Below, piece after piece: positions 1-64,000 of a stretch of 64,000 nt of DNA (its first letter is position 1; every line of letters starts with the position of its first letter). Under the pieces are notes generated by a model, which saw only the letters and a list, made by a program, of their open reading frames with translations, had not been told where the DNA came from and made no database searches. The position numbers and the translations under genes are program-made. The stretch is from Kineosporiaceae bacterium SCSIO 59966 (GTDB lineage: Bacteria; Actinomycetota; Actinomycetes; Actinomycetales; SCSIO-59966), in assembly GCA_020881835.1 (NCBI GenBank), contig CP052876.1:1302001-1366000 (forward strand), read 5' to 3'.

Positions 1-2
1 TC

Positions 3-281
3 GAGATCGACCTGCAGGGGGCCCGGCAGGTCCGCCAGACCATGCCCGACGCGCTGTTCGTGTTCCTCGCGCCGCCGAGCTGGGAGGAGCTCGTCCGCCG
101 GCTCGTCGGCCGCGGTACTGAGGACCCCGAAGAGCGTGAACGGCGCCTGGCCACCGCCCGGGTCGAGCTGGCCGCCGAGTCGGAGTTCGACGTCACCGTG
201 GTGAACGACGACGTCCACCGGGCCACCGACGAGCTCATCTCGCACATGGGCCTGCAGCCGGTGCCCGTCGCGCCGGGCTGA
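3..281 (+). CDS. gmk: Guanylate kinase, C-terminal part (5' end outside window)
   Basis: Guanylate kinase phosphorylates GMP to GDP with ATP in the cytosol. The open frame runs in from the left edge. Its first visible residues, [11 protein letters not shown], are the family motif following the central GMP-binding region. The lid-type segment rich in Arg and Glu ([17 protein letters not shown]) and a typical C-terminal helix follow, ending at TGA 279-281. The N-terminal P-loop lies outside the window. The next gene is rpoZ, the usual actinobacterial neighbour. The identification is secure although only about 92 residues are visible. Confidence 0.93.
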
Positions 282-341
282 GCGGCGTAGACTGCCCGGC
301 GAGTCCGCACGTCCCCGAACCCGAGAAGCGAGACGAACCCC

Positions 342-605
342 GTGGCCGGAACCGTGGCAGCACCCGAGGGCATCACCAACCCGCCCATCGACGACCTGCT
401 CGAGAAGTCCGACTCCAAGTACGCGCTGGTGCTGTACGCCGCCAAGCGCGCCCGCCAGATCAACGCCTACTACTCCCAGCTCGGCGAGGGCCTGCTGGAG
501 TACGTCGGCCCCCTGGTGGAGACCCACGCCCAGGAGAAGCCGCTGTCGGTCGCGCTCCGTGAGATCAACGAGGGTCTGCTCACCGTCGAGCCCGCCGACA
601 GCTGA
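342..605 (+). CDS. rpoZ: DNA-directed RNA polymerase omega subunit
   Basis: Small subunit that helps fold and stabilise the beta' subunit of RNA polymerase. The 87-residue protein carries the omega signature: [18 protein letters not shown], then [11 protein letters not shown], then a C-terminal [13 protein letters not shown] segment. The start is GTG 342, preceded by a purine-rich GAGAAGCGAGAC. A TAGACT hexamer at 287-292 could be its -10, which would give a leader of about 40 nt. It lies 60 bp after gmk and 14 bp before coaBC, the standard cluster. The size is normal for actinobacteria. Confidence 0.95.
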
Positions 606-619
606 CCGGCCCCGCCGCC

Positions 620-1864
620 ATGCCCCCGTCGCCACGCGTCGTCCTCGGCGTGTCCGGGGGCATCGCCGCGTACAAGGCCTGCTCGCTGCTGCGCGGCCTC
701 ACCGAGACCGGTCACCGGGTCCGGGTCGTGCCGACCCGCGGGGCGCTCGAGTTCGTCGGCGCAGCCACCTGGGCCGCGCTGTCCGGTGAGCCGGTGACCA
801 CCGAGGTGTGGGACGACGTCCACGCCGTCCCGCACGTGCGCCTGGGCCAGGAGGCCGACCTCGTCGTCGTCGCCCCGGCCACCGCGGACCTGCTCGCCCG
901 TGCCGCGCACGGACGTGCCGACGACCTGCTGACCGCCACGCTGCTCACCGCCCGCTGTCCGGTGCTGATGGCACCGGCCATGCACACCGAGATGTGGGAG
1001 CACCCGGCCACCCAGGCCAACGTCGCCACCCTGCGCGAGCGCGGCGTCGTCGTCCTGGAGCCTGCCGCGGGGCGACTCACCGGGGCCGACTCCGGAGCCG
1101 GCAGGCTGCCCGAGCCCGAGGCGATCCTCGCCGCTGCCCGCCGGTTGCTGACCCGCCCGGACGCCGGAGCCGACCTCGCCGGGCGGCACGTGGTCGTCTC
1201 CGCCGGCGGCACCCGCGAACCGCTCGACCCGGTCCGCTACCTGGGCAACCGGTCCTCGGGCCGCCAGGGGTACGCGCTGGCCGCCACCGCCGCCGCACGT
1301 GGCGCCCGGGTCACGCTCGTCGCCGCCAACACCGATCTGCCCGACCCGGCCGGCGTGCACGTCGTCCGGGTGGGCACCGCCCGTCAGCTCGGCGACGCCG
1401 TCCGCCGGGCCGCGGCGGACGCCGACGTCGTCGTCATGGCCGCGGCCGTCGCCGACTTCCGCCCCGCCCGGCCCGCCACCACGAAGATCAAGAAGTCCGC
1501 GGACGACGATGGCGCCCCGGTGGTCGAGCTGGTGCGCAACCCGGACGTGCTCGCCGGTCTGGTCGCCGACCCGCCACGGCCCGGGCAGCTCGTCGTCGGG
1601 TTCGCCGCCGAGACCGGGGACGAGACGGGCGACGTGCTGGAGCACGCGCGCGCCAAGCTCGCCCGCAAGGGCTGCGACCTGCTCGTCGTCAACGAGGTCG
1701 GCGACGGGCGGGCGTTCGGCACGGCCGACAACACCGTCGTCCTGCTTGACCGCGACGGCGGGCAGCAGACCGTCGGCCCGGCCACCAAGGAGGACGTCGC
1801 CGACGCGGTCTGGGACGCCGTCCTGCGGCTCGCCGGCCCACGGCCTGTCGGGGGCACCCCCTAG
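620..1864 (+). CDS. coaBC: Bifunctional phosphopantothenoylcysteine decarboxylase / phosphopantothenate-cysteine ligase
   Basis: Carries two consecutive steps of coenzyme A synthesis: CTP-dependent joining of 4'-phosphopantothenate to cysteine, then FMN-dependent decarboxylation. The N-terminal flavoprotein half starts [12 protein letters not shown] and contains the conserved [10 protein letters not shown] loop. The C-terminal ligase half begins near residue 190 with [17 protein letters not shown] and contains [17 protein letters not shown] and the KIKK segment. At 414 residues it has the normal length of the fused enzyme. ATG 620 is the first start after rpoZ. Confidence 0.96.
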
Positions 1865-1915
1865 GCTGGGCGGCGCCACTGGTACCCCGGCCGACATGTG
1901 CTGCGGCTCGTGCCC

Positions 1916-1935
1916 AGCGGCAGTCAGCAGCCGCT
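1916..1935 (+). other. Hairpin in the metK leader
   Basis: A 6-bp perfect stem (AGCGGC / GCCGCT) with an 8-nt loop sits about 17 nt before the metK start. A TAGGCT hexamer overlapping the coaBC stop (1862-1867) could serve as a -10, giving a leader of about 80 nt that contains this stem. The position invites a regulatory role, but I could not fit it to any SAM riboswitch consensus I know. Confidence 0.25.
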
Positions 1936-1952
1936 GCAACCTTTGGAGTGAC

Positions 1953-3158
1953 GTGACCAGTCCTGACCGCCCCGTGCGACTCTTCACCTCCGAGTCGGTG
2001 ACCGAGGGCCACCCTGACAAGATCTGTGACCAGATCAGCGACCGGATCCTGGACAGCCTGCTCGAGCAGGACCCGAGCAGCCGGGTCGCCGTCGAGACCC
2101 TCGTGACGACCGGCCTCGTGCACGTCGCCGGGGAGGTGGACACCCGCGGCTACGCCGACATCCCTGCGCTCGTGCGCTCGACCGTGCTCGACGTCGGGTA
2201 CGACTCCTCGACCAAGGGGTTCGACGGCCGGTCGTGCGGGGTAGAGGTGTCGATCGGCGGGCAGAGCACGGACATCGCCGCCGGCGTCGACAGCTCGCTG
2301 GAGGACCGGCTGCGCGCCGGGGAGGACCCGCTGGACCGACAGGGTGCCGGCGACCAGGGCCTGATGTTCGGCTACGCGTGCACCGACACCCCTGAGCTGA
2401 TGCCGGTGCCGATCTGGCTGGCGCACCGCCTCGCCGAGCGGCTGTCGGAGGTCCGCAAGGACGGCACGCTCGCCTACCTGCGCCCGGACGGCAAGACCCA
2501 GGTCACCATCGGCTACGACGGCGACCAGGCGGTCAGCATCGAGACCGTCGTCGTGTCCACCCAGCACGCCCGGGACGTGTCGCTGGAGTCCATGCTGACC
2601 CCGGACGTGCGCGACCACGTCGTCAAGCCGGTGCTGGACCGGGTCGACCTGGACTCCTCGTCGTTCCGGCTGCTGGTCAACCCCACCGGGCGGTTCGAGA
2701 TCGGCGGGCCGATGGGTGACGCCGGGCTGACCGGTCGCAAGATCATCGTCGACACCTACGGCGGGATGGCCCGCCACGGCGGCGGCGCGTTCAGCGGCAA
2801 GGACCCCTCGAAGGTCGACCGGTCCGCGGCGTACGCGATGCGCTGGGTGGCCAAGAACGTCGTGGCCGCCGGGCTCGCGACCCGCTGCGAGGTGCAGGTC
2901 GCCTACGCCATCGGCCGGGCCCACCCGGTTGGGCTGTACGTCGAGTGCTTCGGTACCGAGACCGTCCCGCTGCCCCGCATCGTCGAGGCGATCAAGGAGG
3001 TCTTCGACCTGCGGCCGGCCGCTATCGTCCGCGACCTGGACCTGCTGCGGCCGATCTACCGGCGCACCGCCACCTACGGCCACTTCGGCCGCGAGCTGCC
3101 CGAGTTCACCTGGGAGCGGACCGACCGGGTCGAGGACCTGCGCTCAGCGGTCGGCTGA
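1953..3158 (+). CDS. metK: S-adenosylmethionine synthetase
   Basis: Makes S-adenosylmethionine from methionine and ATP, releasing phosphate and pyrophosphate. Visible motifs are [20 protein letters not shown] at the N terminus, the ATP-binding [12 protein letters not shown] and the catalytic loop [22 protein letters not shown] 1953 is chosen because the protein then begins [16 protein letters not shown], the GGAG at 1945-1948 fits a ribosome site, and the length (401 residues) matches the family. Longer in-frame starts would run back into coaBC. The last 15 bp overlap the convergent FUSC gene. Confidence 0.96.
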
Positions 3159-4271
3159 CGTCGCGTCGTCGGACGCCGCTGTGCCGGACGCCGCTGTGCC
3201 GCCGGCCGGGCGGACGGTCGCCAGCGCCCGGCGCAGGTTGGCGACCACCCCGCCGATGACGGCGAGGTCGACCGGGTCGAGGTCCCGCCGCCGGGCGAAC
3301 GCGTCGGTGACCGCCTGGATCCGCTCCTCGACGGCGACCACGCGCTCGTCGTCCGGGTCCATCGGGCTGAGGTAGTCCCGGACGACGGCCGCCAGGTCCT
3401 CGAGGGTCTCGGCCGTCGTCGCGGCGAGGTCGTCGTCCAGCGGGGACGTCGGCAGGTCGCCGCGGTGGTACTCGCCGAACGCGGCGACGAGGTCCTGAAC
3501 GAGCACGGCGACCTGCTCCAGCCCGTGGGCGGCGCGTTGCTGGCGCTCGGTCTCCCTGGCGTGCCAGCGGGCCCGGGGGTTGCCACGGCGGGCCTGGAGC
3601 ATCTCGGCCACCGCCGACCGCATCGTGTCGACCGCCGGGTCGATGTCCCGCTGCCGCCTGGCCCACTCCTGCCGCGACGGGGCCGGGTGCTGCCGCAGGC
3701 CCGCTGCCAGGTCGGTCAGCTGGTCGGCGAGCAGGTCCTGGGCGCGGATGAGCGCGGTGCGGCCCTGGGACAGCCGCAGCGCCGGGAGGGCGAGGTTGAC
3801 GCCGACCGCCACGACCGCGCCGACCAGCGCCAGCAGCACGTAGGCCAGGGTGTAGGTCCACGGGTCCTGTCCGCCGATGAGCAGGACGAACAGGGCCACG
3901 ACGGGCACCCAGCTGCGGGAGGCTCCCAGCCACGGCAGGCCGCCGGCCAGCACGCCGGCGAAGACGCCGACCGCGAGGGCCCCGAGGCCGGGGTCCAGGA
4001 CGCCGTGCACCGCCAGGCCGATCGCCCCACCGGTGGCGATGGACAGCACCGCCTCCACCGAGCTGCGCAGTGAGGCGGCCACCGTCGGCTGGACCGCCAC
4101 GAGTGCGCCGAGTGGGGCGTAGTACTGGTAGCTCTCCAGCTCGCTCCCGCTGGTGAGGACCTCGGCGGCGAACCACGCCAGCGCCGCCGCGACGGCGGCC
4201 TTGGCGGCCATCTGGCTGCGTTCGTGCAGCAGCAGTCGGCGCAGCAGCGGTACGGCTCCTTGGTGGCGCAT
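3144..4271 (-). CDS. FUSC-family membrane protein (aromatic-acid exporter-like)
   Basis: A 375-residue protein. Its N-terminal half is six or so hydrophobic helices (for example [45 protein letters not shown]), followed by a long cytosolic helical tail rich in Arg, Gln and Asp. This is the half-size layout of FUSC/ArAE-type proteins, of which some export aromatic carboxylates; the substrate here is unknown. It is read convergently to metK and divergently from priA, with a 131-bp gap to priA. The ATG at 4271 gives a cytosolic N terminus of about 20 residues before the first helix. Confidence 0.75.
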
Positions 4272-4402
4272 TGCTCCCGGTCCCGTTCGTCGGCCCCCGT
4301 CGTCGTCCTACGTCGTTGCTCTACCCCAGGGACGCGAGTCCTACCACCCGGTGACCGACCCGACCGGACGGCGTTGTCCGTAGCGTCTGGTGGGATGCGG
4401 CC

Positions 4403-6472
4403 ATGACGACGGCAGACGGCGCCGAGGCGGTGGACGGCAGGCAGCTGCCGCTCGCCGGGCTGGCGCGCCGTCCAGCGCGCCGCGCCGTCCCGGCGGGCGA
4501 GCTTGCCGCCAGCGACCCCGTCGCCGAGGTGGCCGTCGACGTCTCCCTGCCGCACCTGGACCGGCCCTTCGAGTACGCGGTGCCGGCGTCGATGGCGGAC
4601 GACGCCCGGCCCGGTGTCCGGGTCCGGGTCCGGTTCGCCGGCCAGGACGTCGAGGGCTACCTGCTGGCGCGCAAGCCCGCCGCCGAGCATCCCGGCCAAC
4701 TGGCCCCGCTGCGCCGGGTGGTCTCCCGGGAGCCGGTGCTCACCCCCGGCCTGCTGGACCTGTGCCGGGCGGTCGCCGACCGGTGGGCCGGCGTCCTGCC
4801 CGACGTGCTGCGGCTCGCCGTCCCGCGTCGGCACGCGGGGACCGAGAAGCGTGAGCAGCCCGAGTCGGCCGCTGCGCCGCCCCGGCCCGGTGCCGGACGG
4901 TGGGCGGCGTACCGAGCGGGGCCGGCGTTCCTCGAGCACGTCCACGCCGGCCAGGCCCCGCGGGCGGCGTGGACGGCGCTGCCGGGGGAGGACTGGCCCG
5001 CCGCCCTGGCGACCGCGGTGGCCACAGCCCTGTCCGCGGACCGCGGCGCGCTCGTCGTCGTCCCCGACCACCGGGACGTCGACCGGGTGGACGCCGCCCT
5101 GACGGCGCTCATGGGCACCGGGCGGCACGTCCGGCTCACCGCTGACCAGGGCGCCGCGGCCCGGTACCGGGCGTGGCTGGCGCTGCAGCGCGGCGCCGTG
5201 CGCGCGGTCGTCGGGACCAGAGCGGCCGCCTACGCCCCGGTGCACGACCTCGGCCTGGTCGTCGTCTGGGACGACGGTGACGACCTGCACGCTGAGCCGC
5301 ACGCGCCGTACCCGCACGTTCGCGAGCTGCTTGCGCTGCGCAGCGAACGGGAGGGCGCTGCCCTGATCGTCGGTGGGTTCACCCGCACCGCGGAGGTTCA
5401 GGCGTGGCTGGACGCCGGGTTCGCCCGGCCGGTCGAGGCGGACCGCGCCGCCGTCCGGGCTGCCGCGCCGCAGGTGCTGCTACCCGGCGAGGGCCCCGAG
5501 CCGGAGCGGGACCCGGCCGCCCGCAGCGCCCGGCTCCCCTCGGTGGCCTGGCGTACCGCCCGGACGGCGCTCGAGCACGGACCGGTCCTGGTCCAGGTCC
5601 CTCGCCGGGGGTACCGGCTGGCCCTGCAGTGCGCCCGGTGCCGCTCGCGGGCTCGCTGCTCGGCGTGCGCCGGCCCGCTCGCCCAGTCCTCCGGTCACGC
5701 CGTGCCGGCCTGTCGGTGGTGCGGCCGGCCCGCGGGCACCTGGGCCTGCCCGACCTGCGGGGGGACGGCGCTGCGCTCGGCCGTACTCGGACAGCGGCGT
5801 ACCGCCGAGGAGCTCGGCCGGGCCTTCCCCGGGGTCCCGGTGCGCACCTCCGGCGGCGGGGAGGTGCTGGCCGGCGTCCCGGACCGGCCGGCGCTCGTCG
5901 TCGCCACGCCGGGGGCTGAGCCGATCGCGGACGGCGGGTACGCGGCCGCGCTCCTGCTCGACGGGTGGGTGCTGCTCGACCGGGCGGACCTGCGGGCGGG
6001 GGAGGAGGCGCTGCGGCGGTGGGCGAACGCGGCCGCCCTGGTCCGCCCCGCGGCGCAGGGCGGCACGGTCGTGCTACTTGCCCCCGCCGGCCTGCCGCCG
6101 GTGGAGGCGCTGGTGCGCTGGAACCCGGCCTGGCACGCCGCCCGCGAGCTCGCCGAGCGGATCGAGCTCGCCTTTCCCCCCGCGGTGGCGCTGGCGACCC
6201 TCACCGGCCCGGCCGACGCGGTAGGTGCGCTGCTCGGGCACGCCCGGCTGCCGGCGTCCGCAGACGTCCTGGGCCCGGTCCCGGTCGCGCAGGACCCGCG
6301 CGCCGCAGCCGGGCAGGACGCGCCGGCCCCGGTGGTCCGTGCGCTCGTCCGGGTGCCGGTCGTCGACCGGGCCACGCTGTCGCGTGCGTTGCGGGAGGCC
6401 GCAGCCGTCCGCAGCGCGCGCAAGGAGCCGGGCGCGGTGCGAGTGCAGATCGACCCGCTGGAAGTGCTCTGA
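4403..6472 (+). CDS. priA: Primosomal protein N' (PriA), ATPase-degenerate actinobacterial form
   Basis: PriA loads the replicative helicase at stalled or repaired forks. The 689-residue protein keeps the N-terminal DNA-binding part (VAVDVSLPHLDRPFEYAVP) and the zinc-binding region with paired cysteines (CARCRSRARCSACAG ... CRWCGRP ... CPTCGG, about residues 410-460). The canonical Walker A GxGKT is absent; its place is taken by PAALATAVATAL, and the DEEH box is VVWDDGDD. Helicase activity is therefore unlikely. This loss is common in actinobacterial PriA, which is thought to act in replisome loading without unwinding. ATG 4403 lies 16 nt after a TAGCGT hexamer (4381-4386). Confidence 0.9.
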   Translation: MTTADGAEAVDGRQLPLAGLARRPARRAVPAGELAASDPVAEVAVDVSLPHLDRPFEYAVPASMADDARPGVRVRVRFAGQDVEGYLLARKPAAEHPGQLAPLRRVVSREPVLTPGLLDLCRAVADRWAGVLPDVLRLAVPRRHAGTEKREQPESAAAPPRPGAGRWAAYRAGPAFLEHVHAGQAPRAAWTALPGEDWPAALATAVATALSADRGALVVVPDHRDVDRVDAALTALMGTGRHVRLTADQGAAARYRAWLALQRGAVRAVVGTRAAAYAPVHDLGLVVVWDDGDDLHAEPHAPYPHVRELLALRSEREGAALIVGGFTRTAEVQAWLDAGFARPVEADRAAVRAAAPQVLLPGEGPEPERDPAARSARLPSVAWRTARTALEHGPVLVQVPRRGYRLALQCARCRSRARCSACAGPLAQSSGHAVPACRWCGRPAGTWACPTCGGTALRSAVLGQRRTAEELGRAFPGVPVRTSGGGEVLAGVPDRPALVVATPGAEPIADGGYAAALLLDGWVLLDRADLRAGEEALRRWANAAALVRPAAQGGTVVLLAPAGLPPVEALVRWNPAWHAARELAERIELAFPPAVALATLTGPADAVGALLGHARLPASADVLGPVPVAQDPRAAAGQDAPAPVVRALVRVPVVDRATLSRALREAAAVRSARKEPGAVRVQIDPLEVL

Positions 6473-6503
6473 CGACCTGGCCGAAGACCAGACCCCTCGA
6501 CCA

Positions 6504-6562
6504 CAGAATGCTGTGCTCAGCGCGGTGCGGCCGGCGTGTCGCGCCAACAACCCAGCATTCTG
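6504..6562. repeat. Interspersed repeat B, copy 1 (59 bp)
   Basis: A 59-bp element with perfect 10-bp inverted ends (CAGAATGCTG / CAGCATTCTG) and the inner block GGCGTGTCGCGCCAACAACCC. It lies between the convergent priA and GGDEF-EAL genes. Its orientation is opposite to the copies at 37,253 and 41,781. Confidence 0.8.
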
Positions 6563-6596
6563 TGAGGGGACTGGAGGGGAGGGGACTGGAGGGGAG

Positions 6597-6659
6597 GGTG
6601 GCGGGATTGCATGATCACGGGGAGGGAGAAGGGTGGGGGTGGCGGGATTGCATGATCAC
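6597..6659. repeat. Interspersed repeat A, two direct copies after a G-rich tract
   Basis: Two copies of the 22-bp motif whose core is GGCGGGATTGCATGATCAC, at 6597-6618 and 6638-6659. They are preceded (6563-6596) by tandem GGGGACTGGAGGGGA-like units with G-quadruplex potential. They sit 3' of both convergent genes. Confidence 0.85.
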
Positions 6660-6674
6660 CGAGGGGTGCGGCGG

Positions 6675-9560
6675 TTACCGAGGGGTGGGGTCGGGGGCTG
6701 GGTCGAGGTCTGAGCGGCGGTCCGGTGCCGGGGCGGGCCGGCCGAGCAGGTAGCCCTGCACGCCCGGGCACCCGGCGACCTGAAGGGCGGCGAGCTGCTC
6801 GGACGTCTCCACGCCCTCGGCGATGACGTCGAGCCGCATCTCCTCGGCCAGTGCCAGGACCCCGCGGACGAGCTTCTCGGCGTCCCGGGCCTCGTCGCCG
6901 TCTCCGCCGAGCGCGCGGACGAACGAGCGGTCGATCTTCAGCTGGTCCACCGGCAGCCGCTGCAGCCAGGCCAGGGTCGAGTAGCCGGTGCCGAAGTCGT
7001 CGAGGGCCACGCGGACGCCGAGACGGCGGAGCTCGACGAGCCGGCCCTGGACGCGGGCCAGGTCGAACAGCGACCGGCTCTCGACCACCTCGACGTGCAG
7101 CCGCTCGGGGCGCAGTCCGTGCCGGGTCAGGGACGCCCGGACGGTCGGGAGCAGCCGGTCGTCGACCAGGGACGCCGCGCTGAGGTTGACGGCGACGTAC
7201 GCGGGCGTCGGGCCCCCGGGGTCCCAGGCGGCGAGTGTCCGGCACGCCTCGTCGATGGCCCACATGTCGAGGTCGGCGACCAGGCCGACCTCCTCGGCGA
7301 CCGGCAGGAACGCTCCTGGGAGGAGCTCCCCGAGCCGGGGGTGCCGCCAGCGCATCAGCGCCTCCACGCCCAGCAGGGGCATCCCCTCGTGGAGCCCGAT
7401 GATGGGCTGCACGTGCAGGATCAGCTGTCCCTCGGCGGCGGCGCGGGCGATTTCCGCCTCGAGCCCGCCGGTGCCGGGGTGCACGAGCTGGGTGGCGCTG
7501 GCCAGGCCGACCTGGTTGCGGCCCCGGCGCTTGGCCTCCTGCATCGCGGCGTCGGCGGAGTGCAGCAGCAGGTCCCCCCGTCCGCCGGTGCCCTCGTGGA
7601 CGGCCACGCCGACGCTGCACGTCACCGCCACGTCGCTGCCATCGACCCGGAACCCGGGCCCGAACGACTCGACGAGCCGGTGAGCGACCGCGACGGCGGA
7701 CTCGTCGTCGACCAGGTCGGTGAGCAGGACGGCGAACTCGTCGCCGCTGAGCCGGCCGAGCAGGTCCGAGGGCCGCAGGCAGCCAGCGAGCCGGGCGGCG
7801 ACCTGGCGCAGGACCTCGTCGCCGGCGGCGTGACCGAACCGGTCGTTGATCCGCTTGAACCCGTCGAGGTCGCAGAACAGTACGGCGGTCCTGCGGGCCG
7901 GGTCCGCGGTGAGCAGGGCGGTCTCCATCCGGCGGGTGAACAGCTCGCGGTTCGCCAGCCCGGTCAGCGTGTCGTGCGCGGCCTGGTGGCGCACCGTGCC
8001 GAGCAGCTGGGCGTTCTGCAGCGCAGTGGCGGCCTGGTCGGAGACCGCGGTGAGCCGGGCCGTGGTCTCGGCAGGATCGACCAGGGCGCCCTCCTCGGCC
8101 CAGGCCGACGTGATCACGCCGAGCAGCTCGTCGTGGACGACCAGCGGGGCGACCACGACGGTGCCGGTGCCGGTTTCCTGCAGCAGGCGGGTCAGCACCG
8201 GGGTCGTCTGTGACACCCGCAGCAGCACTGGTTGCTGGTTGGTGAGCATGTCGACGAGCTCCGGGGTGTCACCGGCGGGGAGCACGGTGTCGAACAGCGC
8301 CCGCTCCTCATCGGCGTCCAGTCCGTAGGACGCGATGCCCTGCAGCGCTCCAGCCTCGGCCGACCACAGCAGTACCGCGGCCTTCTGCGCGCCGGTGATG
8401 CGGGGCATCGCCTGGACGACGACGTCGGCGACCTCCTCGAGCTCACGGGCAGCGGCGAGCCGGCGAGCGAGGTCGAGCAGGGCGGCGGCCCGGCTGCCCT
8501 CTCGCCGGCTGGCGTCCAGGGCGGTGACCAGGTCGAGCGCCGCCGCGGCGTGCCGGGCGTACGCGGCGAGCACCTGTCCCTCGTCCTCCAGACCGCGGTG
8601 CCCCTCGGGGTACAGGGCGGCCAGCCGGCCGTGCCGGTGGCGGGTCGAGGCGACGTCGACGACGACGGCCCCTGGTCCCAGGTCGTCCCCGGCGAGCAGC
8701 CGGGCCGCCACCTCCTCCGCCTGCTCGGGACTCAGCCCCGCCGACTGCACCGTCGGCCGCTCGTGGCCGTGCGGGTACAGGGCCAGCACGTGAGCGGGGG
8801 CCAGCACGGCGGAGGCCGCCCGCTCGGTGATCCGGCGCAGGGTCGTCGGCAGGTCCTCGTCGCCGACGAGGTCGGCCGCGGTGGACTGGAGCGCGGTCAG
8901 CTGCCTGCGCAGTGCGTCGAGCTCCTGCTCGGCGGCCCGTTCGGCGTACCGGCGGCGGCGCCACGGCAACCGGGACCACGGCTGCCAGCGCACCTCGTAG
9001 ACGCAGGCACCCGCTCCGTCCGCCTGGCAGTCATGGTGCTCGACCCGGGCCCGGGGCAGCCCGAACACCGCCGGGACCGCGGCCAGGAGCCCCTCGGCGA
9101 ACAGGCAGTTGAGCCGGGAGGGCCGGTACCCGGGCCGCAGCCCGGAGGTCACGGTGACGCGGTCCTGCGCCGGTCGCGGGGTCTCCATCACCGACGTCGT
9201 GGTGAGCTTCGGCAGCACCCGTGGCAGCTGCCGGTACACCTCCTGCGGGGAGCCGAGCGAGCGCAGCAGCAGCACGAGCCCGGGGCTGATGCCGTGCTCG
9301 AGGGCGGTGGCCCCGACGTGGAACATGGTCCGCGGGTCCCCGACGACCGCGGTCGCCGCCTCGAACAGCCGGATCCGTTCGTCGTAGCCGAACCAGCCGG
9401 CGTCGTCCGCCCGCACGGCGAGGTCGTCCGGGAGCCCGGCGCGACGCAGCACCTCGGCGACCCCTTGCGGGCCGCGACGGTCCTGCACGTAGCGCAGGGT
9501 GAGACGGATCGTCGTCGCCGACGTCTCTCTCGTCCCGGGCCGGTCCGGTTCGATCGCCAC
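6675..9560 (-). CDS. Sensor protein with V4R-like, GAF, GGDEF and EAL domains (cyclic-di-GMP turnover)
   Basis: A 961-residue protein predicted to make and/or degrade cyclic-di-GMP. The N-terminal ~190 residues resemble a V4R/4-vinyl-reductase-type ligand-binding domain (CLFAEGLLAAVPAVFG ... DGAGACVYEVRW). One or two GAF-like modules follow (about 230-515). The GGDEF domain (about 540-690) has SGDEF near residue 603 and an RxxD I-site (RPSD) five residues before it. The EAL domain (about 710-945) has VEALMRW, VNLSA, EVVES, DDFGTGYS, LKIDRSF and IAEGVET, so both catalytic sets look intact. The start is GTG 9560 with GGAGG 8 nt upstream. No membrane segment is seen. The input signal is unknown. 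Confidence 0.88.
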   Translation of the reverse strand: MAIEPDRPGTRETSATTIRLTLRYVQDRRGPQGVAEVLRRAGLPDDLAVRADDAGWFGYDERIRLFEAATAVVGDPRTMFHVGATALEHGISPGLVLLLRSLGSPQEVYRQLPRVLPKLTTTSVMETPRPAQDRVTVTSGLRPGYRPSRLNCLFAEGLLAAVPAVFGLPRARVEHHDCQADGAGACVYEVRWQPWSRLPWRRRRYAERAAEQELDALRRQLTALQSTAADLVGDEDLPTTLRRITERAASAVLAPAHVLALYPHGHERPTVQSAGLSPEQAEEVAARLLAGDDLGPGAVVVDVASTRHRHGRLAALYPEGHRGLEDEGQVLAAYARHAAAALDLVTALDASRREGSRAAALLDLARRLAAARELEEVADVVVQAMPRITGAQKAAVLLWSAEAGALQGIASYGLDADEERALFDTVLPAGDTPELVDMLTNQQPVLLRVSQTTPVLTRLLQETGTGTVVVAPLVVHDELLGVITSAWAEEGALVDPAETTARLTAVSDQAATALQNAQLLGTVRHQAAHDTLTGLANRELFTRRMETALLTADPARRTAVLFCDLDGFKRINDRFGHAAGDEVLRQVAARLAGCLRPSDLLGRLSGDEFAVLLTDLVDDESAVAVAHRLVESFGPGFRVDGSDVAVTCSVGVAVHEGTGGRGDLLLHSADAAMQEAKRRGRNQVGLASATQLVHPGTGGLEAEIARAAAEGQLILHVQPIIGLHEGMPLLGVEALMRWRHPRLGELLPGAFLPVAEEVGLVADLDMWAIDEACRTLAAWDPGGPTPAYVAVNLSAASLVDDRLLPTVRASLTRHGLRPERLHVEVVESRSLFDLARVQGRLVELRRLGVRVALDDFGTGYSTLAWLQRLPVDQLKIDRSFVRALGGDGDEARDAEKLVRGVLALAEEMRLDVIAEGVETSEQLAALQVAGCPGVQGYLLGRPAPAPDRRSDLDPAPDPTPR

Positions 9561-9614
9561 ACGCCACCTCCATCGGCCCTATCGACCGAGCAGCGGCGAA
9601 CCTGAAGCCGCCCG

Positions 9615-9620
9615 TACCCT
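9615..9620 (+). promoter_or_regulatory. Putative -10 box of def
   Basis: TACCCT ends 6 nt before the def GTG, so transcription would start at or next to the start codon (leaderless). No convincing -35 is visible. Confidence 0.4.
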
Positions 9621-9626
9621 TGTGAC

Positions 9627-10172
9627 GTGGCTATCAAGGACATCCGCTTGTTCGGCGACCCCGTGCTGCGTACCCCCGCGGCACCGGTGACGGACTTCGA
9701 CAAGGAGCTGCGCACCCTGGTCAAGGATCTCGAGGAGACGATGCTCGACGCTCCGGGCGCCGGTCTCGCCGCGCCGCAGATCGGGGTGCTGCTGCGGGTG
9801 TTCACGTACTACGTCGACGGCGAGCTCGGCCACCTGGTCAACCCCGACCTCGACCTGTCCGAGGAGATGCAGGACGGCGAGGAGGGCTGTCTGTCCTTCC
9901 CCGGCATCTACGCCGACACCCCGCGCGCGCTGCGCGTCGTCGCCAAGGGCTGGAACATGCACGGCGAGCCGGTGACGATCGAGGGCAGCGAGCTCAAGGC
10001 CCGGGCCATCCAGCACGAGACCGACCACCTCGACGGGATCCTGTTCATCGACCGGATGGACCGTGCCCAGCGCAAGCTCGCGATGAAGGCGATCCGCGAG
10101 GCCCAGTGGGCGGGGGAGCCCGTGCCGCAGGTCCGGGTCAGTCCGCACTCGACGTTCGGCCGGGCGCTGTAG
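9627..10172 (+). CDS. def: Peptide deformylase
   Basis: Metal-dependent enzyme that removes the N-formyl group from nascent proteins. All three family motifs are present in the 181 residues: GAGLAAPQIGV, EEGCLSFPG (metal-binding Cys) and QHETDHLDG (HExxH, catalytic Glu and two metal ligands). GTG 9627 gives the expected N terminus VAIKDIRLFGDPVLR. The stop codon abuts the fmt start with no gap, so deformylation and formylation enzymes are co-transcribed. Confidence 0.96.
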   Translation: MAIKDIRLFGDPVLRTPAAPVTDFDKELRTLVKDLEETMLDAPGAGLAAPQIGVLLRVFTYYVDGELGHLVNPDLDLSEEMQDGEEGCLSFPGIYADTPRALRVVAKGWNMHGEPVTIEGSELKARAIQHETDHLDGILFIDRMDRAQRKLAMKAIREAQWAGEPVPQVRVSPHSTFGRAL

Positions 10173-11177
10173 GTGCGTCTCGTCGTCGCCGGCACCCCGC
10201 AGGCCGCCGTCCCGTCCCTGCTCGCCCTGCTCGCCTCCCGGCACGAGGTCGTCGCGGTCCTCACCCGACCGGACGCACGCGCCGGCCGGGGGCGCCGGCA
10301 GGTCGCCAGCCCGGTCAAGCAGGTCGCGCTCGAGCACGGCGTCCCGGTGCTGCAGCCGCGCACCCTGCGCGACGACGAGGCCGTCGCCCGGCTGGCCGAG
10401 CTGTCCCCGGACGCCTGCCCGGTCGTCGGCTACGGGCTGCTCGTCCCGCCGGCCGCGCTCGCCGTCCCGCGCCTGGGCTGGGTGAACCTGCACTTCTCCC
10501 TGCTGCCGGCCTGGCGGGGCGCCGCGCCCGTCCAGCACGCGATCATGGCGGGGGACGACGTCACCGGGGCCACGACGTTCCTGCTCGACGAGGGCCTCGA
10601 CACCGGGCCGGTGCTCGGCCGGCTCACCGAGACGGTCCGGCCCCGGGACACCGCCGGGGACCTGCTCGACCGCCTCGCGCAGGCCGGCGCCGGGCTGCTC
10701 GTCGCGACGCTGGACGCCCTCGAGGACGGCACCATCGTGCCCGAGCCGCAACCCGCGGACGACGTCAGCCTGGCACCGAAGATCACCGTCGAGGACGCGC
10801 GGGTGGACTGGACGCTGCCGGCCACCGCCGTCGACCGCCGGGTCCGTGGGTGCACCCCCGTCCCCGGGGCCTGGACGACGTTCCGCGGCGAGCGCCTCAA
10901 GCTCGCCCCCCTCACCCCCCTGCCCCCCACCCCCCTGCCCCCCACCCCCCTGCCCCCCACCCCTCTACCCCTCACCCGTGATCATGCAGTTCCGCCACCC
11001 TCGGACCCGGGGGCCCTCGCCCCCGGCGAGCTGCGGGCCGACCGGGACGCCGTCCTCGTGGGGACCGGGACCGGTCCGGTCGTCCTCGGCGACGTCCAGC
11101 CCGCCGGCAGACGGCCGATGCCGGCGGCGGACTGGGCCCGCGGGGTGCGCCCCGAGCCGGGGGAGCGGCTGACGTGA
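10173..11177 (+). CDS. fmt: Methionyl-tRNA formyltransferase with an in-frame repeat insertion
   Basis: Transfers formyl from 10-formyl-THF to initiator Met-tRNA. The N-terminal catalytic domain shows [24 protein letters not shown] and the DEGLDTGPV segment. The C-terminal tRNA-binding domain ends with [21 protein letters not shown]. Between residues of about 248 and 275 the C-terminal domain carries a low-complexity insert, three to four units of PLPPT followed by RDHAVPPPS. This insert is encoded by a C-rich tandem repeat plus one copy of repeat A. The protein is 334 residues, about 25 longer than typical homologues as I recall them. The start is GTG 10173; the end overlaps rsmB by 4 bp. 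Confidence 0.94.
10905..10999 (+). repeat. C-rich 15-bp tandem repeat plus repeat A inside fmt
   Basis: Units TGCCCCCCACCCCCC recur with a 15-bp period at 10,921, 10,936 and 10,951. A repeat A copy (10,978-10,999, variant with GTTCC) follows directly. The whole block stays in the fmt reading frame. The complementary strand is strongly G-rich and could form a G-quadruplex. Confidence 0.85.
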
Positions 11178-12655
11178 CCGGCCCTGGCCAGGGCCCCGGC
11201 CAGCGTCGCGGTCAGCGCCCCGGCAACCGTCCCGGCGCCAGCCCGGCCCGCCGCTCGGTGCAGCGACCCGCCGAGCGCGCCAGGGGCACCGACCCGGCCC
11301 GCCGCGCCGCCTACGACGTGCTGCGGGCCGTGGCCGAGGACGACGCCTACGCCAACCTCGTGCTGCCGGCCACGCTCAGCCGGCGCCGGGTCCGCGGCCG
11401 GGACGCCGCGTTCGCCACCGAGCTGGCCTACGGCGCGCTGCGTGGCCAGGGCCTCTACGACGCCGTGCTGGCCCGCTGCGTCGACCGGCCGCTGGACCGC
11501 CTCGACCCGCCGGTGCTCGACGTGCTGCGCCTGGGTGCCCACCAGCTGCTCGGCATGCGGGTCCCCACGCACGCCGCCGTCAGCGAGTCCGTCGCCCTGG
11601 CCCGCTCCGCGGTCGGCGCGGGGGCCGGTGGCCTCGTCAACGCCGTCCTGCGCCGGGTCGCCGAGCAGGACCTCGACGCGTGGGTGGCGCAGGTCGCACC
11701 CGACCCGGCCACCGACCGGGTGGGCCACCTCGCCGTGGCGCACTCCCACCCCGCGTGGGTGGTCCGGGCGCTGCGGGAGTCCCTCGCCGTCCACGGCCGG
11801 GACGTCGCGGAGCTGCCCGACCTGCTCGCCGCCGACAACGCCCGCCCCGTCGTCACCCTCGCCGCCCGCCCCGGTCTGGCCAGCGTCGAGGACCTCGTCG
11901 CGCTCGGTGCCCGGCCCGGCCGGTGGTCCCCGCTGGCCGCCGTCCTCCCGGCCGGGGACCCCGGCGCGCTGGCGCCCGTCCGCCGCGGCGAGGCCCGGGT
12001 CCAGGACGAGGGCAGCCAGCTCGCCGCCCTCGCGCTGCTCGCCGCCGACGTCGACGGACGGGACGCCGCGTGGGCGGACCTGTGCGCCGGTCCCGGCGGC
12101 AAGGCGGCGCTGCTCGCCGCGCAGGGCGCCCGGCGCGGCGCCACCCTGACCGCCGTCGAGGTCGCCCCGCACCGGGCCCGGCTCGTCGAGCAGGCTCTGG
12201 CCGGCACCCCCGGCCGCTACGAGGTCCGCACCGGTGACGGCCGCGAGGTCGGCGCCGACGAGCCCGGCCGCTACGACCGGGTGCTCGTCGACGCCCCGTG
12301 CACCGGCCTGGGCGCGCTGCGGCGCCGGCCGGAGGCCCGCTGGCGCCGTCAGCCCTCCGACCTGGCCACCCTCGGCCCGCTGCAGCGGGCCCTGCTGACC
12401 AGCGCCCTGGACGCCGTCCGGCCGGGCGGGGTGGTCGCCTACGTCACCTGCACGCCGCACCCGGCCGAGACGGTCACGGTCCTGGACGACGTCCTGCGCG
12501 GCCGGGACGACGTCACCCCGGAGGACACCCCGGCCCTCGTCCGGCTCGCCGCCGGACGCGACGTCCCGGACCTCGGGAACGGGCCGTCGGCCCAGCTGTG
12601 GCCGCACCTGCACGGCACCGACGCGATGTTCGTCGCCGTCCTGCGCCGCCGGTAG
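11174..12655 (+). CDS. rsmB: 16S rRNA m5C methyltransferase RsmB/Sun
   Basis: Methylates C967 of 16S rRNA using SAM. An N-terminal low-complexity basic stretch of about 35 residues precedes a NusB-like RNA-binding domain ([21 protein letters not shown] ... [13 protein letters not shown]). The Rossmann methyltransferase domain shows the SAM site [12 protein letters not shown], motif [21 protein letters not shown] and motif VI with the second cysteine ([13 protein letters not shown]). It has 493 residues, slightly long because of the N-terminal tail. GTG 11,174 overlaps the fmt stop (GTGA), indicating translational coupling. Confidence 0.93.
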
Positions 12656-12658
12656 GGT
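12653..12658 (+). promoter_or_regulatory. Putative -10 box of rpe
   Basis: TAGGGT overlaps the rsmB stop codon and ends 8 nt before the rpe GTG, consistent with a leaderless transcript internal to the gene cluster. Confidence 0.35.
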
Positions 12659-12666
12659 TCGCCGCC

Positions 12667-13326
12667 GTGGGCGTCCAGATCTCCCCGAGCATCCTGTCGG
12701 CCGACTTCGCCAACCTGGAGTCCGAGCTGGCCCGCGTCGCCGGAGCCGACTGGGCCCACGTCGACGTCATGGACGGGCACTTCGTGCCGAACCTCACCCT
12801 CGGCCTGCCGGTCGTCGAGCGCCTCGTGCAGGTGAGCCCGGTCCCGGTCGACGTCCACCTCATGATCGAGGAGCCGGACCGGTGGGCGCCCGGGTACGCC
12901 GAGGCCGGCGCCCAGAACGTCACCTTCCACGCCGAGTCGGCTGCCGCGCCGGTCCGGCTGGCCCGCGAGCTGCGCCGGGCCGGTGCCCGCGCCGGCCTGG
13001 CGCTCAAGCCCGCGACTCCGGTCGAGCCGTTCGTGGACCTGCTGCCCGAGGTCGACATGCTGCTCGTGATGACCGTCGAGCCGGGTTTCGGCGGCCAGCC
13101 CTTCCTCGACGTGTGCCTGCCGAAGGTCCGCCGCGCGCGCGAGGCCGTGCGCGCCGCCGGGCTCGACGTGTGGGTGCAGGTGGACGGCGGGATCTCCCCG
13201 GCCACGATCGAGCGAGCCGCCGAGGCCGGCGCCGACGTGTTCGTCGCCGGCAGTGCTGTGTACGGGGCACCGGACGCCGCCGCCGCGGTCGAGGAGCTGC
13301 GGGCGCTGGCCGCCGCTGCCTGCTGA
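12667..13326 (+). CDS. rpe: Ribulose-phosphate 3-epimerase
   Basis: Interconverts ribulose 5-phosphate and xylulose 5-phosphate in the pentose phosphate pathway. It is a TIM-barrel protein of 219 residues with [12 protein letters not shown], the metal/catalytic [33 protein letters not shown] and [13 protein letters not shown] 12,667 is the start because the family N terminus ([10 protein letters not shown]) follows within a few residues. It lies 11 bp after rsmB and 26 bp before hisE. Confidence 0.95.
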
Positions 13327-13338
13327 CCGTGGGCCGCT

Positions 13339-13344
13339 TACCCT
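13339..13344 (+). promoter_or_regulatory. Putative -10 box of hisE
   Basis: TACCCT ends 8 nt before the hisE GTG at 13,353. It supports that start over the alternative GTG at 13,329 and suggests leaderless transcription. Confidence 0.35.
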
Positions 13345-13352
13345 TGCCCGTC

Positions 13353-13616
13353 GTGAAGACCTTCGACGACCTGTTCGCCGAGCTGGCCGACAAGGCGCAG
13401 CGGCGACCGGCCGGGTCGGGCACCGTCGCCGCGCTGGACGCCGGCGTGCACGCCATCGGCAAGAAGGTCGTCGAGGAGGCTGCCGAGGTGTGGATGGCCG
13501 CTGAGCACGAGAGCGCCGAGCGCACCGCCGAGGAGATCTCCCAGCTGCTGTACCACCTGCAGGTGCTCATGCTGGCCCGCGGGCTCAGCACCACCGACGT
13601 CTACCGCCACCTGTGA
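13353..13616 (+). CDS. hisE: Phosphoribosyl-ATP pyrophosphatase
   Basis: Second step of histidine synthesis: hydrolysis of phosphoribosyl-ATP to phosphoribosyl-AMP. The 87-residue protein has the MazG-like signature [18 protein letters not shown] and [15 protein letters not shown], with the acidic Mg ligands. GTG 13,353 ([11 protein letters not shown]) matches the family start better than GTG 13,329. It overlaps hisG by 4 bp. hisI, which performs the next reaction, is a separate gene about 48 kb away at 61.9 kb. Confidence 0.93.
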
Positions 13617-14473
13617 GGACCCAGCCCGTGCTCCGGATCGCCGTGCCCAACAAGGGATCCCTGTCCGAGGAGGCGGCCGGCATCCTGCGGGAGGCCGGCT
13701 ACGCCGGCCGCCGCGACACCCGCGAGCTCGTCCTGCTCGACGCCGACAACGGCGTCGAGTTCTTCTTCCTGCGTCCGCGGGACATCGCCGTCTACGTGGG
13801 GTCGGGCACCCTGGACGTCGGCATCACCGGCCGGGACCTGCTGCTGGACTCCCGGGCGGACGCCGAGGAGGTCATGCCGCTGGCGTTCGGGGCCTCGACG
13901 TTCCGGTTCGCCGCCCGGCCGGGGACCGTGGAGTCCGTCGAGCAGATCGACGGTCACCGGGTGGCGACGAGCTACCCGGGCCTGCTCGAGGACCACCTGG
14001 AGCGGCTCGGGGTCGACGCCGAGGTCGTCCACCTCGACGGGGCCGTCGAGACCGCCGTCCAGCTCGGCGTCGCCGACGTCATCGCCGACGTCGTGTCGAC
14101 CGGGACGACGCTGCGCACCGCCGGCCTGCAGGTGTTCGGCGACCCGATCCTGGAGTCCGAGGCGGTCCTGGTCCGGCGCCGGGACGCCGCCTCGACCCCC
14201 GAGCTGGACGTCCTCGTCCGCCGGCTGCAAGGGGTCCTCGTCGCCCGCCAGTACGTGATGCTCGACTACGACGTGCGCGTCGAGCTCGTGGAGCAGGCGT
14301 GCGCGATCACGCCCGGTCTGGAGTCCCCGACCGTGTCCCCGTTGCATGACCGTGAGTGGGTCGCGGTGCGGGCGATGGTGCCGAGGGCGCGGACGAACCA
14401 GGTGATGGACGAGCTGTACGAGATGGGCGCCCGCGCCATCCTCGTCACGACGATCCACGCATGCAGGATCTGA
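13613..14473 (+). CDS. hisG: ATP phosphoribosyltransferase, long form
   Basis: First, feedback-controlled step of histidine synthesis, joining PRPP to ATP. Visible motifs are [14 protein letters not shown] at the N terminus, the substrate site [15 protein letters not shown] and the PRPP-type loop [14 protein letters not shown]. The C-terminal regulatory domain (about residues 205-286, [20 protein letters not shown] ... [14 protein letters not shown]) marks the long, histidine-inhibited form that works without HisZ. It is coupled to hisE by a GTGA overlap and to the next gene by a TGATG overlap. Confidence 0.95.
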
Positions 14474-14913
14474 TGGCCGAGGACCTGTACCGCCCGTTCC
14501 GCCCGTACCGGGCCCCACGCGTCGCCTACCCGGTGGGCGTGGCCTGGCTGGCGCTCATGCTCGTCCTGGCGCTGTTCCCGCCGGCGCCGCTCGGCTGGCT
14601 GGACCGGGTCGGCTTCGTCCTCGTCGGCGTCGTGGTGATGTGGTTCCTGCACCGCCAGGCCAGCGTGGCCGCCGTCCCCAGCCACGACGGCCTGCGGGTG
14701 CGCAACCTCTTCCTCACCCGGGAGCTGCGCTGGGCCGAGATCGTGTCGGTGCACTTCGGTGGCGGCGCGCCGTGGGCCACGCTCGACCTCGCCGACACCG
14801 ACACGCTGTCGGTGATGGCGGTCCAGCGCGCGGACGGCGAGCGCAGCGTCGCCGAGGCCCGGCGGCTGGCGACCCTGGTCGCCCGGCACACCGCCACTGA
14901 CCGCGACGACTGA
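14473..14913 (+). CDS. Small membrane protein with PH-like domain
   Basis: A 146-residue protein with two hydrophobic helices near the N terminus (AYPVGVAWLALMLVLALF and LDRVGFVLVGVVVMWFL). A compact beta-rich bacterial PH-like domain follows (AAVPSHDGLRVRNLFLTRELRWAEIVSVHF). Proteins of this type commonly follow hisG in actinobacteria; their function is not established. ATG 14,473 overlaps the hisG stop by one base. An in-frame ATG at 14,461 would add four residues and cannot be excluded. Confidence 0.7.
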   Translation: MAEDLYRPFRPYRAPRVAYPVGVAWLALMLVLALFPPAPLGWLDRVGFVLVGVVVMWFLHRQASVAAVPSHDGLRVRNLFLTRELRWAEIVSVHFGGGAPWATLDLADTDTLSVMAVQRADGERSVAEARRLATLVARHTATDRDD

Positions 14914-14969
14914 CCCGGCCCGAGGGACCGACGGCCAGCGGCCCCGTCGCGCCTGGAGAGCGGTCCTGC

Positions 14970-15548
14970 TCAGACGCGGTCGAAGACGCAGGTCGTGGCG
15001 CCGTCGTCGCGGATCCGCGCTGACGGCGGCAGCCTCGTGAACGCGTGGGCCTGCACCGCGTCCCCGGAGGAACCGGCGAGATTGAGCACCACGACGACGA
15101 AGACGGTGAGGACGAAGTCCGCCGGCACGAACAGCGCCAGGACGGGCAGCACCACGCCCCACAGCGTGACGGGTGCCAGGGCGACGGTGATCGCCTGCCT
15201 GCGGGTCAACAGGGCCGTGCTGCCGGTGGCGAGGTACGGCAGCCGCACCCGGACCGTCGGTTTCACCCCGGTGAGCAGCCGCAGCGCCAGTGCGTGAGTG
15301 AGCTCGTGCACCAGCATGTAGCCCAGGCATGCCGTGACGGTCACGGCCGCCGCGACGGCGGTGGACCAGCCGGTGTCCAGCGGCACGCCCAGGGCCAGGG
15401 CCGACACGACGAGCACCCCGGCGACGACGAGGAAGCCGCCCTGGATCAGGGCCGCCGTTCGACGATCTGCCCGGAGATCGAGGCTCGAGACCAACCGGTA
15501 GCCCGGCGGGGTGTCGGGCAGGTGCGTGTCGGTCGGCATGGTGACCAT
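14970..15548 (-). CDS. DUF3267-type putative membrane zinc metalloprotease
   Basis: A 192-residue protein with about four membrane segments (LIQGGFLVVAGVLVVSALAL; AVAAAVTVTACLGYMLV; ITVALAPVTLWGVVLPVLALFV; VLTVFVVVVLNLAG). An HExxH motif (VHELTHALALRLLTG) lies at the edge of the second. This layout matches DUF3267 / putative zincin membrane proteins. Start ATG 15,548 is preferred because GGAGGAG lies 7 nt upstream; longer in-frame starts lack this. Its substrate is unknown. Before the transposon insertion this gene was the immediate neighbour of ylbE. Confidence 0.7.
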   Translation of the reverse strand: MVTMPTDTHLPDTPPGYRLVSSLDLRADRRTAALIQGGFLVVAGVLVVSALALGVPLDTGWSTAVAAAVTVTACLGYMLVHELTHALALRLLTGVKPTVRVRLPYLATGSTALLTRRQAITVALAPVTLWGVVLPVLALFVPADFVLTVFVVVVLNLAGSSGDAVQAHAFTRLPPSARIRDDGATTCVFDRV

Positions 15549-15641
15549 CGAGGGCTCCTCCATCAGGATTGCCCTCACCCTCCACGCCGGCGGGCTGCGC
15601 CGGCAGAGGACGAGGTCCTCCGGCACCCGTGACCGGCGTGC

Positions 15642-15677
15642 TCAGGCCTGCGGCCGGGCCCGCTCGGCCAGGGCGGC
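15642..15677 (-). pseudogene. Displaced native 3' end of ylbE (DUF1116)
   Basis: On the minus strand these 36 bases read in frame as AALAERARPQA followed by TGA. Joined directly to the last ylbE codon before the transposon (GCC, 24,969-24,971), they extend the gene without a frameshift to a short helical C terminus ending in a normal TGA. The trinucleotide GGC is present at both transposon junctions and may be a short target duplication. The assignment rests on frame, position and stop codon, not on an alignment to a homologue. Confidence 0.7.
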
Positions 15678-15712
15678 TGTGGCCTTGGCCGTTATGTGGC
15701 GGGGTTCTGTCG
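15678..15712 (+). repeat. Left terminal inverted repeat of the mer/cad transposon
   Basis: Starts TGTGGC and contains CCGTTA and TGGCGGGGTTCTGT. It matches the complement of 24,934-24,968 at 29 of 35 positions without gaps. Confidence 0.85.
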
Positions 15713-15832
15713 CCGCTTCGTGAGTTCCCTGATGATCGGGCGAATCGTCCCGTGGGTCGATCCCCAACTGACACAGCCTCGTTCGCACGCTTAGCGACTC
15801 CGGGCTGCGTAAAACCACTTCAGTCCTCGCTG

Positions 15833-15838
15833 TATAGT
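15833..15838 (+). promoter_or_regulatory. Putative -10 box and operator of cmtR-cadD
   Basis: TATAGT ends 7 nt before the cmtR ATG. A dyad, TCAGC-GCAT-GCTGA, spans 15,839-15,852 across the start codon. CmtR-type repressors bind over their own promoter, so this is a reasonable operator candidate. Confidence 0.45.
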
Positions 15839-15845
15839 TCAGCGC

Positions 15846-16205
15846 ATGCTGACCATTGCTTCTCGCCTGGACGTGATGAACCGGTTGGGCCGCGCGCTGG
15901 CCGACCCGACCAGGTCCCGGATCATCCTGACGCTGCTCGACCGGCCGGCCTACCCGGCAGAGCTGGCCCGCGATCTGGACCTCACACGCTCCAACGTGTC
16001 CAATCATCTGGCGTGCCTGCGCGACTGCGGCATCGTTGCTGCCGAACCCGAGGGCCGCAAGACGCGCTACGAGATCGCCGATCCCCACCTGACGCAGGCG
16101 CTGACCGCCCTGGTTGACGTCACCCTCGCGGTTGACGAGAACGCCCCGTGCATCGATCCTGCCTGCTCGGTGCACGGATGCGACGCAGCAGAGGCGGGCG
16201 CGTGA
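15846..16205 (+). CDS. cmtR: CmtR-type ArsR/SmtB-family Cd/Pb-sensing repressor
   Basis: A 119-residue winged-helix repressor that releases its operator on binding cadmium or lead. The sequence parallels mycobacterial CmtR as I recall it (LGRALADPTRSRIILTLLDRPAYPAELA; LTRSNVSNHLACLRDCGIV). The metal ligands fall at Cys57, Cys61 and Cys102, the positions described for CmtR. The TRSNVSNHL helix is the DNA-recognition helix. It overlaps cadD by 4 bp, so sensor and exporter form one operon. Codon use is less GC-rich than in the core genes. Confidence 0.9.
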   Translation: MLTIASRLDVMNRLGRALADPTRSRIILTLLDRPAYPAELARDLDLTRSNVSNHLACLRDCGIVAAEPEGRKTRYEIADPHLTQALTALVDVTLAVDENAPCIDPACSVHGCDAAEAGA

Positions 16206-16798
16206 TCCTGGCTGCGGTCCTGCAGGCAATCGGCCTGTTCATCGCGACCAACATCGACGACATCATCGTGCTCTCCTTGTTCTTCGCCCGCGGCGCGGGC
16301 CAACGCGGGACGACCACCCGCATCTTGGTCGGCCAGTACGTGGGGTTCGCCTGCATCCTCGGTGCCGCTGTGCTGGTGACTATCGGAGCCGGAGCATTCC
16401 TGCCCTCAGCAGCTATCCCGTACTTCGGGCTCATCCCCCTGGCCCTCGGTCTCTGGGCTGCATGGCAAGCCTGGCGCGGAGACGATGACGACGACGACGC
16501 CAAGGTCACGGGCACGAAGGTCAGCGCGTGGACCGTCGCAGGAGTCACCTTCGCCAACGGCGGAGACAACATCGGCGTCTATGTCCCCGTCTTCCTCAGC
16601 GTGGAACCCATCGCAGTGGTCGCCTACTGCCTCGTTTTCCTCGCGCTCGTCGCGGTCCTGGTCGTAGTCGCCAAGTTCGTTGCCACCCGGCCGCCGATCG
16701 CTGAAGTCCTCGAGCGCTGGGAACACATCCTGTTCCCCATCGTCCTGATCGGCCTCGGCATCGTCATCCTCGTCAGCGGAGGAGCGTTCGGTCTCTGA
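16202..16798 (+). CDS. cadD: Cadmium resistance transporter, CadD/LysE-type
   Basis: A 198-residue membrane protein with about six hydrophobic helices. The characteristic CadD features are ATNIDDIIVLSLFFARG near the N terminus and TFANGGDNIGVYVPVF in the second half; the two Asp-rich helices are the presumed metal path. A central loop DDDDDDAK (about residues 93-100) is strongly acidic. GTG 16,202 overlaps the cmtR stop, so expression is coupled to the CmtR repressor. It likely exports Cd2+ from the cytosol. Confidence 0.88.
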   Translation: MILAAVLQAIGLFIATNIDDIIVLSLFFARGAGQRGTTTRILVGQYVGFACILGAAVLVTIGAGAFLPSAAIPYFGLIPLALGLWAAWQAWRGDDDDDDAKVTGTKVSAWTVAGVTFANGGDNIGVYVPVFLSVEPIAVVAYCLVFLALVAVLVVVAKFVATRPPIAEVLERWEHILFPIVLIGLGIVILVSGGAFGL

Positions 16799-16864
16799 CG
16801 GAGCCAAAGCGAACGAGAGAGGTCGCCAGGCTCGACGCTCCGGTATAGGGATCCCTGTGCGGGT

Positions 16865-18313
16865 TCATGCTGCGCAGCAGGAGAGTTTGGTGATGTCGGT
16901 GGTGAAGGTTTGGGCGGTGAGTTTGAGGCCTTCGGCCATGGTCAGGTAGGGGCTCCAGAGGTTGGCGACCTGGTCGGTGGTCATGCCGGCCTCGAGGATG
17001 TAGACGCCGGCGGCGGCGAGGTCACCGGCGTCCTGGGCGAGGGCGGTGATGCCGATGATGCGGCCGGTGTCGGCGTCGGTGACGATCTTGATGAGCCCGC
17101 GGGTGTCACGGTTGACGATGGCGCGCGGGACGTGCGCCAGGGGCAGGACGCGGCTGTCGCAGCGGATCCCGGCAGTGCGGGCCTGCTGATCGGTCATTCC
17201 GACGGAGGCCAGGGCGGGGCTGGTGAACACGACCCGGGGCAGGTGGCGGTAGTCGACCTCCCGGCCGGCTCCGGTGAGGGCGTTGTCGGCGACCAGGGCG
17301 CCGTGGGCCGCGGCGACGTACACGAACTGCGGGTGGGCGGTGACGTCACCCGCGGCCCAGATCCGCGGGTTCGTGGTGCGCAGGTGGCTGTCGATGATGA
17401 CCTCGCCGCGCTTGCCGGCGCGCACGCCGATGGTGTCGAGGCCGAGCGTGCCGGTGACCGGGCGGCGGCCGGTGGCAACGAGGAGCTCGGCCGCGCGGAG
17501 CTCGTGTGAGCCGTCGGCGGTGGTGGCGGTGACCGTGACCTCGCCGGTGGCCGGGTCGCGGCGCACCGCGGTGGGCACCGCGCCGCGGATGATCTCGATG
17601 CCTTCGTCGGCGAGGATTTCTTCCAGGGCGGTGGCGGCCTCGGGTTCCTCGTGGGAGGCCAGCCGTGAGCGGACGAGCATGGTGACCTGGGCACCGAGGC
17701 GGGAGAAGAGCTGGGCCTGCTCCATGGCGACGTAGCCGCCGCCGATGACCAGCAGCGACTCCGGGACGTGGTCCAGCTCCATCGCGGTCGTCGAGGTCAG
17801 ATAACCGGCCTCCTGCAGGCCGGGGACCGGCGGCGCCCAGGGCGTGGAGCCGGTAGCGATGAGGTGGTGCGCGGCCCGGACGGTTTCCGCCGTGCCGTCC
17901 GGGCCGGTCACGCGGAGTGCCGGCTCAGTCGGTGTGCCGACGAAGGTGGCCTCGCCGGGGTGGAGGGCCCACCCGTACTCGGCGGCCAGGGCCGCGTACT
18001 TCTCGCTGCGCAGCGATCCGACGAGCTTGTCCTTGCCGGCGACCATGGCGGGCATGTCGACCGGTGGGGCGTCGGGGAGTGGCAGACCGGGGAACCGGGC
18101 GGCGTCGAGTGTGACGTGGCGGGCCTCGGCGGCCGCGAGCAGGGCTTTGGAGGGCACACACCCGGTGTTCACGCAGGTACCGCCGATGGTGCCGCGCTCG
18201 ATCATCACCACCCGCTTGCCCAGGGTGGTGGCGCGGATCGCGGCCGCGAACGCCGCCCCACCGGACCCGATCACTGCCAGGTCATACGACCTGCCCTTGT
18301 CCGTTGCCGTCAT
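16865..18313 (-). CDS. merA: Mercuric reductase
   Basis: NADPH-dependent flavoenzyme that reduces Hg2+ to volatile Hg0. The 482-residue protein lacks the N-terminal heavy-metal-binding domain found in many proteobacterial MerA proteins. It has the FAD site VIGSGGAAFAAAI, the redox-active disulfide GGTCVNTGCVPSK (Cys47, Cys52), the NADPH site VIGGGYVAMEQAQLF and the substrate-receiving C-terminal pair Cys479-Cys480 (LSCCAA). Start ATG 18,313 has GGGAGGACTT directly upstream. It is read divergently from merR across the palindromic operator. Confidence 0.95.
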   Translation of the reverse strand: MTATDKGRSYDLAVIGSGGAAFAAAIRATTLGKRVVMIERGTIGGTCVNTGCVPSKALLAAAEARHVTLDAARFPGLPLPDAPPVDMPAMVAGKDKLVGSLRSEKYAALAAEYGWALHPGEATFVGTPTEPALRVTGPDGTAETVRAAHHLIATGSTPWAPPVPGLQEAGYLTSTTAMELDHVPESLLVIGGGYVAMEQAQLFSRLGAQVTMLVRSRLASHEEPEAATALEEILADEGIEIIRGAVPTAVRRDPATGEVTVTATTADGSHELRAAELLVATGRRPVTGTLGLDTIGVRAGKRGEVIIDSHLRTTNPRIWAAGDVTAHPQFVYVAAAHGALVADNALTGAGREVDYRHLPRVVFTSPALASVGMTDQQARTAGIRCDSRVLPLAHVPRAIVNRDTRGLIKIVTDADTGRIIGITALAQDAGDLAAAGVYILEAGMTTDQVANLWSPYLTMAEGLKLTAQTFTTDITKLSCCAA

Positions 18314-18350
18314 AAGTCCTCCCTTGTTGCCGCGCCTCAGGACCAGGATC

Positions 18351-18374
18351 GACCTTCCAGTGCACTGGAAGGTC
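18351..18374. promoter_or_regulatory. Perfect 24-bp palindromic MerR operator
   Basis: Half-site GACCTTCCAGTG is followed by its exact complement. Toward merA, TTGACC (the complement of 18,371-18,376) supplies a -35, placing the dyad in the long spacer expected for MerR-family promoters. The -10 is weak. Confidence 0.75.
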
Positions 18375-18382
18375 AAGGCAGA

Positions 18383-18781
18383 ATGAGTGGCATGCGGATC
18401 GGTGAGGTGGCTCAGGCGTCGGGCACGACAGCTAAGACCCTGCGGTACTACGAGGACGTCGGACTCCTCCCCGACCCCGACCGCAGCCCGGCGGGGTACC
18501 GGGACTACGGCCCCGAGGTGCTCGACCGGCTGCACTTCATCCGCCGGGGCCAAGCCGCCGGGCTGACCCTGGCCCAGATCGGCCAGGTGCTGGCCATCCG
18601 AGACCGGGGCCAGGCCCCCTGCCAGCACGTCACCGACCTGCTCGACACCCGCCTCGCGGTCATCGACCGGCAGCTCGCCGAGCTCGCGCAGCTACGCACC
18701 ACGATCGCCATCCTGCGCGAGCACGCCACCACCGGCGACCCGGCCACATGCTCCCCCGAGGACGTCTGCCGCTACCTGTGA
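18383..18781 (+). CDS. merR: MerR-family heavy-metal-responsive regulator
   Basis: Activator/repressor that twists the merA promoter on metal binding. An N-terminal MerR helix-turn-helix (MRIGEVAQASGTTAKTLRYYEDVGLL) is followed by a dimerisation helix (VTDLLDTRLAVIDRQLAELAQL). Counting from MRIGEVA, Cys77, Cys120 and Cys126 are the candidate metal ligands. The last spacing (C-x5-C) is shorter than in Tn501 MerR, so it may be a relative of the ZntR/CadR group. Starts at 18,383 (MSGMRIGE) and 18,392 (MRIGE) are both possible. Adjacency to merA makes mercury the likeliest inducer. Confidence 0.85.
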   Translation: MSGMRIGEVAQASGTTAKTLRYYEDVGLLPDPDRSPAGYRDYGPEVLDRLHFIRRGQAAGLTLAQIGQVLAIRDRGQAPCQHVTDLLDTRLAVIDRQLAELAQLRTTIAILREHATTGDPATCSPEDVCRYL

Positions 18782-18817
18782 CCCGCGAAGGTCACCGGCC
18801 CGTGGCACCATCGCGAC

Positions 18818-18958
18818 ATGGCCGATGACACCCAGCAACGATGCTCGTGCTGCGGCCGCCAGCGGCCACGAAGGTCGCTCCACGCACTCGGGAGCGAACC
18901 GGCCTACATCTGCCGAAGGTGCGCGCTCTGGGTCGCCCTTCACATCGCTCGCGACTGA
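18818..18958 (+). CDS. Small cysteine-rich (zinc-ribbon-like) protein
   Basis: A 46-residue ORF starting MADDTQQRCSCCGRQRPRR and continuing to YICRRCALWVALHIARD. Two cysteine knuckles (CSCC near residue 9 and CRRC near residue 33) would form one four-Cys metal site. It starts 37 bp after merR with no obvious ribosome site, in the same direction. It is not a known mer protein to me; it could be a metal-binding accessory protein or a remnant of a larger zinc-ribbon gene. Coding status rests on the cysteine pattern and position. Confidence 0.45.
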   Translation: MADDTQQRCSCCGRQRPRRSLHALGSEPAYICRRCALWVALHIARD

Positions 18959-19180
18959 ACGACTCCGCCCGCAACGCGGGCACGCCGCCGGCCGCGGCGA
19001 ACATCGTCGGATGGTGCGCGAAGGAACCAAAGGGCGCGAATGACGACCAATCATCACGCCGCCAGCGCGATCGCGGGCGCCCGTTGCCGCACTCCTCATC
19101 CGACGGTCTGAGCTCCACCGCCTGGCAGCGGTCCGAAGCCTGGAGAGGGCATCGGAGCCGGACGGGACCCCCTAACGCTC
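18959..19180. other. Non-coding spacer between the mer genes and the IS1380-type element
   Basis: I see no convincing gene here. The frames open in this stretch are shadow frames without recognisable motifs. It lies within the transposon. Confidence 0.5.
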
Positions 19181-20823
19181 AGCCCTGATCCACCGCGTTG
19201 ATTCGGCTGGGGTGACTTCGGTGGCCTGATGAGGTCGGTCGGTGTCGTGGGCGTGGCTGGTCCGCCGGCCTGCACCGGCTCTTCCACGTCGGGTTCCTCG
19301 AGTCGCGCCCTGCTGGGGCTGGATGGTCAGGTCGTTGCCAGGGTGGGTGGGCCGGTCGCGGCCGTCCACAGCGACTCCCATCCGGGTGCCCAGGGCCAGT
19401 CGGCGGGCATGTGGAGGTCGAGCCTGCGGGCGGTCGAGGCGATCCGGGCGGGGACGTCGATGATCTTCTTGCGCAGGCTGGCCCATCTGGCCTTGGCCAT
19501 GTCTGCTGCGACGGCGGTCGCACGGGCCAGGTTGAACGCGATCACCGCCAGGGCGACCCAGGCGGCGTTCGCCGCGTATCGCCCGCTGGGCAGGTGGGCC
19601 AGCGCGTTGTCTTTGAGCTCGGCGATGACCTGCTCGACGATCGCGTGGTCGCGGTGACGTTCGTCGGCCTCGATGGTCGAGAACGTGCTGTTGGTGATGA
19701 AGGCGTGGTGGCGGTAGGTGGCGAACAGCTCACCCTGCTCGGTCCCATCGCAGGCGAACGGCTGGAGGCGTTTCACGCGGCGGACGATGAGCCGGCAGGT
19801 GACGTGCTCGCCCCTGCGGCGGGAGGTGAACGCGGTGAACGGGATCTCGGCGACCTCGGCGTGGGAGACCCACCGCTGCTCGGCCTCGTCGTAGATCGCG
19901 TCCGGGTAGGAGATCGGCTGCCACGCGTCGGCGGGGATGCTGGCGATCGCTGCGGTGACGGTCTTGGTCATCCGGGCGGTGACCGAGAACCACGCCTGGT
20001 GCCTGATCGCGGTGCCGACGAACGCCCACCCGTAGTAGGCCGAGTCCGCCCGGGCCAGGATCCGGCCCGCCACGCCAGCGGCGCGGGCGGTGGTGATGGC
20101 CTGGGCCAGCAGCCGCCCCGCGCCCTTGGCCGAGGCGGTGTTCCCCGACCGGAGCCTCGCGCCGGCGATCACCGGCGCGGCCAGCGGGGTCGAGACCGTG
20201 GCGAGCTGGATGTTCAGGCCACGCTGCTTGGTGTACCCGAACGCGGCGCCCTGCTTGGCGTAGCCGTGGACCTCCCGCACCGTGTCATCGACATCGACCG
20301 TGGCGATCCCGCCGGCGTCCGCGCCGGCCAGCAGGCCCGGGACCCGCACCGCCAGGCCCGCCACCAGGTTGGCGTTGACCTTGTCGAGCTGCTGGACGTG
20401 CCCGTGGGTGAACGACCGCAGGAACGTGCCCAGCGTGGACGGTGCGCGGACCCCACCGAACACCTTCATCATCCCACCGTGCCGCAGCAGGTCCATGTCA
20501 TCGATGCAGTCCGCACCGGCCAGCATCCCGCCGACCACACACGCCGCCTTCACCGCCGCGTTCGGCGAAGGCACCGTCACCTCCTCCAGCAGGCCGTACA
20601 GGCCGGCGGTCTCGGCCAGCCGCAACGCAGGGACCAGGCCCGCCGACGACACCAGGTTCGGGTCATCGAAGACCGGCCGGATCATGTGAGAAGGTTTCAC
20701 TTGCGAGGTGCTCCTCTTGAGCGGTTGGACGTAGACGTCGCAATCGACATCCTCCCAGCTCAAGAGGGCATTCTCGCCCTACGCCACGCTCACACCGCCG
20801 AACCCAGTCGGTGGATCAGGGCT
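19181..20823 (-). mobile_element. IS1380-family insertion sequence
   Basis: A perfect 15-bp inverted repeat (AGCCCTGATCCACCG) bounds the element at 19,181-19,195 and 20,809-20,823, with one transposase gene between. GCTCAG occurs at both junctions (19,177-19,182 and 20,821-20,826). The target duplication is therefore somewhere within 3-6 bp, and the exact edges are ambiguous by a few bases. It lies inside the mer/cad transposon. Confidence 0.85.
19327..20700 (-). CDS. IS1380-family DDE transposase
   Basis: A 457-residue transposase. The DDE residues are visible in ATVDVDDTV (first Asp), ARADSAYYG (second Asp) and EQVIAELKDNALAHLPSGR (Glu, in the family YREKK-like region). GTG 20,700 is preferred over the longer frame because GAGGAG lies about 10 nt upstream and the N terminus VKPSHMIRPVFDDPNLVSS fits the family. 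The gene appears intact, so this element may still be mobile. Confidence 0.88.
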   Translation of the reverse strand: MKPSHMIRPVFDDPNLVSSAGLVPALRLAETAGLYGLLEEVTVPSPNAAVKAACVVGGMLAGADCIDDMDLLRHGGMMKVFGGVRAPSTLGTFLRSFTHGHVQQLDKVNANLVAGLAVRVPGLLAGADAGGIATVDVDDTVREVHGYAKQGAAFGYTKQRGLNIQLATVSTPLAAPVIAGARLRSGNTASAKGAGRLLAQAITTARAAGVAGRILARADSAYYGWAFVGTAIRHQAWFSVTARMTKTVTAAIASIPADAWQPISYPDAIYDEAEQRWVSHAEVAEIPFTAFTSRRRGEHVTCRLIVRRVKRLQPFACDGTEQGELFATYRHHAFITNSTFSTIEADERHRDHAIVEQVIAELKDNALAHLPSGRYAANAAWVALAVIAFNLARATAVAADMAKARWASLRKKIIDVPARIASTARRLDLHMPADWPWAPGWESLWTAATGPPTLATT

Positions 20824-21134
20824 CAGTGGTCCGCCCTCGCAGCGGTTGCGGTCGGTCCAGTTGTCCGTCCCGTAGGAGGAACCCGTTGCGGAGGCGGTGC
20901 AGGTCATCGGCGGAAACCCACGCCCGAATGTTCGCAAGACCGCCCGAGAAGGGTTGTCCGGTGACGGTGCGTCATATGGGACGGCCTGTCGTCCCGTAAA
21001 CGAACGATTCCGCTACAGCGATGACGAGGGTGCGTTGCCCTGTCCAGGATGCTTGACGCTTCGCGGCTCTCAACCCACGGCGTTTGTAGCGGAACTCAGT
21101 GCCGGATTCTATGGCTCGATACTTCCAGTGCTGG
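20824..21134. other. Non-coding transposon segment holding a putative res site
   Basis: No gene seen. Three related motifs, CGCTACA (21,011-21,017), its inverse TGTAGCG (21,085-21,091) and CGCTACA (21,143-21,149), lie just before and at the 5' end of the resolvase gene. That is where res subsites occur in Tn402- and Tn3-type elements. Confidence 0.4.
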
Positions 21135-21758
21135 ATGAGTATCGCTACAGTCAGTACCGTGGGGCATCTGCTGGGTTATGCGCGTGTGTCGACGACTGAT
21201 CAGGACGCTGCGCTGCAGGTCGATGCGCTGACTGCCGCGGGGTGTTACCGGGTCTTCGTCGACACGATCTCTGGCTCCCTGGATCACCGTCCCGAGCTGA
21301 CGAAGCTGATGGACCAGTTGCGCCCGGGGGACACGCTGGTGGTGTGGCGGCTGGACCGGTTGGGTCGCTCGATCCGGCATCTTATCGACCAGCTGCAGAT
21401 CTTGTCCGAGGAGGGCGTGGGGTTCCGCTCCTTGCAGGAGACGATCGACACGACCTCCTCGGGCGGGCGGCTGGTGTTCCACGTCTTCGCCGCGCTGGCC
21501 GAGTTCGAACGTGACCTGATCCGTGAGCGCACCAACGCAGGACTGGCCGCCGCCCGGGCCCGTGGCCGCAAAGGCGGGCGACCGCCCGCACTGTCGCCGG
21601 ACCAGGTCAAGGCGGCCCGTCGGATGTATGAGCAGAATGAGATGACGGTGGCGAAGATCGGTGCGGTCCTGGGCGTCAGCCGCGCCACCATCTACCGCGC
21701 GCTCAACCGCCAAAGTGTCCCAGTGGTCGAACCACGACAGTCGAGAAGCGCCGTGTAG
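21135..21758 (+). CDS. Serine resolvase of the transposon (TniR-like)
   Basis: Site-specific recombinase resolving cointegrates. The N-terminal catalytic domain has the nucleophile motif YARVSTTDQDAALQ and the arginine helix VVWRLDRLGRSIRHL, then the long E helix (FAALAEFERDLIRERT). A C-terminal helix-turn-helix follows (MTVAKIGAVLGVSRATIYRAL). The start is uncertain: ATG 21,099, ATG 21,135 and GTG 21,159 are all in frame, and conserved sequence begins at GHLLGYARVST. It lies 3 bp before the tniA remnant. Confidence 0.88.
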   Translation: MSIATVSTVGHLLGYARVSTTDQDAALQVDALTAAGCYRVFVDTISGSLDHRPELTKLMDQLRPGDTLVVWRLDRLGRSIRHLIDQLQILSEEGVGFRSLQETIDTTSSGGRLVFHVFAALAEFERDLIRERTNAGLAAARARGRKGGRPPALSPDQVKAARRMYEQNEMTVAKIGAVLGVSRATIYRALNRQSVPVVEPRQSRSAV

Positions 21759-21761
21759 GTC

Positions 21762-21954
21762 ATGGACGCGGCCGGGCGCTGGCAGATCCTCAGGCTTCAC
21801 GTCGAGGACCAGATCCCGCTCGCCGCCCTGGCCCGGGACACCGGTGTCGGGCTGCGCACCCTGGAGCGCTGGCACGCCCGCTACCGCACCGAGGGGTACA
21901 CGGGCCTCGGTACGCGAAGACGCGCTGATGCCGGCAGCCATCACCTGCCTGAGG
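21762..21954 (+). pseudogene. tniA transposase, 5' fragment
   Basis: Begins MDAAGRWQILRLHVEDQIPLAALARDTGVGLRTLERWHARYRT (two parts of a helix-turn-helix), the usual N-terminal DNA-binding domain of TniA/Mu-type integrases. It is cut off by the IS3-type element at 21,955. The segment carrying the first catalytic Asp is missing; the gene resumes at 23,273 well into the catalytic core. Deletion therefore accompanied or followed the IS insertion. Confidence 0.8.
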
Positions 21955-22017
21955 TGTGGGGGTCTCGACGGACAGTGGCCCGATAGGGAGAATGTCTCCT
22001 GGAAGGGGAGGGCCGTT

Positions 22018-22302
22018 ATGGCAAAGTACAGGAAGTTCACGCCTGAGTACCGCGAGGAGGCGGTGAAGCAGGTGGTGGAGTCGAGCAGGCCGATTGCGGA
22101 AGTCGCCCGGGATCTTGGTATCAATGCGGGGACGTTGGGTAACTGGGTCGCGAAGTACCGTGAACAGCATCCTGTGAGTGAGGAGTTGTCGGTGCCGGAG
22201 CGGGCGCGGCTACGCGAGCTGGAGAGGGAGGCCCGTGAGTTGCGGCTGGAAGTGGCCTTCCTAAAAAAAGCCGCGGCCTACTTCGCGAGGGAGGAGCAGT
22301 GA
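22018..22302 (+). CDS. IS3-family OrfA
   Basis: A 94-residue helix-turn-helix protein (KYRKFTPEYREEAVKQVVESS; IAEVARDLGINAGTLGNWVAKY) with a leucine-zipper-like helix. A run of seven A at 22,263-22,269 forms the slippery heptamer A-AAA-AAA in the OrfA frame. A -1 shift there enters the orfB frame, which is open from that point, so an OrfAB fusion transposase is expected. Confidence 0.87.
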   Translation: MAKYRKFTPEYREEAVKQVVESSRPIAEVARDLGINAGTLGNWVAKYREQHPVSEELSVPERARLRELEREARELRLEVAFLKKAAAYFAREEQ

Positions 22303-23237
22303 GCGAGCGTTACGCGTTCATTGCCGCGGAGCAGGACTACTACGCCTCCCAGGCTCGTGCCGGCGCACCGGTGGAGCAGCTGCCGCTGACCCGGATGTGC
22401 ACCGTGTTGGAGGTGTCCCGCTCGGGCTACTACGACTGGTGCAAGGCCCTGCCCTCGGCGCGGGCGCTGCGCCGGGCCAAGGTCACCGAGCACGTGCACG
22501 CCGCGTTCGCTGCCGGCCGCGGCACGTACGGAGCGCGGCGGGTGCACGCGGTGCTGTCCCGCAGCGAGGACCCCGAGGTCGCCAGCGCCGGGCTGGACCT
22601 GGTCAGGGACATCATGCGCACCGAGAACCTGGTGGCCTGCCAGCCGCGGGCCTACCGGAGGACCACGGTGCGCGACGGCCAGGACCACGGCAGGGTCGCC
22701 GACCACCTGCGGCGGGACTTCACCGCCAAGGCGCCGGGGTGCAAGCTCGTCGGCGACATCAGCTTCGTGCGCACCTGGGAGGGCTGGCTATACCTGGCGA
22801 CCGTGATCGACTGCTACTCCAAGGCCGTCGTCGGGTGGTCGATGGCCGAGCACATGCGCACCGACCTCATCTGTGACGCCCTGGATATGGCCGCCACAAA
22901 CGTGACGTTCTCCGAGGGCGCGGTCTTTCACTCCGACCGGGGAAGCCAGTATACGAGCGAGCAGTTCGCGAAGCACTTGGATAGGCACGGCCTGACGCCG
23001 TCGATGGGCAGGACCGGGGTGTGCTGGGACAATGCCCTGGCGGAAAGCTTCTTCGGCGCCGCGAAGAACGAGCTGGTGTACCGCACTGTGTTCCCGACCC
23101 GGAAAAGGGCCCGCGCAGCTATTGCCGAGTACATCGAAGTGTTCTACAATCGTCGACGTCTTCACTCGGGTCTGGGCTACAAGACTCCGTCCGAGGTCGT
23201 CGACGAGTACAAGCAAAACCACTCAGCCGCCGCATGA
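22299..23237 (+). CDS. IS3-family OrfB (DDE catalytic part)
   Basis: A 312-residue integrase-core protein. The DDE residues appear in KLVGDISFVRT (first Asp), VFHSDRGSQYTS (second Asp) and CWDNALAESFFGAAKNEL (Glu region). The C-terminal YIEVFYNRRRLHSGLGYKTPSE is diagnostic of IS3. It overlaps orfA by 4 bp and is probably made mainly as a frameshifted fusion. Confidence 0.9.
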   Translation: MSERYAFIAAEQDYYASQARAGAPVEQLPLTRMCTVLEVSRSGYYDWCKALPSARALRRAKVTEHVHAAFAAGRGTYGARRVHAVLSRSEDPEVASAGLDLVRDIMRTENLVACQPRAYRRTTVRDGQDHGRVADHLRRDFTAKAPGCKLVGDISFVRTWEGWLYLATVIDCYSKAVVGWSMAEHMRTDLICDALDMAATNVTFSEGAVFHSDRGSQYTSEQFAKHLDRHGLTPSMGRTGVCWDNALAESFFGAAKNELVYRTVFPTRKRARAAIAEYIEVFYNRRRLHSGLGYKTPSEVVDEYKQNHSAAA

Positions 23238-23272
23238 AACAGCAAATGTCACCGTCCGCTTAAGATCCACCA

Positions 23273-24097
23273 GCCCAGAACACCGCCTTGGCGCTGCGCC
23301 AGGCGATCTGGCACAAGGCCGTCCTCTCCTGGCCGATGTGCGGCCTGCCCGATGTGCTCTACGTCGATCACGGCAGCGACTTCATCAGCAACCAACTCAC
23401 CGGCACGGCCGTGGACCTGCATATCCGGCTCATCCACTCTGCTGTCGCTCGTCCTCAGGGTCGCGGCAAGGTGGAGAGGATCTTCGGGACCGTGAACACC
23501 GAGCTGCTGGCTGGTCTGCCTGGGTACATCGCCGAGGGCCACCCCTGGCCAACGCCAAAGCTGTCCCTGGCTGAGCTCGACGCTGCGCTGGAGGAGTTCG
23601 TGATCACCTACAACGACCGGACTCACAGCGAGCTCGGCACCTCCCCGCGCGCTGCCTGGATCGCCGATGGCTGGCTACCGCGCATGCCGGAGAGCCTGGA
23701 GGACCTCGACGGGCTGCTGCTCACCGTCGCCCAGACCAGGGTGGTGCGCCGCGATGGCATCCACTTCCAGGGCCTGCGCTACATCTCCCCGACCCTGGCT
23801 GGCTATGTCGGCCGGGCGGTCGTGATCCGTTACGACCCCAGGGACATCACCGAGATCCGCGTGTTCGACCACGAGGAGTTCGTCTGTAAGGCCATCAACC
23901 AGGACCACCACGACCAGAAGGTCAGCCTCAAGGAGGTCCAGGCCTCCCGCAACGCCCGGCGCCGGGCGTTGCGGGAGGGCATCAACGAGCGGATCGCCGT
24001 CGTGGCCACCCACACCACCGAAACGCCACCAGCGACCGAGGCGCCGCCACCGGCGCCACGGCGGAAGTTGAAGGTTTACAGAGAGGACCTAAGGTGA
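23273..24097 (+). pseudogene. tniA transposase, 3' fragment (second Asp, Glu and Mu-type C-terminal domain)
   Basis: The open frame directly right of the IS3-type end reads ALRQAIWHKAV, then DVLYVDHGSDFISNQL (second Asp) and GRGKVERIFGTVN (catalytic Glu). A Mu-transposase-like C-terminal domain follows (LRYISPTLAGYVGRAVVIRYDPRDITEIRVF) with a basic tail for contact with the ATPase. The first Asp is missing, so no active transposase can be made from this copy. An internal start near 23,288 might still give a fragment. The end overlaps tniB by 4 bp. Confidence 0.82.
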
Positions 24098-24912
24098 GTC
24101 AGCGCTTCATCGTGACCAAAGAACACCGCCGCTTCACCGAGTTCGCCGACGCCGTGCGGCGCGGGCACACCATCGGCCTGTGCTTTGGCCCAGCCGGCGT
24201 GGGCAAGACGCTCTCCGCGCGCCGCTACGCCCGCTGGGACAAGGTCCACGACCTGCTGACCTACTGGGGACCGCGCTCCGACAGTGACGCGCAGGTCTAC
24301 GCTGCGCTGGCCAAGAGCCGCACCGTGCTCTACACCCCCAGCGTGCTGACCACGCCACGAGCCTTGAAGGACGAACTCGACCAGGTCATCACCCGCACCA
24401 ACATCTGCATCGAGCAGCACCTCGCGCCGGCCGGGCAGGTCACGCCAGAGACGCGCGGATGGCGCCACAGCAGGAACTACGTGGAGCTGGTCATCGTCGA
24501 TGAGTCCGAACGCCTCCGCCCCACCGCAATGGAACTGCTGCGCGATCGCTACGACCGAGAAAACCTTGCCCTCATCCTGATCGGCATGCCCGGTCTGGAG
24601 AAGCAGTTCAGCCACTATCCCCAGTTCTACAGCCGCGTCGGCTTCGCCCACCAGTACCGGCCCCTGGGCAAGGAGGAACTGCTCTTCGTCCTGCAACGGC
24701 ATTGGCGCGCCCTCGGTAAGATCCTCGACCCAGAGGACTTCACCGACGCCCAAGCCATCGCCGCCATCGCCCGGATCACCCGAGGTAACTTCCGGCTTCT
24801 GGAACGACTCTCCCCCCAGATCGAGCGCGTCCTGAAGATCAACGAACTCGACACCATCACCAACGACGTCATCGAAGCCGCCGCCAGCACTCTCGTCATC
24901 GGCGTCAGTTGA
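24094..24912 (+). CDS. AAA+ ATPase, TniB/TnsC/MuB-like transposition regulator
   Basis: A 272-residue ATPase that selects target DNA and activates the transposase. It has Walker A GPAGVGKTLSARRYA near residue 35, Walker B VELVIVDESERL near residue 130, a sensor-like LALILIGMPGLEKQF and a C-terminal helical lid (IARITRGNFRLLERL). Its GTG start overlaps the tniA stop, giving a coupled pair. There is no TniQ/TnsD-type target selector or Cas gene nearby. Confidence 0.85.
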   Translation: MSQRFIVTKEHRRFTEFADAVRRGHTIGLCFGPAGVGKTLSARRYARWDKVHDLLTYWGPRSDSDAQVYAALAKSRTVLYTPSVLTTPRALKDELDQVITRTNICIEQHLAPAGQVTPETRGWRHSRNYVELVIVDESERLRPTAMELLRDRYDRENLALILIGMPGLEKQFSHYPQFYSRVGFAHQYRPLGKEELLFVLQRHWRALGKILDPEDFTDAQAIAAIARITRGNFRLLERLSPQIERVLKINELDTITNDVIEAAASTLVIGVS

Positions 24913-24933
24913 CCGGGGCCCGCCACATATCAC

Positions 24934-24968
24934 CTACAGAACCCCGCCATTTAACGGCGCAAGCCACA
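24934..24968 (-). repeat. Right terminal inverted repeat of the mer/cad transposon
   Basis: On the minus strand it starts TGTGGCTTGCGCCGTTA. It encodes the last residues (CGLRR) and the TAA stop of the truncated ylbE. Confidence 0.85.
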
Positions 24969-26411
24969 GGCCACCGCCGCCGTGAAGCACTGTGCCGGCG
25001 GGTTCACCAGCCCCGCGCCGACCTGCCCGGTACCGGGCACCTTGCCGGCGATGCCGGTGTTGATCTGCGGCAGGATGCCGGTCCGCGCCACCGCGGTCAC
25101 GTCGATCCCGACCGGGGTGCCGCGGAAGCCGAGGATCGGCACCTGGAAGGCGGGGTGCTCGGCGAGGGTGATGTCGTACATCCGCCGGGTGGTGGCGAGG
25201 GCGAAGTCCGCGTCGCCGCCCACGAACGCGGTGATCGCCGGGGCGGCGGCCATCGCGAACCCGCCGATGCCCGCGGTCTCGGTGATCGCCGAGTCGCCGA
25301 TGTCGGGGTTGGCGTCCTCCTCGGTGTAGTCGCCGAGGAACAGCCCGTCGGGCACCTCCGCCGGGCCGGTGAACCACTGGTCGCCGGTGCCGGAGACCTG
25401 GATGCCGAACTCCGTGCCGTTGCGGGCCATCGCCACGACCAGCGTCGAGCCGGGCACATCCCGGCCGGCGTCCAGGGCCAGCTTGCAGGCGGGCATGACG
25501 AGGTTGAGGAAGAAGTGGTCGTTGCCGTTGCAGAACCGGACGACGTCCGCGACGTCGCCGGGGTCGGCGCCGAGCTCGAGGAGCTCGGGGACCAGCTCGC
25601 GGACCAGCATCATCGTGCCGGCCCGGTTGCGGTTGTGGCCCTCGTCGCCCATCTGCAGCATCTGGGCGATGATCGCCCGGACGTCGAGCGGCCCGGCGTC
25701 CGAGGCGGCCCGCCGCCGGACGGCCTGCTGCAGCAACGGCCCGAGCACGCCGGACATCCACCGCAGCCGCTCGGTGACCTCCTCGCCGTAGGCGCCGTAG
25801 CGCAGCACCTTGCCGAGGCCCTCGTTGAGGGAGCAGTAGGCGGTGCGCCCGCTGGCGGGGTCGGTCAGCTCGAACACCCACATGCCCGGACTGATGACGC
25901 CGGCCATCGGGCCGACCGCGGCGTGGTGGTGGCAGGGGTCCAGGACGACGTCGGTGCCGTCGGCGAGCCGGCCGGCGGACAGCTGGGCCTGCGCGTCCTC
26001 GGGGCTGTCGGCGAGGCCCTCGAAGAGCATCGCGCCGATGAGGGCGCCGCGCATCGGACCGCTGGCGGTGTCCCACGTCAGCGGGGGGCCGGCGTGGAAG
26101 AACGTGCCGCGCGGCAGCGGCAGCGCCTGGTCGGCGGGCAGCACGTCGGTGAGTACCGCGCCGGAGGCCAGCACGCGCTCGATCGCCGTCCGGTTCGCCT
26201 CCTCGACCCGGGGGTCGGTCAGGACGGCGCGCAGGGCGTCGGCGTCCGCGATCGGCGGCCGCCAGTCGACCCGGTCGGCGGTGACGGCCTGCGCCTCCAG
26301 GGCGTCGGCGAACAGGTCGACGCCGGTGGTGACGACCCGTTGCGGGCCGGCGAGCAGTGCCTCGACGGAGGGGGCGAGGGGGGACGGGGCGAGGGGGGAC
26401 GGCGTGGTCAT
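24951..26411 (-). CDS. YlbE/AllG-like DUF1116 protein, C-terminal tail replaced by transposon DNA
   Basis: DUF1116 proteins accompany FdrA. In E. coli, FdrA-YlbE-YlbF have been assigned as the oxamate (oxalurate) carbamoyltransferase of allantoin breakdown. This 486-residue protein has the family segments FHAGPPLTWDTASGPMRGA, DPCHHHAAVGPMAGVISPGMWVFE, MGDEGHNRNRAGTMML and NDHFFLNLVMPACKLALDA. The last five residues and TAA come from the transposon end; the native tail lies at 15,642-15,677. Only about a dozen tail residues are lost, so activity may survive. A short low-complexity N terminus (PSPLAPSPLAPS) reflects a G-rich repeat. It overlaps fdrA by 4 bp and is last in a three-gene operon. 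Confidence 0.87.
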   Translation of the reverse strand: MTTPSPLAPSPLAPSVEALLAGPQRVVTTGVDLFADALEAQAVTADRVDWRPPIADADALRAVLTDPRVEEANRTAIERVLASGAVLTDVLPADQALPLPRGTFFHAGPPLTWDTASGPMRGALIGAMLFEGLADSPEDAQAQLSAGRLADGTDVVLDPCHHHAAVGPMAGVISPGMWVFELTDPASGRTAYCSLNEGLGKVLRYGAYGEEVTERLRWMSGVLGPLLQQAVRRRAASDAGPLDVRAIIAQMLQMGDEGHNRNRAGTMMLVRELVPELLELGADPGDVADVVRFCNGNDHFFLNLVMPACKLALDAGRDVPGSTLVVAMARNGTEFGIQVSGTGDQWFTGPAEVPDGLFLGDYTEEDANPDIGDSAITETAGIGGFAMAAAPAITAFVGGDADFALATTRRMYDITLAEHPAFQVPILGFRGTPVGIDVTAVARTGILPQINTGIAGKVPGTGQVGAGLVNPPAQCFTAAVACGLRR

Positions 26412-27934
26412 CGCTGGGCTCCAGAGGCGAGGTCGACCGCGAGCTCGGTGGCGGCGGCGTTGGACAGCAGGACGGCGGCGCCGGCGGCGGCGAGCGCCTC
26501 GGCCTGGGCGTCGCGACCCTGCGGGTCACCGGCGGTGCCGGTGAGGGACACCACGACGTCCAGCGCATGGCCGGCGGCCCGGGCGGAGGACAGCACGTCC
26601 CGGATCACCGGGGCGTGCTCGGCGGCCGGGTCGGCGTGGGCGCCGTGCCCGAGGACGACGTCGAGCAGCACGACCCGGACCCGCTCGTCCGCGGCCGTCT
26701 CGCGCAGCGCCTCCAGCCGCAGCGACGGGTCGATCATCGGGTGCGCCCGCCCCTGGGTGAGGGCGTCGTCGCCGAGGTCGACCATGGCGTGCCCGGCCCC
26801 GCGCAGGGCGGCCGCCAGCGCGGAGGGGCCGTCCACCGCGAGCGCCGGCCACCCCGCCAGCGGGATGTTCGAGGCGATCGGTCCGAGCCGGCGGCCGGCG
26901 ACGGCCATCGCCTCGTCGCACAGCGTCCCGCCGGCGAACAGGCCACGCACCAGGCCCTCGGCGCGGTCGGCCGTGGCGCGGTCGACGTCGCCCCACGTCG
27001 GCCACGTCGGCACCTGACGGCCAAGAGCCGCGCAGACCCGTTCGGCGGCCGCGGTGAGATGGGGCTGGTCGGCGCCCAGGGTGGCCCACTCGACGCGCAG
27101 ACCGAGGTCGGCGGCGACGTCCTCGAGGCGGCCGACGACCTGCGGGTCGGCCGGTTTGGAGACCAGGACGACCATCTCGGTGGCCTCGTCGGCGGCGAGC
27201 ACCCGCAGGGCCTGCTCGGCGCCGAGCCCACCGACCTCGGCGCCGAGGTCGCGCCCGCCCAGCCCCAGACAGTGCCGGACGCCGATCCCGGCGGCGTCCA
27301 GCAGCGCCATCAGGTGCTGGGCACCGGTGCCGCTGGCGGCGACGAGGGACACCGGGCCGGGGCGTACGACGTTGGCGAACCCGAGGCCGACCCCGCCGAC
27401 GACGGCCGTGCCGCAGTCGGGGCCCATGACGAGCACGCCGCGCCGCGCGGCCTCCCGCTTGAGCAGCACCTCGTCGGCGACCGGGACGTTGTCGCTGAAC
27501 ACCATGACCGACGAGCCGGCGCGCACGGCGTCGAGCGCCTCGACGGTCGCGTGCCGGCCGGGGACGGAGACCACGGCGACGGGTGCCGGCTGCCGGGCCA
27601 GGGCGATCCCGGTCGTACGGGCAGGTTCGGCCGCAGCGCCGGTGGGGCCGGCCTCCTTGGTCGACAGGGCGTCGGCGAGGACGGCGAGCGCGGCCTGCAC
27701 GGCGGCGTCCGGGTCCTCGGCGTCGTCGGCGACCCGGACGGCGACGACGAGGTCCTCCGGGGCGCTCGGCGGGACCTCGAAGCCCATCCCGGTGAGCACG
27801 TCGAGGTTGAGCTCGGTGGCCATCGCCACCTGGGCGGCGGCGATGCCCTCGACGGCGGCCACGGTCCGGCTGACCGACAGCAGGGTCACCGAGTCGTGGT
27901 ACTGGCCCTTGCGGACCTCGACGTGCTGCTTCAT
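26408..27934 (-). CDS. fdrA: FdrA-like carbamoyltransferase subunit (succinyl-CoA-synthetase fold)
   Basis: A 508-residue protein starting MKQHVEVRKGQYHDSVTLLSVSR, the FdrA hallmark N terminus. Two acyl-CoA-synthetase-like halves follow. Family motifs are SVMVFSDNVPVADEVLLKREA, VMGPDCGTAVVGGVGLGFANVV, VAASGTGAQHLMALL, ASNIPLAGWPAL and VVLLDVVLGHGAHADPA. In E. coli the FdrA system converts oxalurate and phosphate to oxamate and carbamoyl phosphate. Here the linked carbamate kinase and barbiturase-family enzyme suggest a related N-carbamoyl substrate. ATG 27,934 has GAGGAGAAG upstream and overlaps the preceding gene (ATGA). Confidence 0.9.
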   Translation of the reverse strand: MKQHVEVRKGQYHDSVTLLSVSRTVAAVEGIAAAQVAMATELNLDVLTGMGFEVPPSAPEDLVVAVRVADDAEDPDAAVQAALAVLADALSTKEAGPTGAAAEPARTTGIALARQPAPVAVVSVPGRHATVEALDAVRAGSSVMVFSDNVPVADEVLLKREAARRGVLVMGPDCGTAVVGGVGLGFANVVRPGPVSLVAASGTGAQHLMALLDAAGIGVRHCLGLGGRDLGAEVGGLGAEQALRVLAADEATEMVVLVSKPADPQVVGRLEDVAADLGLRVEWATLGADQPHLTAAAERVCAALGRQVPTWPTWGDVDRATADRAEGLVRGLFAGGTLCDEAMAVAGRRLGPIASNIPLAGWPALAVDGPSALAAALRGAGHAMVDLGDDALTQGRAHPMIDPSLRLEALRETAADERVRVVLLDVVLGHGAHADPAAEHAPVIRDVLSSARAAGHALDVVVSLTGTAGDPQGRDAQAEALAAAGAAVLLSNAAATELAVDLASGAQR

Positions 27935-28812
27935 GCGCTTCTCCTCAGCGAGGCGGACAGGTCCTGGGGCGGCCGGGGGCGGGTGCGCCGGACGGCCGCG
28001 GCGACGGTGGCGACCAGGCCGGTGGCCAGATCGGTGCCGGACGTCGACCCCACCGCCAGCAGGCGGCGCACGGCCGGTTCCACCGGGGCGGCACCGAGCA
28101 GGGCCCGCAGCGCGCCGACGACCGGCGGGACGGCACGGCCGGCGGCCGCCTCGGCGAGCAGCCCCATCGACACCGGCGTGGTACGTCCGGTGGCGGCGCG
28201 CAGGACGGCGTCGGCGGTGCGGTCCAGGCGGGGAGCACCGACCGCGCGGCCGGCGAGCAGGACGGCGGCCGCGACGTCGTCCCCCGACGGGGTCGAGCCG
28301 GGACCCAGGCCGATCACCCGGGTCAGCGCGGTGACGGCGCCGGTGACGTCCCCGGCCAGGACGGCCTCGGCCGCGGGCGCTGCGGCCAGCAGGGCCCGGG
28401 AGCGGGCGTCGTCGGGCCCACCGAGGACCGGCAGCTCGCCGAGCAGTGCGGCGGCGACGCGGGCCGAGGCCCGGTCGGGGGTGCCGGTCGGCAGTCGCGG
28501 CGGTGTCCACCACCTGCGGACGGCGAGCACCCCCGCCGGGGTGCGCAGGCCGCCGCCGCCGACGGTCACCTCGTCGCCGACGGCGACGAGGTCGGCCGGG
28601 GTCAGGCCGGCGCGCAGCACGACGGCGCACGGCGGGACGACGGCGTCCGGGGTGGCGATCACGAGCACTCGGTCCGGTCGGCCGGCTGCGGCGGGTGGGG
28701 CGAGGAGGTAGGCGGCCCAGCGACCGGTGACGGCGACACGGGCCGGCAGGGGAGGGCCGTCGAGCAGTGGGGCGAGCGGGGCGGCCGCGGCCACCGGCAG
28801 CGCTGCGGGCAC
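27931..28812 (-). CDS. YlbF/AllH-like DUF2877 protein
   Basis: First gene of the minus-strand trio. The 293-residue protein shows the DUF2877 core: VIGLGPGSTPSGDDVAAAVLLAGRAVG, TTPVSMGLLAEAAAGRAVPPVVGALRALL and VGSTSGTDLATGL. It is the third partner of the FdrA-type transcarbamoylase; its individual role is not settled. GTG 28,812 is chosen because GGAGGAGGAC precedes it. Divergent from pucR across 93 bp, which must hold both promoters and any PucR site. Confidence 0.82.
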   Translation of the reverse strand: MPAALPVAAAAPLAPLLDGPPLPARVAVTGRWAAYLLAPPAAAGRPDRVLVIATPDAVVPPCAVVLRAGLTPADLVAVGDEVTVGGGGLRTPAGVLAVRRWWTPPRLPTGTPDRASARVAAALLGELPVLGGPDDARSRALLAAAPAAEAVLAGDVTGAVTALTRVIGLGPGSTPSGDDVAAAVLLAGRAVGAPRLDRTADAVLRAATGRTTPVSMGLLAEAAAGRAVPPVVGALRALLGAAPVEPAVRRLLAVGSTSGTDLATGLVATVAAAVRRTRPRPPQDLSASLRRSA

Positions 28813-28893
28813 GCCGTCCTCCTCCTGCGGTCGCCGGGCGTCCTCGGTCCTCGGCCCTCGAGCCGGTCGGCGTCCGACGCTACGGGCTGCGGC

Positions 28894-28899
28894 TACCCT
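28894..28899 (+). promoter_or_regulatory. Putative -10 box of pucR
   Basis: TACCCT ends 6 nt before the pucR ATG, again compatible with a leaderless transcript. The surrounding 93-bp divergent spacer controls both pucR and the ylbF-fdrA-ylbE operon. Confidence 0.35.
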
Positions 28900-28905
28900 G
28901 CCGGG

Positions 28906-30630
28906 ATGGCCGAAGTTGCCAACGAACTGGCCTCGACTCGTCCGACTCTGCCGAGCCCCGGTCGTCCGACCCTGCCGAGCGTCCGGGAGACCGGGCTCGG
29001 CCTGTCCGTGCGGCGGGTGCTGAACACCGACGTGCTGGCCGGTACCGAGGTGCTGGCCGGCGCCGACGGCCTGGACCGGGTGGTGACCCGGCTCAACGTC
29101 ATGGAGGTGCCCGACATCGCCCGGTGGGTGCGCGCGGGGGAGCTGCTGCTCACCACCGGCTACCCGCTGCGGGAGGAGCCCGAGCGGCTCGCCGGTCTGG
29201 TGGTCGAGCTCGACGCGGCCGGGGTGAGCGCCCTGGGGATCAAGCTGGGTCGCTACCTGGAGCACCTGCCCGAGTCCGTCGTCGAGGTCGCCGACCGGCT
29301 CGGCCTGCCCGTGCTGGCCCTGCCCGAGCACGTGTCGTTCGACGACGTTCTCACCGAGGTGCTCAGCGACCTCGTCAACCGGCAGGCACGCACGCTGGCC
29401 CGCGCCGAGGAGGTGCACCGGCACCTGGTCGGGATCGTCCTGGGCGGCGGCGGCCTGCCCGAGCTCGCCGCCGGCACCGCCGACGCCCTCGGGGTCACCG
29501 TGCTCGTCACCGCCCCCGACGGCCGCCCGGTCGCCTCCGCCGGCGACCCCGGCGAGCTGGCCGCCGAGCCCTGCGCCCGCCTGCTCGACGCGGCCGGGCG
29601 GCTGCGGGTGGAGGACCCCGGCTGCGCGCTGGGGCTGCACGAGCACCCCGACGGCGGCGGGCACGCCGTCGTCACCGTCGCCGCCGGCAGCCTGGACCAC
29701 GGCCGGATCGCCGCGTTCTCCCGGCACCGCCGCCTCGGCGAGGACGACCTGCAGGCGCTGGAGCGAGCCGCGACGGCGGCCGCGCTCGTCGTCACCCGAG
29801 AGCTGGCGGTCGCCGCAGTGGAGGGCAAGTACCGCTCGGACTTCCTGCGGGACGTGCTGCTCGGCCGCTCCGGCGACCCGGCGCTCGCCGCCCGGCACGC
29901 CGCCGGGCTCGGGTGGGACCTCGACCGGCCGCTCGTCGTCCTCGTGCTCGAACCCGACGACGACCCCCGGGACACCCGCGGCCCGGGCACGTCCACCGCG
30001 CTGCGCCCGCTCGTCGAGCGGCAGGCGACCGCGCTCGGCATCGCCGTCGGCGCCCGGGACCCGGGCGCGGCGACGGCCGCGTTCAGCACCGAGGCGGTCG
30101 CCCTGATCGGGGTGCCGTCCGACGGTGACGTGCCCCGCGCCGTCCGTGAGCTCGTCGCCGCCATCCGCGGGGAGGGTGGGGGAGGCCGGCGGTCCTTCTC
30201 CCTGGGGGTGAGCCGGGTGTGCACCGGGCTGGCCGAGGTGCCGGCCGGGTACGAGCAGGCGCGCACCGCCGTCCGGGTCGGTCGCCAGGTGGACGGCGCC
30301 GGCACCGTCAGCCACTTCGACTCCCTCGGCGTCTACCGGCTGCTCAGCCTGGTGCCGGACGGAGCGGAGCTGCGGTCGTTCGCGACCGAGACGCTGCGGG
30401 AGCTCGCCGGCCCCGGCGCCGAGCAGGAGGACCTGCGTCGCACGCTCGAGGTGCTGCTGGAGACCAACCTCAACGTCGCCGAGACGGCTCGGCGACTGCA
30501 CTTCCACTACAACACCCTGCGCTACCGGATCACGAAGCTCGAGCGGATCCTCGGACCGTTCACCACCGACGCCAACCTGCGCCTCGACGTCGCCCTCGCC
30601 CTGCGCGTCGTCGCGATGCGGGGGCTGTGA
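28906..30630 (+). CDS. pucR: PucR-family transcriptional regulator
   Basis: A 574-residue regulator. The N-terminal PucR ligand-sensing domain (about 35-155: LNTDVLAGTEVLAGADGLDRVVTRLNVMEVPDI ... GELLLTTGYPL) is followed by a GGDEF-like helical middle. A C-terminal helix-turn-helix (about 515-560: LETNLNVAETARRLHFHYNTLRYRITKLERI) completes it. PucR proteins control purine or related nitrogen-heterocycle catabolism; the neighbours here suggest a pyrimidine-type inducer. An in-frame repeat near the N terminus (RPTLPS twice, from a direct DNA repeat at 28,937 and 28,961) may mean the true start is downstream, for example at GTG 29,008. Confidence 0.88.
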   Translation: MAEVANELASTRPTLPSPGRPTLPSVRETGLGLSVRRVLNTDVLAGTEVLAGADGLDRVVTRLNVMEVPDIARWVRAGELLLTTGYPLREEPERLAGLVVELDAAGVSALGIKLGRYLEHLPESVVEVADRLGLPVLALPEHVSFDDVLTEVLSDLVNRQARTLARAEEVHRHLVGIVLGGGGLPELAAGTADALGVTVLVTAPDGRPVASAGDPGELAAEPCARLLDAAGRLRVEDPGCALGLHEHPDGGGHAVVTVAAGSLDHGRIAAFSRHRRLGEDDLQALERAATAAALVVTRELAVAAVEGKYRSDFLRDVLLGRSGDPALAARHAAGLGWDLDRPLVVLVLEPDDDPRDTRGPGTSTALRPLVERQATALGIAVGARDPGAATAAFSTEAVALIGVPSDGDVPRAVRELVAAIRGEGGGGRRSFSLGVSRVCTGLAEVPAGYEQARTAVRVGRQVDGAGTVSHFDSLGVYRLLSLVPDGAELRSFATETLRELAGPGAEQEDLRRTLEVLLETNLNVAETARRLHFHYNTLRYRITKLERILGPFTTDANLRLDVALALRVVAMRGL

Positions 30631-30661
30631 CCCTGCCGGTGAGAGACCCGTGTCCGGGTCC

Positions 30662-30679
30662 GTCCCGGTATGCCGGGAC
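30662..30679 (+). terminator. Hairpin after pucR
   Basis: A 7-bp perfect stem (GTCCCGG / CCGGGAC) with a 4-nt loop, 32 nt after the pucR stop. There is no T tract, so it is at most a GC-rich actinobacterial-type terminator. Confidence 0.4.
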
Positions 30680-30882
30680 ACGCGCGGAAGGCGCCGGACG
30701 CCGTCCGCGGCCGCGAGCGCACAGCGTGACAAGGATCGAGGGGGCCGCTGGGCGAAAGTCGCCGGTGTGACCTCCCACACGTCTGCCTAGCGTTCCCCCA
30801 TCCTGATCACCACTCGGCCGTCCACCCGGGGCCGCAGGGATCGCACAGTTGCCGGACGTCCGTCCGGTGGGAGGAGTTCCAC

Positions 30883-32391
30883 ATGGCAATCGGCTGGAAG
30901 CTGCACGGCGACGGCAAGTCGCCCGCTCCGGGGGAGGTCGTCGCCCCCGACGAACGCCTGTCCTGGGGTCGCACCGTCGGTCTGGGTGCCCAGCACGTCG
31001 TCGCGATGTTCGGCGCCACCTTCGTCTTCCCCATCATCATGGGGCTCAACCCTCAGCTCGCCATCATGATGAGCGGCATCGCGACGATCATCTTCCTGCT
31101 GATCGTCAAGGGCCAGGTGCCCAGCTACCTCGGCACCTCTGCCGCCTTCGTCGGCGCCGTCGTCGCCATCCGAGCCCAGGGCGGCACGACGCAGGAGGTC
31201 ACCGGCTCCATCCTCATCGCCGGCCTGATCCTCGCCCTGGCCGGTATCGGCATCCACTTCGCGGGCTCCCGCGCCCTGCACGCGGTGCTGCCGCCGGTCG
31301 TCACGGGTGCGGTGGTCATGCTCATCGGGTTCAACCTGGCGCCGGTGGTGGCCAACGTCTACTGGCCGCAGGACCAGTGGATCGCCCTCATCGTCATGAC
31401 CGCCGTCATCGCGATGAGCGTGGGGCTGCGCGGTTTCCTCGGGCGCATCTCGATCTTCCTCGGCCTGGTCTTCGGGTACCTGCTGTCGTGGGTGTTCGAC
31501 CGGGTCTTCGGGCAGATCACCTCCTACGACGCCGGTGCCGGTGAGGTCACCACCCACTGGCGGGTCAACTGGGACGGCGTCCGCGAGGCCGCCTGGTTCG
31601 GCTTCCCGCCGCAGACCTCGACCGGTCCGGACGGCGCCGAGATCGTCGGCTGGCACCTGCCGAGCTTCAACACGACCTTCATCCTGCTCGTCATCCCGGC
31701 GGTCATCGCCCTCATCGCCGAGAACGCGGGGCACGTCAAGGCCGTCGCGGAGATGACCGGCAAGGACCTCGACCCGCTGATGGGCCGCGCGATCGCAGCG
31801 GACGGCGTCGGCACCATGGTCGCCACCTCCGTCGGCGGCTCGCCGACCACCACGTACGCCGAGAACATCGGCGTGATGGCGGCGACCCGGGTGTACTCCA
31901 CCGCCGCCTACTTCGCCGCCGCCGGCTTCGCGATCCTGTTCGGCTTCTCCCCGAAGTTCGGAGCCCTGGTCTCGGCCACACCCGGCGGCGTCCTCGGCGG
32001 GATCACCGTCGTCCTCTACGGCATGATCGGCCTGCTCGGTGCCAAGATCTGGCGCGAGAACAACGTCGACTTCGGCAACCCGCTCAACCTCGTCCCGGTG
32101 GCCGCCGGCGTCATCATCGCCATCGGCGACACCAGCCTGCAGGTCACCGACGACTTCGTGCTCTCCGGCATCGCCCTGGGCACCATCGTCACCATCCTCG
32201 GCTACCACCTGGCGTTCGCCCTGGCCCCGGAGCACCTCAAGCACCGTGGCCGCGGCACGACGATCATCTTCGACGCGCCGGGGGGATACACCGGTGGGGA
32301 CCCGGAGGCCTACAGCCGGCAGGCGCCGGACGAGTCGCACCCGGACGTCGACCCGCACCGCCCCGGCGGCGGGAGCCACCGGGCGCACTGA
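30883..32391 (+). CDS. NCS2-family uracil-type permease (UraA/RutG-like)
   Basis: A 502-residue nucleobase/H+ symporter with about 14 hydrophobic segments in two inverted repeats. The substrate-site sequences are of the uracil type: GAQHVVAMFGATFVFP (His39), PAVIALIAENAGH (Glu280 and His284, matching UraA Glu241 and His245) and PTTTYAENIGVMAATRVYST (Glu327, matching UraA Glu290). Purine permeases of this superfamily instead carry a QN-type motif at the last position. This is the best clue that the cluster handles a pyrimidine. Start ATG 30,883 has GGGAGGAG upstream. A soluble polar C-terminal tail follows the last helix. Confidence 0.88.
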   Translation: MAIGWKLHGDGKSPAPGEVVAPDERLSWGRTVGLGAQHVVAMFGATFVFPIIMGLNPQLAIMMSGIATIIFLLIVKGQVPSYLGTSAAFVGAVVAIRAQGGTTQEVTGSILIAGLILALAGIGIHFAGSRALHAVLPPVVTGAVVMLIGFNLAPVVANVYWPQDQWIALIVMTAVIAMSVGLRGFLGRISIFLGLVFGYLLSWVFDRVFGQITSYDAGAGEVTTHWRVNWDGVREAAWFGFPPQTSTGPDGAEIVGWHLPSFNTTFILLVIPAVIALIAENAGHVKAVAEMTGKDLDPLMGRAIAADGVGTMVATSVGGSPTTTYAENIGVMAATRVYSTAAYFAAAGFAILFGFSPKFGALVSATPGGVLGGITVVLYGMIGLLGAKIWRENNVDFGNPLNLVPVAAGVIIAIGDTSLQVTDDFVLSGIALGTIVTILGYHLAFALAPEHLKHRGRGTTIIFDAPGGYTGGDPEAYSRQAPDESHPDVDPHRPGGGSHRAH

Positions 32392-32407
32392 GGGCGGGAC
32401 CCGTGCG

Positions 32408-32442
32408 GCGGTCGCCGGTGCGCCCAGTGCACCGGCGACCGC
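32408..32442 (+). terminator. Strong hairpin between permease and Mo-hydroxylase genes
   Basis: A perfect 14-bp stem (GCGGTCGCCGGTGC and its complement) with a 7-nt loop, followed by a short TCACTTT stretch, 16 nt after the permease stop. It probably ends or attenuates the permease transcript, so the next operon may have its own promoter in the 73 bp that follow. Confidence 0.7.
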
Positions 32443-32515
32443 TCACTTTCGCGCCGGGCAGGACTCGGCACTATTCGACGAGGCGACGCTCACAACCGCG
32501 GGAGAGGATCGGTTC

Positions 32516-33409
32516 ATGAAGCCCGCGCCCTTCACCTACCACCGGCCGCGGAGCGTGCCCGAGGCGCTGCAGGTCCTCGCCGACGTCGGCGCCGACGGCA
32601 AGGTCCTGGCCGGCGGCCAGAGCCTCCTCCCGCTGATGTCGATGCGGCTCGCCTCCCCGGCCCACCTCGTCGACGTCAACGAGGTGCCCGACCTGGCCGA
32701 CGTCACCGTCACCGACGACGCCGTCCGGGTCGGGGCCCTCGTGCGGCACGCCGCCCTGGAGCGGCACGACGCCGCGGCCGCCGCGATCCCGCTGCTGCGC
32801 CAGGGCCTGCGCCACGTCGCCCACGCCACCATCCGTAACCGGGGGACCACCGTCGGCTCGATCGCCCACGCCGACCCGTCCGGGGAGATGCCCGCCGTGC
32901 TCACGCTGCTCGACGGGACGGTCACCGCGGCCTCGGTCCGCGGAGAGCGCGAGATCGGCGTCCGGGACCTGTTCCTGGGTGCGCTGGAGACCTCGCTGGA
33001 GCCCGACGAGCTCGTCGTCGCCGCCACCTTCCCCCGGCCGGCGGCGGGCACCGGGACCGCCGTCCTGGAGGTCGCTCGCCGGCACGGCGACTACGCCGTC
33101 GTCGGGGTGGTCGCCGCCGTCCGGCTGGACGACGCCGGCGCCGTCGCCCAGGCCCGGGCCAGCTTCGTCACCGCCGGTGAGCTCGGCACCGTCGTCGACC
33201 TCACCGACGCCGTCCGCGGCGTGCACCCCGATGCCCCGCCGCCGGACTGGGCGGCCGCCGGCGACCTCGCCGACGGACTGGTCGACGTGGACGCCGACAT
33301 CCACGCCACCGTCGAGTACCGCCGCCAGCTCGTCCGGGTGCTCACCGCCCGGGCCCTGCAGCAGGCCGCCCGTGAGGCGGCCGACGCCATCGGGAGGGAT
33401 GCCGCATGA
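32516..33409 (+). CDS. Molybdenum hydroxylase FAD-binding (medium) subunit, CoxM-like
   Basis: A 297-residue FAD subunit of a xanthine-dehydrogenase/CO-dehydrogenase-family enzyme. It passes electrons from the iron-sulfur subunit to an acceptor. It shows the FAD motifs AGGQSLLPLMSMRLA (residues ~36-50) and TIRNRGTTVGSIAHADPSGEMP (residues ~105-126). Start ATG 32,516. It overlaps the iron-sulfur gene by 4 bp, in the order medium-small-large seen in many cox-type operons. Confidence 0.92.
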   Translation: MKPAPFTYHRPRSVPEALQVLADVGADGKVLAGGQSLLPLMSMRLASPAHLVDVNEVPDLADVTVTDDAVRVGALVRHAALERHDAAAAAIPLLRQGLRHVAHATIRNRGTTVGSIAHADPSGEMPAVLTLLDGTVTAASVRGEREIGVRDLFLGALETSLEPDELVVAATFPRPAAGTGTAVLEVARRHGDYAVVGVVAAVRLDDAGAVAQARASFVTAGELGTVVDLTDAVRGVHPDAPPPDWAAAGDLADGLVDVDADIHATVEYRRQLVRVLTARALQQAAREAADAIGRDAA

Positions 33410-33918
33410 CCGCACAGCCGGAGAGCGCGCCGGAGCAGACGATCGACGTCCGGGTCCGCGTCAACGGTGTGCTGCGCGAGGTGACCGTGCCATCGCGGCG
33501 GCTGCTGTCCGACGTCCTGCGCCACGACCTGCGGCTGACCGGCACCCACGTCGGCTGCGAGCACGGGGTGTGCGGCGCGTGCACCGTCCTGCTCGACGGG
33601 GAGCCGGTGCGCTCGTGCCTCACCCTGGCTGCCACCGCCGACGGCCACGAGGTGACGACCGTCGAGGGGCTAGCCGCCGCGGACGGCACACTGCACCCCG
33701 TGCAGCAGGCGTTCGTCGAGACCCACGGCCTGCAGTGCGGCTTCTGCACCCCCGGCTTCGTCACCACCGTGGCCGCCTACCTCGAGCAGAACCCGGACCC
33801 GACCGAGGAGGAGGCCACTGAGGCGATCTCCGGCAACCTGTGCCGCTGCACCGGGTACCAGGGGATCCGGGCCGCCGTGCTGCGGGCCGCCGAGCTGCGC
33901 AAGGAGGCCGCCCGGTGA
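33406..33918 (+). CDS. Molybdenum hydroxylase [2Fe-2S] (small) subunit, CoxS-like
   Basis: A 170-residue electron-transfer subunit with two [2Fe-2S] clusters. The plant-type cluster uses Cys51, Cys56, Cys59 and Cys71 (CEHGVCGACT ... SC). The second uses Cys111, Cys114, Cys146 and Cys148 (QCGFCTPG ... LCRCTGYQ). All eight ligands are present. It is coupled by 4-bp overlaps on both sides (ATGA and GTGA). Confidence 0.95.
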   Translation: MTAQPESAPEQTIDVRVRVNGVLREVTVPSRRLLSDVLRHDLRLTGTHVGCEHGVCGACTVLLDGEPVRSCLTLAATADGHEVTTVEGLAAADGTLHPVQQAFVETHGLQCGFCTPGFVTTVAAYLEQNPDPTEEEATEAISGNLCRCTGYQGIRAAVLRAAELRKEAAR

Positions 33919-36377
33919 GCACCCGACAGTTCGGCGAGCCCGTCGCCCGGCTCGAGGACCCGCGGCTGCTGCGCGGCGACGGCCGGTACCTCGACGACCT
34001 CGGGCACGACGCGCTCGCTGTCGCCTTCGTCCGCAGCCCGCACGCCCACGCACGGGTCCTCGACGTCGACGCCACCGAGGCACTCGCCGTGGACGGGGTC
34101 GTCGCCGTGTACACCTGGGAGGACCTCGCGGCCGATGACGAGGCCGGCGGCGAGAGCGCCCCGACGACGCTGTCCGAGCCGCTGCCGGTGCTCATCCCGC
34201 ACCCGGCGCTGTACGCGCCGCGCACCGGGTACGCCCTGGCCAAGGACGAGGTCAACCATGTCGGCGAGGCCGTCGTCATGGTCGTCGCCCGGGACCGGTA
34301 CGTCGCCGAGGACGCCGCCGGCCGGATCGTCGTCAGCTACGACCCGCTGCCCCCCGTCGTCGGCATCGAGGCGGCCCGGGACGCCGACCGCACGGTGCAC
34401 CCCGACGTCCCCGACAACGTCGCCGCGCACCTCGTCCAGGAGGTCGGGGACGTCCAGGCCGCGCTCGCCGCCGCGCCGCACACCCTCGAGATCGACCTCG
34501 AGATCGAGCGCAGCGCGTCGATGCCGATGGAGGGCAAGGGCGTCTACGCCCGCTGGGACGGCGACGAGCAGTCACTTCGCGTCTACACCTCGACCCAGGC
34601 GTCGACGTCCGTGCGGGCCGCCGTCGCCGCGCGCCTCGGGATGCCGCTGGTCAAGGTCGAGTGCGTCGCCCCGGACGTCGGCGGCGGCTTCGGCGTCAAG
34701 ATCGTCCACCCGTGGCCGGAGGAGATCCTCGTGCCGTGGGCGGCGCGCAAGCTCGGCCGGGCCGGGATCGCCCGCGAGGTCAAGTGGGTGGAGGACCGCC
34801 GGGAGCACTTCGTCTCCAGCGCCCACGAGCGTGGCCAGCTGCAGAAGGTCACCGTCGGCTTCGACGACGACGGCCGGCTGCTCGCGTTCGACTTCCGGTT
34901 CTGGCACGACAACGGCGCCTACACGCCGTACGGGATCATCGTCCCGATCATCACCTCGACCCAGGTGCTCGGGCCGTACAAGCCGGAGGCGTTCCGGGCC
35001 GAGTTCTGGTCCCTGTACACGAACACCGTCATCGTCACCCCTTACCGCGGCGCCGGCCGTCCCCAGGGCGTCTTCGCGATGGAGCGGACGATGGACGCGA
35101 TCGCCGCCTACCTCGGCAAGGACCGGGCCGACGTCCGGGCGGTCAACTTCATCCAGCCCGAGGAGATGCCCTACGACCACCACCTGACGTTCCAGGACGG
35201 GCGGCCGCTGATCTACGACTCCGGGGACTACCCGCGCTCGCTGGACAAGCTCAAGGAGCTCGTCGGCTGGGACGACTTCGAGGCCTACCGGGAGCGGGCC
35301 CGCGCCGAGGGACGACGGGTCGGCATCGGCCTGGCCTGCTACGTCGAGGGCACCGGCGTCGGCCCGTACGAGGGAGGCCACGTCCTCGTCGAGACGTCCG
35401 GCAAGGTGAAGGTCGCCACCGGCCTGACCACCCAGGGGCAGGGCCACCAGACGGTGTTCGCGCAGATCGTCGCCGACCGCCTCGGCGTCCCGCTCGAGGA
35501 CGTCGAGGTCGTCACCGGCGACACCCGACGGTTCCGGTACGCCGTCGGCACGTTCGCCTCCCGGGCCGCGGTGATGAGCGGGTCGGCCATCTCGGTGGCG
35601 GCTGACCAGGTCCGCCAGAAGGCGTTGCGGATCGCCGCGGACGCCCTCGAGGTGGACGAGGCCGACCTCGAGCTCGTGGACGGCGCCGCCCGGGTCAAGG
35701 GCGCCGGTGACAGCGGGCCCGCGCTGCCGCTCGGCACCATCGCCGTGCTGTCCAACCCGCTGCGGTACGCCTTCGACGAGGCGGCCAAGGCCGCCACCCA
35801 GTTCGCGGTCGGGGACACCTCGAAACCCCCCGTGCCCGAGGGCGAGGAACCCGGTCTGGAGGCCACCGGCTACTACTCCCCGCCGCACTCGACGTTCGCC
35901 TCGGGCATGCACGCGGTCGTCGTGGAGACCGACCCGGACACTGCCGAGGTCCGGATCCTGCGGTACTGCGTCGTCCACGACTGCGGCAACCTGATCAACC
36001 CGCGCATCGTGGAGGGCCAGATCAACGGCGGCGTCGCCCAGGGCGTCGGTGGTGCCCTGTACGAGCGGATGGAGTACGACGAGCACGGCCAGCTGCTCAA
36101 CGCCTCGTTCATGGACTTCCTCATGCCGTACGCCACCGAGGTGCCCGCCCGGATCGAGGTGGACCACCTCGAGACGCCGTCCCCGCTCAACCCGCTCGGC
36201 GTCAAGGGCGCGGGGGAGGCCGGCGTGATCCCCGGCGCCGCGGCGTTCGCCGCGGCCATCGAGGACGCCGAGGGCATTCCCATCACCAGGATGCCGATCT
36301 CCCCGAGCGAGCTGTTCGCGCTGCGCGCGGCCGCTGCGACGACCCTCCCCACGAACCAAGGAGCCACCTCCCGATGA
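33915..36377 (+). CDS. Molybdenum hydroxylase molybdopterin (large) subunit, form-II CoxL-like
   Basis: An 820-residue catalytic subunit binding Mo-molybdopterin. The active-site loop reads PYRGAGRP (Gly379-Arg382 region), the form-II pattern. The CO dehydrogenase (form I) signature AYRCSFR with its Cu-binding Cys is absent, so the substrate is not CO. Other cofactor contacts are GGGFGVK, TQGQGHQT and the catalytic Glu768 in VKGAGEAGVIPG. Such enzymes hydroxylate N-heterocycles or aldehydes with water as oxygen donor. With the uracil-type permease and barbiturase-family gene, a uracil/thymine dehydrogenase role is the best guess. GTG 33,915 overlaps the small-subunit stop. Confidence 0.9.
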   Translation: MSTRQFGEPVARLEDPRLLRGDGRYLDDLGHDALAVAFVRSPHAHARVLDVDATEALAVDGVVAVYTWEDLAADDEAGGESAPTTLSEPLPVLIPHPALYAPRTGYALAKDEVNHVGEAVVMVVARDRYVAEDAAGRIVVSYDPLPPVVGIEAARDADRTVHPDVPDNVAAHLVQEVGDVQAALAAAPHTLEIDLEIERSASMPMEGKGVYARWDGDEQSLRVYTSTQASTSVRAAVAARLGMPLVKVECVAPDVGGGFGVKIVHPWPEEILVPWAARKLGRAGIAREVKWVEDRREHFVSSAHERGQLQKVTVGFDDDGRLLAFDFRFWHDNGAYTPYGIIVPIITSTQVLGPYKPEAFRAEFWSLYTNTVIVTPYRGAGRPQGVFAMERTMDAIAAYLGKDRADVRAVNFIQPEEMPYDHHLTFQDGRPLIYDSGDYPRSLDKLKELVGWDDFEAYRERARAEGRRVGIGLACYVEGTGVGPYEGGHVLVETSGKVKVATGLTTQGQGHQTVFAQIVADRLGVPLEDVEVVTGDTRRFRYAVGTFASRAAVMSGSAISVAADQVRQKALRIAADALEVDEADLELVDGAARVKGAGDSGPALPLGTIAVLSNPLRYAFDEAAKAATQFAVGDTSKPPVPEGEEPGLEATGYYSPPHSTFASGMHAVVVETDPDTAEVRILRYCVVHDCGNLINPRIVEGQINGGVAQGVGGALYERMEYDEHGQLLNASFMDFLMPYATEVPARIEVDHLETPSPLNPLGVKGAGEAGVIPGAAAFAAAIEDAEGIPITRMPISPSELFALRAAAATTLPTNQGATSR

Positions 36378-37126
36378 AGATCAGCGGCACGGCCACCCTC
36401 AGCGCCCCGCCGGCGAAGGTCTACGAGGCCCTCAACGACCCGAACGTGCTCGTTCGCACCATCCCGGGCGTGGAGTCCCTCGAGCAGACCGGCGAGGACC
36501 GCTACCGGATGTCCATCACCGCCGGGGTCGCCTCCATCAAGGGCACCTACGACGGCGAGGTCGCGCTGACCGACCGCAACCCGCCGAACGCGTTCACCCT
36601 CAAGGGCAAGGGTGCTGGCGCTCCGGGCACCGTGGACGCCTCAGTGCGGGTGACGCTCGCCGAGCAGGGCGAGGGCACGCTGCTCAGCTACGACGCCGAC
36701 GCCGTCGTCGGCGGCATGGTCGGCGGCGTCGGCCAGCGGATGATCACCGGGGTGGCGAAGAAGATGGCCGGGCAGTTTTTCGGCAACGTCGACGCCCTGC
36801 TGACCGGCGCGGTGCCGGCGCCCGAGCCGGTGGGGGTGCAGGGCGCTCCCGCGCCGGAGGCCGCTGCACCGACGGCCGGTGTGCCGGCGGCTGCTGCGCC
36901 GGGTGCCGCTGCGCCGGGTGCCGCTGCGCCCACGGTCGGTGCACCGACGGCCGCCGGGCCCAGCGCACCTGCGGGTGCCGTCTTCCGCGCCCCGGCGCCT
37001 GCCGTGCCGTCGTCGACGGAGGCCATGCGCGTGCCGTTCTGGATCGTGCTGGCCGGGGTGGGTGCCGGCGCCTTCTGGGCGCTGGCCGGCGTCCTCGTCG
37101 GCTGGCGCATCGCCCGCCGACGCTAA
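36374..37126 (+). CDS. coxG: CoxG-like SRPBCC protein with membrane anchor
   Basis: A 250-residue protein. The N-terminal SRPBCC/CoxG domain is MKISGTATLSAPPAKVYEALNDPNVLVRTIPGVESLEQ ... GVAKKMAGQFFGNVDALL in outline. A long Ala/Pro linker with AAAPGAAAPG-type repeats follows (about 155-215), then one C-terminal membrane helix (PFWIVLAGVGAGAFWALAGVLVG) and a basic tip. CoxG proteins tether Mo-hydroxylases to the membrane and are implicated in passing electrons to quinone. Substrate oxidation may therefore feed the respiratory chain. It overlaps the large-subunit gene by 4 bp and is last in the operon. Confidence 0.88.
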   Translation: MKISGTATLSAPPAKVYEALNDPNVLVRTIPGVESLEQTGEDRYRMSITAGVASIKGTYDGEVALTDRNPPNAFTLKGKGAGAPGTVDASVRVTLAEQGEGTLLSYDADAVVGGMVGGVGQRMITGVAKKMAGQFFGNVDALLTGAVPAPEPVGVQGAPAPEAAAPTAGVPAAAAPGAAAPGAAAPTVGAPTAAGPSAPAGAVFRAPAPAVPSSTEAMRVPFWIVLAGVGAGAFWALAGVLVGWRIARRR

Positions 37127-37134
37127 CCCCTTTC

Positions 37135-37231
37135 GTGATCATGCAATCCCGCCACCCTCTCGCGCCCTTTCGTGATCATGCAATCCCGCCACCCTCTCGC
37201 CCCCGTTGGTGATCATGCAATTCCGCCACCT
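37135..37231. repeat. Interspersed repeat A, three direct copies (37-bp and 38-bp spacing)
   Basis: Copies at 37,135-37,156, 37,172-37,193 and 37,210-37,231 start 9 nt after the coxG stop, all in the orientation GTGATCATGCAATCCCGCC. The spacing is nearly that of the 52.4-kb array. Confidence 0.85.
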
Positions 37232-37252
37232 CCAGTTCTCACGTCTGCTCGC

Positions 37253-37311
37253 AGGATGCTGGGTTGGTGGCGCGACACGCCGCCATGGCTGGACTGGGGG
37301 CAACATTCTGT
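37253..37311. repeat. Interspersed repeat B, copy 2 (59 bp)
   Basis: Ends CAGGATGCTG / CAACATTCTG with the inner block GGTTGGTGGCGCGACACGCC. It lies immediately before the conserved leader of the first lipoprotein cassette. Confidence 0.8.
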
Positions 37312-37320
37312 AGGGCGCGC

Positions 37321-37674
37321 CCATGACCCGATGCGGACCTCTAGAACCTGGGGGTCCCAGGGTGCTATGTCATGTTCTGGGGTTGCTCCCTCCTGGGGGT
37401 CATGAGCGTTCGCCGCGCCTCGGCTGCTTGTCCACAGGCCGGCGGCTGAGGGGTACCTCGTCAGGGTTCGTGGTGGTTATGGTTCGGGACCGTGGACCGG
37501 TTCTGCGTGATTGGGGTCGTGCTGGCGCTTGCGGCCGGTGGGTGCTCGGCCGGTGCGACCGAGGAGCCGTCGCCGACGACGTCCCGGTCGGTGGTAACTG
37601 AGCAGCCGACCGCGACGGCGAGTGAGACGGTGCCTGCGCCGCCGGAGATGCCGGCGGAGGCGAAGCAGATGACC
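37321..37674 (+). repeat. 5' constant block of the lipoprotein/PKD cassette, copy 1 (354 bp)
   Basis: Differs from 41,869-42,222 at about four positions. It covers the leader, the presumed promoter and the signal peptide plus Pro/Thr-rich linker of the lipoprotein. Confidence 0.9.
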
Positions 37675-38058
37675 GCAGAAGGAGCAGCAGCTTTTGCTGT
37701 CTACTGGTTCGAAGCTGTTGAGTTTGCCTACGCCACCGGAGAGACAGATCAGTTGTCGGAGCTAGCGACGGAGAACTGCGAGTTCTGCAAGGCCACGATC
37801 GCGAAGATCGCTGACCAGTATGCGTCTGGTGGACGATTCGAGGGCGTAGACATATCGATCTCATCACCAGCTGCATCATCCCCGGATGAACGGGGTTCGG
37901 TCGTGTCGATGCTGTACAGCGAGAGCGCTTCGCAAGCCATTGGTCCAGACGGGGTGGTCGAGGACGAGACCAACGCGGTCGAAGGTAAGGCGATTGACTT
38001 CTACGCCGCTCTGACGCCGACTGGTTGGAGGGTCTTCGGCATTGCAGGTGTGGAGTGA
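37492..38058 (+). CDS. Putative lipoprotein (DUF6318-like), copy 1
   Basis: A 188-residue protein. A short signal peptide (VDRFCVIGVVLALAAGGC) ends in a lipobox-like AAGGC, followed by a Thr/Pro/Glu-rich linker. The globular part starts EMPAEAKQMTAEGAAAFAVYWFEAVEFAYATGETDQL and has a Cys pair (CEFC), then ends GWRVFGIAGVE. The pattern resembles DUF6318 proteins of Micrococcales, function unknown; I make the family match from memory. The first ~60 residues are nearly identical to copy 2 (42,040), the rest only about half identical. It is followed after 5 bp by its PKD partner. Confidence 0.65.
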   Translation: MDRFCVIGVVLALAAGGCSAGATEEPSPTTSRSVVTEQPTATASETVPAPPEMPAEAKQMTAEGAAAFAVYWFEAVEFAYATGETDQLSELATENCEFCKATIAKIADQYASGGRFEGVDISISSPAASSPDERGSVVSMLYSESASQAIGPDGVVEDETNAVEGKAIDFYAALTPTGWRVFGIAGVE

Positions 38059-38063
38059 CCTAC

Positions 38064-38924
38064 ATGCGCGTGCAGATACTTGCCGTAGTCACGATCGCGC
38101 TCTCCGCGGTGCAGGCACCTGCTGTCGCCGAACATCTAGGCAACCCTGCCTCCGGCCGGGTAGAGGTTGATTTCGGGGACAGTGACGCGCTCGCTCGAGC
38201 GTGGGAGTCAGTGCGGCCCGATCAGTCAGGCCAGTCAGCGGATGCCGTGTCGAACAGCGGCCCCGCCTACCTCTACAAGCACGTACCGGCATGCAGCGGG
38301 AACGCGCCAGACGGGGAGAACGCGGATGTGGGATGTGCACAGGCAGACGCCCTCTGTGCAGGCGATACCGTGCGCTACTGGCTCTACCGGGCAGAACAGG
38401 GCGTAACTCCGCCGGTGTGGCGATTCATCGACTCTCGATGCCTGGGGCCCGAGCAGGCTGGGGGAGCAACCCCCGTCATCCCCGGTTTCACGCTGGCCGA
38501 CTTTCAGCGTCTGCCGTTGCCGGCGGGGACCCCGAACGTGGAACCGGACAACGGCTACACGGTGGTGGGGATCCCGACGAACGTGTACGCCACCGCTGAG
38601 CCGGTCACCCTCGACACCGAGCTGCTGGGGTTCCCGGTGCGGGTGCGGGCCACGCCGTCCCGGTACGCGTGGGACTTCGGTGACGGCACCGGTCACGGTC
38701 CCACCAGCGAGCCGGGATCCCCGTACCCGGCGTTGACGATCACCCACACCTACGAGCGGGCCGACCGCTACTCGATCACGCTGACCACGTACTACACCGG
38801 GGAGTACTCGGTGGCCGGGGGGCCGTGGCTACCGATCGCTGGAGAGGCCCAGGTCACCTCCGCGCCGGTGGACGTCGAGGCCCTCGCCGGCCGCAACCTT
38901 CTGGTCGCCGACCCCCAGGACTGA
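38064..38924 (+). CDS. Secreted PKD-domain protein, copy 1
   Basis: A 286-residue protein with a signal peptide (MRVQILAVVTIALSAVQAPAVA). The N-terminal region has paired cysteines (PACSGN, GCAQADALC, RCLGPEQ). A C-terminal PKD-like fold shows the typical WDFGDGTGHGPTSEPGSPYPALTITHTYERADRYSITLTT in outline. PKD domains mediate extracellular protein or glycan contacts. The C-terminal half is almost identical to copy 2 and the N-terminal half is diverged. Start ATG 38,064 follows the lipoprotein stop by 5 bp, implying co-expression. Confidence 0.7.
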   Translation: MRVQILAVVTIALSAVQAPAVAEHLGNPASGRVEVDFGDSDALARAWESVRPDQSGQSADAVSNSGPAYLYKHVPACSGNAPDGENADVGCAQADALCAGDTVRYWLYRAEQGVTPPVWRFIDSRCLGPEQAGGATPVIPGFTLADFQRLPLPAGTPNVEPDNGYTVVGIPTNVYATAEPVTLDTELLGFPVRVRATPSRYAWDFGDGTGHGPTSEPGSPYPALTITHTYERADRYSITLTTYYTGEYSVAGGPWLPIAGEAQVTSAPVDVEALAGRNLLVADPQD

Positions 38925-38930
38925 CCGCCG
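38481..38930 (+). repeat. 3' constant block of the cassette, copy 1 (450 bp)
   Basis: Nearly identical to 43,017-43,466. It encodes the PKD domain and C terminus of the secreted protein. Similarity falls off within a few bases after the stop codon. Confidence 0.88.
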
Positions 38931-38986
38931 CGTTGAGGCCACGGCCGATTCGCGGGATCACGTGTACTGGCGGGCCAGGTGAACGG

Positions 38987-39008
38987 GGTGGCGGGATTGC
39001 ATGATCAC
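38987..39008. repeat. Interspersed repeat A between PKD copy 1 and FUSC
   Basis: A single copy in GGTGGCGGGATTGCATGATC orientation between two convergent genes, thus 3' of both. Confidence 0.85.
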
Positions 39009-39026
39009 GAACAGGGTGATGGCTGG

Positions 39027-40145
39027 TCACGATGGCTGAGGGTGGCTGCGGGCCGCCGGGACGGCGGCTAGCGCCTCCTCGTCTGGCAGGCCGGCCACGT
39101 TGAGCAGGTCGACGATGGTGGACCGCACCTGCCCGAGGACGACGTCCCCGGACAAGGTGCTACGAGGCACCTCGGCCGACGCCGCGCCCACCCGCCGCAG
39201 CCGTGCCACGGCGATGCTTACGTCCCCTTCCGCGGCAATCTGTTCGGCCAGGGTCCCGGCGGCGTCCGCGAGCTCGTCGACGAGCACGAGCAGCTCTCGG
39301 GGCAGCGGTTCGGCCATCCGGGCCGCGGTGGCTAGCCGGCGGACGAGCACGCGCACATTTCGCACCGCTCGGTCCAGCGGCACGGCCTGGCGGGAGACGG
39401 ACCGGATGCGGTCGCGGTGGCGTCGGCGGAACGGTGACACCCGGACGACGTCCAGCCCGGCGGAGGCGGCGTCGCGCAGCTCTACGAGTCGGACCTCCGT
39501 CTGACGCGCGCGTTCCAGGGTGCGTGCGGCGCCGTCCGGGTCGCCGCCGCGCACCGCGGTCGTCGCCGCGTGCAGCAGGTCCGCGACTTCGACCAAGGTT
39601 GACGCGACGAGCTCGCGGGGGCGCCGCAACGGCGACCCGGGGGCCACCGCGGCGACTGCCAGTGCCACCGCTCCGCCGACCACGGCGTCCAGCCACCGCC
39701 CGAGCCCCGCCTCCGGGACCGGCAGCAACGTCGTGACGATGACCGCCTGTACGCCCGCCTGGGTGACGAGCACGTTGCCGGCGTCGAGCAGCACCGCGAT
39801 CGACATAGCGGTCGCAACGACCACCACGATCTGCCACACCCCCGTCCCGACGAGGGCGACGAACGCGTCGGCCACCCCGACGCCCACGGCGACACCGACG
39901 ACGATCTCGATCGTCCGTCGGAAGCGTGCGCCGTAGGAGATGCCCAGAGCCACGACCGCGGCTACCGGGGCAAAGAAGGGGTCCGGGTGGCCGAGCAGGT
40001 GGAGCGCCACGAACCACGCCAGTCCTGCGCCGACTGCGCACTGAAGGATCTGCCAGCCGGCGCGCTGCCACCGGCGCAGCCGTGCGCGGGGGCCGACTCG
40101 GAGAGCGGGAGCGAGCCGGCGGCCAGCCCAGATCACCTCCGTCAC
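39027..40145 (-). CDS. FUSC-family membrane protein
   Basis: A 372-residue protein with six N-terminal hydrophobic helices (ILQCAVGAGLAWFVALHLLG; FFAPVAAVVALGIS; TIEIVVGVAVGVGVADAFVAL; IVVVVATAMSIAVLLDAG; AGVQAVIVTTLLP; WLDAVVGGAVALAVAAVA). An Arg-rich helical cytosolic domain follows. This is the FUSC half-size exporter layout, similar to but not a close copy of the protein at 3.1-4.3 kb. The substrate is unknown; its position in the catabolic block raises the possibility of metabolite export. Start GTG 40,145. Confidence 0.75.
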   Translation of the reverse strand: MTEVIWAGRRLAPALRVGPRARLRRWQRAGWQILQCAVGAGLAWFVALHLLGHPDPFFAPVAAVVALGISYGARFRRTIEIVVGVAVGVGVADAFVALVGTGVWQIVVVVATAMSIAVLLDAGNVLVTQAGVQAVIVTTLLPVPEAGLGRWLDAVVGGAVALAVAAVAPGSPLRRPRELVASTLVEVADLLHAATTAVRGGDPDGAARTLERARQTEVRLVELRDAASAGLDVVRVSPFRRRHRDRIRSVSRQAVPLDRAVRNVRVLVRRLATAARMAEPLPRELLVLVDELADAAGTLAEQIAAEGDVSIAVARLRRVGAASAEVPRSTLSGDVVLGQVRSTIVDLLNVAGLPDEEALAAVPAARSHPQPS

Positions 40146-40305
40146 GCTAGCGGCCGGGTCAACCTGGACCTGAGCCCGCGGCGGACGGCGGACGGCGATC
40201 GGCGTCCTGGAGGTGTCGGCTTGGGACCGGGTCGACGTCCGCGGTCAGGTCACCGTCAAGGGGGGCTCGGCGTCCGGAACTCTCCTCCTGGCGCCCTTCC
40301 TGTTC

Positions 40306-40327
40306 GTGATCATGCAATCCCGCCACC
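40306..40327. repeat. Interspersed repeat A upstream of the ISL3-type element
   Basis: A single copy (GTGATCATGCAATCCCGCC orientation). It precedes the split repeat B just as copies A4-A6 precede repeat B at 37.25 kb. The rest of the 40,146-40,356 spacer holds no gene I can recognise. Confidence 0.85.
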
Positions 40328-40356
40328 CACCGGCCACCGGCCCGCTCGCAGAATGC

Positions 40357-41780
40357 GGCTCTCCTGCTGCTTCCGTGGGTGGGTGGGCGTGCCTGGATGG
40401 GCGCACGCCGTTCTCTGCGTAGGTTTCTGAGCTGTCAAGGGCCAGGAACCAGTGAGCGGAGAACGGCGTGCAGAACAGCACCTTATGGCGGGCCCTGCTG
40501 GGGGTCGAGAAGACGGTCGTCGAGGACGTTGAGTTCGAGGAGGACGACCAGCGGTTGGTCGCCCATGTGCGGCCGCGTGCCCGGGCCCGTGCGCGGTGTG
40601 GGCGGTGCCAGCGCAGAGCTCCTTCCTACGACCGCGGGCAGGGACGACGGCGGTGGCGTGCCCTGGACCTGGGCACGGTCCAGGTGTTCTTGGAGGCCGA
40701 CGCCCCGCGGGTGAACTGCGCGGTGCATGGTCCGACGGTGGCGGCGGTGCCGTGGGCGCGGCACGACGCCGGACACACCCTCGCCTTCGACGAGCAGGTC
40801 GCCTGGCTGGCCACCCAGTGCTCCAAGACCGCGATCACCGAGTTGATGCGGATCGCGTGGCGCACTGTCGGGTCGATCGTGAGCCGGGTCTGGGCCGACG
40901 TCGAGGCGGTGAACGACCGGTTCGCCGGGTTGCGGCGCATCGGGATCGACGAGATCTCCTACAAGCGCGGTTACAAGTACCTCACCGTGGTCGTCGACCA
41001 CGACACCGGCCGCCTGGTGTGGGCCGCGCCGGGACGGGACCGGCGCACCGTCGCGGCGTTCTTCGATGCCCTCGGCGAGGACCGCTGCGCGTTGATCACT
41101 CACGTCAGCGCCGATGGCGCTGACTGGATCGAGGACGTGGTCACCCAGCGCTGCCCGAACGCGGTGCGCTGCGCGGACTCCTTCCACGTCGTGCGCTGGG
41201 CCACCGACGCCCTGGACGCCGTGCGCCGGCAGGCCTGGAACACCGCCCGCCGAGCACCGGGCGGGACCACCGGCAACGGCCGCTCCCACGGACGACCCCA
41301 ACGCATCGCCACCGGCCACGCCAAGACCCTCAAACGCGCCCGCTGGGCACTGTGGAAGAACCCCGAGAACCTGACCCCACGACAGGCAGCCAAACTGGAC
41401 TGGATCGCCAAGAACGACCCGAAGCTGTACCGCGCGTACCTGCTCAAGGAGGGCCTGCGGCTGGTCTTCCAGCTCCCCTACCAGGAAGCCGTCGAGGCGC
41501 TCGAGGCCTGGATCGCCTGGGCGCGACGCTGCCGCATCGACGCCTTCGTCGCGCTCCAGCGCCGCATCGTCAAACACAAGGCCGCGATCCTCGCCGCGAT
41601 CGCCCACGGACTGTCCAACGGCCGCATCGAATCGGTCAACACCAAGATCCGGCTCATCACGAGAATCGCGTTCGGCTTCGCCTCACCACAGGCCCTCATC
41701 GCCCTCGCCATGCTCAACCTCGGCGGCCACCGCCCCACCCTCCCCGGCCGCAGATGACCCACGGATCAGTCAGGAGAGCC
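40357..41780 (+). mobile_element. ISL3-family insertion sequence with 8-bp target duplication
   Basis: A 1,424-bp element. The terminal inverted repeats are 23 bp (GGCTCTCCTG...CCGTGGG at 40,357-40,379 and its complement at 41,758-41,780). CAGAATGC is duplicated directly at both edges (40,349-40,356 and 41,781-41,788), the 8-bp duplication typical of ISL3. The target is the end of a repeat B element. Confidence 0.93.
40468..41757 (+). CDS. ISL3-family transposase
   Basis: A 429-residue transposase with the N-terminal ISL3 zinc-binding/HTH region (ARCGRCQRRAPSYDRG). The DDE catalytic region has GIDEISYKRGYKYLTVVVDHDTGRLVW (first Asp), THVSADGADWIEDVV (second Asp) and a C-terminal NGRIESVNTKIRLITRIAFGF containing the Glu. 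The frame is intact, and the element ends three bases after its stop, so it may be active. Confidence 0.93.
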   Translation: MQNSTLWRALLGVEKTVVEDVEFEEDDQRLVAHVRPRARARARCGRCQRRAPSYDRGQGRRRWRALDLGTVQVFLEADAPRVNCAVHGPTVAAVPWARHDAGHTLAFDEQVAWLATQCSKTAITELMRIAWRTVGSIVSRVWADVEAVNDRFAGLRRIGIDEISYKRGYKYLTVVVDHDTGRLVWAAPGRDRRTVAAFFDALGEDRCALITHVSADGADWIEDVVTQRCPNAVRCADSFHVVRWATDALDAVRRQAWNTARRAPGGTTGNGRSHGRPQRIATGHAKTLKRARWALWKNPENLTPRQAAKLDWIAKNDPKLYRAYLLKEGLRLVFQLPYQEAVEALEAWIAWARRCRIDAFVALQRRIVKHKAAILAAIAHGLSNGRIESVNTKIRLITRIAFGFASPQALIALAMLNLGGHRPTLPGRR

Positions 41781-41839
41781 CAGAATGCTGGGTTGGTGGC
41801 GGGACACGCCGCGAGAGCTGCGTCGGGCGCAGCATTCTG
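41781..41839. repeat. Interspersed repeat B, copy 3, interrupted by the ISL3-type element
   Basis: Ends CAGAATGCTG / CAGCATTCTG, inner block GGTTGGTGGCGGGACACGCC; 59 bp. Its first 8 bases are also present at 40,349-40,356 as the target duplication. An extra right end (CAGCATTCTG) follows at 41,848-41,857. Confidence 0.85.
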
Positions 41840-41868
41840 TAGCCGCGCAGCATTCTGTAGCAGAGGGC

Positions 41869-42222
41869 CCATGACCCGATGCGGACCTCTAGAACCTGGG
41901 GGTCCCAGGGTGCTATGTCATGTTCTGGGGTTGCTCCCTCCTGGGGGTCATGAGCGTTCGCCGCGCCTCGGCTGCTTGTCCACAGGCCGGCGGCTGAGGG
42001 GTACCTCGTCAGGGTTCGTGGTGGTTATGGTTCGGGACCGTGGGCCGGTTCTGCGTGATTGGGTTCGTGCTGGTGCTTGCGGCCGGTGGGTGCTCGGCCG
42101 GTGCGACCGAGGAGCCGTCGCCGACGACGTCCCGGTCGGTGGTAACTGAGCAGCCGACCGCGACGGCGAGTGAGACGGTGCCTGCGCCGCCGGAGATGCC
42201 GGCGGAGGCGAAGGAGATGACC
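41869..42222 (+). repeat. 5' constant block of the lipoprotein/PKD cassette, copy 2
   Basis: Partner of 37,321-37,674, offset 4,548 bp, about four mismatches in 354 bp. Confidence 0.9.
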
Positions 42223-42603
42223 GAGGCGGGTGCGGATGCTTTTGCCCGTCATTGGTTCGACGTCGTCGAGTACGCCTACGCCACCGGAAACGCCGAGCCG
42301 CTAAGAGCTCTGGCCGATCCAGAGTGCGAGATCTGCAACGCCTCCATCGCAGAGATCGAGAGCAAGACTCGCGAAGGTCTGCATTTCGAAGGCGTGGCTA
42401 TCGAGGTGCTGACAAGCGCGCCCGCGCCAAAGGACAGCCGAGGGGTTATCGTCACAATGTCCGTTCAAGAGGTATCCTCGCAGGTAGTAACGGCCGACGG
42501 TGAGGTCGTGGAGGACGTGCCGGGCATCGAGGCCGCACCCATAAACGTGTACGTTGCCGAGAGTGACGGTGGCTGGCGGATCTTCGGTATAGGGAAGATC
42601 TGA
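42040..42603 (+). CDS. Putative lipoprotein (DUF6318-like), copy 2
   Basis: A 187-residue paralogue of the protein at 37,492. It shares the signal peptide and linker (VGRFCVIGFVLVLAAGGCSAG) but diverges from about residue 60: EMTEAGADAFARHWFDVVEYAYATGNAEPLRAL, Cys pair CEIC, end GGWRIFGIGKI. The pattern of conserved aromatic and Cys positions with different surface sequence suggests the same fold with a changed interaction face. The stop overlaps the next start by one base. Function unknown. Confidence 0.65.
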   Translation: MGRFCVIGFVLVLAAGGCSAGATEEPSPTTSRSVVTEQPTATASETVPAPPEMPAEAKEMTEAGADAFARHWFDVVEYAYATGNAEPLRALADPECEICNASIAEIESKTREGLHFEGVAIEVLTSAPAPKDSRGVIVTMSVQEVSSQVVTADGEVVEDVPGIEAAPINVYVAESDGGWRIFGIGKI

Positions 42604-43460
42604 TGCTGAGCCAGTTGCTGGCCGCTGTACTAGTTGTGGCTACGGTCGCCACGACGGCACAGGAAGCAGGGCAACTCCCTGGAGGGAGCGGTCAGGTCCT
42701 GGCCGACGCAGACGCTGACGCACTGCTTCTCGATGCATGGCGCTCGGTAGAGTCTGAAGTCGGTTCGGCCTCTCCGGCCCGGGGGAGTACGGCAAGGAGG
42801 CCGTCCTTCGAGTTCACTCATGTGCCGGCATGTCCGGGTAACACTCCCAATGTCGAGGGCGCCGATGTGGGTTGCGCACAGGCAGAAGCCTCGTGCCCGG
42901 ATGAGCGAGTGATGTACTGGCTATTCCGTCGGCCAGTGGGTGGGATGACGGACTGGGAGTTCGCGGGGGCTCGCTGCCTTTCGCCGGGGGAGGCGACCAG
43001 GGCGGGCGCCGCCATTCCCGGTTTCACGCTGGCTGATTTCCAGCGTCTGTCGTTGCCGGCGGGTACGCCGAACGTGGAGCCGGACAACGGCTACACGATG
43101 GTGGGGATCCCGACGAACGTGTACGCCACCGCTGAGCCGGTCACCCTTGACACCGAGCTGCTCGGCTTCCCGGTGCAGGTGCGGGCCACGCCGTCCCGCT
43201 ACGCGTGGGACTTCGGTGACGGCACCGGTCACGGCCCCACCAGCGAGCCGGGATCCCCGTACCCGGCGTTGACCATCACCCACGCCTACGAGCGGGCCGA
43301 CCGCTACCCGATCACGTTGACGACGTACTACACCGGGGAGTACTCGGTGGCCGGGGGGCCGTGGCTGCCGATCGCCGGAGAGGCCCAGGTCACCTCTGCG
43401 CCGGTGGACGTCGAGGCCCTCGCCGGCCGCAACCTTCTGGTCGCCGATCCCCAGGACTGA
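42603..43460 (+). CDS. Secreted PKD-domain protein, copy 2
   Basis: A 285-residue paralogue of the protein at 38,064. The signal peptide (MLSQLLAAVLVVATVATTAQ) and N-terminal Cys-containing region (PACPGN, GCAQAEASC, RCLSPGE) are diverged. From IPGFTLADFQRL onward it is nearly identical, including the PKD motif WDFGDGTGHGP. A copy-specific N-terminal half joined to a constant C-terminal half mirrors the mosaic seen at DNA level. ATG 42,603 overlaps the lipoprotein stop, so the two are translated together. Confidence 0.7.
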   Translation: MLSQLLAAVLVVATVATTAQEAGQLPGGSGQVLADADADALLLDAWRSVESEVGSASPARGSTARRPSFEFTHVPACPGNTPNVEGADVGCAQAEASCPDERVMYWLFRRPVGGMTDWEFAGARCLSPGEATRAGAAIPGFTLADFQRLSLPAGTPNVEPDNGYTMVGIPTNVYATAEPVTLDTELLGFPVQVRATPSRYAWDFGDGTGHGPTSEPGSPYPALTITHAYERADRYPITLTTYYTGEYSVAGGPWLPIAGEAQVTSAPVDVEALAGRNLLVADPQD

Positions 43461-43466
43461 CCGCCG
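43017..43466 (+). repeat. 3' constant block of the cassette, copy 2
   Basis: Partner of 38,481-38,930, offset 4,536 bp. Confidence 0.88.
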
Positions 43467-43988
43467 TCCCCAAAGGTCACGGCAGATCGCCAGCATCACT
43501 TTGGGGTGCACGGTCATGTCTGGATGCATGTGTAACAGGCCAGCGGGGTGGCGGGATTGCATGATCACGAACGGGGTTCGTGACCCACGCCGGTGGGTTG
43601 AGCAGGGTGGCAGGACTGCATGAACGCGGCATGGCCCTCGCGGCCCACCTTGGAAGCACCCCCGCGGCCCACCCGGGAACATGAGAAGCGCCCTGCGGCC
43701 CTCGGACGCCGCGCCGCCCAAGGGGGCCTCCAGCACAGAATGCTGCCTCTCGCACAGCTTGGCCGGCGTGTCGTGCCACCAACCCAGCATCCTCTGAGTC
43801 GGACGGTGGCCGGTGGGTGGCGGGATTGCATGATCACGAACAGGGTGGTCGGCTCACACCGGCGGGGCGGGTGAGCGGGGGTGGCGGGATTGCATGATCA
43901 CGAACAGGGGGTTCAGCCAAGGGTTACGGGGACGCCTTGGCAACGCTTGACGACGTCCGCGCCCGTGTGGGCGAGTGCAATACCTGAC
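43461..43988. repeat. Gene-free 528-bp spacer with four repeat A copies and one repeat B
   Basis: Repeat A occurs at 43,547-43,568, 43,816-43,837 and 43,880-43,901, plus a degenerate copy at 43,606-43,627. Repeat B copy 4 is at 43,736-43,796 (61 bp, reverse orientation, right end CAGCATCCTCTG). I see no gene here; the open frames present are read-throughs of these repeats. The hyuA promoter must lie at its right end. Confidence 0.8.
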
Positions 43989-46097
43989 GTGACCAGCGTG
44001 AGCAGGCAGATCAGGATCGGCATCGACACCGGCGGCACCTTCACCGACGTCGTCGCGGTCGACGAGGCGACCGGCGAGGTCGCCACGACCAAGACGCCGT
44101 CGACCCCCGCCGACCCAGCGGAGGGCTTCCTCGCCGGGGTGGACAAGGTGCTGGGTCAGCTCGGTCTGGGCGGCGACTCGATCAGCGCCGTCAGCCACGG
44201 CACCACCGTCGCCACGAACAAGCTGCTCGAGGGCAAGGTGGAGAACCTCGGGTTCATCACCACCGCCGGGTACCGGCACATCCTGGAGATCGCCCGGCAG
44301 TCGGTGCCGGACGGCTACGGCAACTCCTACTTCTGGGTGAAGCCGCCGCGGATCGTGCCTGCCGACAAGGTCCGCACCGTCACCGAGCGGATCGCCGTCG
44401 ACGGCCGGGAGCTGACGCCTTTCAACGACGACGAGGCGGTCGCCGCGGCCAGGTTCTTCCGCGACCACGGGATCTCCACCATTGCGGTCTGCTTCCTGCA
44501 CTCCTACGTCAACCCCGGCCACGAGCAGCGGATGCGTGAGGTGCTGCTTCGCGAGCACCCCGAGGCCACCGTCTCGATCTCCAGCGAGGTGCTTCGCGAG
44601 TACCGGGAGTACGAGCGCTCCATGACGACGCTCGTCGACGCCGCGGTCAAGCCGAGCATCCGCCGGTACATCGCGAACATCTCCCGCCGGCTGGACGAGT
44701 TCGTCGCCCTGGAGGACGGCACCTCGCGCCGGGTGCCGTTCTACGTCATGAAGTCCAACGGCGGCGTGCTCAGCGCCGAGGAGGTGGTCCACCAGCCGAT
44801 CACCACGGTCCTGTCCGGTCCGGCCGCCGGCGCCCTCGGCGCGGCCATGGTCGCCGGCGCCGCCGGGTTCCCCAGTGTGCTGACTTGCGACGGCGGCGGC
44901 ACGTCCACCGACGTCACCGTCGTCGTCGAGGGTCACCCCGCGCTCACCACCGAGGGCTCGGTCGGCGTGTACCCGAGCAAGATCCCGATGATCGACGTGG
45001 TCACCGTCGGCGCCGGCGGAGGCTCCATCGCCTGGGTCAGCCCCGAGGGCACGCTCAAGGTCGGGCCGCAGTCGGCCGGCGCCGACCCCGGTCCGATCTG
45101 CTACGGACAGGGCGGTGTGGAGGTCACCGTCACCGACGCCCACGTGACGATGGGACGCATCCCGCCGCACCTGCTGGGGGGCGAGATCCCACTGGACGTC
45201 GACGCGGCCCGGGCCGGCCTGGAGCAGCTCGCCGAGCGCCTGGGTCTGAGCCTGGAGCGGACGGCGACCGGCGTCCTGGAGGTGTCCGCCTGGAACCAGG
45301 CCAACGCCCTGCGGCAGATCACCGTCAAGCGGGGCCTCGACGTCCGGGACTTCATGATGGTGACGTTCGGCGGCTCGGGGTCCCTGCTGGCCTGCCGGCT
45401 CGTCGACGTCCTGGGTCTCAAGGGGGTTCTCGTCCCGCTCAACCCGGGCAACCTGTCGGCGTTCGGGCTGCTCACCGTCGACGTCCGCAACGACTACGTC
45501 CGCACCGCGGTGGCCCGCCACGACCGGCTCGACCTCGCCGAGGTGAGCCGGGTGCTCGACGAGCTGGCCGCAGAGGCGGACGGCGCACTCGAGCGGGAGG
45601 GCTTCGAGCCGTCCCGTCGCCGGTACGTGCGCACCGCGGACCTGCGCTACTTCGGCCAGGCCTTCGAGGTCCGCGTCGAGATCGGCGACGGGCCCGTCAC
45701 CCGGGAGCTGGTCGACGCGGTCGCCGAGCGGTTCCACGCCGAGCACCGGCGGCTCTACGGGTACGACTTCACCGACGACGACCGCCAGCAGGTCGAGTGG
45801 GTGAACCTGCGGGTCACCGGGGTCGGCCCGATCCGGCGTCCCGAGCTCGTCGAGGTCGCCGCCGGCACCGGCGCCGCCAGTGCCCGCACCGGCAGCCGGC
45901 AGGTGCACTTCGGCGAGGAGTGGACGCAGGCTGCCATCTACGACCGCGAACGGCTGGGAGCGGGCGACGTCGTCACCGGGCCGGCGGTGATCGAGGAGTT
46001 CGGCTCCACGGTCCCGCTGCACCCCGGGTTCCGCGCCGAGGTCGACCGCTTCGGCAACCTGCTGATCACCCGCGCCACCGAGGAGACGACCCGATGA
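43989..46097 (+). CDS. hyuA: Hydantoinase/oxoprolinase-family subunit A (HyuA-like)
   Basis: A 702-residue ATP-binding subunit of the hydantoinase/5-oxoprolinase/acetone-carboxylase superfamily. The actin-like nucleotide site shows at the N terminus IGIDTGGTFTDVVAVD. Further motifs are SHGTTVATNKLLEG, FYVMKSNGGVLSAEE, TVLSGPAAGALGAA, TCDGGGTSTDVTVV and VTVGAGGGSIAWV. Such enzymes couple ATP to hydrolysis of cyclic amides or carboxylation. The substrate here is unknown; a cyclic imide or carbamoylated intermediate of the surrounding pathway is plausible. GTG 43,989 gives the family N terminus. It overlaps hyuB by 4 bp. Confidence 0.88.
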   Translation: MTSVSRQIRIGIDTGGTFTDVVAVDEATGEVATTKTPSTPADPAEGFLAGVDKVLGQLGLGGDSISAVSHGTTVATNKLLEGKVENLGFITTAGYRHILEIARQSVPDGYGNSYFWVKPPRIVPADKVRTVTERIAVDGRELTPFNDDEAVAAARFFRDHGISTIAVCFLHSYVNPGHEQRMREVLLREHPEATVSISSEVLREYREYERSMTTLVDAAVKPSIRRYIANISRRLDEFVALEDGTSRRVPFYVMKSNGGVLSAEEVVHQPITTVLSGPAAGALGAAMVAGAAGFPSVLTCDGGGTSTDVTVVVEGHPALTTEGSVGVYPSKIPMIDVVTVGAGGGSIAWVSPEGTLKVGPQSAGADPGPICYGQGGVEVTVTDAHVTMGRIPPHLLGGEIPLDVDAARAGLEQLAERLGLSLERTATGVLEVSAWNQANALRQITVKRGLDVRDFMMVTFGGSGSLLACRLVDVLGLKGVLVPLNPGNLSAFGLLTVDVRNDYVRTAVARHDRLDLAEVSRVLDELAAEADGALEREGFEPSRRRYVRTADLRYFGQAFEVRVEIGDGPVTRELVDAVAERFHAEHRRLYGYDFTDDDRQQVEWVNLRVTGVGPIRRPELVEVAAGTGAASARTGSRQVHFGEEWTQAAIYDRERLGAGDVVTGPAVIEEFGSTVPLHPGFRAEVDRFGNLLITRATEETTR

Positions 46098-47998
46098 GCG
46101 ACAAGCCGTACCGCCTCACCGACCCGGGGACCGAGGCCGACCCGGTGCTCGTCGAGATCGTCGAGGGCTACCTCGCCAGCGTCGAGATGGAGGTGGAGAC
46201 GGCGATCGCCAGGACGTCGCGCTCGCCGATGATCCGCGACGCCCACGACTTCCGCGCCGGCATCCACGACCGCCACCTGCGCAAGCTCACCGGCCGCTCC
46301 TACTCGGCGCTCGTCCACCCGGTCGCCCGTGACTTCCCGCTGGCGTCGATGCGTCCCGGAGACGTGTTCTTCCACAACGACGTCTACCTGTCCGAGGGCG
46401 GGATCGGGCACCTGCCCGACCTCTGCGTGACCGTCCCGGTGTTCCACGACGCCGGCGACGGGCCGGAGGTGGTGGCCTTCGTCCAGGCGTTCGGGCACCA
46501 CGACGACATCGGGGGCGCCGTCCCCGGGTCGATGCCCTCGCACGCACGGAGCGTGTTCGAGGAGGGCCTCATGGTCCCGCCGATCCGGCTGTGGGACCAG
46601 GGCGTCCCCAACGAGGCCGCGCTGAGGATCATGACGCGCAACTCGCGGATGCCCGAGTCGCTCGCCGCGGACCTGGACGCCGAGTGCTCCGCCTGCCTCA
46701 TGGGCGCCCGGCGTCTCGGCGAGCTGTTCGACCGGTACGGCCGCGAGCAGGTCGAGGCTGCCTTCGACGCGTTGCTGGACAAGACGACGCAGACGTACCG
46801 GCGGGAGATCCTCGCCAAGATCCCCGACGGCACGTACGTCTGGGAGGACTACGCCGAGCACGACGGGGTGGAGGAGCCCAAGCTGCACCGGCAGCGGATC
46901 ACCCTGACGAAGGTCCCCGAGACCGACCCCGCAGGGCCCAAGCTCGTCATCGACTTCACCGGCACCGGCCCGCAGGCCAAGGGGCCGATCAACCACTGCG
47001 GCGACTACGCGGACGGCAACTTCCTCGCCAAGTGGTTGGCGCCGATCCTGCGCAACCTGGCCGACACCCCGGAGCGGATGGCCGAGCTCGACGTCAACGA
47101 GGGCGTCGTCCCGCTGCTGGAGATGCGCTTCCCGGAGAAGGGGACGCTGCTCACCCCGGTGTTCCCGGCCCCGACGAACGCCCGGACGTTCGTCATCCTG
47201 CGGCTGCTCGGCGTCCTGGCCGGCGCGGTGGCCAAGGCGGTCGACGGCAACATGCCCGCCGACCAGGAGACCATCCGGTACACCGGTGTCTACGGCGAGG
47301 ACCTCGACGGCCAGCCCTACCTCATGCGGGAGGTGCTCGGCGGCGGCTCCGGGGGCCGGTACTACGCGGACGGCGAGGACACCATCCACGTCGTCCCGGA
47401 CTCCCGCAACCTTCCGAGCGAGTTCAGCGAGTCACGTTTCCCGTTCGTCGTCGAGAGCCTCGGCCTGGCCGTGGACTCCGGCGGCCCGGGCCGCTACCGC
47501 GGTGGCCTCGGCTACGACAAGCGGATCCGGATGCTCAAGGACGCGAGCTTCATGTCCATCGCCGACCGGTCGATCCTGGCCTGCTGGGGGGTCAAGGGTG
47601 GCAAGGCCGGCCGGCCCTTCGACGTCACGATCGACCCGGGCGGGCCGAACGAGCGCACCGTCGACGCTCTCGCTGACGACGAGCCGGTGCGCGCCGGCGA
47701 GGTGATCCGGATCCGGACCACCGGCGGTGGTGGTTGGGGCGACCCGCTGGAGCGACCGCACGAGGAGGTGGTCCGCGACGTCCGGTGGGGCAAGGTGTCG
47801 CTGGACGGCGCACGCCGTGACTACGGCGTCGTGCTGACCGGGACGCCGGAGGAGCCGGTCCTCGACGCGGCCGCCACCGAGGCGCTGCGCCAGCAGCTCC
47901 GCGGCGCGCGGCCCGCGGAGCGGCCGTTCTTCGACCGCGGCCCGGGGTACGCCCGGCTCGCCGGGGGTGCGACGGCCGCGGAGCTCGACTGGGTCTGA
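46094..47998 (+). CDS. hyuB: Hydantoinase/oxoprolinase-family subunit B (HyuB-like)
   Basis: A 634-residue catalytic-type partner of HyuA. Family motifs are PVLVEIVEGYLASVEMEVETAIARTSRSPMIRDAHDF in outline, DVFFHNDVYLSEGGIGHLPDL, AFGHHDDIGGAVPGSMPSHA (His/Asp metal-type site) and IDFTGTGPQAKGPINH, then a glycine-rich GGGSGGRYYADG. ATG 46,094 overlaps the hyuA stop. The pair lies between the Mo-hydroxylase operon and carbamate kinase/barbiturase, but specific involvement in the route is an inference from position. Confidence 0.88.
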   Translation: MSDKPYRLTDPGTEADPVLVEIVEGYLASVEMEVETAIARTSRSPMIRDAHDFRAGIHDRHLRKLTGRSYSALVHPVARDFPLASMRPGDVFFHNDVYLSEGGIGHLPDLCVTVPVFHDAGDGPEVVAFVQAFGHHDDIGGAVPGSMPSHARSVFEEGLMVPPIRLWDQGVPNEAALRIMTRNSRMPESLAADLDAECSACLMGARRLGELFDRYGREQVEAAFDALLDKTTQTYRREILAKIPDGTYVWEDYAEHDGVEEPKLHRQRITLTKVPETDPAGPKLVIDFTGTGPQAKGPINHCGDYADGNFLAKWLAPILRNLADTPERMAELDVNEGVVPLLEMRFPEKGTLLTPVFPAPTNARTFVILRLLGVLAGAVAKAVDGNMPADQETIRYTGVYGEDLDGQPYLMREVLGGGSGGRYYADGEDTIHVVPDSRNLPSEFSESRFPFVVESLGLAVDSGGPGRYRGGLGYDKRIRMLKDASFMSIADRSILACWGVKGGKAGRPFDVTIDPGGPNERTVDALADDEPVRAGEVIRIRTTGGGGWGDPLERPHEEVVRDVRWGKVSLDGARRDYGVVLTGTPEEPVLDAAATEALRQQLRGARPAERPFFDRGPGYARLAGGATAAELDWV

Positions 47999-48020
47999 GA
48001 GCACCCGTAGGGTCGGTTCC

Positions 48021-49769
48021 GTGGCGAGGAAAAAGCCTGGTCGAGGCCACCGACGACAGCCGCAACGGCGCCACCCGTCCCCACGCGCCGTGCGGCGGAC
48101 CGGCGGCGTGCACGACCAGGAGCTGTTCCAGCGTCTGCGGGCCGCTCTGCGCTCGGACGGGCCGATGGAGATGCTGGCCATCGCCAGCAGCCTGGTGGAG
48201 GTCACGGACCCTCGGAGCAAGGACCCGTTCGCGCCGGGAGAGCAGCAGACCAGCCTGGTAGAGCTGGTGGAGTCGTTGGTCGGGACGCCGTACGCCGAGA
48301 CCACGGCCGCGCTGACCGCCGTCCGGAACCTGGTGCCCGACGACGTGATGGCCGCGCGGATCGGCCGCGAGCTGGCGGTGCGGCACCATCCGATGCCCGA
48401 CTGGCTGGCCGCGCTCGGACACGCCCGCCTGGAGCCAGACGTCTGGCTCGTGACCCACACGCTCGGCGACGGGGACGACTACCTCCTGGGGGTCACGCTT
48501 CCCTCCGGGCACGCACTGTCGGCTCTGGTGTACGTCGACCACAACCTCGGCACGGTGGTCAAGGACGCCTTCATCGTCCCTGAGCTGCTGGAGGACCTGG
48601 TGCTCGCGGTGGGCAGGCTGGCCGACGACCCGGACCAGTCGCTCACGCGAACCGACCCGGCCACGGCCCGTGCCGTGATCGAGGCCGCCATCGACGCCGG
48701 GTCCCGCGTCTACCCGCCGCTCACCTCGGACACCTGGCCGATGTGCCGTCCGCTCGTCGAGTGGATGGTGCGGATGCTGCCGGCCGGTGGCGTCGCCCCC
48801 CGGCGCAAGGAGTGGTCGCAGCAGGAGATCGCGACGATCGCCGAGGACTTCTTCGCCTCGCCGTTCGGGGCACCTGTGGACCGGGACGACGAACGCGACC
48901 TGCTGGGCAGCGTGCTGTGGTTCGGCACCAGCTACGCGACCGGTGACCCGTGGCGGTGGAGCCCCGTCACGGTCGAGCTGATCCTGACCCACTGGTTCCC
49001 GCACAAGGTGATCGACGAGCCGTCCTATCTCGCGAAGCTGCCGTCCCTGCTGCGTGCCTGGATCCGTTACTGCCACGACCGCAACGGCATCCGCGCGGAC
49101 CTGACCGCCGAGACGCTGGCCGCCGTCGACCGGTACGAGCCTCAGTACCAGGCGCTGATCCGCGGCGACCACCAGAAGGTGATGGCCGGGTTGGGGGAGG
49201 CGCTCCTGGCGGCGGACCGGCTCGAGCAGCTCAGTGACGAGGAGATCCACATCGAGTACATCGCGGACGAGGTCGGCGGCGTCGACGCGCTGATGGCACT
49301 CGACGTCGACCCGCTGCCCGACGAGCAGTTCGACTGGACCGGCATCCCCGACGAGGTCCACCCGGTGGTTCAGGACATCCTGGACGCGTGCGACGCCTGC
49401 GCCGATGCACGGCTGGACGTCGAGCACCGCACCGCGATGCGCCGCTTCCTGGCCCGCGCCGCGCGGGGCGACCCGAAGCTGTTCCGGCGCAAGGCGTCGC
49501 CGGCCCGTGGAGCGGCAGCCGTCGCCTGGGTGGTCGCTACTGCGAACCGCACCGTCGGCTCCCACCGCTCAGCGGTCACCGGCGCCGACCTGCTCGCCCA
49601 CTTCGGCATCTCCGGGTCGGTCTCCGACCGGGCGCGGTCGCTCCTCCGCGCCGCGGGGATCGACCTGTCCCTGACCTACGGGTCCCTGCGGCTCGGCGAC
49701 CCCTCCCTGCTGGTCTCTCGCCGGCGCCGTGAGCTCGTGGACGACCGTGACCGGACCCTCAGCAGGTGA
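48021..49769 (+). CDS. Hypothetical protein, 582 aa
   Basis: I do not recognise a characterised family. A basic N terminus (VARKKPGRGHRRQPQRRHP) precedes a mostly helical, acidic protein (PMEMLAIASSLVEVTDP; LVESLVGTPYAETTAALTAVRNLVP; WLVTHTLGDGDDYLLGVTLPSGH). The C-terminal ~90 residues (AAAVAWVVATANRTVGSH ... LLAHFGISGSVSDRARSLLRAAGI) look like a small helix-turn-helix module resembling DUF6398, from memory. No signal peptide or membrane helix is seen. GTG 48,021 is 7 nt after TAGGGT, suggesting leaderless transcription. It overlaps the next gene by 4 bp. Confidence 0.6.
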   Translation: MARKKPGRGHRRQPQRRHPSPRAVRRTGGVHDQELFQRLRAALRSDGPMEMLAIASSLVEVTDPRSKDPFAPGEQQTSLVELVESLVGTPYAETTAALTAVRNLVPDDVMAARIGRELAVRHHPMPDWLAALGHARLEPDVWLVTHTLGDGDDYLLGVTLPSGHALSALVYVDHNLGTVVKDAFIVPELLEDLVLAVGRLADDPDQSLTRTDPATARAVIEAAIDAGSRVYPPLTSDTWPMCRPLVEWMVRMLPAGGVAPRRKEWSQQEIATIAEDFFASPFGAPVDRDDERDLLGSVLWFGTSYATGDPWRWSPVTVELILTHWFPHKVIDEPSYLAKLPSLLRAWIRYCHDRNGIRADLTAETLAAVDRYEPQYQALIRGDHQKVMAGLGEALLAADRLEQLSDEEIHIEYIADEVGGVDALMALDVDPLPDEQFDWTGIPDEVHPVVQDILDACDACADARLDVEHRTAMRRFLARAARGDPKLFRRKASPARGAAAVAWVVATANRTVGSHRSAVTGADLLAHFGISGSVSDRARSLLRAAGIDLSLTYGSLRLGDPSLLVSRRRRELVDDRDRTLSR

Positions 49770-50497
49770 CGAGCATGGACGACGCGGACGCTATGACGCG
49801 GTGGCGGTCGCTCGTCGCCCGCCGGGACGGCCAGGACCTGGTGGTCGCGCTGAGCCACGAGCCGTGGCCGGAGAACGCGCTGCAGCTGATCGGGGACGGT
49901 CTGCTGGCTGCGGTCCGGGACGGCGTCGAGGGCGCCGCCCAGGTCGCTGCTCGCTGCGTCGCCGCGCTGCGGGAGAGGCACTGGGACGGCGACGAGGAGC
50001 TTGCCGACGCGCTGGAGGCTGCACTCGGGTCTGGGCCTGCCCCGATGCTGCGACCGCTGCCGGTCGACCTCGAGGAGCTCGCCATGATCCTCGAGGGTGA
50101 CCCGCTCCACGGGGGTGGCGGGGTCGACCTGTCCACGGGGGAGGTGTGGGCCCGGCCGGCCCTCGAGTACGCCGCGGAGGTCGGGGAGATCGACGAGGAC
50201 GAGGACGAGGACGACGAGGACGACGAGGACGAGCGGTGGTTGTGGGTGGAGTGCCAAGGGTCTCGGGGCGGGTACCGCGACATGGTCGAGTTCATCGACA
50301 GGCTCGATGACCCGGTGCTCGCCGATCGGCTGACTCACGCGATCGGTGGTCGCGGCGCGTTCCGCCGGTTCAAGGGCGTGCTCTCGGAGCGGCCGGAGCT
50401 CCTGACGCGGTGGTACGACTTCTCGAACGAGCGCCAGCGTGGACGGGCCCGTCGCTGGTTGGCTGCCGAGGGCTACACCCCGACACGGGTCACGTAG
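49766..50497 (+). CDS. UPF0158-like protein
   Basis: A 243-residue acidic protein. The second half has the UPF0158 look: PVDLEELAMILEGDPLHGGGGVDLSTGEVW, then YRDMVEFIDRLDDPVLADRLTHAI, and GAFRRFKGVLSERPELLTRWYDFSNERQRGRARRWL. A striking Asp/Glu run (EIDEDEDEDDEDDEDE) sits in the middle. Function is unknown in the family. GTG 49,766 overlaps the preceding stop; ATG 49,775 is an alternative start. It appears co-expressed with the 582-residue protein. Confidence 0.7.
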   Translation: MTSMDDADAMTRWRSLVARRDGQDLVVALSHEPWPENALQLIGDGLLAAVRDGVEGAAQVAARCVAALRERHWDGDEELADALEAALGSGPAPMLRPLPVDLEELAMILEGDPLHGGGGVDLSTGEVWARPALEYAAEVGEIDEDEDEDDEDDEDERWLWVECQGSRGGYRDMVEFIDRLDDPVLADRLTHAIGGRGAFRRFKGVLSERPELLTRWYDFSNERQRGRARRWLAAEGYTPTRVT

Positions 50498-50627
50498 CCA
50501 TCTGCGCTGGTGGCACAGGCGGGGAAGAACAGGGCAGTCGCGGGACTACGCGGGAGTCGCAGGACGACGACGAGGACACCTGGCACTCCGGGTCCGAGCT
50601 GCCGGTGCGCTCGCGGTATGAAGGAGC

Positions 50628-51533
50628 ATGCGAATCTTCTTCACCGGCGGCAGCGGCAAGGCCGGCAAGTACGTCGCGCCGTACCTGGCCGAGCAGGGCC
50701 ACCAGGTCACCAACGCCGACCTCGTCCCGCTGCGGCACCCTGGGGTCGCCGACCTTCGCGTCGACCTGACCGACGCGGGCCAGACCTACTCGGCGCTCGC
50801 CGGGCTGGCGACGTCCGAGGAGCTGGACCTGCCGACGAAGCCGACCTACGACGCCGTCGTGCACTTCGCGGCCGTACCGGCGATCCTGCTCGCCTCGGAC
50901 GCGGTGACGTACGCGACGAACGTCCTCAGCACCTACAACGTGCTCGAGGCCGCGACACGTCTGGGCGTGCGCAAGATCGTGTTCGCCTCCTCGGAGACGA
51001 CCTACGGGATCTGCTTCGCCCAGGGGGAGCGGCGACCGCTCTACGTCCCTGTCGACGAGGACCACCCGACGGTGCCGGAGGACTCCTACGCGATGTCGAA
51101 GGTGGCCAACGAGGTCACCGCGCGGTCGTTCCAGGCCCGTACCGGAGCGGACATCTACGGGCTGCGGATCAACAACGTCATCGAGCCGCACGAGTACGCC
51201 GAGACGTTCCCCGCCTACCTCGCCGACCCGTCCCTGCGGCGCCGCAACCTGTTCGCCTACATCGACGTCCGGGACCTCGGTCAGATGGTGCAACGCTGCC
51301 TGCAGGTCGACGGACTGGGCTACCAGGTCTTCAACGTCGCCAACGCCGACATGTCCGTGGCTGCCACGACCCAGGAGGTCCGGCAGCGCTTCTACGACGG
51401 CGTGCCGGTGCGGCGAGACCTCGGCCCGCACGAGACCTTCTACGCCATCGACAAGGCGCGCGACCTGCTCGGCTTCACCCCGCAGCACTCCTGGCGCGAG
51501 GTGCTGGCGGACCCGGGGGCCGGCGCGCAGTGA
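50628..51533 (+). CDS. NAD(P)-dependent epimerase/dehydratase (extended SDR)
   Basis: A 301-residue Rossmann-fold protein with an N-terminal nucleotide site FFTGGSGKAGKYVAPYL, VVHFAAVPA, a catalytic Ser/Thr region VFASSETTYG and the active pair in SYAMSKVANE. This is the extended short-chain dehydrogenase pattern of NAD-dependent sugar epimerases. The substrate cannot be read from the sequence. It is followed by an NmrA-like gene. There is no obvious link to the catabolic genes around it. Confidence 0.85.
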   Translation: MRIFFTGGSGKAGKYVAPYLAEQGHQVTNADLVPLRHPGVADLRVDLTDAGQTYSALAGLATSEELDLPTKPTYDAVVHFAAVPAILLASDAVTYATNVLSTYNVLEAATRLGVRKIVFASSETTYGICFAQGERRPLYVPVDEDHPTVPEDSYAMSKVANEVTARSFQARTGADIYGLRINNVIEPHEYAETFPAYLADPSLRRRNLFAYIDVRDLGQMVQRCLQVDGLGYQVFNVANADMSVAATTQEVRQRFYDGVPVRRDLGPHETFYAIDKARDLLGFTPQHSWREVLADPGAGAQ

Positions 51534-51583
51534 CCTCAGTGTCACTCGACGGGCCGACAGGAGGGCCGACAGGGAGGGACGAC

Positions 51584-52384
51584 GTGGCGACGGTGGCGGT
51601 GACCGGTGCGTCCGGCAAGACCGGGCGTGCCCTGACCGCCGCGCTGCGCGCCCGCGGGGTCGCCGTCAGGGGACTGCACCGCCCGGGCACCGACCTCGAC
51701 ACCGGTCGGGGACTCGACGCCCTGGCCGGCTGCGACGCGGTCGCCGTCATCGTGCCGAACGTGCACCCGGACGAGCCGGGCGTGGTGGCACGGGTGCTGG
51801 CCGCGGCGCGCCGGCACGGCGTCCGGCGGGTGGTCTACCACTCGGTCGCCCAGCCGTACGCGCCGGCGATGCCGCACCACGTCGACAAGGCCGTCGCCGA
51901 GGACCTGGTTCGCCGCAGCGGGACCGACTGGACGGTGCTGCAGCCGTGCGCCTACACCCAGAACCTGCTGCCGGGCCTCGCCGCCGCCGAGCCCGAGCTC
52001 GCGGTGCCGTACTCGACGCTGACCCCGTTCGCGTTCGTCGACCTCGCCGACGTCGCCGAGGCGACCGCGACGGTGCTGCGTGAGGACGGCCACGTCGGTG
52101 CCACCTACGAGCTCGGCGGGCCGGGTGCGGTGAGTGTCGCGGACGTCGCCGCGGCCGCCTCCGAGGTCCTGGGACGCCCGGTGCGTGCACGGCGCACCGA
52201 CCCGCGGGAGTGGGCGGCCGGGCCAGGCGCCGCACTGCCTGCCGAGGCCCGGCGCCGGCTGCTCGCCATGTTCGCCTCCTACGACGAGCACGGCCTGCTC
52301 GCCGGGTCGCTGGTCCTACGAGCCCTCCTGGGACGCCCGTCCGCCGACGTCCGCGCCGTCCTCACCCGCCACCTCGTCCGGTGA
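51584..52384 (+). CDS. NmrA-like NAD(P)-binding protein
   Basis: A 266-residue atypical SDR: VAVTGASGKTGRALTAALRARGVAVRGLHR at the N terminus, VIVPNVHPDEPGVVARVLAAARRHGVRRVVYHSV, then TDWTVLQPCAYTQNLLPGL. NmrA-type proteins often sense NAD(P) state or act as quinone/flavin reductases; neither can be chosen here. GTG 51,584 is preferred because AGGGAGGGAC precedes it. A longer frame from GTG 51,530, overlapping the upstream stop, adds an unconserved Gly/Pro-rich leader. The gene ends just before the repeat A array. Confidence 0.78.
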   Translation: MATVAVTGASGKTGRALTAALRARGVAVRGLHRPGTDLDTGRGLDALAGCDAVAVIVPNVHPDEPGVVARVLAAARRHGVRRVVYHSVAQPYAPAMPHHVDKAVAEDLVRRSGTDWTVLQPCAYTQNLLPGLAAAEPELAVPYSTLTPFAFVDLADVAEATATVLREDGHVGATYELGGPGAVSVADVAAAASEVLGRPVRARRTDPREWAAGPGAALPAEARRRLLAMFASYDEHGLLAGSLVLRALLGRPSADVRAVLTRHLVR

Positions 52385-52692
52385 CCCGCCGACGTCCCCC
52401 TCCCCGTGATCATGCAGTCCCGCCACCCCGCACGACCCCCCCGTGGTCATGCAGTTCCGCCACCCCGCACGACCCCCCCGTGGTCATGCAGTTCCGCCAC
52501 CCCGCACGACCCCCCCGTGGTCATGCAGTTCCGCCACCCCGCACGACCCCCCCGTGGTCATGCAGTTCCGCCACCCCGCACGACCCCCCCGTGATCATGC
52601 AGTTCCGCCACCCAACCTGCCAACGAGAACCGCCGCCGACCGGCAGGTGCTGCCGTCACGGCCGGTGATCGGGATGGCCTAGCGTCGCGGGT
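52385..52692. repeat. Repeat A tandem array: six units, exact 37-bp period
   Basis: Units start at 52,406, 52,443, 52,480, 52,517, 52,554 and 52,591. The outer two units read GTGATCATGCAG and the inner four GTGGTCATGCAG. The 15-bp spacer (CCGCACGACCCCCCC) is identical between units, so this is a tandem repeat and not CRISPR. The remaining 80 bp before carbamate kinase hold TAGCGT (52,680-52,685), a -10 candidate 7 nt before its ATG. Confidence 0.92.
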
Positions 52693-53628
52693 ATGCGAGT
52701 CCTGGTCGCCCTCGGGGGCAACGCGATGACGGCCGCGGACGGCTCCGCCACACCTGCCGCGCAGATCGCCGCGGTGACCACTGCCGCCCGGCACATCGCA
52801 ACCCTCGTCACGGCCGGGCACGACGTCGTCCTCACTCACGGCAACGGCCCGCAGGTAGGCAACCTGCTCGTGAAGAACGAGATCGCCGCCAGCGTCGTCC
52901 CGCCCGTGCCGCTCGACTGGTGCGGCGCCCAGACCCAGGGCACGATCGGCTTCATCCTGCTCAACGCCCTCGACCGCGCCCTCACCGCGGCCGGCTCCGA
53001 CCGGCGACCCGCGGCGATCGTCACGCGCACGCTCGTCGACCGCGACGACCCCGGCTTCACCCGGCCGACCAAGCCCGTCGGACGCTACCTGCCCGCCGAC
53101 GAGGCGCAGACCCTCATCGCCCACGGCCAGACCTGGGAGGACCGCGGTGAGCGGGGATGGCGGCGGGTCGTCGCCAGCCCCGAGCCGCTCGAGGTCCTCG
53201 ACGCCCCCGTGGTGCGGGCCCTGCTCGACGCCGGCATGATCGTCGTGGCCAACGGCGGAGGCGGGATTCCCGTCGTCCGCGAGCCGGACGGGTCGCTGCG
53301 CGGCGTCGAGGCCGTCATCGACAAGGACCTCGGCGCGGTCGTGCTGGCCGAGGCGGTCGGCGCCGAGACCCTCGTCATCGCCACGGACGTCGAGAACGCC
53401 GTCGTGGGCTGGGGCACCGCGCAGGCCCGGCCGCTGGGTGAGGTCGGCGTCGGCGAGCTGCGCGAGCTGGCCGGCCAGGGGCACTTCGCCTCCGGCTCCA
53501 TGGGGCCGAAGGTGGAGGCCGCCTGCCGGTTCGTCGAGGCGTCCGGCCACCGTTCGGTCATCACGTCCCTGGAACGGATCGCCGACGCCCTCGACGGCAA
53601 CGCCGGCACCGTCGTCCGGCCGGACTGA
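52693..53628 (+). CDS. arcC: Carbamate kinase
   Basis: A 311-residue amino-acid-kinase-fold enzyme that interconverts carbamoyl phosphate + ADP and carbamate + ATP. It shows VALGGNAM at the N terminus, LTHGNGPQVGNLL, the LDWCGAQTQGTIGFILLNAL region, PTKPVGRYL, VVANGGGGIPVV, AVIDKDLGAVVLAE and ASGSMGPKVEAACRF. In catabolic settings it yields ATP from carbamoyl phosphate released by carbamoyltransferases. There is no arginine deiminase or ornithine transcarbamoylase nearby. Its natural supplier in this window is the FdrA-YlbE-YlbF system. It precedes the ring-opening hydrolase by 74 bp. Confidence 0.93.
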   Translation: MRVLVALGGNAMTAADGSATPAAQIAAVTTAARHIATLVTAGHDVVLTHGNGPQVGNLLVKNEIAASVVPPVPLDWCGAQTQGTIGFILLNALDRALTAAGSDRRPAAIVTRTLVDRDDPGFTRPTKPVGRYLPADEAQTLIAHGQTWEDRGERGWRRVVASPEPLEVLDAPVVRALLDAGMIVVANGGGGIPVVREPDGSLRGVEAVIDKDLGAVVLAEAVGAETLVIATDVENAVVGWGTAQARPLGEVGVGELRELAGQGHFASGSMGPKVEAACRFVEASGHRSVITSLERIADALDGNAGTVVRPD

Positions 53629-53702
53629 GCCGGACCCTGACCTGACCACCACCCGACCACCGCACCCGACCACCGCACCCAACCCCTAACCGAGGAGGAC
53701 AC

Positions 53703-54854
53703 GTGCCACAGCCCATCGAGGTCCGCAAGGTTCCGATCCTGAGCGTCGCCGACGCCTCCGGTCTCGCCGAGCTCATCGACACCGGCGTCATGGACGCCGA
53801 CCGGGTCATCGCGGTCATCGGCAAGACCGAGGGCAACGGCGGGGTCAACGACTACACCCGGATCATCGCCGACCGCGCGTTCCGTGAGGTGCTCGCCGAG
53901 AAGGGCACCCGCTCGATGGACGAGGTGAAGCAGATTCCCATCGTGTGGTCGGGCGGTACCGACGGCGTCATCTCCCCGCACGCGACGGTCTTCGCCACCC
54001 TTCCGGAGGACCAGGCCGAGCAGACCGACGAGCCGCGGCTCACCGTCGGCTTCGCGATGAGCGAGACGCTGCTGCCCGAGGACATCGGCCGGACGCCGAT
54101 GATCACCAAGGTCGCGGACGCCGTCAAGGTCGCCATGGAGCGGGCGGGCATCACCGACCCGGCCGACGTCCACTACGTGCAGACCAAGACCCCGCTGCTC
54201 ACCATCCACACGATCCGCGACGCCAAGTCCCGCGGCAAGACGGTGTGGACCGAGCACACCCACGAGTCGATGGACCTGTCGAACGGCACCACCGCGCTCG
54301 GCATCGCCGTCGCCCTCGGCGAGATCGACATGCCGACTGACGAGGACGTCATGCACAACCGCGACCTGTACTCCGCCGTCGCGTCGTGCTCCTCCGGCGT
54401 GGAGCTGGACCGGGCCCAGGTCGTCGTGGTCGGCAACGCCCGGGGCGTCGGTGGCCGGTACCGGATCGGGCACTCGGTGATGCGCGACGCGCTGGACGCC
54501 GACGGGATCTGGGAGGCCATCCGGGACGCCGGCCTGGACCTGCCCGAGCGGCCGCACCCCAGCGACATCGGTGGCCGGCTCGTCAACGTGTTTCTCAAGT
54601 GCGAGGCCAGCCAGGACGGGACCGTTCGTGGCCGGCGCAACGCCATGCTGGACGACTCCGACGTCCACTGGCACCGGCAGATCAAGGCGGCCGTGGGCGG
54701 CGTGACCGCCGCGGTGACCGGCGACCCCGCCGTGTTCGTCTCGGTCTCGGCGGCGCACCAGGGCCCCGACGGTGGAGGCCCCGTCGCGGCCATCGTGGAC
54801 CTGGGCGCAGGCGAGCCGACCGGGTACCGGGCGCCGAGCGCTCCCTCCGCCTGA
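53703..54854 (+). CDS. Barbiturase / cyanuric acid amidohydrolase family ring-opening enzyme
   Basis: A 383-residue enzyme of the small three-repeat Ser-Lys amidohydrolase family (barbiturase, AtzD, TrzD), which opens barbiturate to ureidomalonate or cyanurate to carboxybiuret. Repeat-specific motifs are [17 protein letters not shown] (Ser83), VQTKTPLLT (Lys162), [20 protein letters not shown] (Ser230/231) and [22 protein letters not shown] near the C terminus. The motifs fit the family but do not by themselves separate the two activities. Context (uracil-type permease, Mo-hydroxylase, carbamate kinase, PucR) favours barbiturate. GTG 53,703 is preceded by GAGGAGGACAC. Confidence 0.85.
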
Positions 54855-54864
54855 CCCCTCCTCG

Positions 54865-54918
54865 GTGATCATGCAATCCCGCCACCCTCGTGGGAGGGTG
54901 GCGGGATTGCATGATCAC
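54865..54918. terminator. Two repeat A copies in inverted orientation forming a 25-bp perfect stem
   Basis: Copies at 54,865-54,886 and 54,897-54,918 face each other across a few bases, ten nt after the ring-opening hydrolase stop. The stem extends past the 22-bp core into CCCTC/GAGGG. It would make a very strong transcript hairpin on either strand. Confidence 0.75.
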
Positions 54919-54990
54919 GAACAGGGGTTCTCGGGTGGTCGGGGGCGGGTCACGAACGGGGGGTCGGGTGGTTGGGGGTGGGTCGTGCGG

Positions 54991-55012
54991 GGTGGCGGGA
55001 TTGCATGATCAC
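54991..55012. repeat. Interspersed repeat A before the uridine-kinase-like gene stop
   Basis: A single copy, GGTGGCGGGATTGCATGATC orientation, 9 nt beyond the stop of the minus-strand kinase gene. Confidence 0.85.
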
Positions 55013-55021
55013 GAAGGTGGG

Positions 55022-55585
55022 TCAGGTGGGTAGGTGGACGTCGGCGCGGTCGCGGGTGCCCTCAGCGGCGAAGTGTGCCGTCTCCTGCTCGGCCCACTGC
55101 TGCCAGTGCGGACGGAAGGCGTCCCCGTCGCGGGCCATCCCCCGGGCGAACCGGACGGCGCGCGGCGCCTCCACCCAGACGAGCAGGGAGAGGTACGGCG
55201 CGCACGCCCGGGCGCCGCTGCCGACACCCTCGACGACGAGCACGTCACCGGCCGGGACGTCGTGCGCCTCGGCGTACCGCCCGGCTGCCCAGTCGAACCG
55301 CCGGTAGCAACCGGGCTCGCCCCGGGAGAGCGGCTCGAGCACCCCCTCGACCAGGAGCGGGACGGCGTCCGCCAGGCCGTCCCAGCCCGGGTACAGGTCG
55401 TCCATCCGGACCACCGGCACCGGACCGGCGGCGCCGCCGAGCGCCCCGGCGAGCGCGTCGGCCAGCGTCGACTTGCCCGACCCGCTCGGCCCGTCGACCG
55501 CGACCACCCGGGTCCGGCCGGCCCGCGGCGGGCTGCGGCGGACCCGCGCCGCGAGCGCGGCGACGTCTGCGGCTGGCACCGGCAC
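55022..55585 (-). CDS. Uridine-kinase-like P-loop NTPase
   Basis: A 187-residue kinase-fold protein with P-loop VAVDGPSGSGKSTLADALA, VVRMDDLYPGWDGLADAVPLLVEGVLEPL (substrate region) and DVLVVEGVGSGARACAPYLSLLVWVEAPRAVRFARGMARDG (Walker B and lid) in outline. It resembles the actinobacterial uridine-kinase-type proteins; nucleoside specificity is not proven. The start GTG 55,585 is a guess among several GTGs with poor ribosome sites. Divergent from hisF by 42 bp. Confidence 0.75.
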   Translation of the reverse strand: MPVPAADVAALAARVRRSPPRAGRTRVVAVDGPSGSGKSTLADALAGALGGAAGPVPVVRMDDLYPGWDGLADAVPLLVEGVLEPLSRGEPGCYRRFDWAAGRYAEAHDVPAGDVLVVEGVGSGARACAPYLSLLVWVEAPRAVRFARGMARDGDAFRPHWQQWAEQETAHFAAEGTRDRADVHLPT

Positions 55586-55615
55586 AGGGTAGGCAGCCAC
55601 CCGCGGCGCCGACCG

Positions 55616-55621
55616 TAGGCT
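55616..55621 (+). promoter_or_regulatory. Putative -10 box of hisF
   Basis: TAGGCT ends 6 nt before the hisF ATG, fitting the leaderless pattern seen for several genes here. Confidence 0.35.
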
Positions 55622-55627
55622 GACCGC

Positions 55628-56389
55628 ATGACTCTGGCGGTCCGCGTCATCCCCTGCCTGGACGTCGACGCCGGCCGGGTGGTCAAGGGCGTGCGGTTCA
55701 CCGGTCTGCGCGACGCCGGGGACCCCGTCGAGCTGGCCCGCCGCTACGACGCCGAGGGCGCCGACGAGCTGACCTTCCTCGACGTCACCGCCTCCTCCGC
55801 GGACCGGGAGACCACCTACGACGTCGTCCGGCGCACCGCCGAGCAGGTGTTCATCCCGCTGACCGTCGGCGGCGGGGTGCGCACGGTGGCGGACGTCGAC
55901 CGGCTGCTGCGGGCCGGCGCCGACAAGGTCGGGGTGAACACCGCCGCTGTCGCCCGGCCCGACCTGGTCGCCGGGATCGCCGACCGGTTCGGCTCCCAGG
56001 TGCTCGTCGTCTCCCTCGACGTCCGGCGGCGCACCGACGGCGGCGCCGGGTTCGAGGTGACGACCCACGGCGGGCGCACCGGGACCGGGATCGACGCCGT
56101 CGAGTGGGCCGCTCGCGTCGCCGAGCTCGGCGCCGGGGAGATCCTGCTCAACTCGATGGACGCCGACGGCACCCAGGAGGGCTTCGACCTCGAGCTGGTG
56201 CGGGCGGTGCGGGCGGCGGTCCGGGTCCCGGTGATCGCCAGCGGTGGCGCCGGCGCCGCCGGGCACTTCCCCCCGGCCGTCCAGGCGGGCGCGGACGCCG
56301 TGCTGGCCGCCAGCGTGTTCCACTTCCGGCAGCTGAGCGTCGGGGACGTCAAGGACGCGCTGCGGGCCGCCGGCCACCCCGTGCGCTGA
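55628..56389 (+). CDS. hisF: Imidazole glycerol phosphate synthase cyclase subunit
   Basis: Forms the imidazole ring and releases AICAR, using ammonia from HisH. The 253-residue TIM barrel has [27 protein letters not shown] (first catalytic Asp), [46 protein letters not shown] (second Asp) and [12 protein letters not shown]. hisH is not in the window. Normally close to hisI and the other his genes, it is here separated from hisG by the accessory block. Confidence 0.96.
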
Positions 56390-56409
56390 CCCCGGATCCT
56401 GCGCAGACC

Positions 56410-57039
56410 TCAGATCCCCAGCGGCGTCCCGCGGAACCGGTCGACCGCGTCGTCCGGGCCGGTCACCTCGACGAGCGCGTGCCCGGTCCGCCCGAACGCG
56501 TGCAGCAGCAGCTCCTCCGGCTGGCCGGTGACCGCCACGGAGACGTCACCTCGGCGCACCCGGCGGCGCGGGCCGTCCGGGACGACGAGGACGACGCCGA
56601 CGGGGGAGTGCCGGTACAGCATCGGCCCCTGCCGGCTCACGATCCGCCACAGCACGCTCCGGTCGGCCTCGGACAGCTCCCGCGGCCGCCAGTCCGGCGC
56701 CGCGCGGCGCACGTCCTCGAGGTGGACGACGAACTCGCCGGTGTTCGCCGCGTCCCGCAGGCCGGGCAGGGCGAACGGGCTCCACGCCGGCGGACCGGTG
56801 CGCACCTCCTCGACGAGCTCGGTGAACGGGCGGGCCGCGGCCTCACGCCGCACCCGCTCGGTCCAGCCGGCCAGCGGTGGCACGACGACGCCCACCATGC
56901 TGTCGGGGCGACGTTCCCGGACGACGAGGTGCGCGGCCAGGTCGCGCGCGTTCCACCCCTCGCAGAGGGTGGGGGCGTCGGGGCCGACGTCGAGCAGGGC
57001 GTCGGCCAGGGCGGCACGGCTGTCGCTGGCAAGGCTCAC
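56410..57039 (-). CDS. TIGR03085-type (DinB/maleylpyruvate-isomerase-like) protein
   Basis: A 209-residue helical protein: SLASDSRAALADALLDVGPDAPTLCEGWNARDLAAHLVVRERRPD in outline, then PFALPGLRDAANTGEFVVHLEDVRRAAPDWRPREL. The spaced His residues (AHLV, EFVVHLED) match the metal site of the DinB/mycothiol-dependent superfamily, and the overall form fits TIGR03085. The reaction is unknown. GTG 57,039 is chosen; ATG 57,084 would add 15 residues but approaches the divergent ABC gene. It is convergent with hisF, with a 20-bp gap. Confidence 0.75.
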   Translation of the reverse strand: MSLASDSRAALADALLDVGPDAPTLCEGWNARDLAAHLVVRERRPDSMVGVVVPPLAGWTERVRREAAARPFTELVEEVRTGPPAWSPFALPGLRDAANTGEFVVHLEDVRRAAPDWRPRELSEADRSVLWRIVSRQGPMLYRHSPVGVVLVVPDGPRRRVRRGDVSVAVTGQPEELLLHAFGRTGHALVEVTGPDDAVDRFRGTPLGI

Positions 57040-57154
57040 CGGGACATCGTGCCGTCCCCGGCACCGGCCGGCGAGTCGTCCCATGACTGTGCGAGGATGG
57101 GGACCCTCTTCCACTCTCCCCACCCCCGTCGGCCCGACGGAGAAGGACTGCCGC

Positions 57155-59038
57155 GTGCCCGAGACCACCACCGCCGACCCGCCCCGCCCCGGCAGCCGCC
57201 CGCGGCGGCGCGGGGTGCTGCGTCGCGGGGTCCGGGTGCTGTGGCGCGGTATCCGGGACGAGCCGCTGCTGTTCTCGGTCGCCGTGGCCGGGTCGGCCGT
57301 CTACGGCGCGGCGACCGCCGCCACCGGGTGGGCGCTCGGCCGGGTCACCGAGGAGGTCATCACCCCCGCCCTCACCGGCGAGGCCACGGTCACCGCCGCG
57401 GACGCCTGGCGGGCAGGCGGCGTCCTCGCGCTCATCGCCGTGGTCACCGCGGTCGGCGTCGTCGTCCGGCGGGCTGGTGCGGGCACGACGATGTACGCGC
57501 TGCAGGCCCGCTACCGGCGCCGGATCACCCGCCAGTACCTGCGCCTCCCGCTGTCCTGGCACCACCGGCACCCGGCCGGCCGGCTGCTGAGCAACGCCAA
57601 CGCTGACGTCGAGGCGACCTGGCAGGTGTTCGCGCCGCTGCCGTTCGCCCTCGGCGTGCTCGTCATGCTGCTCGTCGCCGGGGCGGCCATGGTCGCCGCC
57701 GACTGGGTGCTCGCGGTCATCGGGCTGCTCGTCCTGCCGGCCATCCTGCTGGCCAACCTCGTCTACCAGCGGTACATGTCGCCGCGGGTCATGCTCGCCC
57801 AGCAGCTGCGGGCCGAGGTCTCCGGCGTCGCCCACGAGAGCTTCGACGGCGCCCTGGTGGTCAAGGCCCTCGGCCGTGAGACCGAGGAGACCGAACGGTT
57901 CCGCACCGAGGCCGACCGGCTCCGGCACGCCAACGTCGCGGTCGGGCGGATGCGGGGCGTCTTCGACCCGCTCATCGAGTCCCTGCCCACCCTCGGCACG
58001 CTCGCCGTCCTGCTCGTCGGCACGATCCGGATCCGCTCGGGTGCGGCCGGCCCGGGGGACGTCGTCCAGGTCGCCTTCCTGCTCACCCTGCTGGCGTTCC
58101 CGGTGCGGGCGATCGGCTGGGTGCTCGGCGAGCTGCCGCGCACCGTCGTCGGCTGGGAACGGCTCTCGGAGGTGCTGCAGGCCCAGGGGAGCCTGCCGTT
58201 CGGGCAGCGGCGGGTGCCGGCGCACGGCCCGGCCGAGGTGCGGCTGCGGAAGGTGGACTACGCCTACACCGGTCCGGACGGCGAGGAGGCGGCCGTCCTG
58301 CACGACGTCACCGTCGACGTCGCAGCCGGGTCGACGGTCGCCGTCGTCGGGTCGACCGGCTCGGGCAAGTCCACCCTCGCGGGCCTGCTGGTGCGCCTCG
58401 TCGACCCCCGTGACGGCCGGGTGCTGCTCGACGGCGTGGACCTCGCCGACCTGGCCCGCGGCGAGGTGGCCGGTGCCGCCGCGCTCGTGCCGCAGGGCAC
58501 GTTCCTGTTCGAGGACACGGTCCGCGGCAACATCACTCTCGGCCTCGAGGAGCAGGGGACCGTCACCGACGAGGACGTGTGGGCGGCGCTGCGGCTCGCC
58601 CAAGGCGACGGGTTCGTCGCCGCCCTGCCCGGCGGGCTGGACACCCAGGTGGGGGAGCGTGGCGCGACCCTCTCCGGCGGGCAGCGGCAGCGCATCGCGC
58701 TGGCCCGGGCCCTGGTGCGCCGCCCGCGGCTGCTCGTCCTGGACGACGCCACCTCCGCGGTCGACCCGCGGGTCGAGGCCGCCATCCTGGCCGGGCTGCG
58801 CACCTCCGGGCTCGGCACCACGGTCGTCGTCGTGGCCTACCGCCGGGCCACGATCTCCCTGGCCGATGAGGTGATCTACGTGGAGCAGGGCCGGGTCGCC
58901 GCCCGCGGGCCGCACGAGGAGCTGGCCCGCACCAGTCCCGGTTACGCCCGGCTCGTCACCGCCTACCAGCGGGACGCGCAGGAGCGGGCCGCCCAGCGCG
59001 ACGCCGCCCGGGCCGCCGCGACGCAGGAGCCGGCATGA
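57155..59038 (+). CDS. ABC exporter half-transporter with degenerate ATPase site
   Basis: A 627-residue fusion of a six-helix membrane domain (ABC type 1) and a nucleotide-binding domain. It has Walker A VVGSTGSGKSTLAGLL, a perfect signature LSGGQRQRIALARAL, Walker B LLVLDDATSAVD with Asp in place of the catalytic Glu, and the switch His replaced by Tyr (VVVAYRRATISLAD). With the next gene it forms an asymmetric heterodimer: this subunit supplies the intact signature but a non-hydrolysing site. The cargo is unknown. GTG 57,155 has AGAAGGAC upstream. It overlaps its partner by 4 bp. Confidence 0.93.
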   Translation: MPETTTADPPRPGSRPRRRGVLRRGVRVLWRGIRDEPLLFSVAVAGSAVYGAATAATGWALGRVTEEVITPALTGEATVTAADAWRAGGVLALIAVVTAVGVVVRRAGAGTTMYALQARYRRRITRQYLRLPLSWHHRHPAGRLLSNANADVEATWQVFAPLPFALGVLVMLLVAGAAMVAADWVLAVIGLLVLPAILLANLVYQRYMSPRVMLAQQLRAEVSGVAHESFDGALVVKALGRETEETERFRTEADRLRHANVAVGRMRGVFDPLIESLPTLGTLAVLLVGTIRIRSGAAGPGDVVQVAFLLTLLAFPVRAIGWVLGELPRTVVGWERLSEVLQAQGSLPFGQRRVPAHGPAEVRLRKVDYAYTGPDGEEAAVLHDVTVDVAAGSTVAVVGSTGSGKSTLAGLLVRLVDPRDGRVLLDGVDLADLARGEVAGAAALVPQGTFLFEDTVRGNITLGLEEQGTVTDEDVWAALRLAQGDGFVAALPGGLDTQVGERGATLSGGQRQRIALARALVRRPRLLVLDDATSAVDPRVEAAILAGLRTSGLGTTVVVVAYRRATISLADEVIYVEQGRVAARGPHEELARTSPGYARLVTAYQRDAQERAAQRDAARAAATQEPA

Positions 59039-60843
59039 GCGCCGTCACGTCGCCGTCCGACGGCAGCCGGATCGGCACCGCCGCCGTCCCCGGGATGATC
59101 GCCACCGTCCGTCGCGGCCTGCAGCTGTCCCCGGAGATGACCCGCGGCCTGAGCTGGACCCTCGCCTTGGCCGCGGTGAGCACGGTCGGTCGCGTCGTCG
59201 TCCCGCTGGCCGTCCAGCAGACCATCGACACCGGGGTGCTCGCCGACGGTGGCCCGGACGTCGCCCGGGTCGCCTGGCTGACCGGGGCCGCCGCACTCGT
59301 CGTCGTGCTCGCCGGGGTCACCTCGTACCTGACGAACGTCCGGCTGTTCACCGCCACCGAGGCGGGGCTGGCCGGGCTGCGCACCCGCGCCTTCCGGCAC
59401 GTCCACGACCTGGCCGTGCTGACCCAGAACACCGAGCGGCGCGGGTCGCTGGTGTCCCGGGTGACCAGCGACGTCGACACGATCTCGATGTTCCTGCAGT
59501 TCGGCGGCCTCATCCTGCTGCTGTCGGTGGGGCAGATCGTGCTCGCGAGCGTCGTCATGCTCGTGTACTCCTGGCAGCTGACCGTGCTGGTCTGGCTGAC
59601 GCTCGTGCCGTTCCTGCTCGCCGTGCGGCCGATGCAGCAGGTCGTCAGCCGCGCCTACGGCCGGGTCCGGGAGCGGGTCGGGGACATGCTCGGCGCGATC
59701 TCGGAGTCGGTCGTCGGCGCCGACACCATCCGCGCGTACGCCGTGGAGGAGCGCACCCAGCGCCGCGTCGACGCCGCGGTCGAGGCGCACCGCAAGGACG
59801 CCGTCCGCGCCCAGATCGTCACCGCCCTGACCTTCTCCAGCGGCGTGCTCGTCTCCGGTCTGGCGATCGCGGTCGTCGTCGTCGGCGGCACCCTGCTGGG
59901 GATGGCCGGGCAGGTCACCCTCGGGGAGCTGCTGGCGTTCCTGTTCCTCGCCCAGCTGTTCACCCAGCCGCTGGTGTCGGCCACCGAGGTGCTCAACGAG
60001 ATGCAGAACGCGATCGCCGGCTGGCGGCGGGTGCTCGCGGTCATGGACACCCCGGCGGACGTCGCCGACCCCGGCCCGGACGGCGAGGTGCTGGCCCGCG
60101 GGGAGATCACCGTCCGTTTCGAGGGCGTCGGGTACCGGTACCCGGGCGGCGCGGTCGCGCTGCGTGACGTCGACCTGACCATCCCGCCGCGCACGAAGGT
60201 GGCCGTGGTCGGGGAGACGGGGTCGGGCAAGACGACGTTCGCCAAGCTGCTCACCCGGCTGATGGACCCGACGACCGGGCGGGTCCTCCTCGACGGCACC
60301 GACCTGCGCCGGGTGCGGTTCTCCTCGCTGCGGGAGCGGGTCGTCATGGTGCCCCAGGAGGGGTTCCTGTTCGACGCCAGTCTCGCGGCGAACATCCGGT
60401 ACGGCCGCCCGACCGCGACCGACACGGACATCCAGACGGCCCTCACCGAGCTCGGCCTGTGGGACTGGGTCGAGGGGCTTCCGCACGGCCTGCGCACCCC
60501 GGTCGGCCAGCGCGGGGAGTCCCTGTCGGCCGGGGAGCGCCAGCTCGTCGCCCTCGCCCGCGCCTACCTCGCCGACCCCGACCTGCTCGTCCTCGACGAG
60601 GCCACCTCGGCGGTCGACCCGGCGACCGAGGTCCGCATCGCGCGCGCCCTGGACGGCGTGACCGCCGGACGCACGTCGGTGACCATCGCGCACCGGTTGT
60701 CCACGGCCGAGGCCGCCGACCTCGTCGTCGTCGTCGACGCCGGCCGGATCGTGGAGACCGGACGGCACGAGGACCTCGTTGCCGCCGGCGGGGTCTACGC
60801 CCGGCTGCACGAGTCGTGGGCGGCGCAGCAGCGGACGGGCTGA
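59035..60843 (+). CDS. ABC exporter half-transporter with catalytic ATPase site
   Basis: A 602-residue partner of the preceding gene: six-helix membrane domain, then Walker A VVGETGSGKTTFAKLL, Walker B LLVLDEATSAVD with the catalytic Glu and switch His in TIAHRLST. The signature is degenerate (LSAGERQLVALARAY). The composite site made of this subunit's Walker motifs and the partner's LSGGQ is therefore the active one, and the other is degenerate, as in heterodimeric exporters of the TM287/288 type. ATG 59,035 overlaps the upstream stop. Confidence 0.93.
   Translation: MSAVTSPSDGSRIGTAAVPGMIATVRRGLQLSPEMTRGLSWTLALAAVSTVGRVVVPLAVQQTIDTGVLADGGPDVARVAWLTGAAALVVVLAGVTSYLTNVRLFTATEAGLAGLRTRAFRHVHDLAVLTQNTERRGSLVSRVTSDVDTISMFLQFGGLILLLSVGQIVLASVVMLVYSWQLTVLVWLTLVPFLLAVRPMQQVVSRAYGRVRERVGDMLGAISESVVGADTIRAYAVEERTQRRVDAAVEAHRKDAVRAQIVTALTFSSGVLVSGLAIAVVVVGGTLLGMAGQVTLGELLAFLFLAQLFTQPLVSATEVLNEMQNAIAGWRRVLAVMDTPADVADPGPDGEVLARGEITVRFEGVGYRYPGGAVALRDVDLTIPPRTKVAVVGETGSGKTTFAKLLTRLMDPTTGRVLLDGTDLRRVRFSSLRERVVMVPQEGFLFDASLAANIRYGRPTATDTDIQTALTELGLWDWVEGLPHGLRTPVGQRGESLSAGERQLVALARAYLADPDLLVLDEATSAVDPATEVRIARALDGVTAGRTSVTIAHRLSTAEAADLVVVVDAGRIVETGRHEDLVAAGGVYARLHESWAAQQRTG
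60735..60759 (+). repeat. 25-bp direct repeat, left copy (inside the ABC gene)
   Basis: Identical to 61,858-61,882. The two copies bracket the padR-HAAS pair with starts 1,123 bp apart. This copy encodes part of [13 protein letters not shown] near the end of the ABC protein. Confidence 0.85.
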
Positions 60844-60908
60844 GCGGTTCGGCGCCGTGCAGGGCGGTTCCGGGTGTGGCCGCGGTCAGGGACGTGGTCA
60901 CGAATCGC

Positions 60909-60927
60909 TACCTTGTTGTGCAAGGTA
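60909..60927. promoter_or_regulatory. Putative PadR operator
   Basis: A perfect 7-bp inverted repeat, TACCTTG-N5-CAAGGTA, lies 18 bp before the padR start, overlapping the probable promoter. Confidence 0.65.
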
Positions 60928-60945
60928 CCTGCTACGGTTTCTCCG

Positions 60946-61284
60946 GTGGCCGCCGCGACCGATGTGCTCGTTCACCTGCGCAAGGGTGTGCTGCAGTACT
61001 GCGTCCTGGCGTGTCTGGTGCCGGGCCCGATGTACGGGCGCGAACTTGCAGCCCGACTCGCGGCACAGGGACAGCTGCTCGAGAGCGAGGGGACCCTTTA
61101 CCCGTTGCTGTCCAGACTCCGGGTGCAAGGACTGGTCGAGACGACGTGGCAGGAGTCTCGTGCAGGTCCTCCGCGCCGCTACTACGAGCTGACCGAGGAC
61201 GGTCTGGCGGCACTGGAGACCTTCGCGAGAGTCTGGGGTCCGTTCCGCGACGCCGTCGATGGCGTGCTGGAGGAGCTGGCATGA
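60946..61284 (+). CDS. PadR-family transcriptional regulator
   Basis: A 112-residue winged-helix repressor: VLVHLRKGVLQYCVLACLVPGPMYGRELAARL (HTH), SEGTLYPLLSRLRVQGLVETTWQES (recognition helix and wing), GPPRRYYELTEDGLAALETF. This is the small subfamily-2 type. The palindrome just upstream suggests autoregulation. It overlaps the next gene (ATGA), a pairing seen with HAAS/DUF1700 membrane proteins. The adjacent ABC exporter is a possible target, but the pair may be a later insertion. Confidence 0.9.
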   Translation: MAAATDVLVHLRKGVLQYCVLACLVPGPMYGRELAARLAAQGQLLESEGTLYPLLSRLRVQGLVETTWQESRAGPPRRYYELTEDGLAALETFARVWGPFRDAVDGVLEELA

Positions 61285-61823
61285 GGAGCACGGTGCTGAA
61301 CGGCTCGCGGCCCGGGGCGCGGCTCGCCCTGGCGTACCTGGCCGACCTGGAGCGCGCACTGGCCGACGCTGACCCGCGCCAGCGGGCGGAGACGCTCGCT
61401 GCCGTTCAGGAACGGCTCGAGGACGCGGTCGCCGGTGACAACGGGGCCGAGGACGTACGCCGGGCCCTGGACGAGCTCGGTCCGGTGGAGGCGATCGCAG
61501 CAGAGGCTGATTCAGGCTCGCCGCAGCGGTCGTCTCGCTGGCCGGCTGTCGCTGCCGCGCTCAGCGCGGGCGTGGCGCTCGTCCTGCTGGTCGTGATGCC
61601 GTACGTCGCCATCCCTCTCGCCCTGGCGACCTTGGTCATCGGACTTGTCCATCTCAAGCACGGCACCGAGAGTCGGCCGCTTGCCATCGCTACCGTCGCC
61701 CTCAGCGCAACCGCCTTGGTGCTCGCGGTGCTGCTCAGCCTGACTCTCCTCTCCCTCTCCTCCGACTCCGGTCCCTCAACCACAGGTCCTGAGCCAACCG
61801 GGGTGGAGAGCCTCCAGGAGTAG
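61281..61823 (+). CDS. HAAS/DUF1700-like membrane protein
   Basis: A 180-residue protein. The N-terminal helical domain is ARLALAYLADLERALADADPRQRAETLAAVQERLEDAV in outline, followed by RRALDELGPVEAIAAEA, typical of HAAS-type domains found next to PadR regulators. Two or three C-terminal membrane helices follow (AVAAALSAGVALVLLVVMPYVAIPLALATLVIGLV and LAIATVALSATALVLAVLLSLTLL). It may sense envelope state and modulate PadR; that role is inferred from the pairing. Confidence 0.75.
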   Translation: MRSTVLNGSRPGARLALAYLADLERALADADPRQRAETLAAVQERLEDAVAGDNGAEDVRRALDELGPVEAIAAEADSGSPQRSSRWPAVAAALSAGVALVLLVVMPYVAIPLALATLVIGLVHLKHGTESRPLAIATVALSATALVLAVLLSLTLLSLSSDSGPSTTGPEPTGVESLQE

Positions 61824-61857
61824 CTCGAACACCGAGAGCTGGCGCGGAACGCCACCC

Positions 61858-61882
61858 CGCCGGCCGGATCGTGGAGACCGGA
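61858..61882 (+). repeat. 25-bp direct repeat, right copy (non-coding fossil)
   Basis: An exact copy of 60,735-60,759 in the spacer before hisI, followed after one extra base by a few more matching bases. It looks like a leftover of the ABC gene 3' end. Confidence 0.8.
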
Positions 61883-61910
61883 ACGGACGCCCCGCGCCCT
61901 CGGTGGGAGG

Positions 61911-62309
61911 ATGACCGCCGTGAGCCCGGCACCCTCCTCCGCCCTGGACCCCGCGGTCGCGGCACGTCTGCGGCGCACCCCGGACGGCCTGGTCTGCGCC
62001 GTCGTCCAGCAGCACGACACCGGCGAGGTGCTCATGGTCGCGTGGATGGACGACGAGGCCCTGCACCGCACCCTGACCACCGGGCGGACCTGGTTCTGGA
62101 GCCGCAGCCGCCAGCAGTACTGGCGCAAGGGGGACACCTCCGGCGCCGTCCAGCACGTGCGATCGGTGCACCTGGACTGCGACGGGGACGCGGTGCTCGT
62201 GCGGGTCGAGCAGGTCGGCGCGGCCTGCCACACCGGCACCCGGAGCTGCTTCGACGGCCGGCGTCTCGACGCCCCCGGCCCGGACGACGCCGCCGGAGGC
62301 GACCGGTGA
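61911..62309 (+). CDS. hisI: Phosphoribosyl-AMP cyclohydrolase
   Basis: Third step of histidine synthesis: opens the purine ring of phosphoribosyl-AMP. The 132-residue Zn/Mg enzyme has [30 protein letters not shown] in outline, [17 protein letters not shown], the metal site [29 protein letters not shown], with Cys residues in CDGD and [12 protein letters not shown] 61,911 or GTG 61,920 may be used. It overlaps trpE by 4 bp. The monofunctional form agrees with the separate hisE. Confidence 0.94.
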
Positions 62310-63919
62310 CCGGGCCGGGCGACGTCCCACTGGGCCAGGTGTGGCCGGACCTGCCCACGTTCCGGGAGCTGGCCACCGACCGGCGGGTGATCCCGGTCGT
62401 GCGCCGGCTGCTCGCCGACGCCGAGACCCCGGTCGGCCTGTACCGCAAGCTGGCCGCGGACGGCCCGGGCACGTTCCTGCTGGAGTCCGCCGAGCACGGC
62501 GGGGTGTGGTCGCGGTACTCGATCGTCGGCGTGCGGGCCGGGGCGGTGCTCACCGCCCGGGACGGGCAGGCGGTGTGGCTCGGTGAGCCGCCGGTCGGCG
62601 TTCCCGTCGGCGGGCCCGTGCTCGACGCTCTCGCAGGCACCCTCGAGGCCCTCGCGACCCCACGGCTGGCCGGCCTGCCGCCGCTGACCGGGGGGATGGT
62701 CGGCGCCGTCGCCTACGACGCCGTGCGGCACTGGGAGCGGATCGGGGACGACGCCCCGGACGAGCTCGACCTGCCCGACCTGTGCATGTCGCTGGCCACC
62801 GACGTCGCGGTGCTCGACCACGCCGACGGGACCGTGCTGCTCGTCGCCAACGCGGTCAACCACGACGACACGGACGAGCGCGTCGACGAGGCCTGGCAGG
62901 ACGCCGTCGCCCGGCTGCAGGCGATGACCCGCCGGCTCGCCGAACCGGCGCCCTCGACGGTCACCGGGTACGACCAGGCCGCGGAGCCGCGGCCGCGGCG
63001 GCGGACCTCCCGGGAGGACTACCTGGCCGCCGTCCGCACCGCCCAGCAGGCGATCCGGGACGGCGAGGCCTTCCAGGTCGTGGTCTCCCAGCGGTTCGAC
63101 GTCGACTGCCCGGCCGACGCCCTGGACGTCTACCGCTGCCTGCGCGCGTCCAACCCCAGCCCGTACATGTACCTCTACCGGGGACGCACCGCCGACGGCG
63201 AGGCGTTCGACGTCGTCGGCTCCAGCCCCGAGGCACTCGTCAAGGTCACCGGCGGCCAGCTGCTGGCCCACCCCATCGCCGGTACCCGGCCCCGCGGCGA
63301 GCACCCGGAGGAGGACGCCCGGCTGGCCGAGGACCTGCTCGGCGACGCCAAGGAGCGCGCCGAGCACCTCATGCTCGTCGACCTCGCCCGCAACGACCTG
63401 TCCCGGGTCGGCCAGCCGGGCAGTGTCGACGTCGTCGACTTCATGTCGGTGGAGCGGTACAGCCACGTCATGCACCTGGTGTCCACGGTGACCGCACGGC
63501 TGGAGCCCGGGTGCTCGGCGGTCGACGTGCTGCGGGCCGCGTTCCCCGCCGGGACCCTGTCCGGGGCGCCGAAGCCGCGGGCGATGCAGCTCATCGAGCA
63601 GCTCGAGCCGGTGCGACGTGGCGTCTACGGCGGGGTCGTCGGCTACCTCGACCTGGCCGGCGACGTCGACCTGGCCATCGCGATCCGCACGGCGGTGATC
63701 CGCCACGGTGTCGCCCACGTCCAGGCCGGGGCCGGCGTGGTCGCGGACTCGGTGCCCGAGCTCGAGGAGGCCGAGTGCCGGCACAAGGCCGCCGCCGTGC
63801 TGGCCGCGGTCGCCAGGGCGGCGACGATGGCACCGCCCGCGCCGTTGCCCGAACCGATGGCGGTGCCGGCCGGCGGGGCGCTCGGCGGGGCGGTCGGCGC
63901 CCCCGGGGACTCCAGGTGA
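62306..63919 (+). CDS. trpE: Anthranilate synthase component I
   Basis: Converts chorismate to anthranilate using ammonia from the glutaminase subunit. The 537-residue protein contains the tryptophan feedback site LLES (residues 58-61) with the later SRYSIVG, so it should be Trp-inhibited. The chorismate-binding core shows [59 protein letters not shown] and [13 protein letters not shown] low-complexity Pro/Gly/Ala tail ends the protein. GTG 62,306 overlaps hisI, and the stop overlaps the next gene, giving a his-trp mixed operon. Confidence 0.96.
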
Positions 63920-64000
63920 ACGCGCCGGTCCGGACGCTGACCCGGGGCCGCGTCGTCCTGCTCGCCCTGCTGCTGGGCCTGGCCCTGCTGCTGGCGGCCG
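63916..64000 (+). CDS. Tryptophan-biosynthesis-associated membrane protein (5' part only)
   Basis: GTG 63,916 overlaps the trpE stop. The visible 28 residues begin [21 protein letters not shown] and run into one hydrophobic helix. A small membrane protein in this position downstream of trpE is usual in actinobacteria (TIGR02234-type). The rest lies beyond the window, so the call rests on position and hydrophobicity. Confidence 0.6.
   Translation, partial: MNAPVRTLTRGRVVLLALLLGLALLLAA

Follow-up and report, generated by a model that had tools for sequence, protein, structure and literature searches.

Introduction

One of the closest known systems to the locus examined here is the myxobacterial TraA/TraB kin-recognition receptor (PMC6372800). 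This receptor is encoded by a two-gene operon for cell-surface proteins, and it carries one highly polymorphic variable domain beside conserved parts, whose alleles have been suggested by its authors to be exchanged by recombination. CDI and other polymorphic toxin-immunity loci appear to offer a second parallel, in that a variable block of lower GC covers the junction of two adjacent genes and moves as a unit between constant flanks. The lipoproteins of Pfam family DUF6318 (PF19843) are also relevant because the first gene of our locus encodes a clear member, although the Pfam entry states no function. Finally, plastid ARC6/PARC6 proteins carry an NTF2-like domain (PDB 5d9r, 5u9o, 6jzn), and PARC6 has been solved with its partner PDV1.

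Here we describe two neighboring gene pairs in Kineosporiaceae bacterium SCSIO 59966 (GCA_020881835.1). They lie in a 64,000-nucleotide stretch of contig CP052876.1 (positions 1,302,001 to 1,366,000, forward strand), hereafter called the window. Each pair encodes a DUF6318 lipoprotein and a secreted protein with a C-terminal PKD domain. Our literature searches found no paper on DUF6318 or on a lipoprotein-PKD pair, and no description of such a system, and we know of no locus in this order for which comparably strong allele exchange over conserved flanks has been described.

Results

Two cassettes with constant ends and a diverged middle

The original prediction held that the two cassettes share a 354-bp 5′ block with about four mismatches and a 450-bp 3′ block, separated by about 800 bp that are only distantly related. 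This observation is correct. A three-segment fit of the alignment of cassettes A and B places the breaks at 37676 and 38481 (A coordinates), with mismatch rates of 1.1% (4/356), 48.6% (393/808), and 5.1% (23/449), and this fit is 252 log-likelihood units better than a uniform rate. The 5′ block includes about 170 bp upstream of the lipoprotein gene without a mismatch, and the 3′ block ends about 5 bp after the PKD stop codon (Table 1). Synonymous divergence is 0/49 sites in the coding part of the 5′ block, is saturated in the middle (pS 0.70-0.73), and corresponds to a dS of 0.18 (dN 0.02) in the PKD block. Therefore, the two ends were last homogenized at different times. Furthermore, the duplication is not only a pair, because a third, older cassette (C) with the same two genes lies at 2.14 Mb in the same genome.

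Table 1. Features of the two cassettes and of the intervening element (window coordinates).
Feature	Coordinates	Strand	Remarks
Cassette A	37320-38929		
A, 5′ constant block	37320-37675	+	Leader, signal peptide, lipobox, Ser/Thr/Pro linker; no further full copy in the genome
A, DUF6318 lipoprotein gene	37492-38058	+	GTG start; lipobox AAGGC; PF19843 E 9.5e-18
A, variable block	37676-38480	+	Lipoprotein body, gene junction, N-terminal half of PKD protein; GC3 0.64 and 0.70 against 0.94-0.95 expected
A, secreted PKD-domain protein gene	38064-38924	+	PF00801 E 2e-7; start follows the lipoprotein stop by 5 bp
A, 3′ constant block	38481-38929	+	PKD domain to just past the stop codon
ISL3-family insertion sequence	40357-41780	+	Near-identical ends (GGCTCTCCTG); 8-bp target duplication CAGAATGC at 40349-40356 and 41781-41788; transposase PF01610 E 2e-71
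Cassette B	41868-43465		
B, 5′ constant block	41868-42223	+	
B, DUF6318 lipoprotein gene	42040-42603	+	PF19843 E 4.8e-19; body (about residues 59-187) predicted NTF2-like
B, variable block	42224-43016	+	
B, secreted PKD-domain protein gene	42603-43460	+	Start codon overlaps lipoprotein stop (TGATG); PF00801 E 1.3e-6; PKD fold residues about 149-275
B, 3′ constant block	43017-43465	+	

A complete ISL3-family insertion sequence and a FUSC-family gene lie between the two cassettes. We considered whether the ISL3 element might have mobilized cassette B, but this was rejected because its target duplication lies in a dispersed repeat upstream of B and the element ends before the cassette. The element is a later passenger and is not part of the cassette. 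Searches of phage and plasmid collections gave only one weak phage hit and three weak plasmid hits for the PKD protein, so there is no sign of phage carriage.

The constant-variable-constant form might also bring to mind programmed antigenic variation from silent cassettes, or a diversity-generating retroelement. Indeed, the genome carries one reverse transcriptase gene, located 82 kb upstream. However, we consider these possibilities very unlikely, although the evidence on a diversity-generating retroelement is inconclusive. The complete genome holds only three cassettes, each an open gene pair, and A and B both keep the whole leader, whereas silent copies would be expected to be promoterless. 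The reverse transcriptase reads by eye like a group II intron type protein and, although no template search was run, the alleles differ everywhere with insertions and deletions rather than at adenines of a template.

Protein domains encoded by the cassettes

Both lipoproteins score above the gathering cut-off for DUF6318 (65.4 and 69.6 bits against 23.8), and both partner proteins do so for the PKD domain (31.4 and 28.8 bits against 23.5). The body of the cassette B lipoprotein is confidently predicted by AlphaFold2 (pLDDT about 98) to adopt an NTF2-like fold. Its best structural matches are plastid ARC6/PARC6 (Z 12-13.5, 122-125 residues, 2.4-2.8 Å), some of which were solved with the partner PDV1. 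The modeled PKD domain matches collagenase PKD domains (Z 10.9, rmsd 1.3-1.6 Å), but the model of the N-terminal tail of the PKD protein is of low confidence.

One might propose that the middle reflects only ordinary fast evolution of a disordered or unconstrained secreted region, with purifying selection on the PKD domain and no recombination. In keeping with this view, the PKD half is more conserved than the N-terminal half also towards cassette C (75% against 37% amino acid identity). However, the body is a well-folded domain in the prediction, it also differs at saturated synonymous sites next to blocks with none, the edges are step-like, and trees of different segments conflict (see below). 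This explanation is therefore refuted by the saturated synonymous sites and can be given almost no weight.

The variable blocks also exhibit low GC3 (observed 0.64-0.71 against 0.94-0.95 expected from host codon use, z -12 to -16), and amino acid composition was rejected as the cause. Low GC3 was not taken as proof of recent transfer because it is present in 100 of 101 cassettes, single-copy ones included.

Exchange of middles among related bacteria

The original prediction also proposed that other genomes would reveal swapped middles, and this is supported in relatives. In one Arthrobacter-like genus, 18 of 21 sister-species pairs with near-identical flanks (under 12-15% different) carry unrelated middles, with body distances above.35 (bodies 36-53% different) against a random-pair median of.51. 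Orthologous loci of sister species whose flanks differ by 3-9% carry middles as different as those of random pairs. AU tests reject sisterhood of the bodies in five such pairs (p 1e-6 to 4e-62), while an unswapped control pair stays together, and trees of body and PKD end conflict. Conversely, similar bodies occur in different backgrounds, for example in one pair with a body distance of.15 and flank distances of.51/.70. The edges recur at the same places, namely alignment columns 218-256 and about 740-808 or 962-1024. It should be noted that the pairs compared share species and are not independent, and that swapping was not seen at strain level, where the comparison was limited to one genome per species.

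The same three-segment structure is evident in paralogs inside other genomes of three further families (labeled here g for groups such as genera and G for genomes). In genome G028 of genus g11, three cassettes differ by.07-.08 in the lead,.47-.53 in the body, and.03-.04 in the PKD end. In g8, the corresponding values for G105 are.01/.39/.01, and the structure also appears in G007 and G108, as well as in g5. Paralogs in one genome share PKD ends (mostly 0-9% different) but have different middles, and 11 of 12 same-genome pairs are nearest PKD neighbors of 111, with ordinary body ranks. Thus, PKD ends are homogenized inside a genome while the bodies stay different.

These findings bear on a simpler alternative, in which plain gene conversion between two old paralogs homogenized only the ends of A and B while the middles diverged in place by mutation. 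The different dS values of the two end blocks fit separate conversion tracts, and homogenization of PKD ends is seen in relatives. However, this process cannot explain single-copy orthologous loci of sister species whose flanks differ by 3-9% but whose bodies are unrelated and match bodies of other species. Although this alternative is refuted for relatives and seems unlikely overall, swapping of middles cannot be told from homogenization of ends for A and B alone, as no close relative of this organism was among the genomes compared.

The lipoprotein body and the tail of its partner travel together

The block that moves consists of the lipoprotein body plus the N-terminal tail (~38 residues) of the PKD protein, with no discordant combination in 111 cassettes, whereas the linker before and the PKD end after move freely. 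Among pairs that are close in PKD, those with the same body have a tail identity of.70 and swapped ones.28, while the adjacent segment V2 stays at.89/.86, with no discordant pair in either direction. Likewise, a partial Mantel test of body against the N-terminal segment given PKD and lead yields.44 (permutation maximum.09), compared with.03 for lead against body. In one family without a DUF6318 hit, the PKD gene follows a lipoprotein that is a distant DUF6318 relative. In genus g11, however, most DUF6318 hits are lipoproteins without a PKD partner and with a Gly/Ala-rich end, so not every DUF6318 gene is a cassette.

The original prediction suspected that the linked variation reflects contact between the two proteins. 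Specific contact between body and tail is likely but has not been shown; no complex was predicted or measured. Breakpoints inside the variable block are hindered by lack of sequence identity, so body and tail could be linked by this alone, and the PKD signal peptide, which lies between them, varies too.

Linked variation of two adjacent genes might instead indicate a toxin-immunity type system, in which the PKD protein is a secreted antagonist and the DUF6318 lipoprotein is the cognate immunity protein. The low GC3 of the variable block, the presence of different alleles in one genome, and extra lipoprotein-only copies (perhaps orphan immunities) beside cassettes in genome G202 and in the array of genome G087 are consistent with this idea. 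However, no toxin or enzyme domain was found in 56 PKD partners, among which only PKD profiles recur, and no defense-system profile hit was found in the four window proteins. In addition, the variable part that travels with the lipoprotein is a short tail rather than a domain, the lipoprotein comes first, and most genomes of the Arthrobacter-like genus hold a single copy. We therefore regard this interpretation as improbable.

Discussion

We favor, with moderate confidence, the view that A and B are two copies of a widespread, undescribed hypervariable surface module of this actinobacterial order. The first gene encodes a lipoprotein with a predicted NTF2-like body, anchored outside the membrane, and the second encodes a secreted protein with a short variable N-terminal tail, a cysteine-containing middle, and a constant PKD domain. 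In relatives, the lipoprotein body and the start of the PKD gene are exchanged as one block between cassettes and species by homologous recombination in the conserved blocks on either side. We infer that the block moves as a unit because the NTF2-like body specifically holds the N-terminal tail of its own PKD partner, such that each cassette makes a matched anchor-ligand complex. Least certain is the inference that being different is favored by negative frequency-dependent selection. Bodies have diverged to saturation, yet DUF6318 is nearly universal in some genera (100/101, 37/38, and 17/18 genomes). In free-living soil bacteria, such selection is more likely due to phages, predators, or rival and kin bacteria than to an animal immune system, although no experiment bears on the role.

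It is possible, although quite tentative, that the module is an order-wide self/non-self or rivalry system of actinobacteria. In this scenario, orthogonal pairs of an NTF2-like surface lipoprotein and the tail of its own secreted PKD ligand would define recognition types that are traded between species as a block across two genes. Strong allele exchange over conserved flanks is a signature of recognition or arms-race loci. Regardless, a lipoprotein with a domain of unknown function and an unnamed PKD protein, found in most sampled genomes of several common soil genera, can now be viewed as one hypervariable two-gene module with a clear, testable pairing rule. The module also provides natural sets of possibly orthogonal anchor-ligand pairs. 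Short-read assemblies may misjoin or break at these loci, given that two cassettes of one genome (G026) lie about 300 bases from contig ends.

Comparison with the described systems reveals both parallels and differences. The fold of the predicted body is the same as that of the NTF2-like domain of ARC6/PARC6, but sequence identity is 14% or less, the plastid proteins function in chloroplast division, and a shared fold shows no shared function. The linked PKD partner and the allele swapping are not part of the Pfam description of DUF6318. In comparison with CDI and other polymorphic toxin-immunity loci, no toxin domain is present here, the constant domain is C-terminal and the variable part N-terminal, and the putative anchor gene comes first. 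Regarding TraA/TraB, no PA14-like or OmpA domain was detected in any of the four proteins at E values up to 1, and the hosts here are Gram-positive. Moreover, TraB does not set specificity, whereas in the cassettes described here the variable block spans both genes and both partners vary together.

Organization of the Two Cassettes

Each of the two cassettes, A and B, which are 4.5 kb apart, carries a lipoprotein gene followed by a gene for a secreted protein that ends in a PKD domain, and the second gene begins almost without a gap or overlaps the first. The two lipoproteins belong to Pfam DUF6318 (E 9.5e-18 and 4.8e-19), and the second proteins carry PF00801. When the two cassettes are aligned, the sequences fall into three segments with 4/356, 393/808, and 23/449 mismatches, and this description is 252 log units better than one with a uniform rate. 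Synonymous changes are found at 0 of 49 sites in the coding portion of the 5′ block, are saturated in the middle, and correspond to a dS of 0.18 in the PKD block. Therefore, the two ends were last made alike at different times. A third cassette, C, has the same two genes and exhibits 36-41% amino-acid identity to A and B in the body of the lipoprotein and 75-76% in the PKD block.

Coordinates of the cassettes and of other features noted in this analysis
Feature	Location	Coordinates	Strand
Cassette A	window	37320-38929	+
Cassette A lipoprotein gene	window	37492-38058	+
Cassette A PKD-domain protein gene	window	38064-38924	+
Breaks in the A/B alignment	window	37676 and 38481
FUSC-family gene	window	39027-40145	opposite to the cassettes
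Fragment 82% identical to the inside of the hydantoinase A gene	window	40188-40266 against 45257-45335
ISL3-family element	window	40357-41780
Cassette B	window	41868-43465	+
Cassette B lipoprotein gene	window	42040-42603	+
Cassette B PKD-domain protein gene	window	42603-43460	+
Dispersed repeat with GTGGCGGGATTGCATGATCA	window and genome-wide	37132-37231, 38986-39011, 40303-40328, 43546-43904, 54862-55015
Second dispersed repeat family	window	37258-37313, 41787-41842, 43735-43798, 6532-6556
Reverse transcriptase gene	genome	1257421-1258077
Cassette C	3.1-Mb chromosome	about 2139880-2141360
Array of DUF6318 lipoprotein genes and PKD partners	locus L081 (genome G087)	1582-17473
PKD partner gene following another lipoprotein gene	locus L070 (genome G005)	527-1105

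Sequences Surrounding the Cassettes

Cassettes A and B are separated by a FUSC-family gene and by a complete ISL3-family element. The ends of this element match (GGCTCTCCTG), and it is flanked by the 8-bp duplication CAGAATGC, which lies inside a dispersed repeat. The element went in after the repeat was in place and stops before the cassette, so it is a passenger. Upstream of the element is a 79-bp fragment that resembles the inside of the hydantoinase A gene located downstream, a relic of an older duplication or rearrangement of this region.

Two kinds of dispersed repeat surround the cassettes. The first (GTGGCGGGATTGCATGATCA) occurs about 404 times in the genome, often in tandem groups, whereas its backward-read control occurs 0 times, and it looks like a REP-type intergenic repeat. 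The second family (GCTGGGTTGGTGGCG.GACACGCCG ... CATTCTGTAG) lies directly upstream of both cassettes, and it is in one copy of this family that the ISL3 element is inserted. The genome also carries a single reverse transcriptase gene that appears, by eye, to be of the group II intron type and is apparently cut short (349 aa).

Compositional Mosaicism

The cassettes are also mosaic in composition. GC content at third codon positions (GC3) is 0.64-0.71 in the lipoprotein bodies and 0.67-0.70 in the N-terminal halves of the PKD proteins, but 0.90-0.91 in the PKD domain, whereas host codon use predicts 0.94-0.95 everywhere. Cassette C has the same dip. Among 101 distinct cassettes from the order, GC3 is higher in the PKD domain than in the body in 100, and higher than in the PKD N-half in 100. 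Therefore, the dip is a lasting property of the variable block in the whole order.

Related Cassettes in Other Genomes

DUF6318 was found in 60 of 99 genomes of the order and in 100 of 101, 37 of 38, and 17 of 18 genomes of three genera, and adjacent DUF6318 and PKD genes are common. Paralogs within a single genome repeat the arrangement observed for A and B. The three cassettes of genome G028 differ by.07-.08 in the lead,.47-.53 in the body, and.03-.04 in the PKD domain. The corresponding values are.01/.39/.01 for genome G105 and.09/.31/.02 for genome G007, and genome G108 shows two such pairs. In the examples from one genus (g8), identity starts roughly 80-210 bp before the lead region used in the comparison and ends at the PKD stop codon, with unrelated sequence outside. 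The unit copied is a whole transcription unit, as in A and B. However, not every same-genome pair looks like this: older pairs, such as A/C, those in genome G016, and some in genome G087, are diverged throughout.

Other arrangements were also encountered. Locus L081 of G087 is an array of several DUF6318 lipoprotein genes and PKD partners in which some lipoproteins stand alone and several have a repeated leader peptide. Loci L079 and L080 of genome G056 hold clusters of DUF6318 lipoproteins without PKD partners and with twin-arginine-like signal sequences. In a family without DUF6318 hits, PKD partner genes (L070 of G005 and L068 of genome G024) follow another lipoprotein gene. The lipoprotein of L070 is a distant relative of the DUF6318 profile (hhalign probability 96%) and may deserve inclusion in that family.

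Exchange of Middles Between Species

In an Arthrobacter-like genus (g5; 111 cassettes), most genomes carry one cassette at a conserved place. Among 21 pairs of species whose upstream and downstream flanks differ by less than 12% and 15%, respectively, 18 have bodies that are more than 35% different, where the median of all pairs is 51%. Some of these pairs share a species, so the counts do not represent independent events. For example, the loci L188 and L194 differ by.03 upstream,.52 in the body, and.05 downstream. Trees of the body reject the sisterhood of five such pairs (AU p 1.3e-6 to 4e-62), while the PKD tree shows each pair together or in one small clade, and an unswapped control pair stays together in both trees. 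Furthermore, bodies that are 14-25% different recur in unrelated flanks. Thus, block exchange between constant ends occurs across species and loci in these relatives, although swapping was not seen at the strain level because the comparison included one genome per species.

In 11 of 12 same-genome pairs of g5, the partner is the nearest PKD relative out of 111 even though the two lie at different loci, and their bodies are no closer than usual. The PKD end is thus homogenized within a genome, as between A and B, and homogenization stops at or before the tail of the PKD protein. For A and B themselves, the data are compatible either with replacement of the middle of A or B or with conversion of their ends, given that this organism is the only member of its family among the genomes searched.

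Recurrent Edges and Linkage

Segment scans of 29 pairs place the 5′ edge mostly at columns 218-256, just inside the DUF6318 body, although in about nine pairs the lead differs as well. The 3′ edge falls either at about 740-808 (roughly 65 codons into the PKD gene) or at about 962-1024 (the start of the PKD domain), apart from a few pairs that also differ in the PKD domain. A/B show the second type. No edge falls between the body and the tail.

Notably, the ~38-residue mature tail of the PKD protein follows the body. Among pairs with similar PKD domains, tail identity is.70 if the bodies match and.28 if they do not, while the next segment is.89 and.86. At the thresholds used, no pair has a similar body with a different tail or the reverse. 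However, recombination inside the block is hindered by its own divergence, and so linkage alone does not prove contact between the two proteins. The lead is not linked to the body (partial correlation.03), whereas the PKD N-half is (.44; permutation maximum.09).

Predicted Structures

The PKD protein is predicted to comprise a signal peptide, short strands in a low-confidence tail, a cysteine-containing segment, and a confident PKD domain. In the alignments, the lipobox cysteine and C99 of the lipoprotein are invariant and C96 is nearly so, while C77 and C91 are nearly invariant in the PKD protein. By eye, the tails share a short hydrophobic-alternating stretch within variable sequence, which should be regarded as a lead rather than a test.

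The body of the cassette B lipoprotein is predicted at a pLDDT of about 98, and the predicted fold is NTF2-like. The best matches are plastid ARC6/PARC6 (Z 12.2-13.5, 122-125 residues aligned, 2.4-2.8 Å, at most 14% identity), including entries of PARC6 with PDV1, followed by many other NTF2-like proteins. The fold alone shows no function, but NTF2-like domains include protein-binding ones.

Possible Function and Comparison with Toxin-Immunity Systems

Block exchange and homogenization of ends are documented in relatives. We infer that each NTF2-like lipoprotein holds its own PKD partner by the partner's tail, such that the pair must move together. With less certainty, we also infer that diversity is kept because rare types have an advantage, which might arise from phages, predators, rivals, or kin recognition. 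No literature on this pair was found, although the collection searched lacks most subscription journals. Perhaps the most relevant alternative is a toxin-immunity system, and the extra lipoprotein genes located beside some cassettes keep this possibility alive. Regardless, we prefer the former explanation because no toxin domain is recognizable in 56 PKD partners, and because only a short tail is bound to the variation of the lipoprotein.
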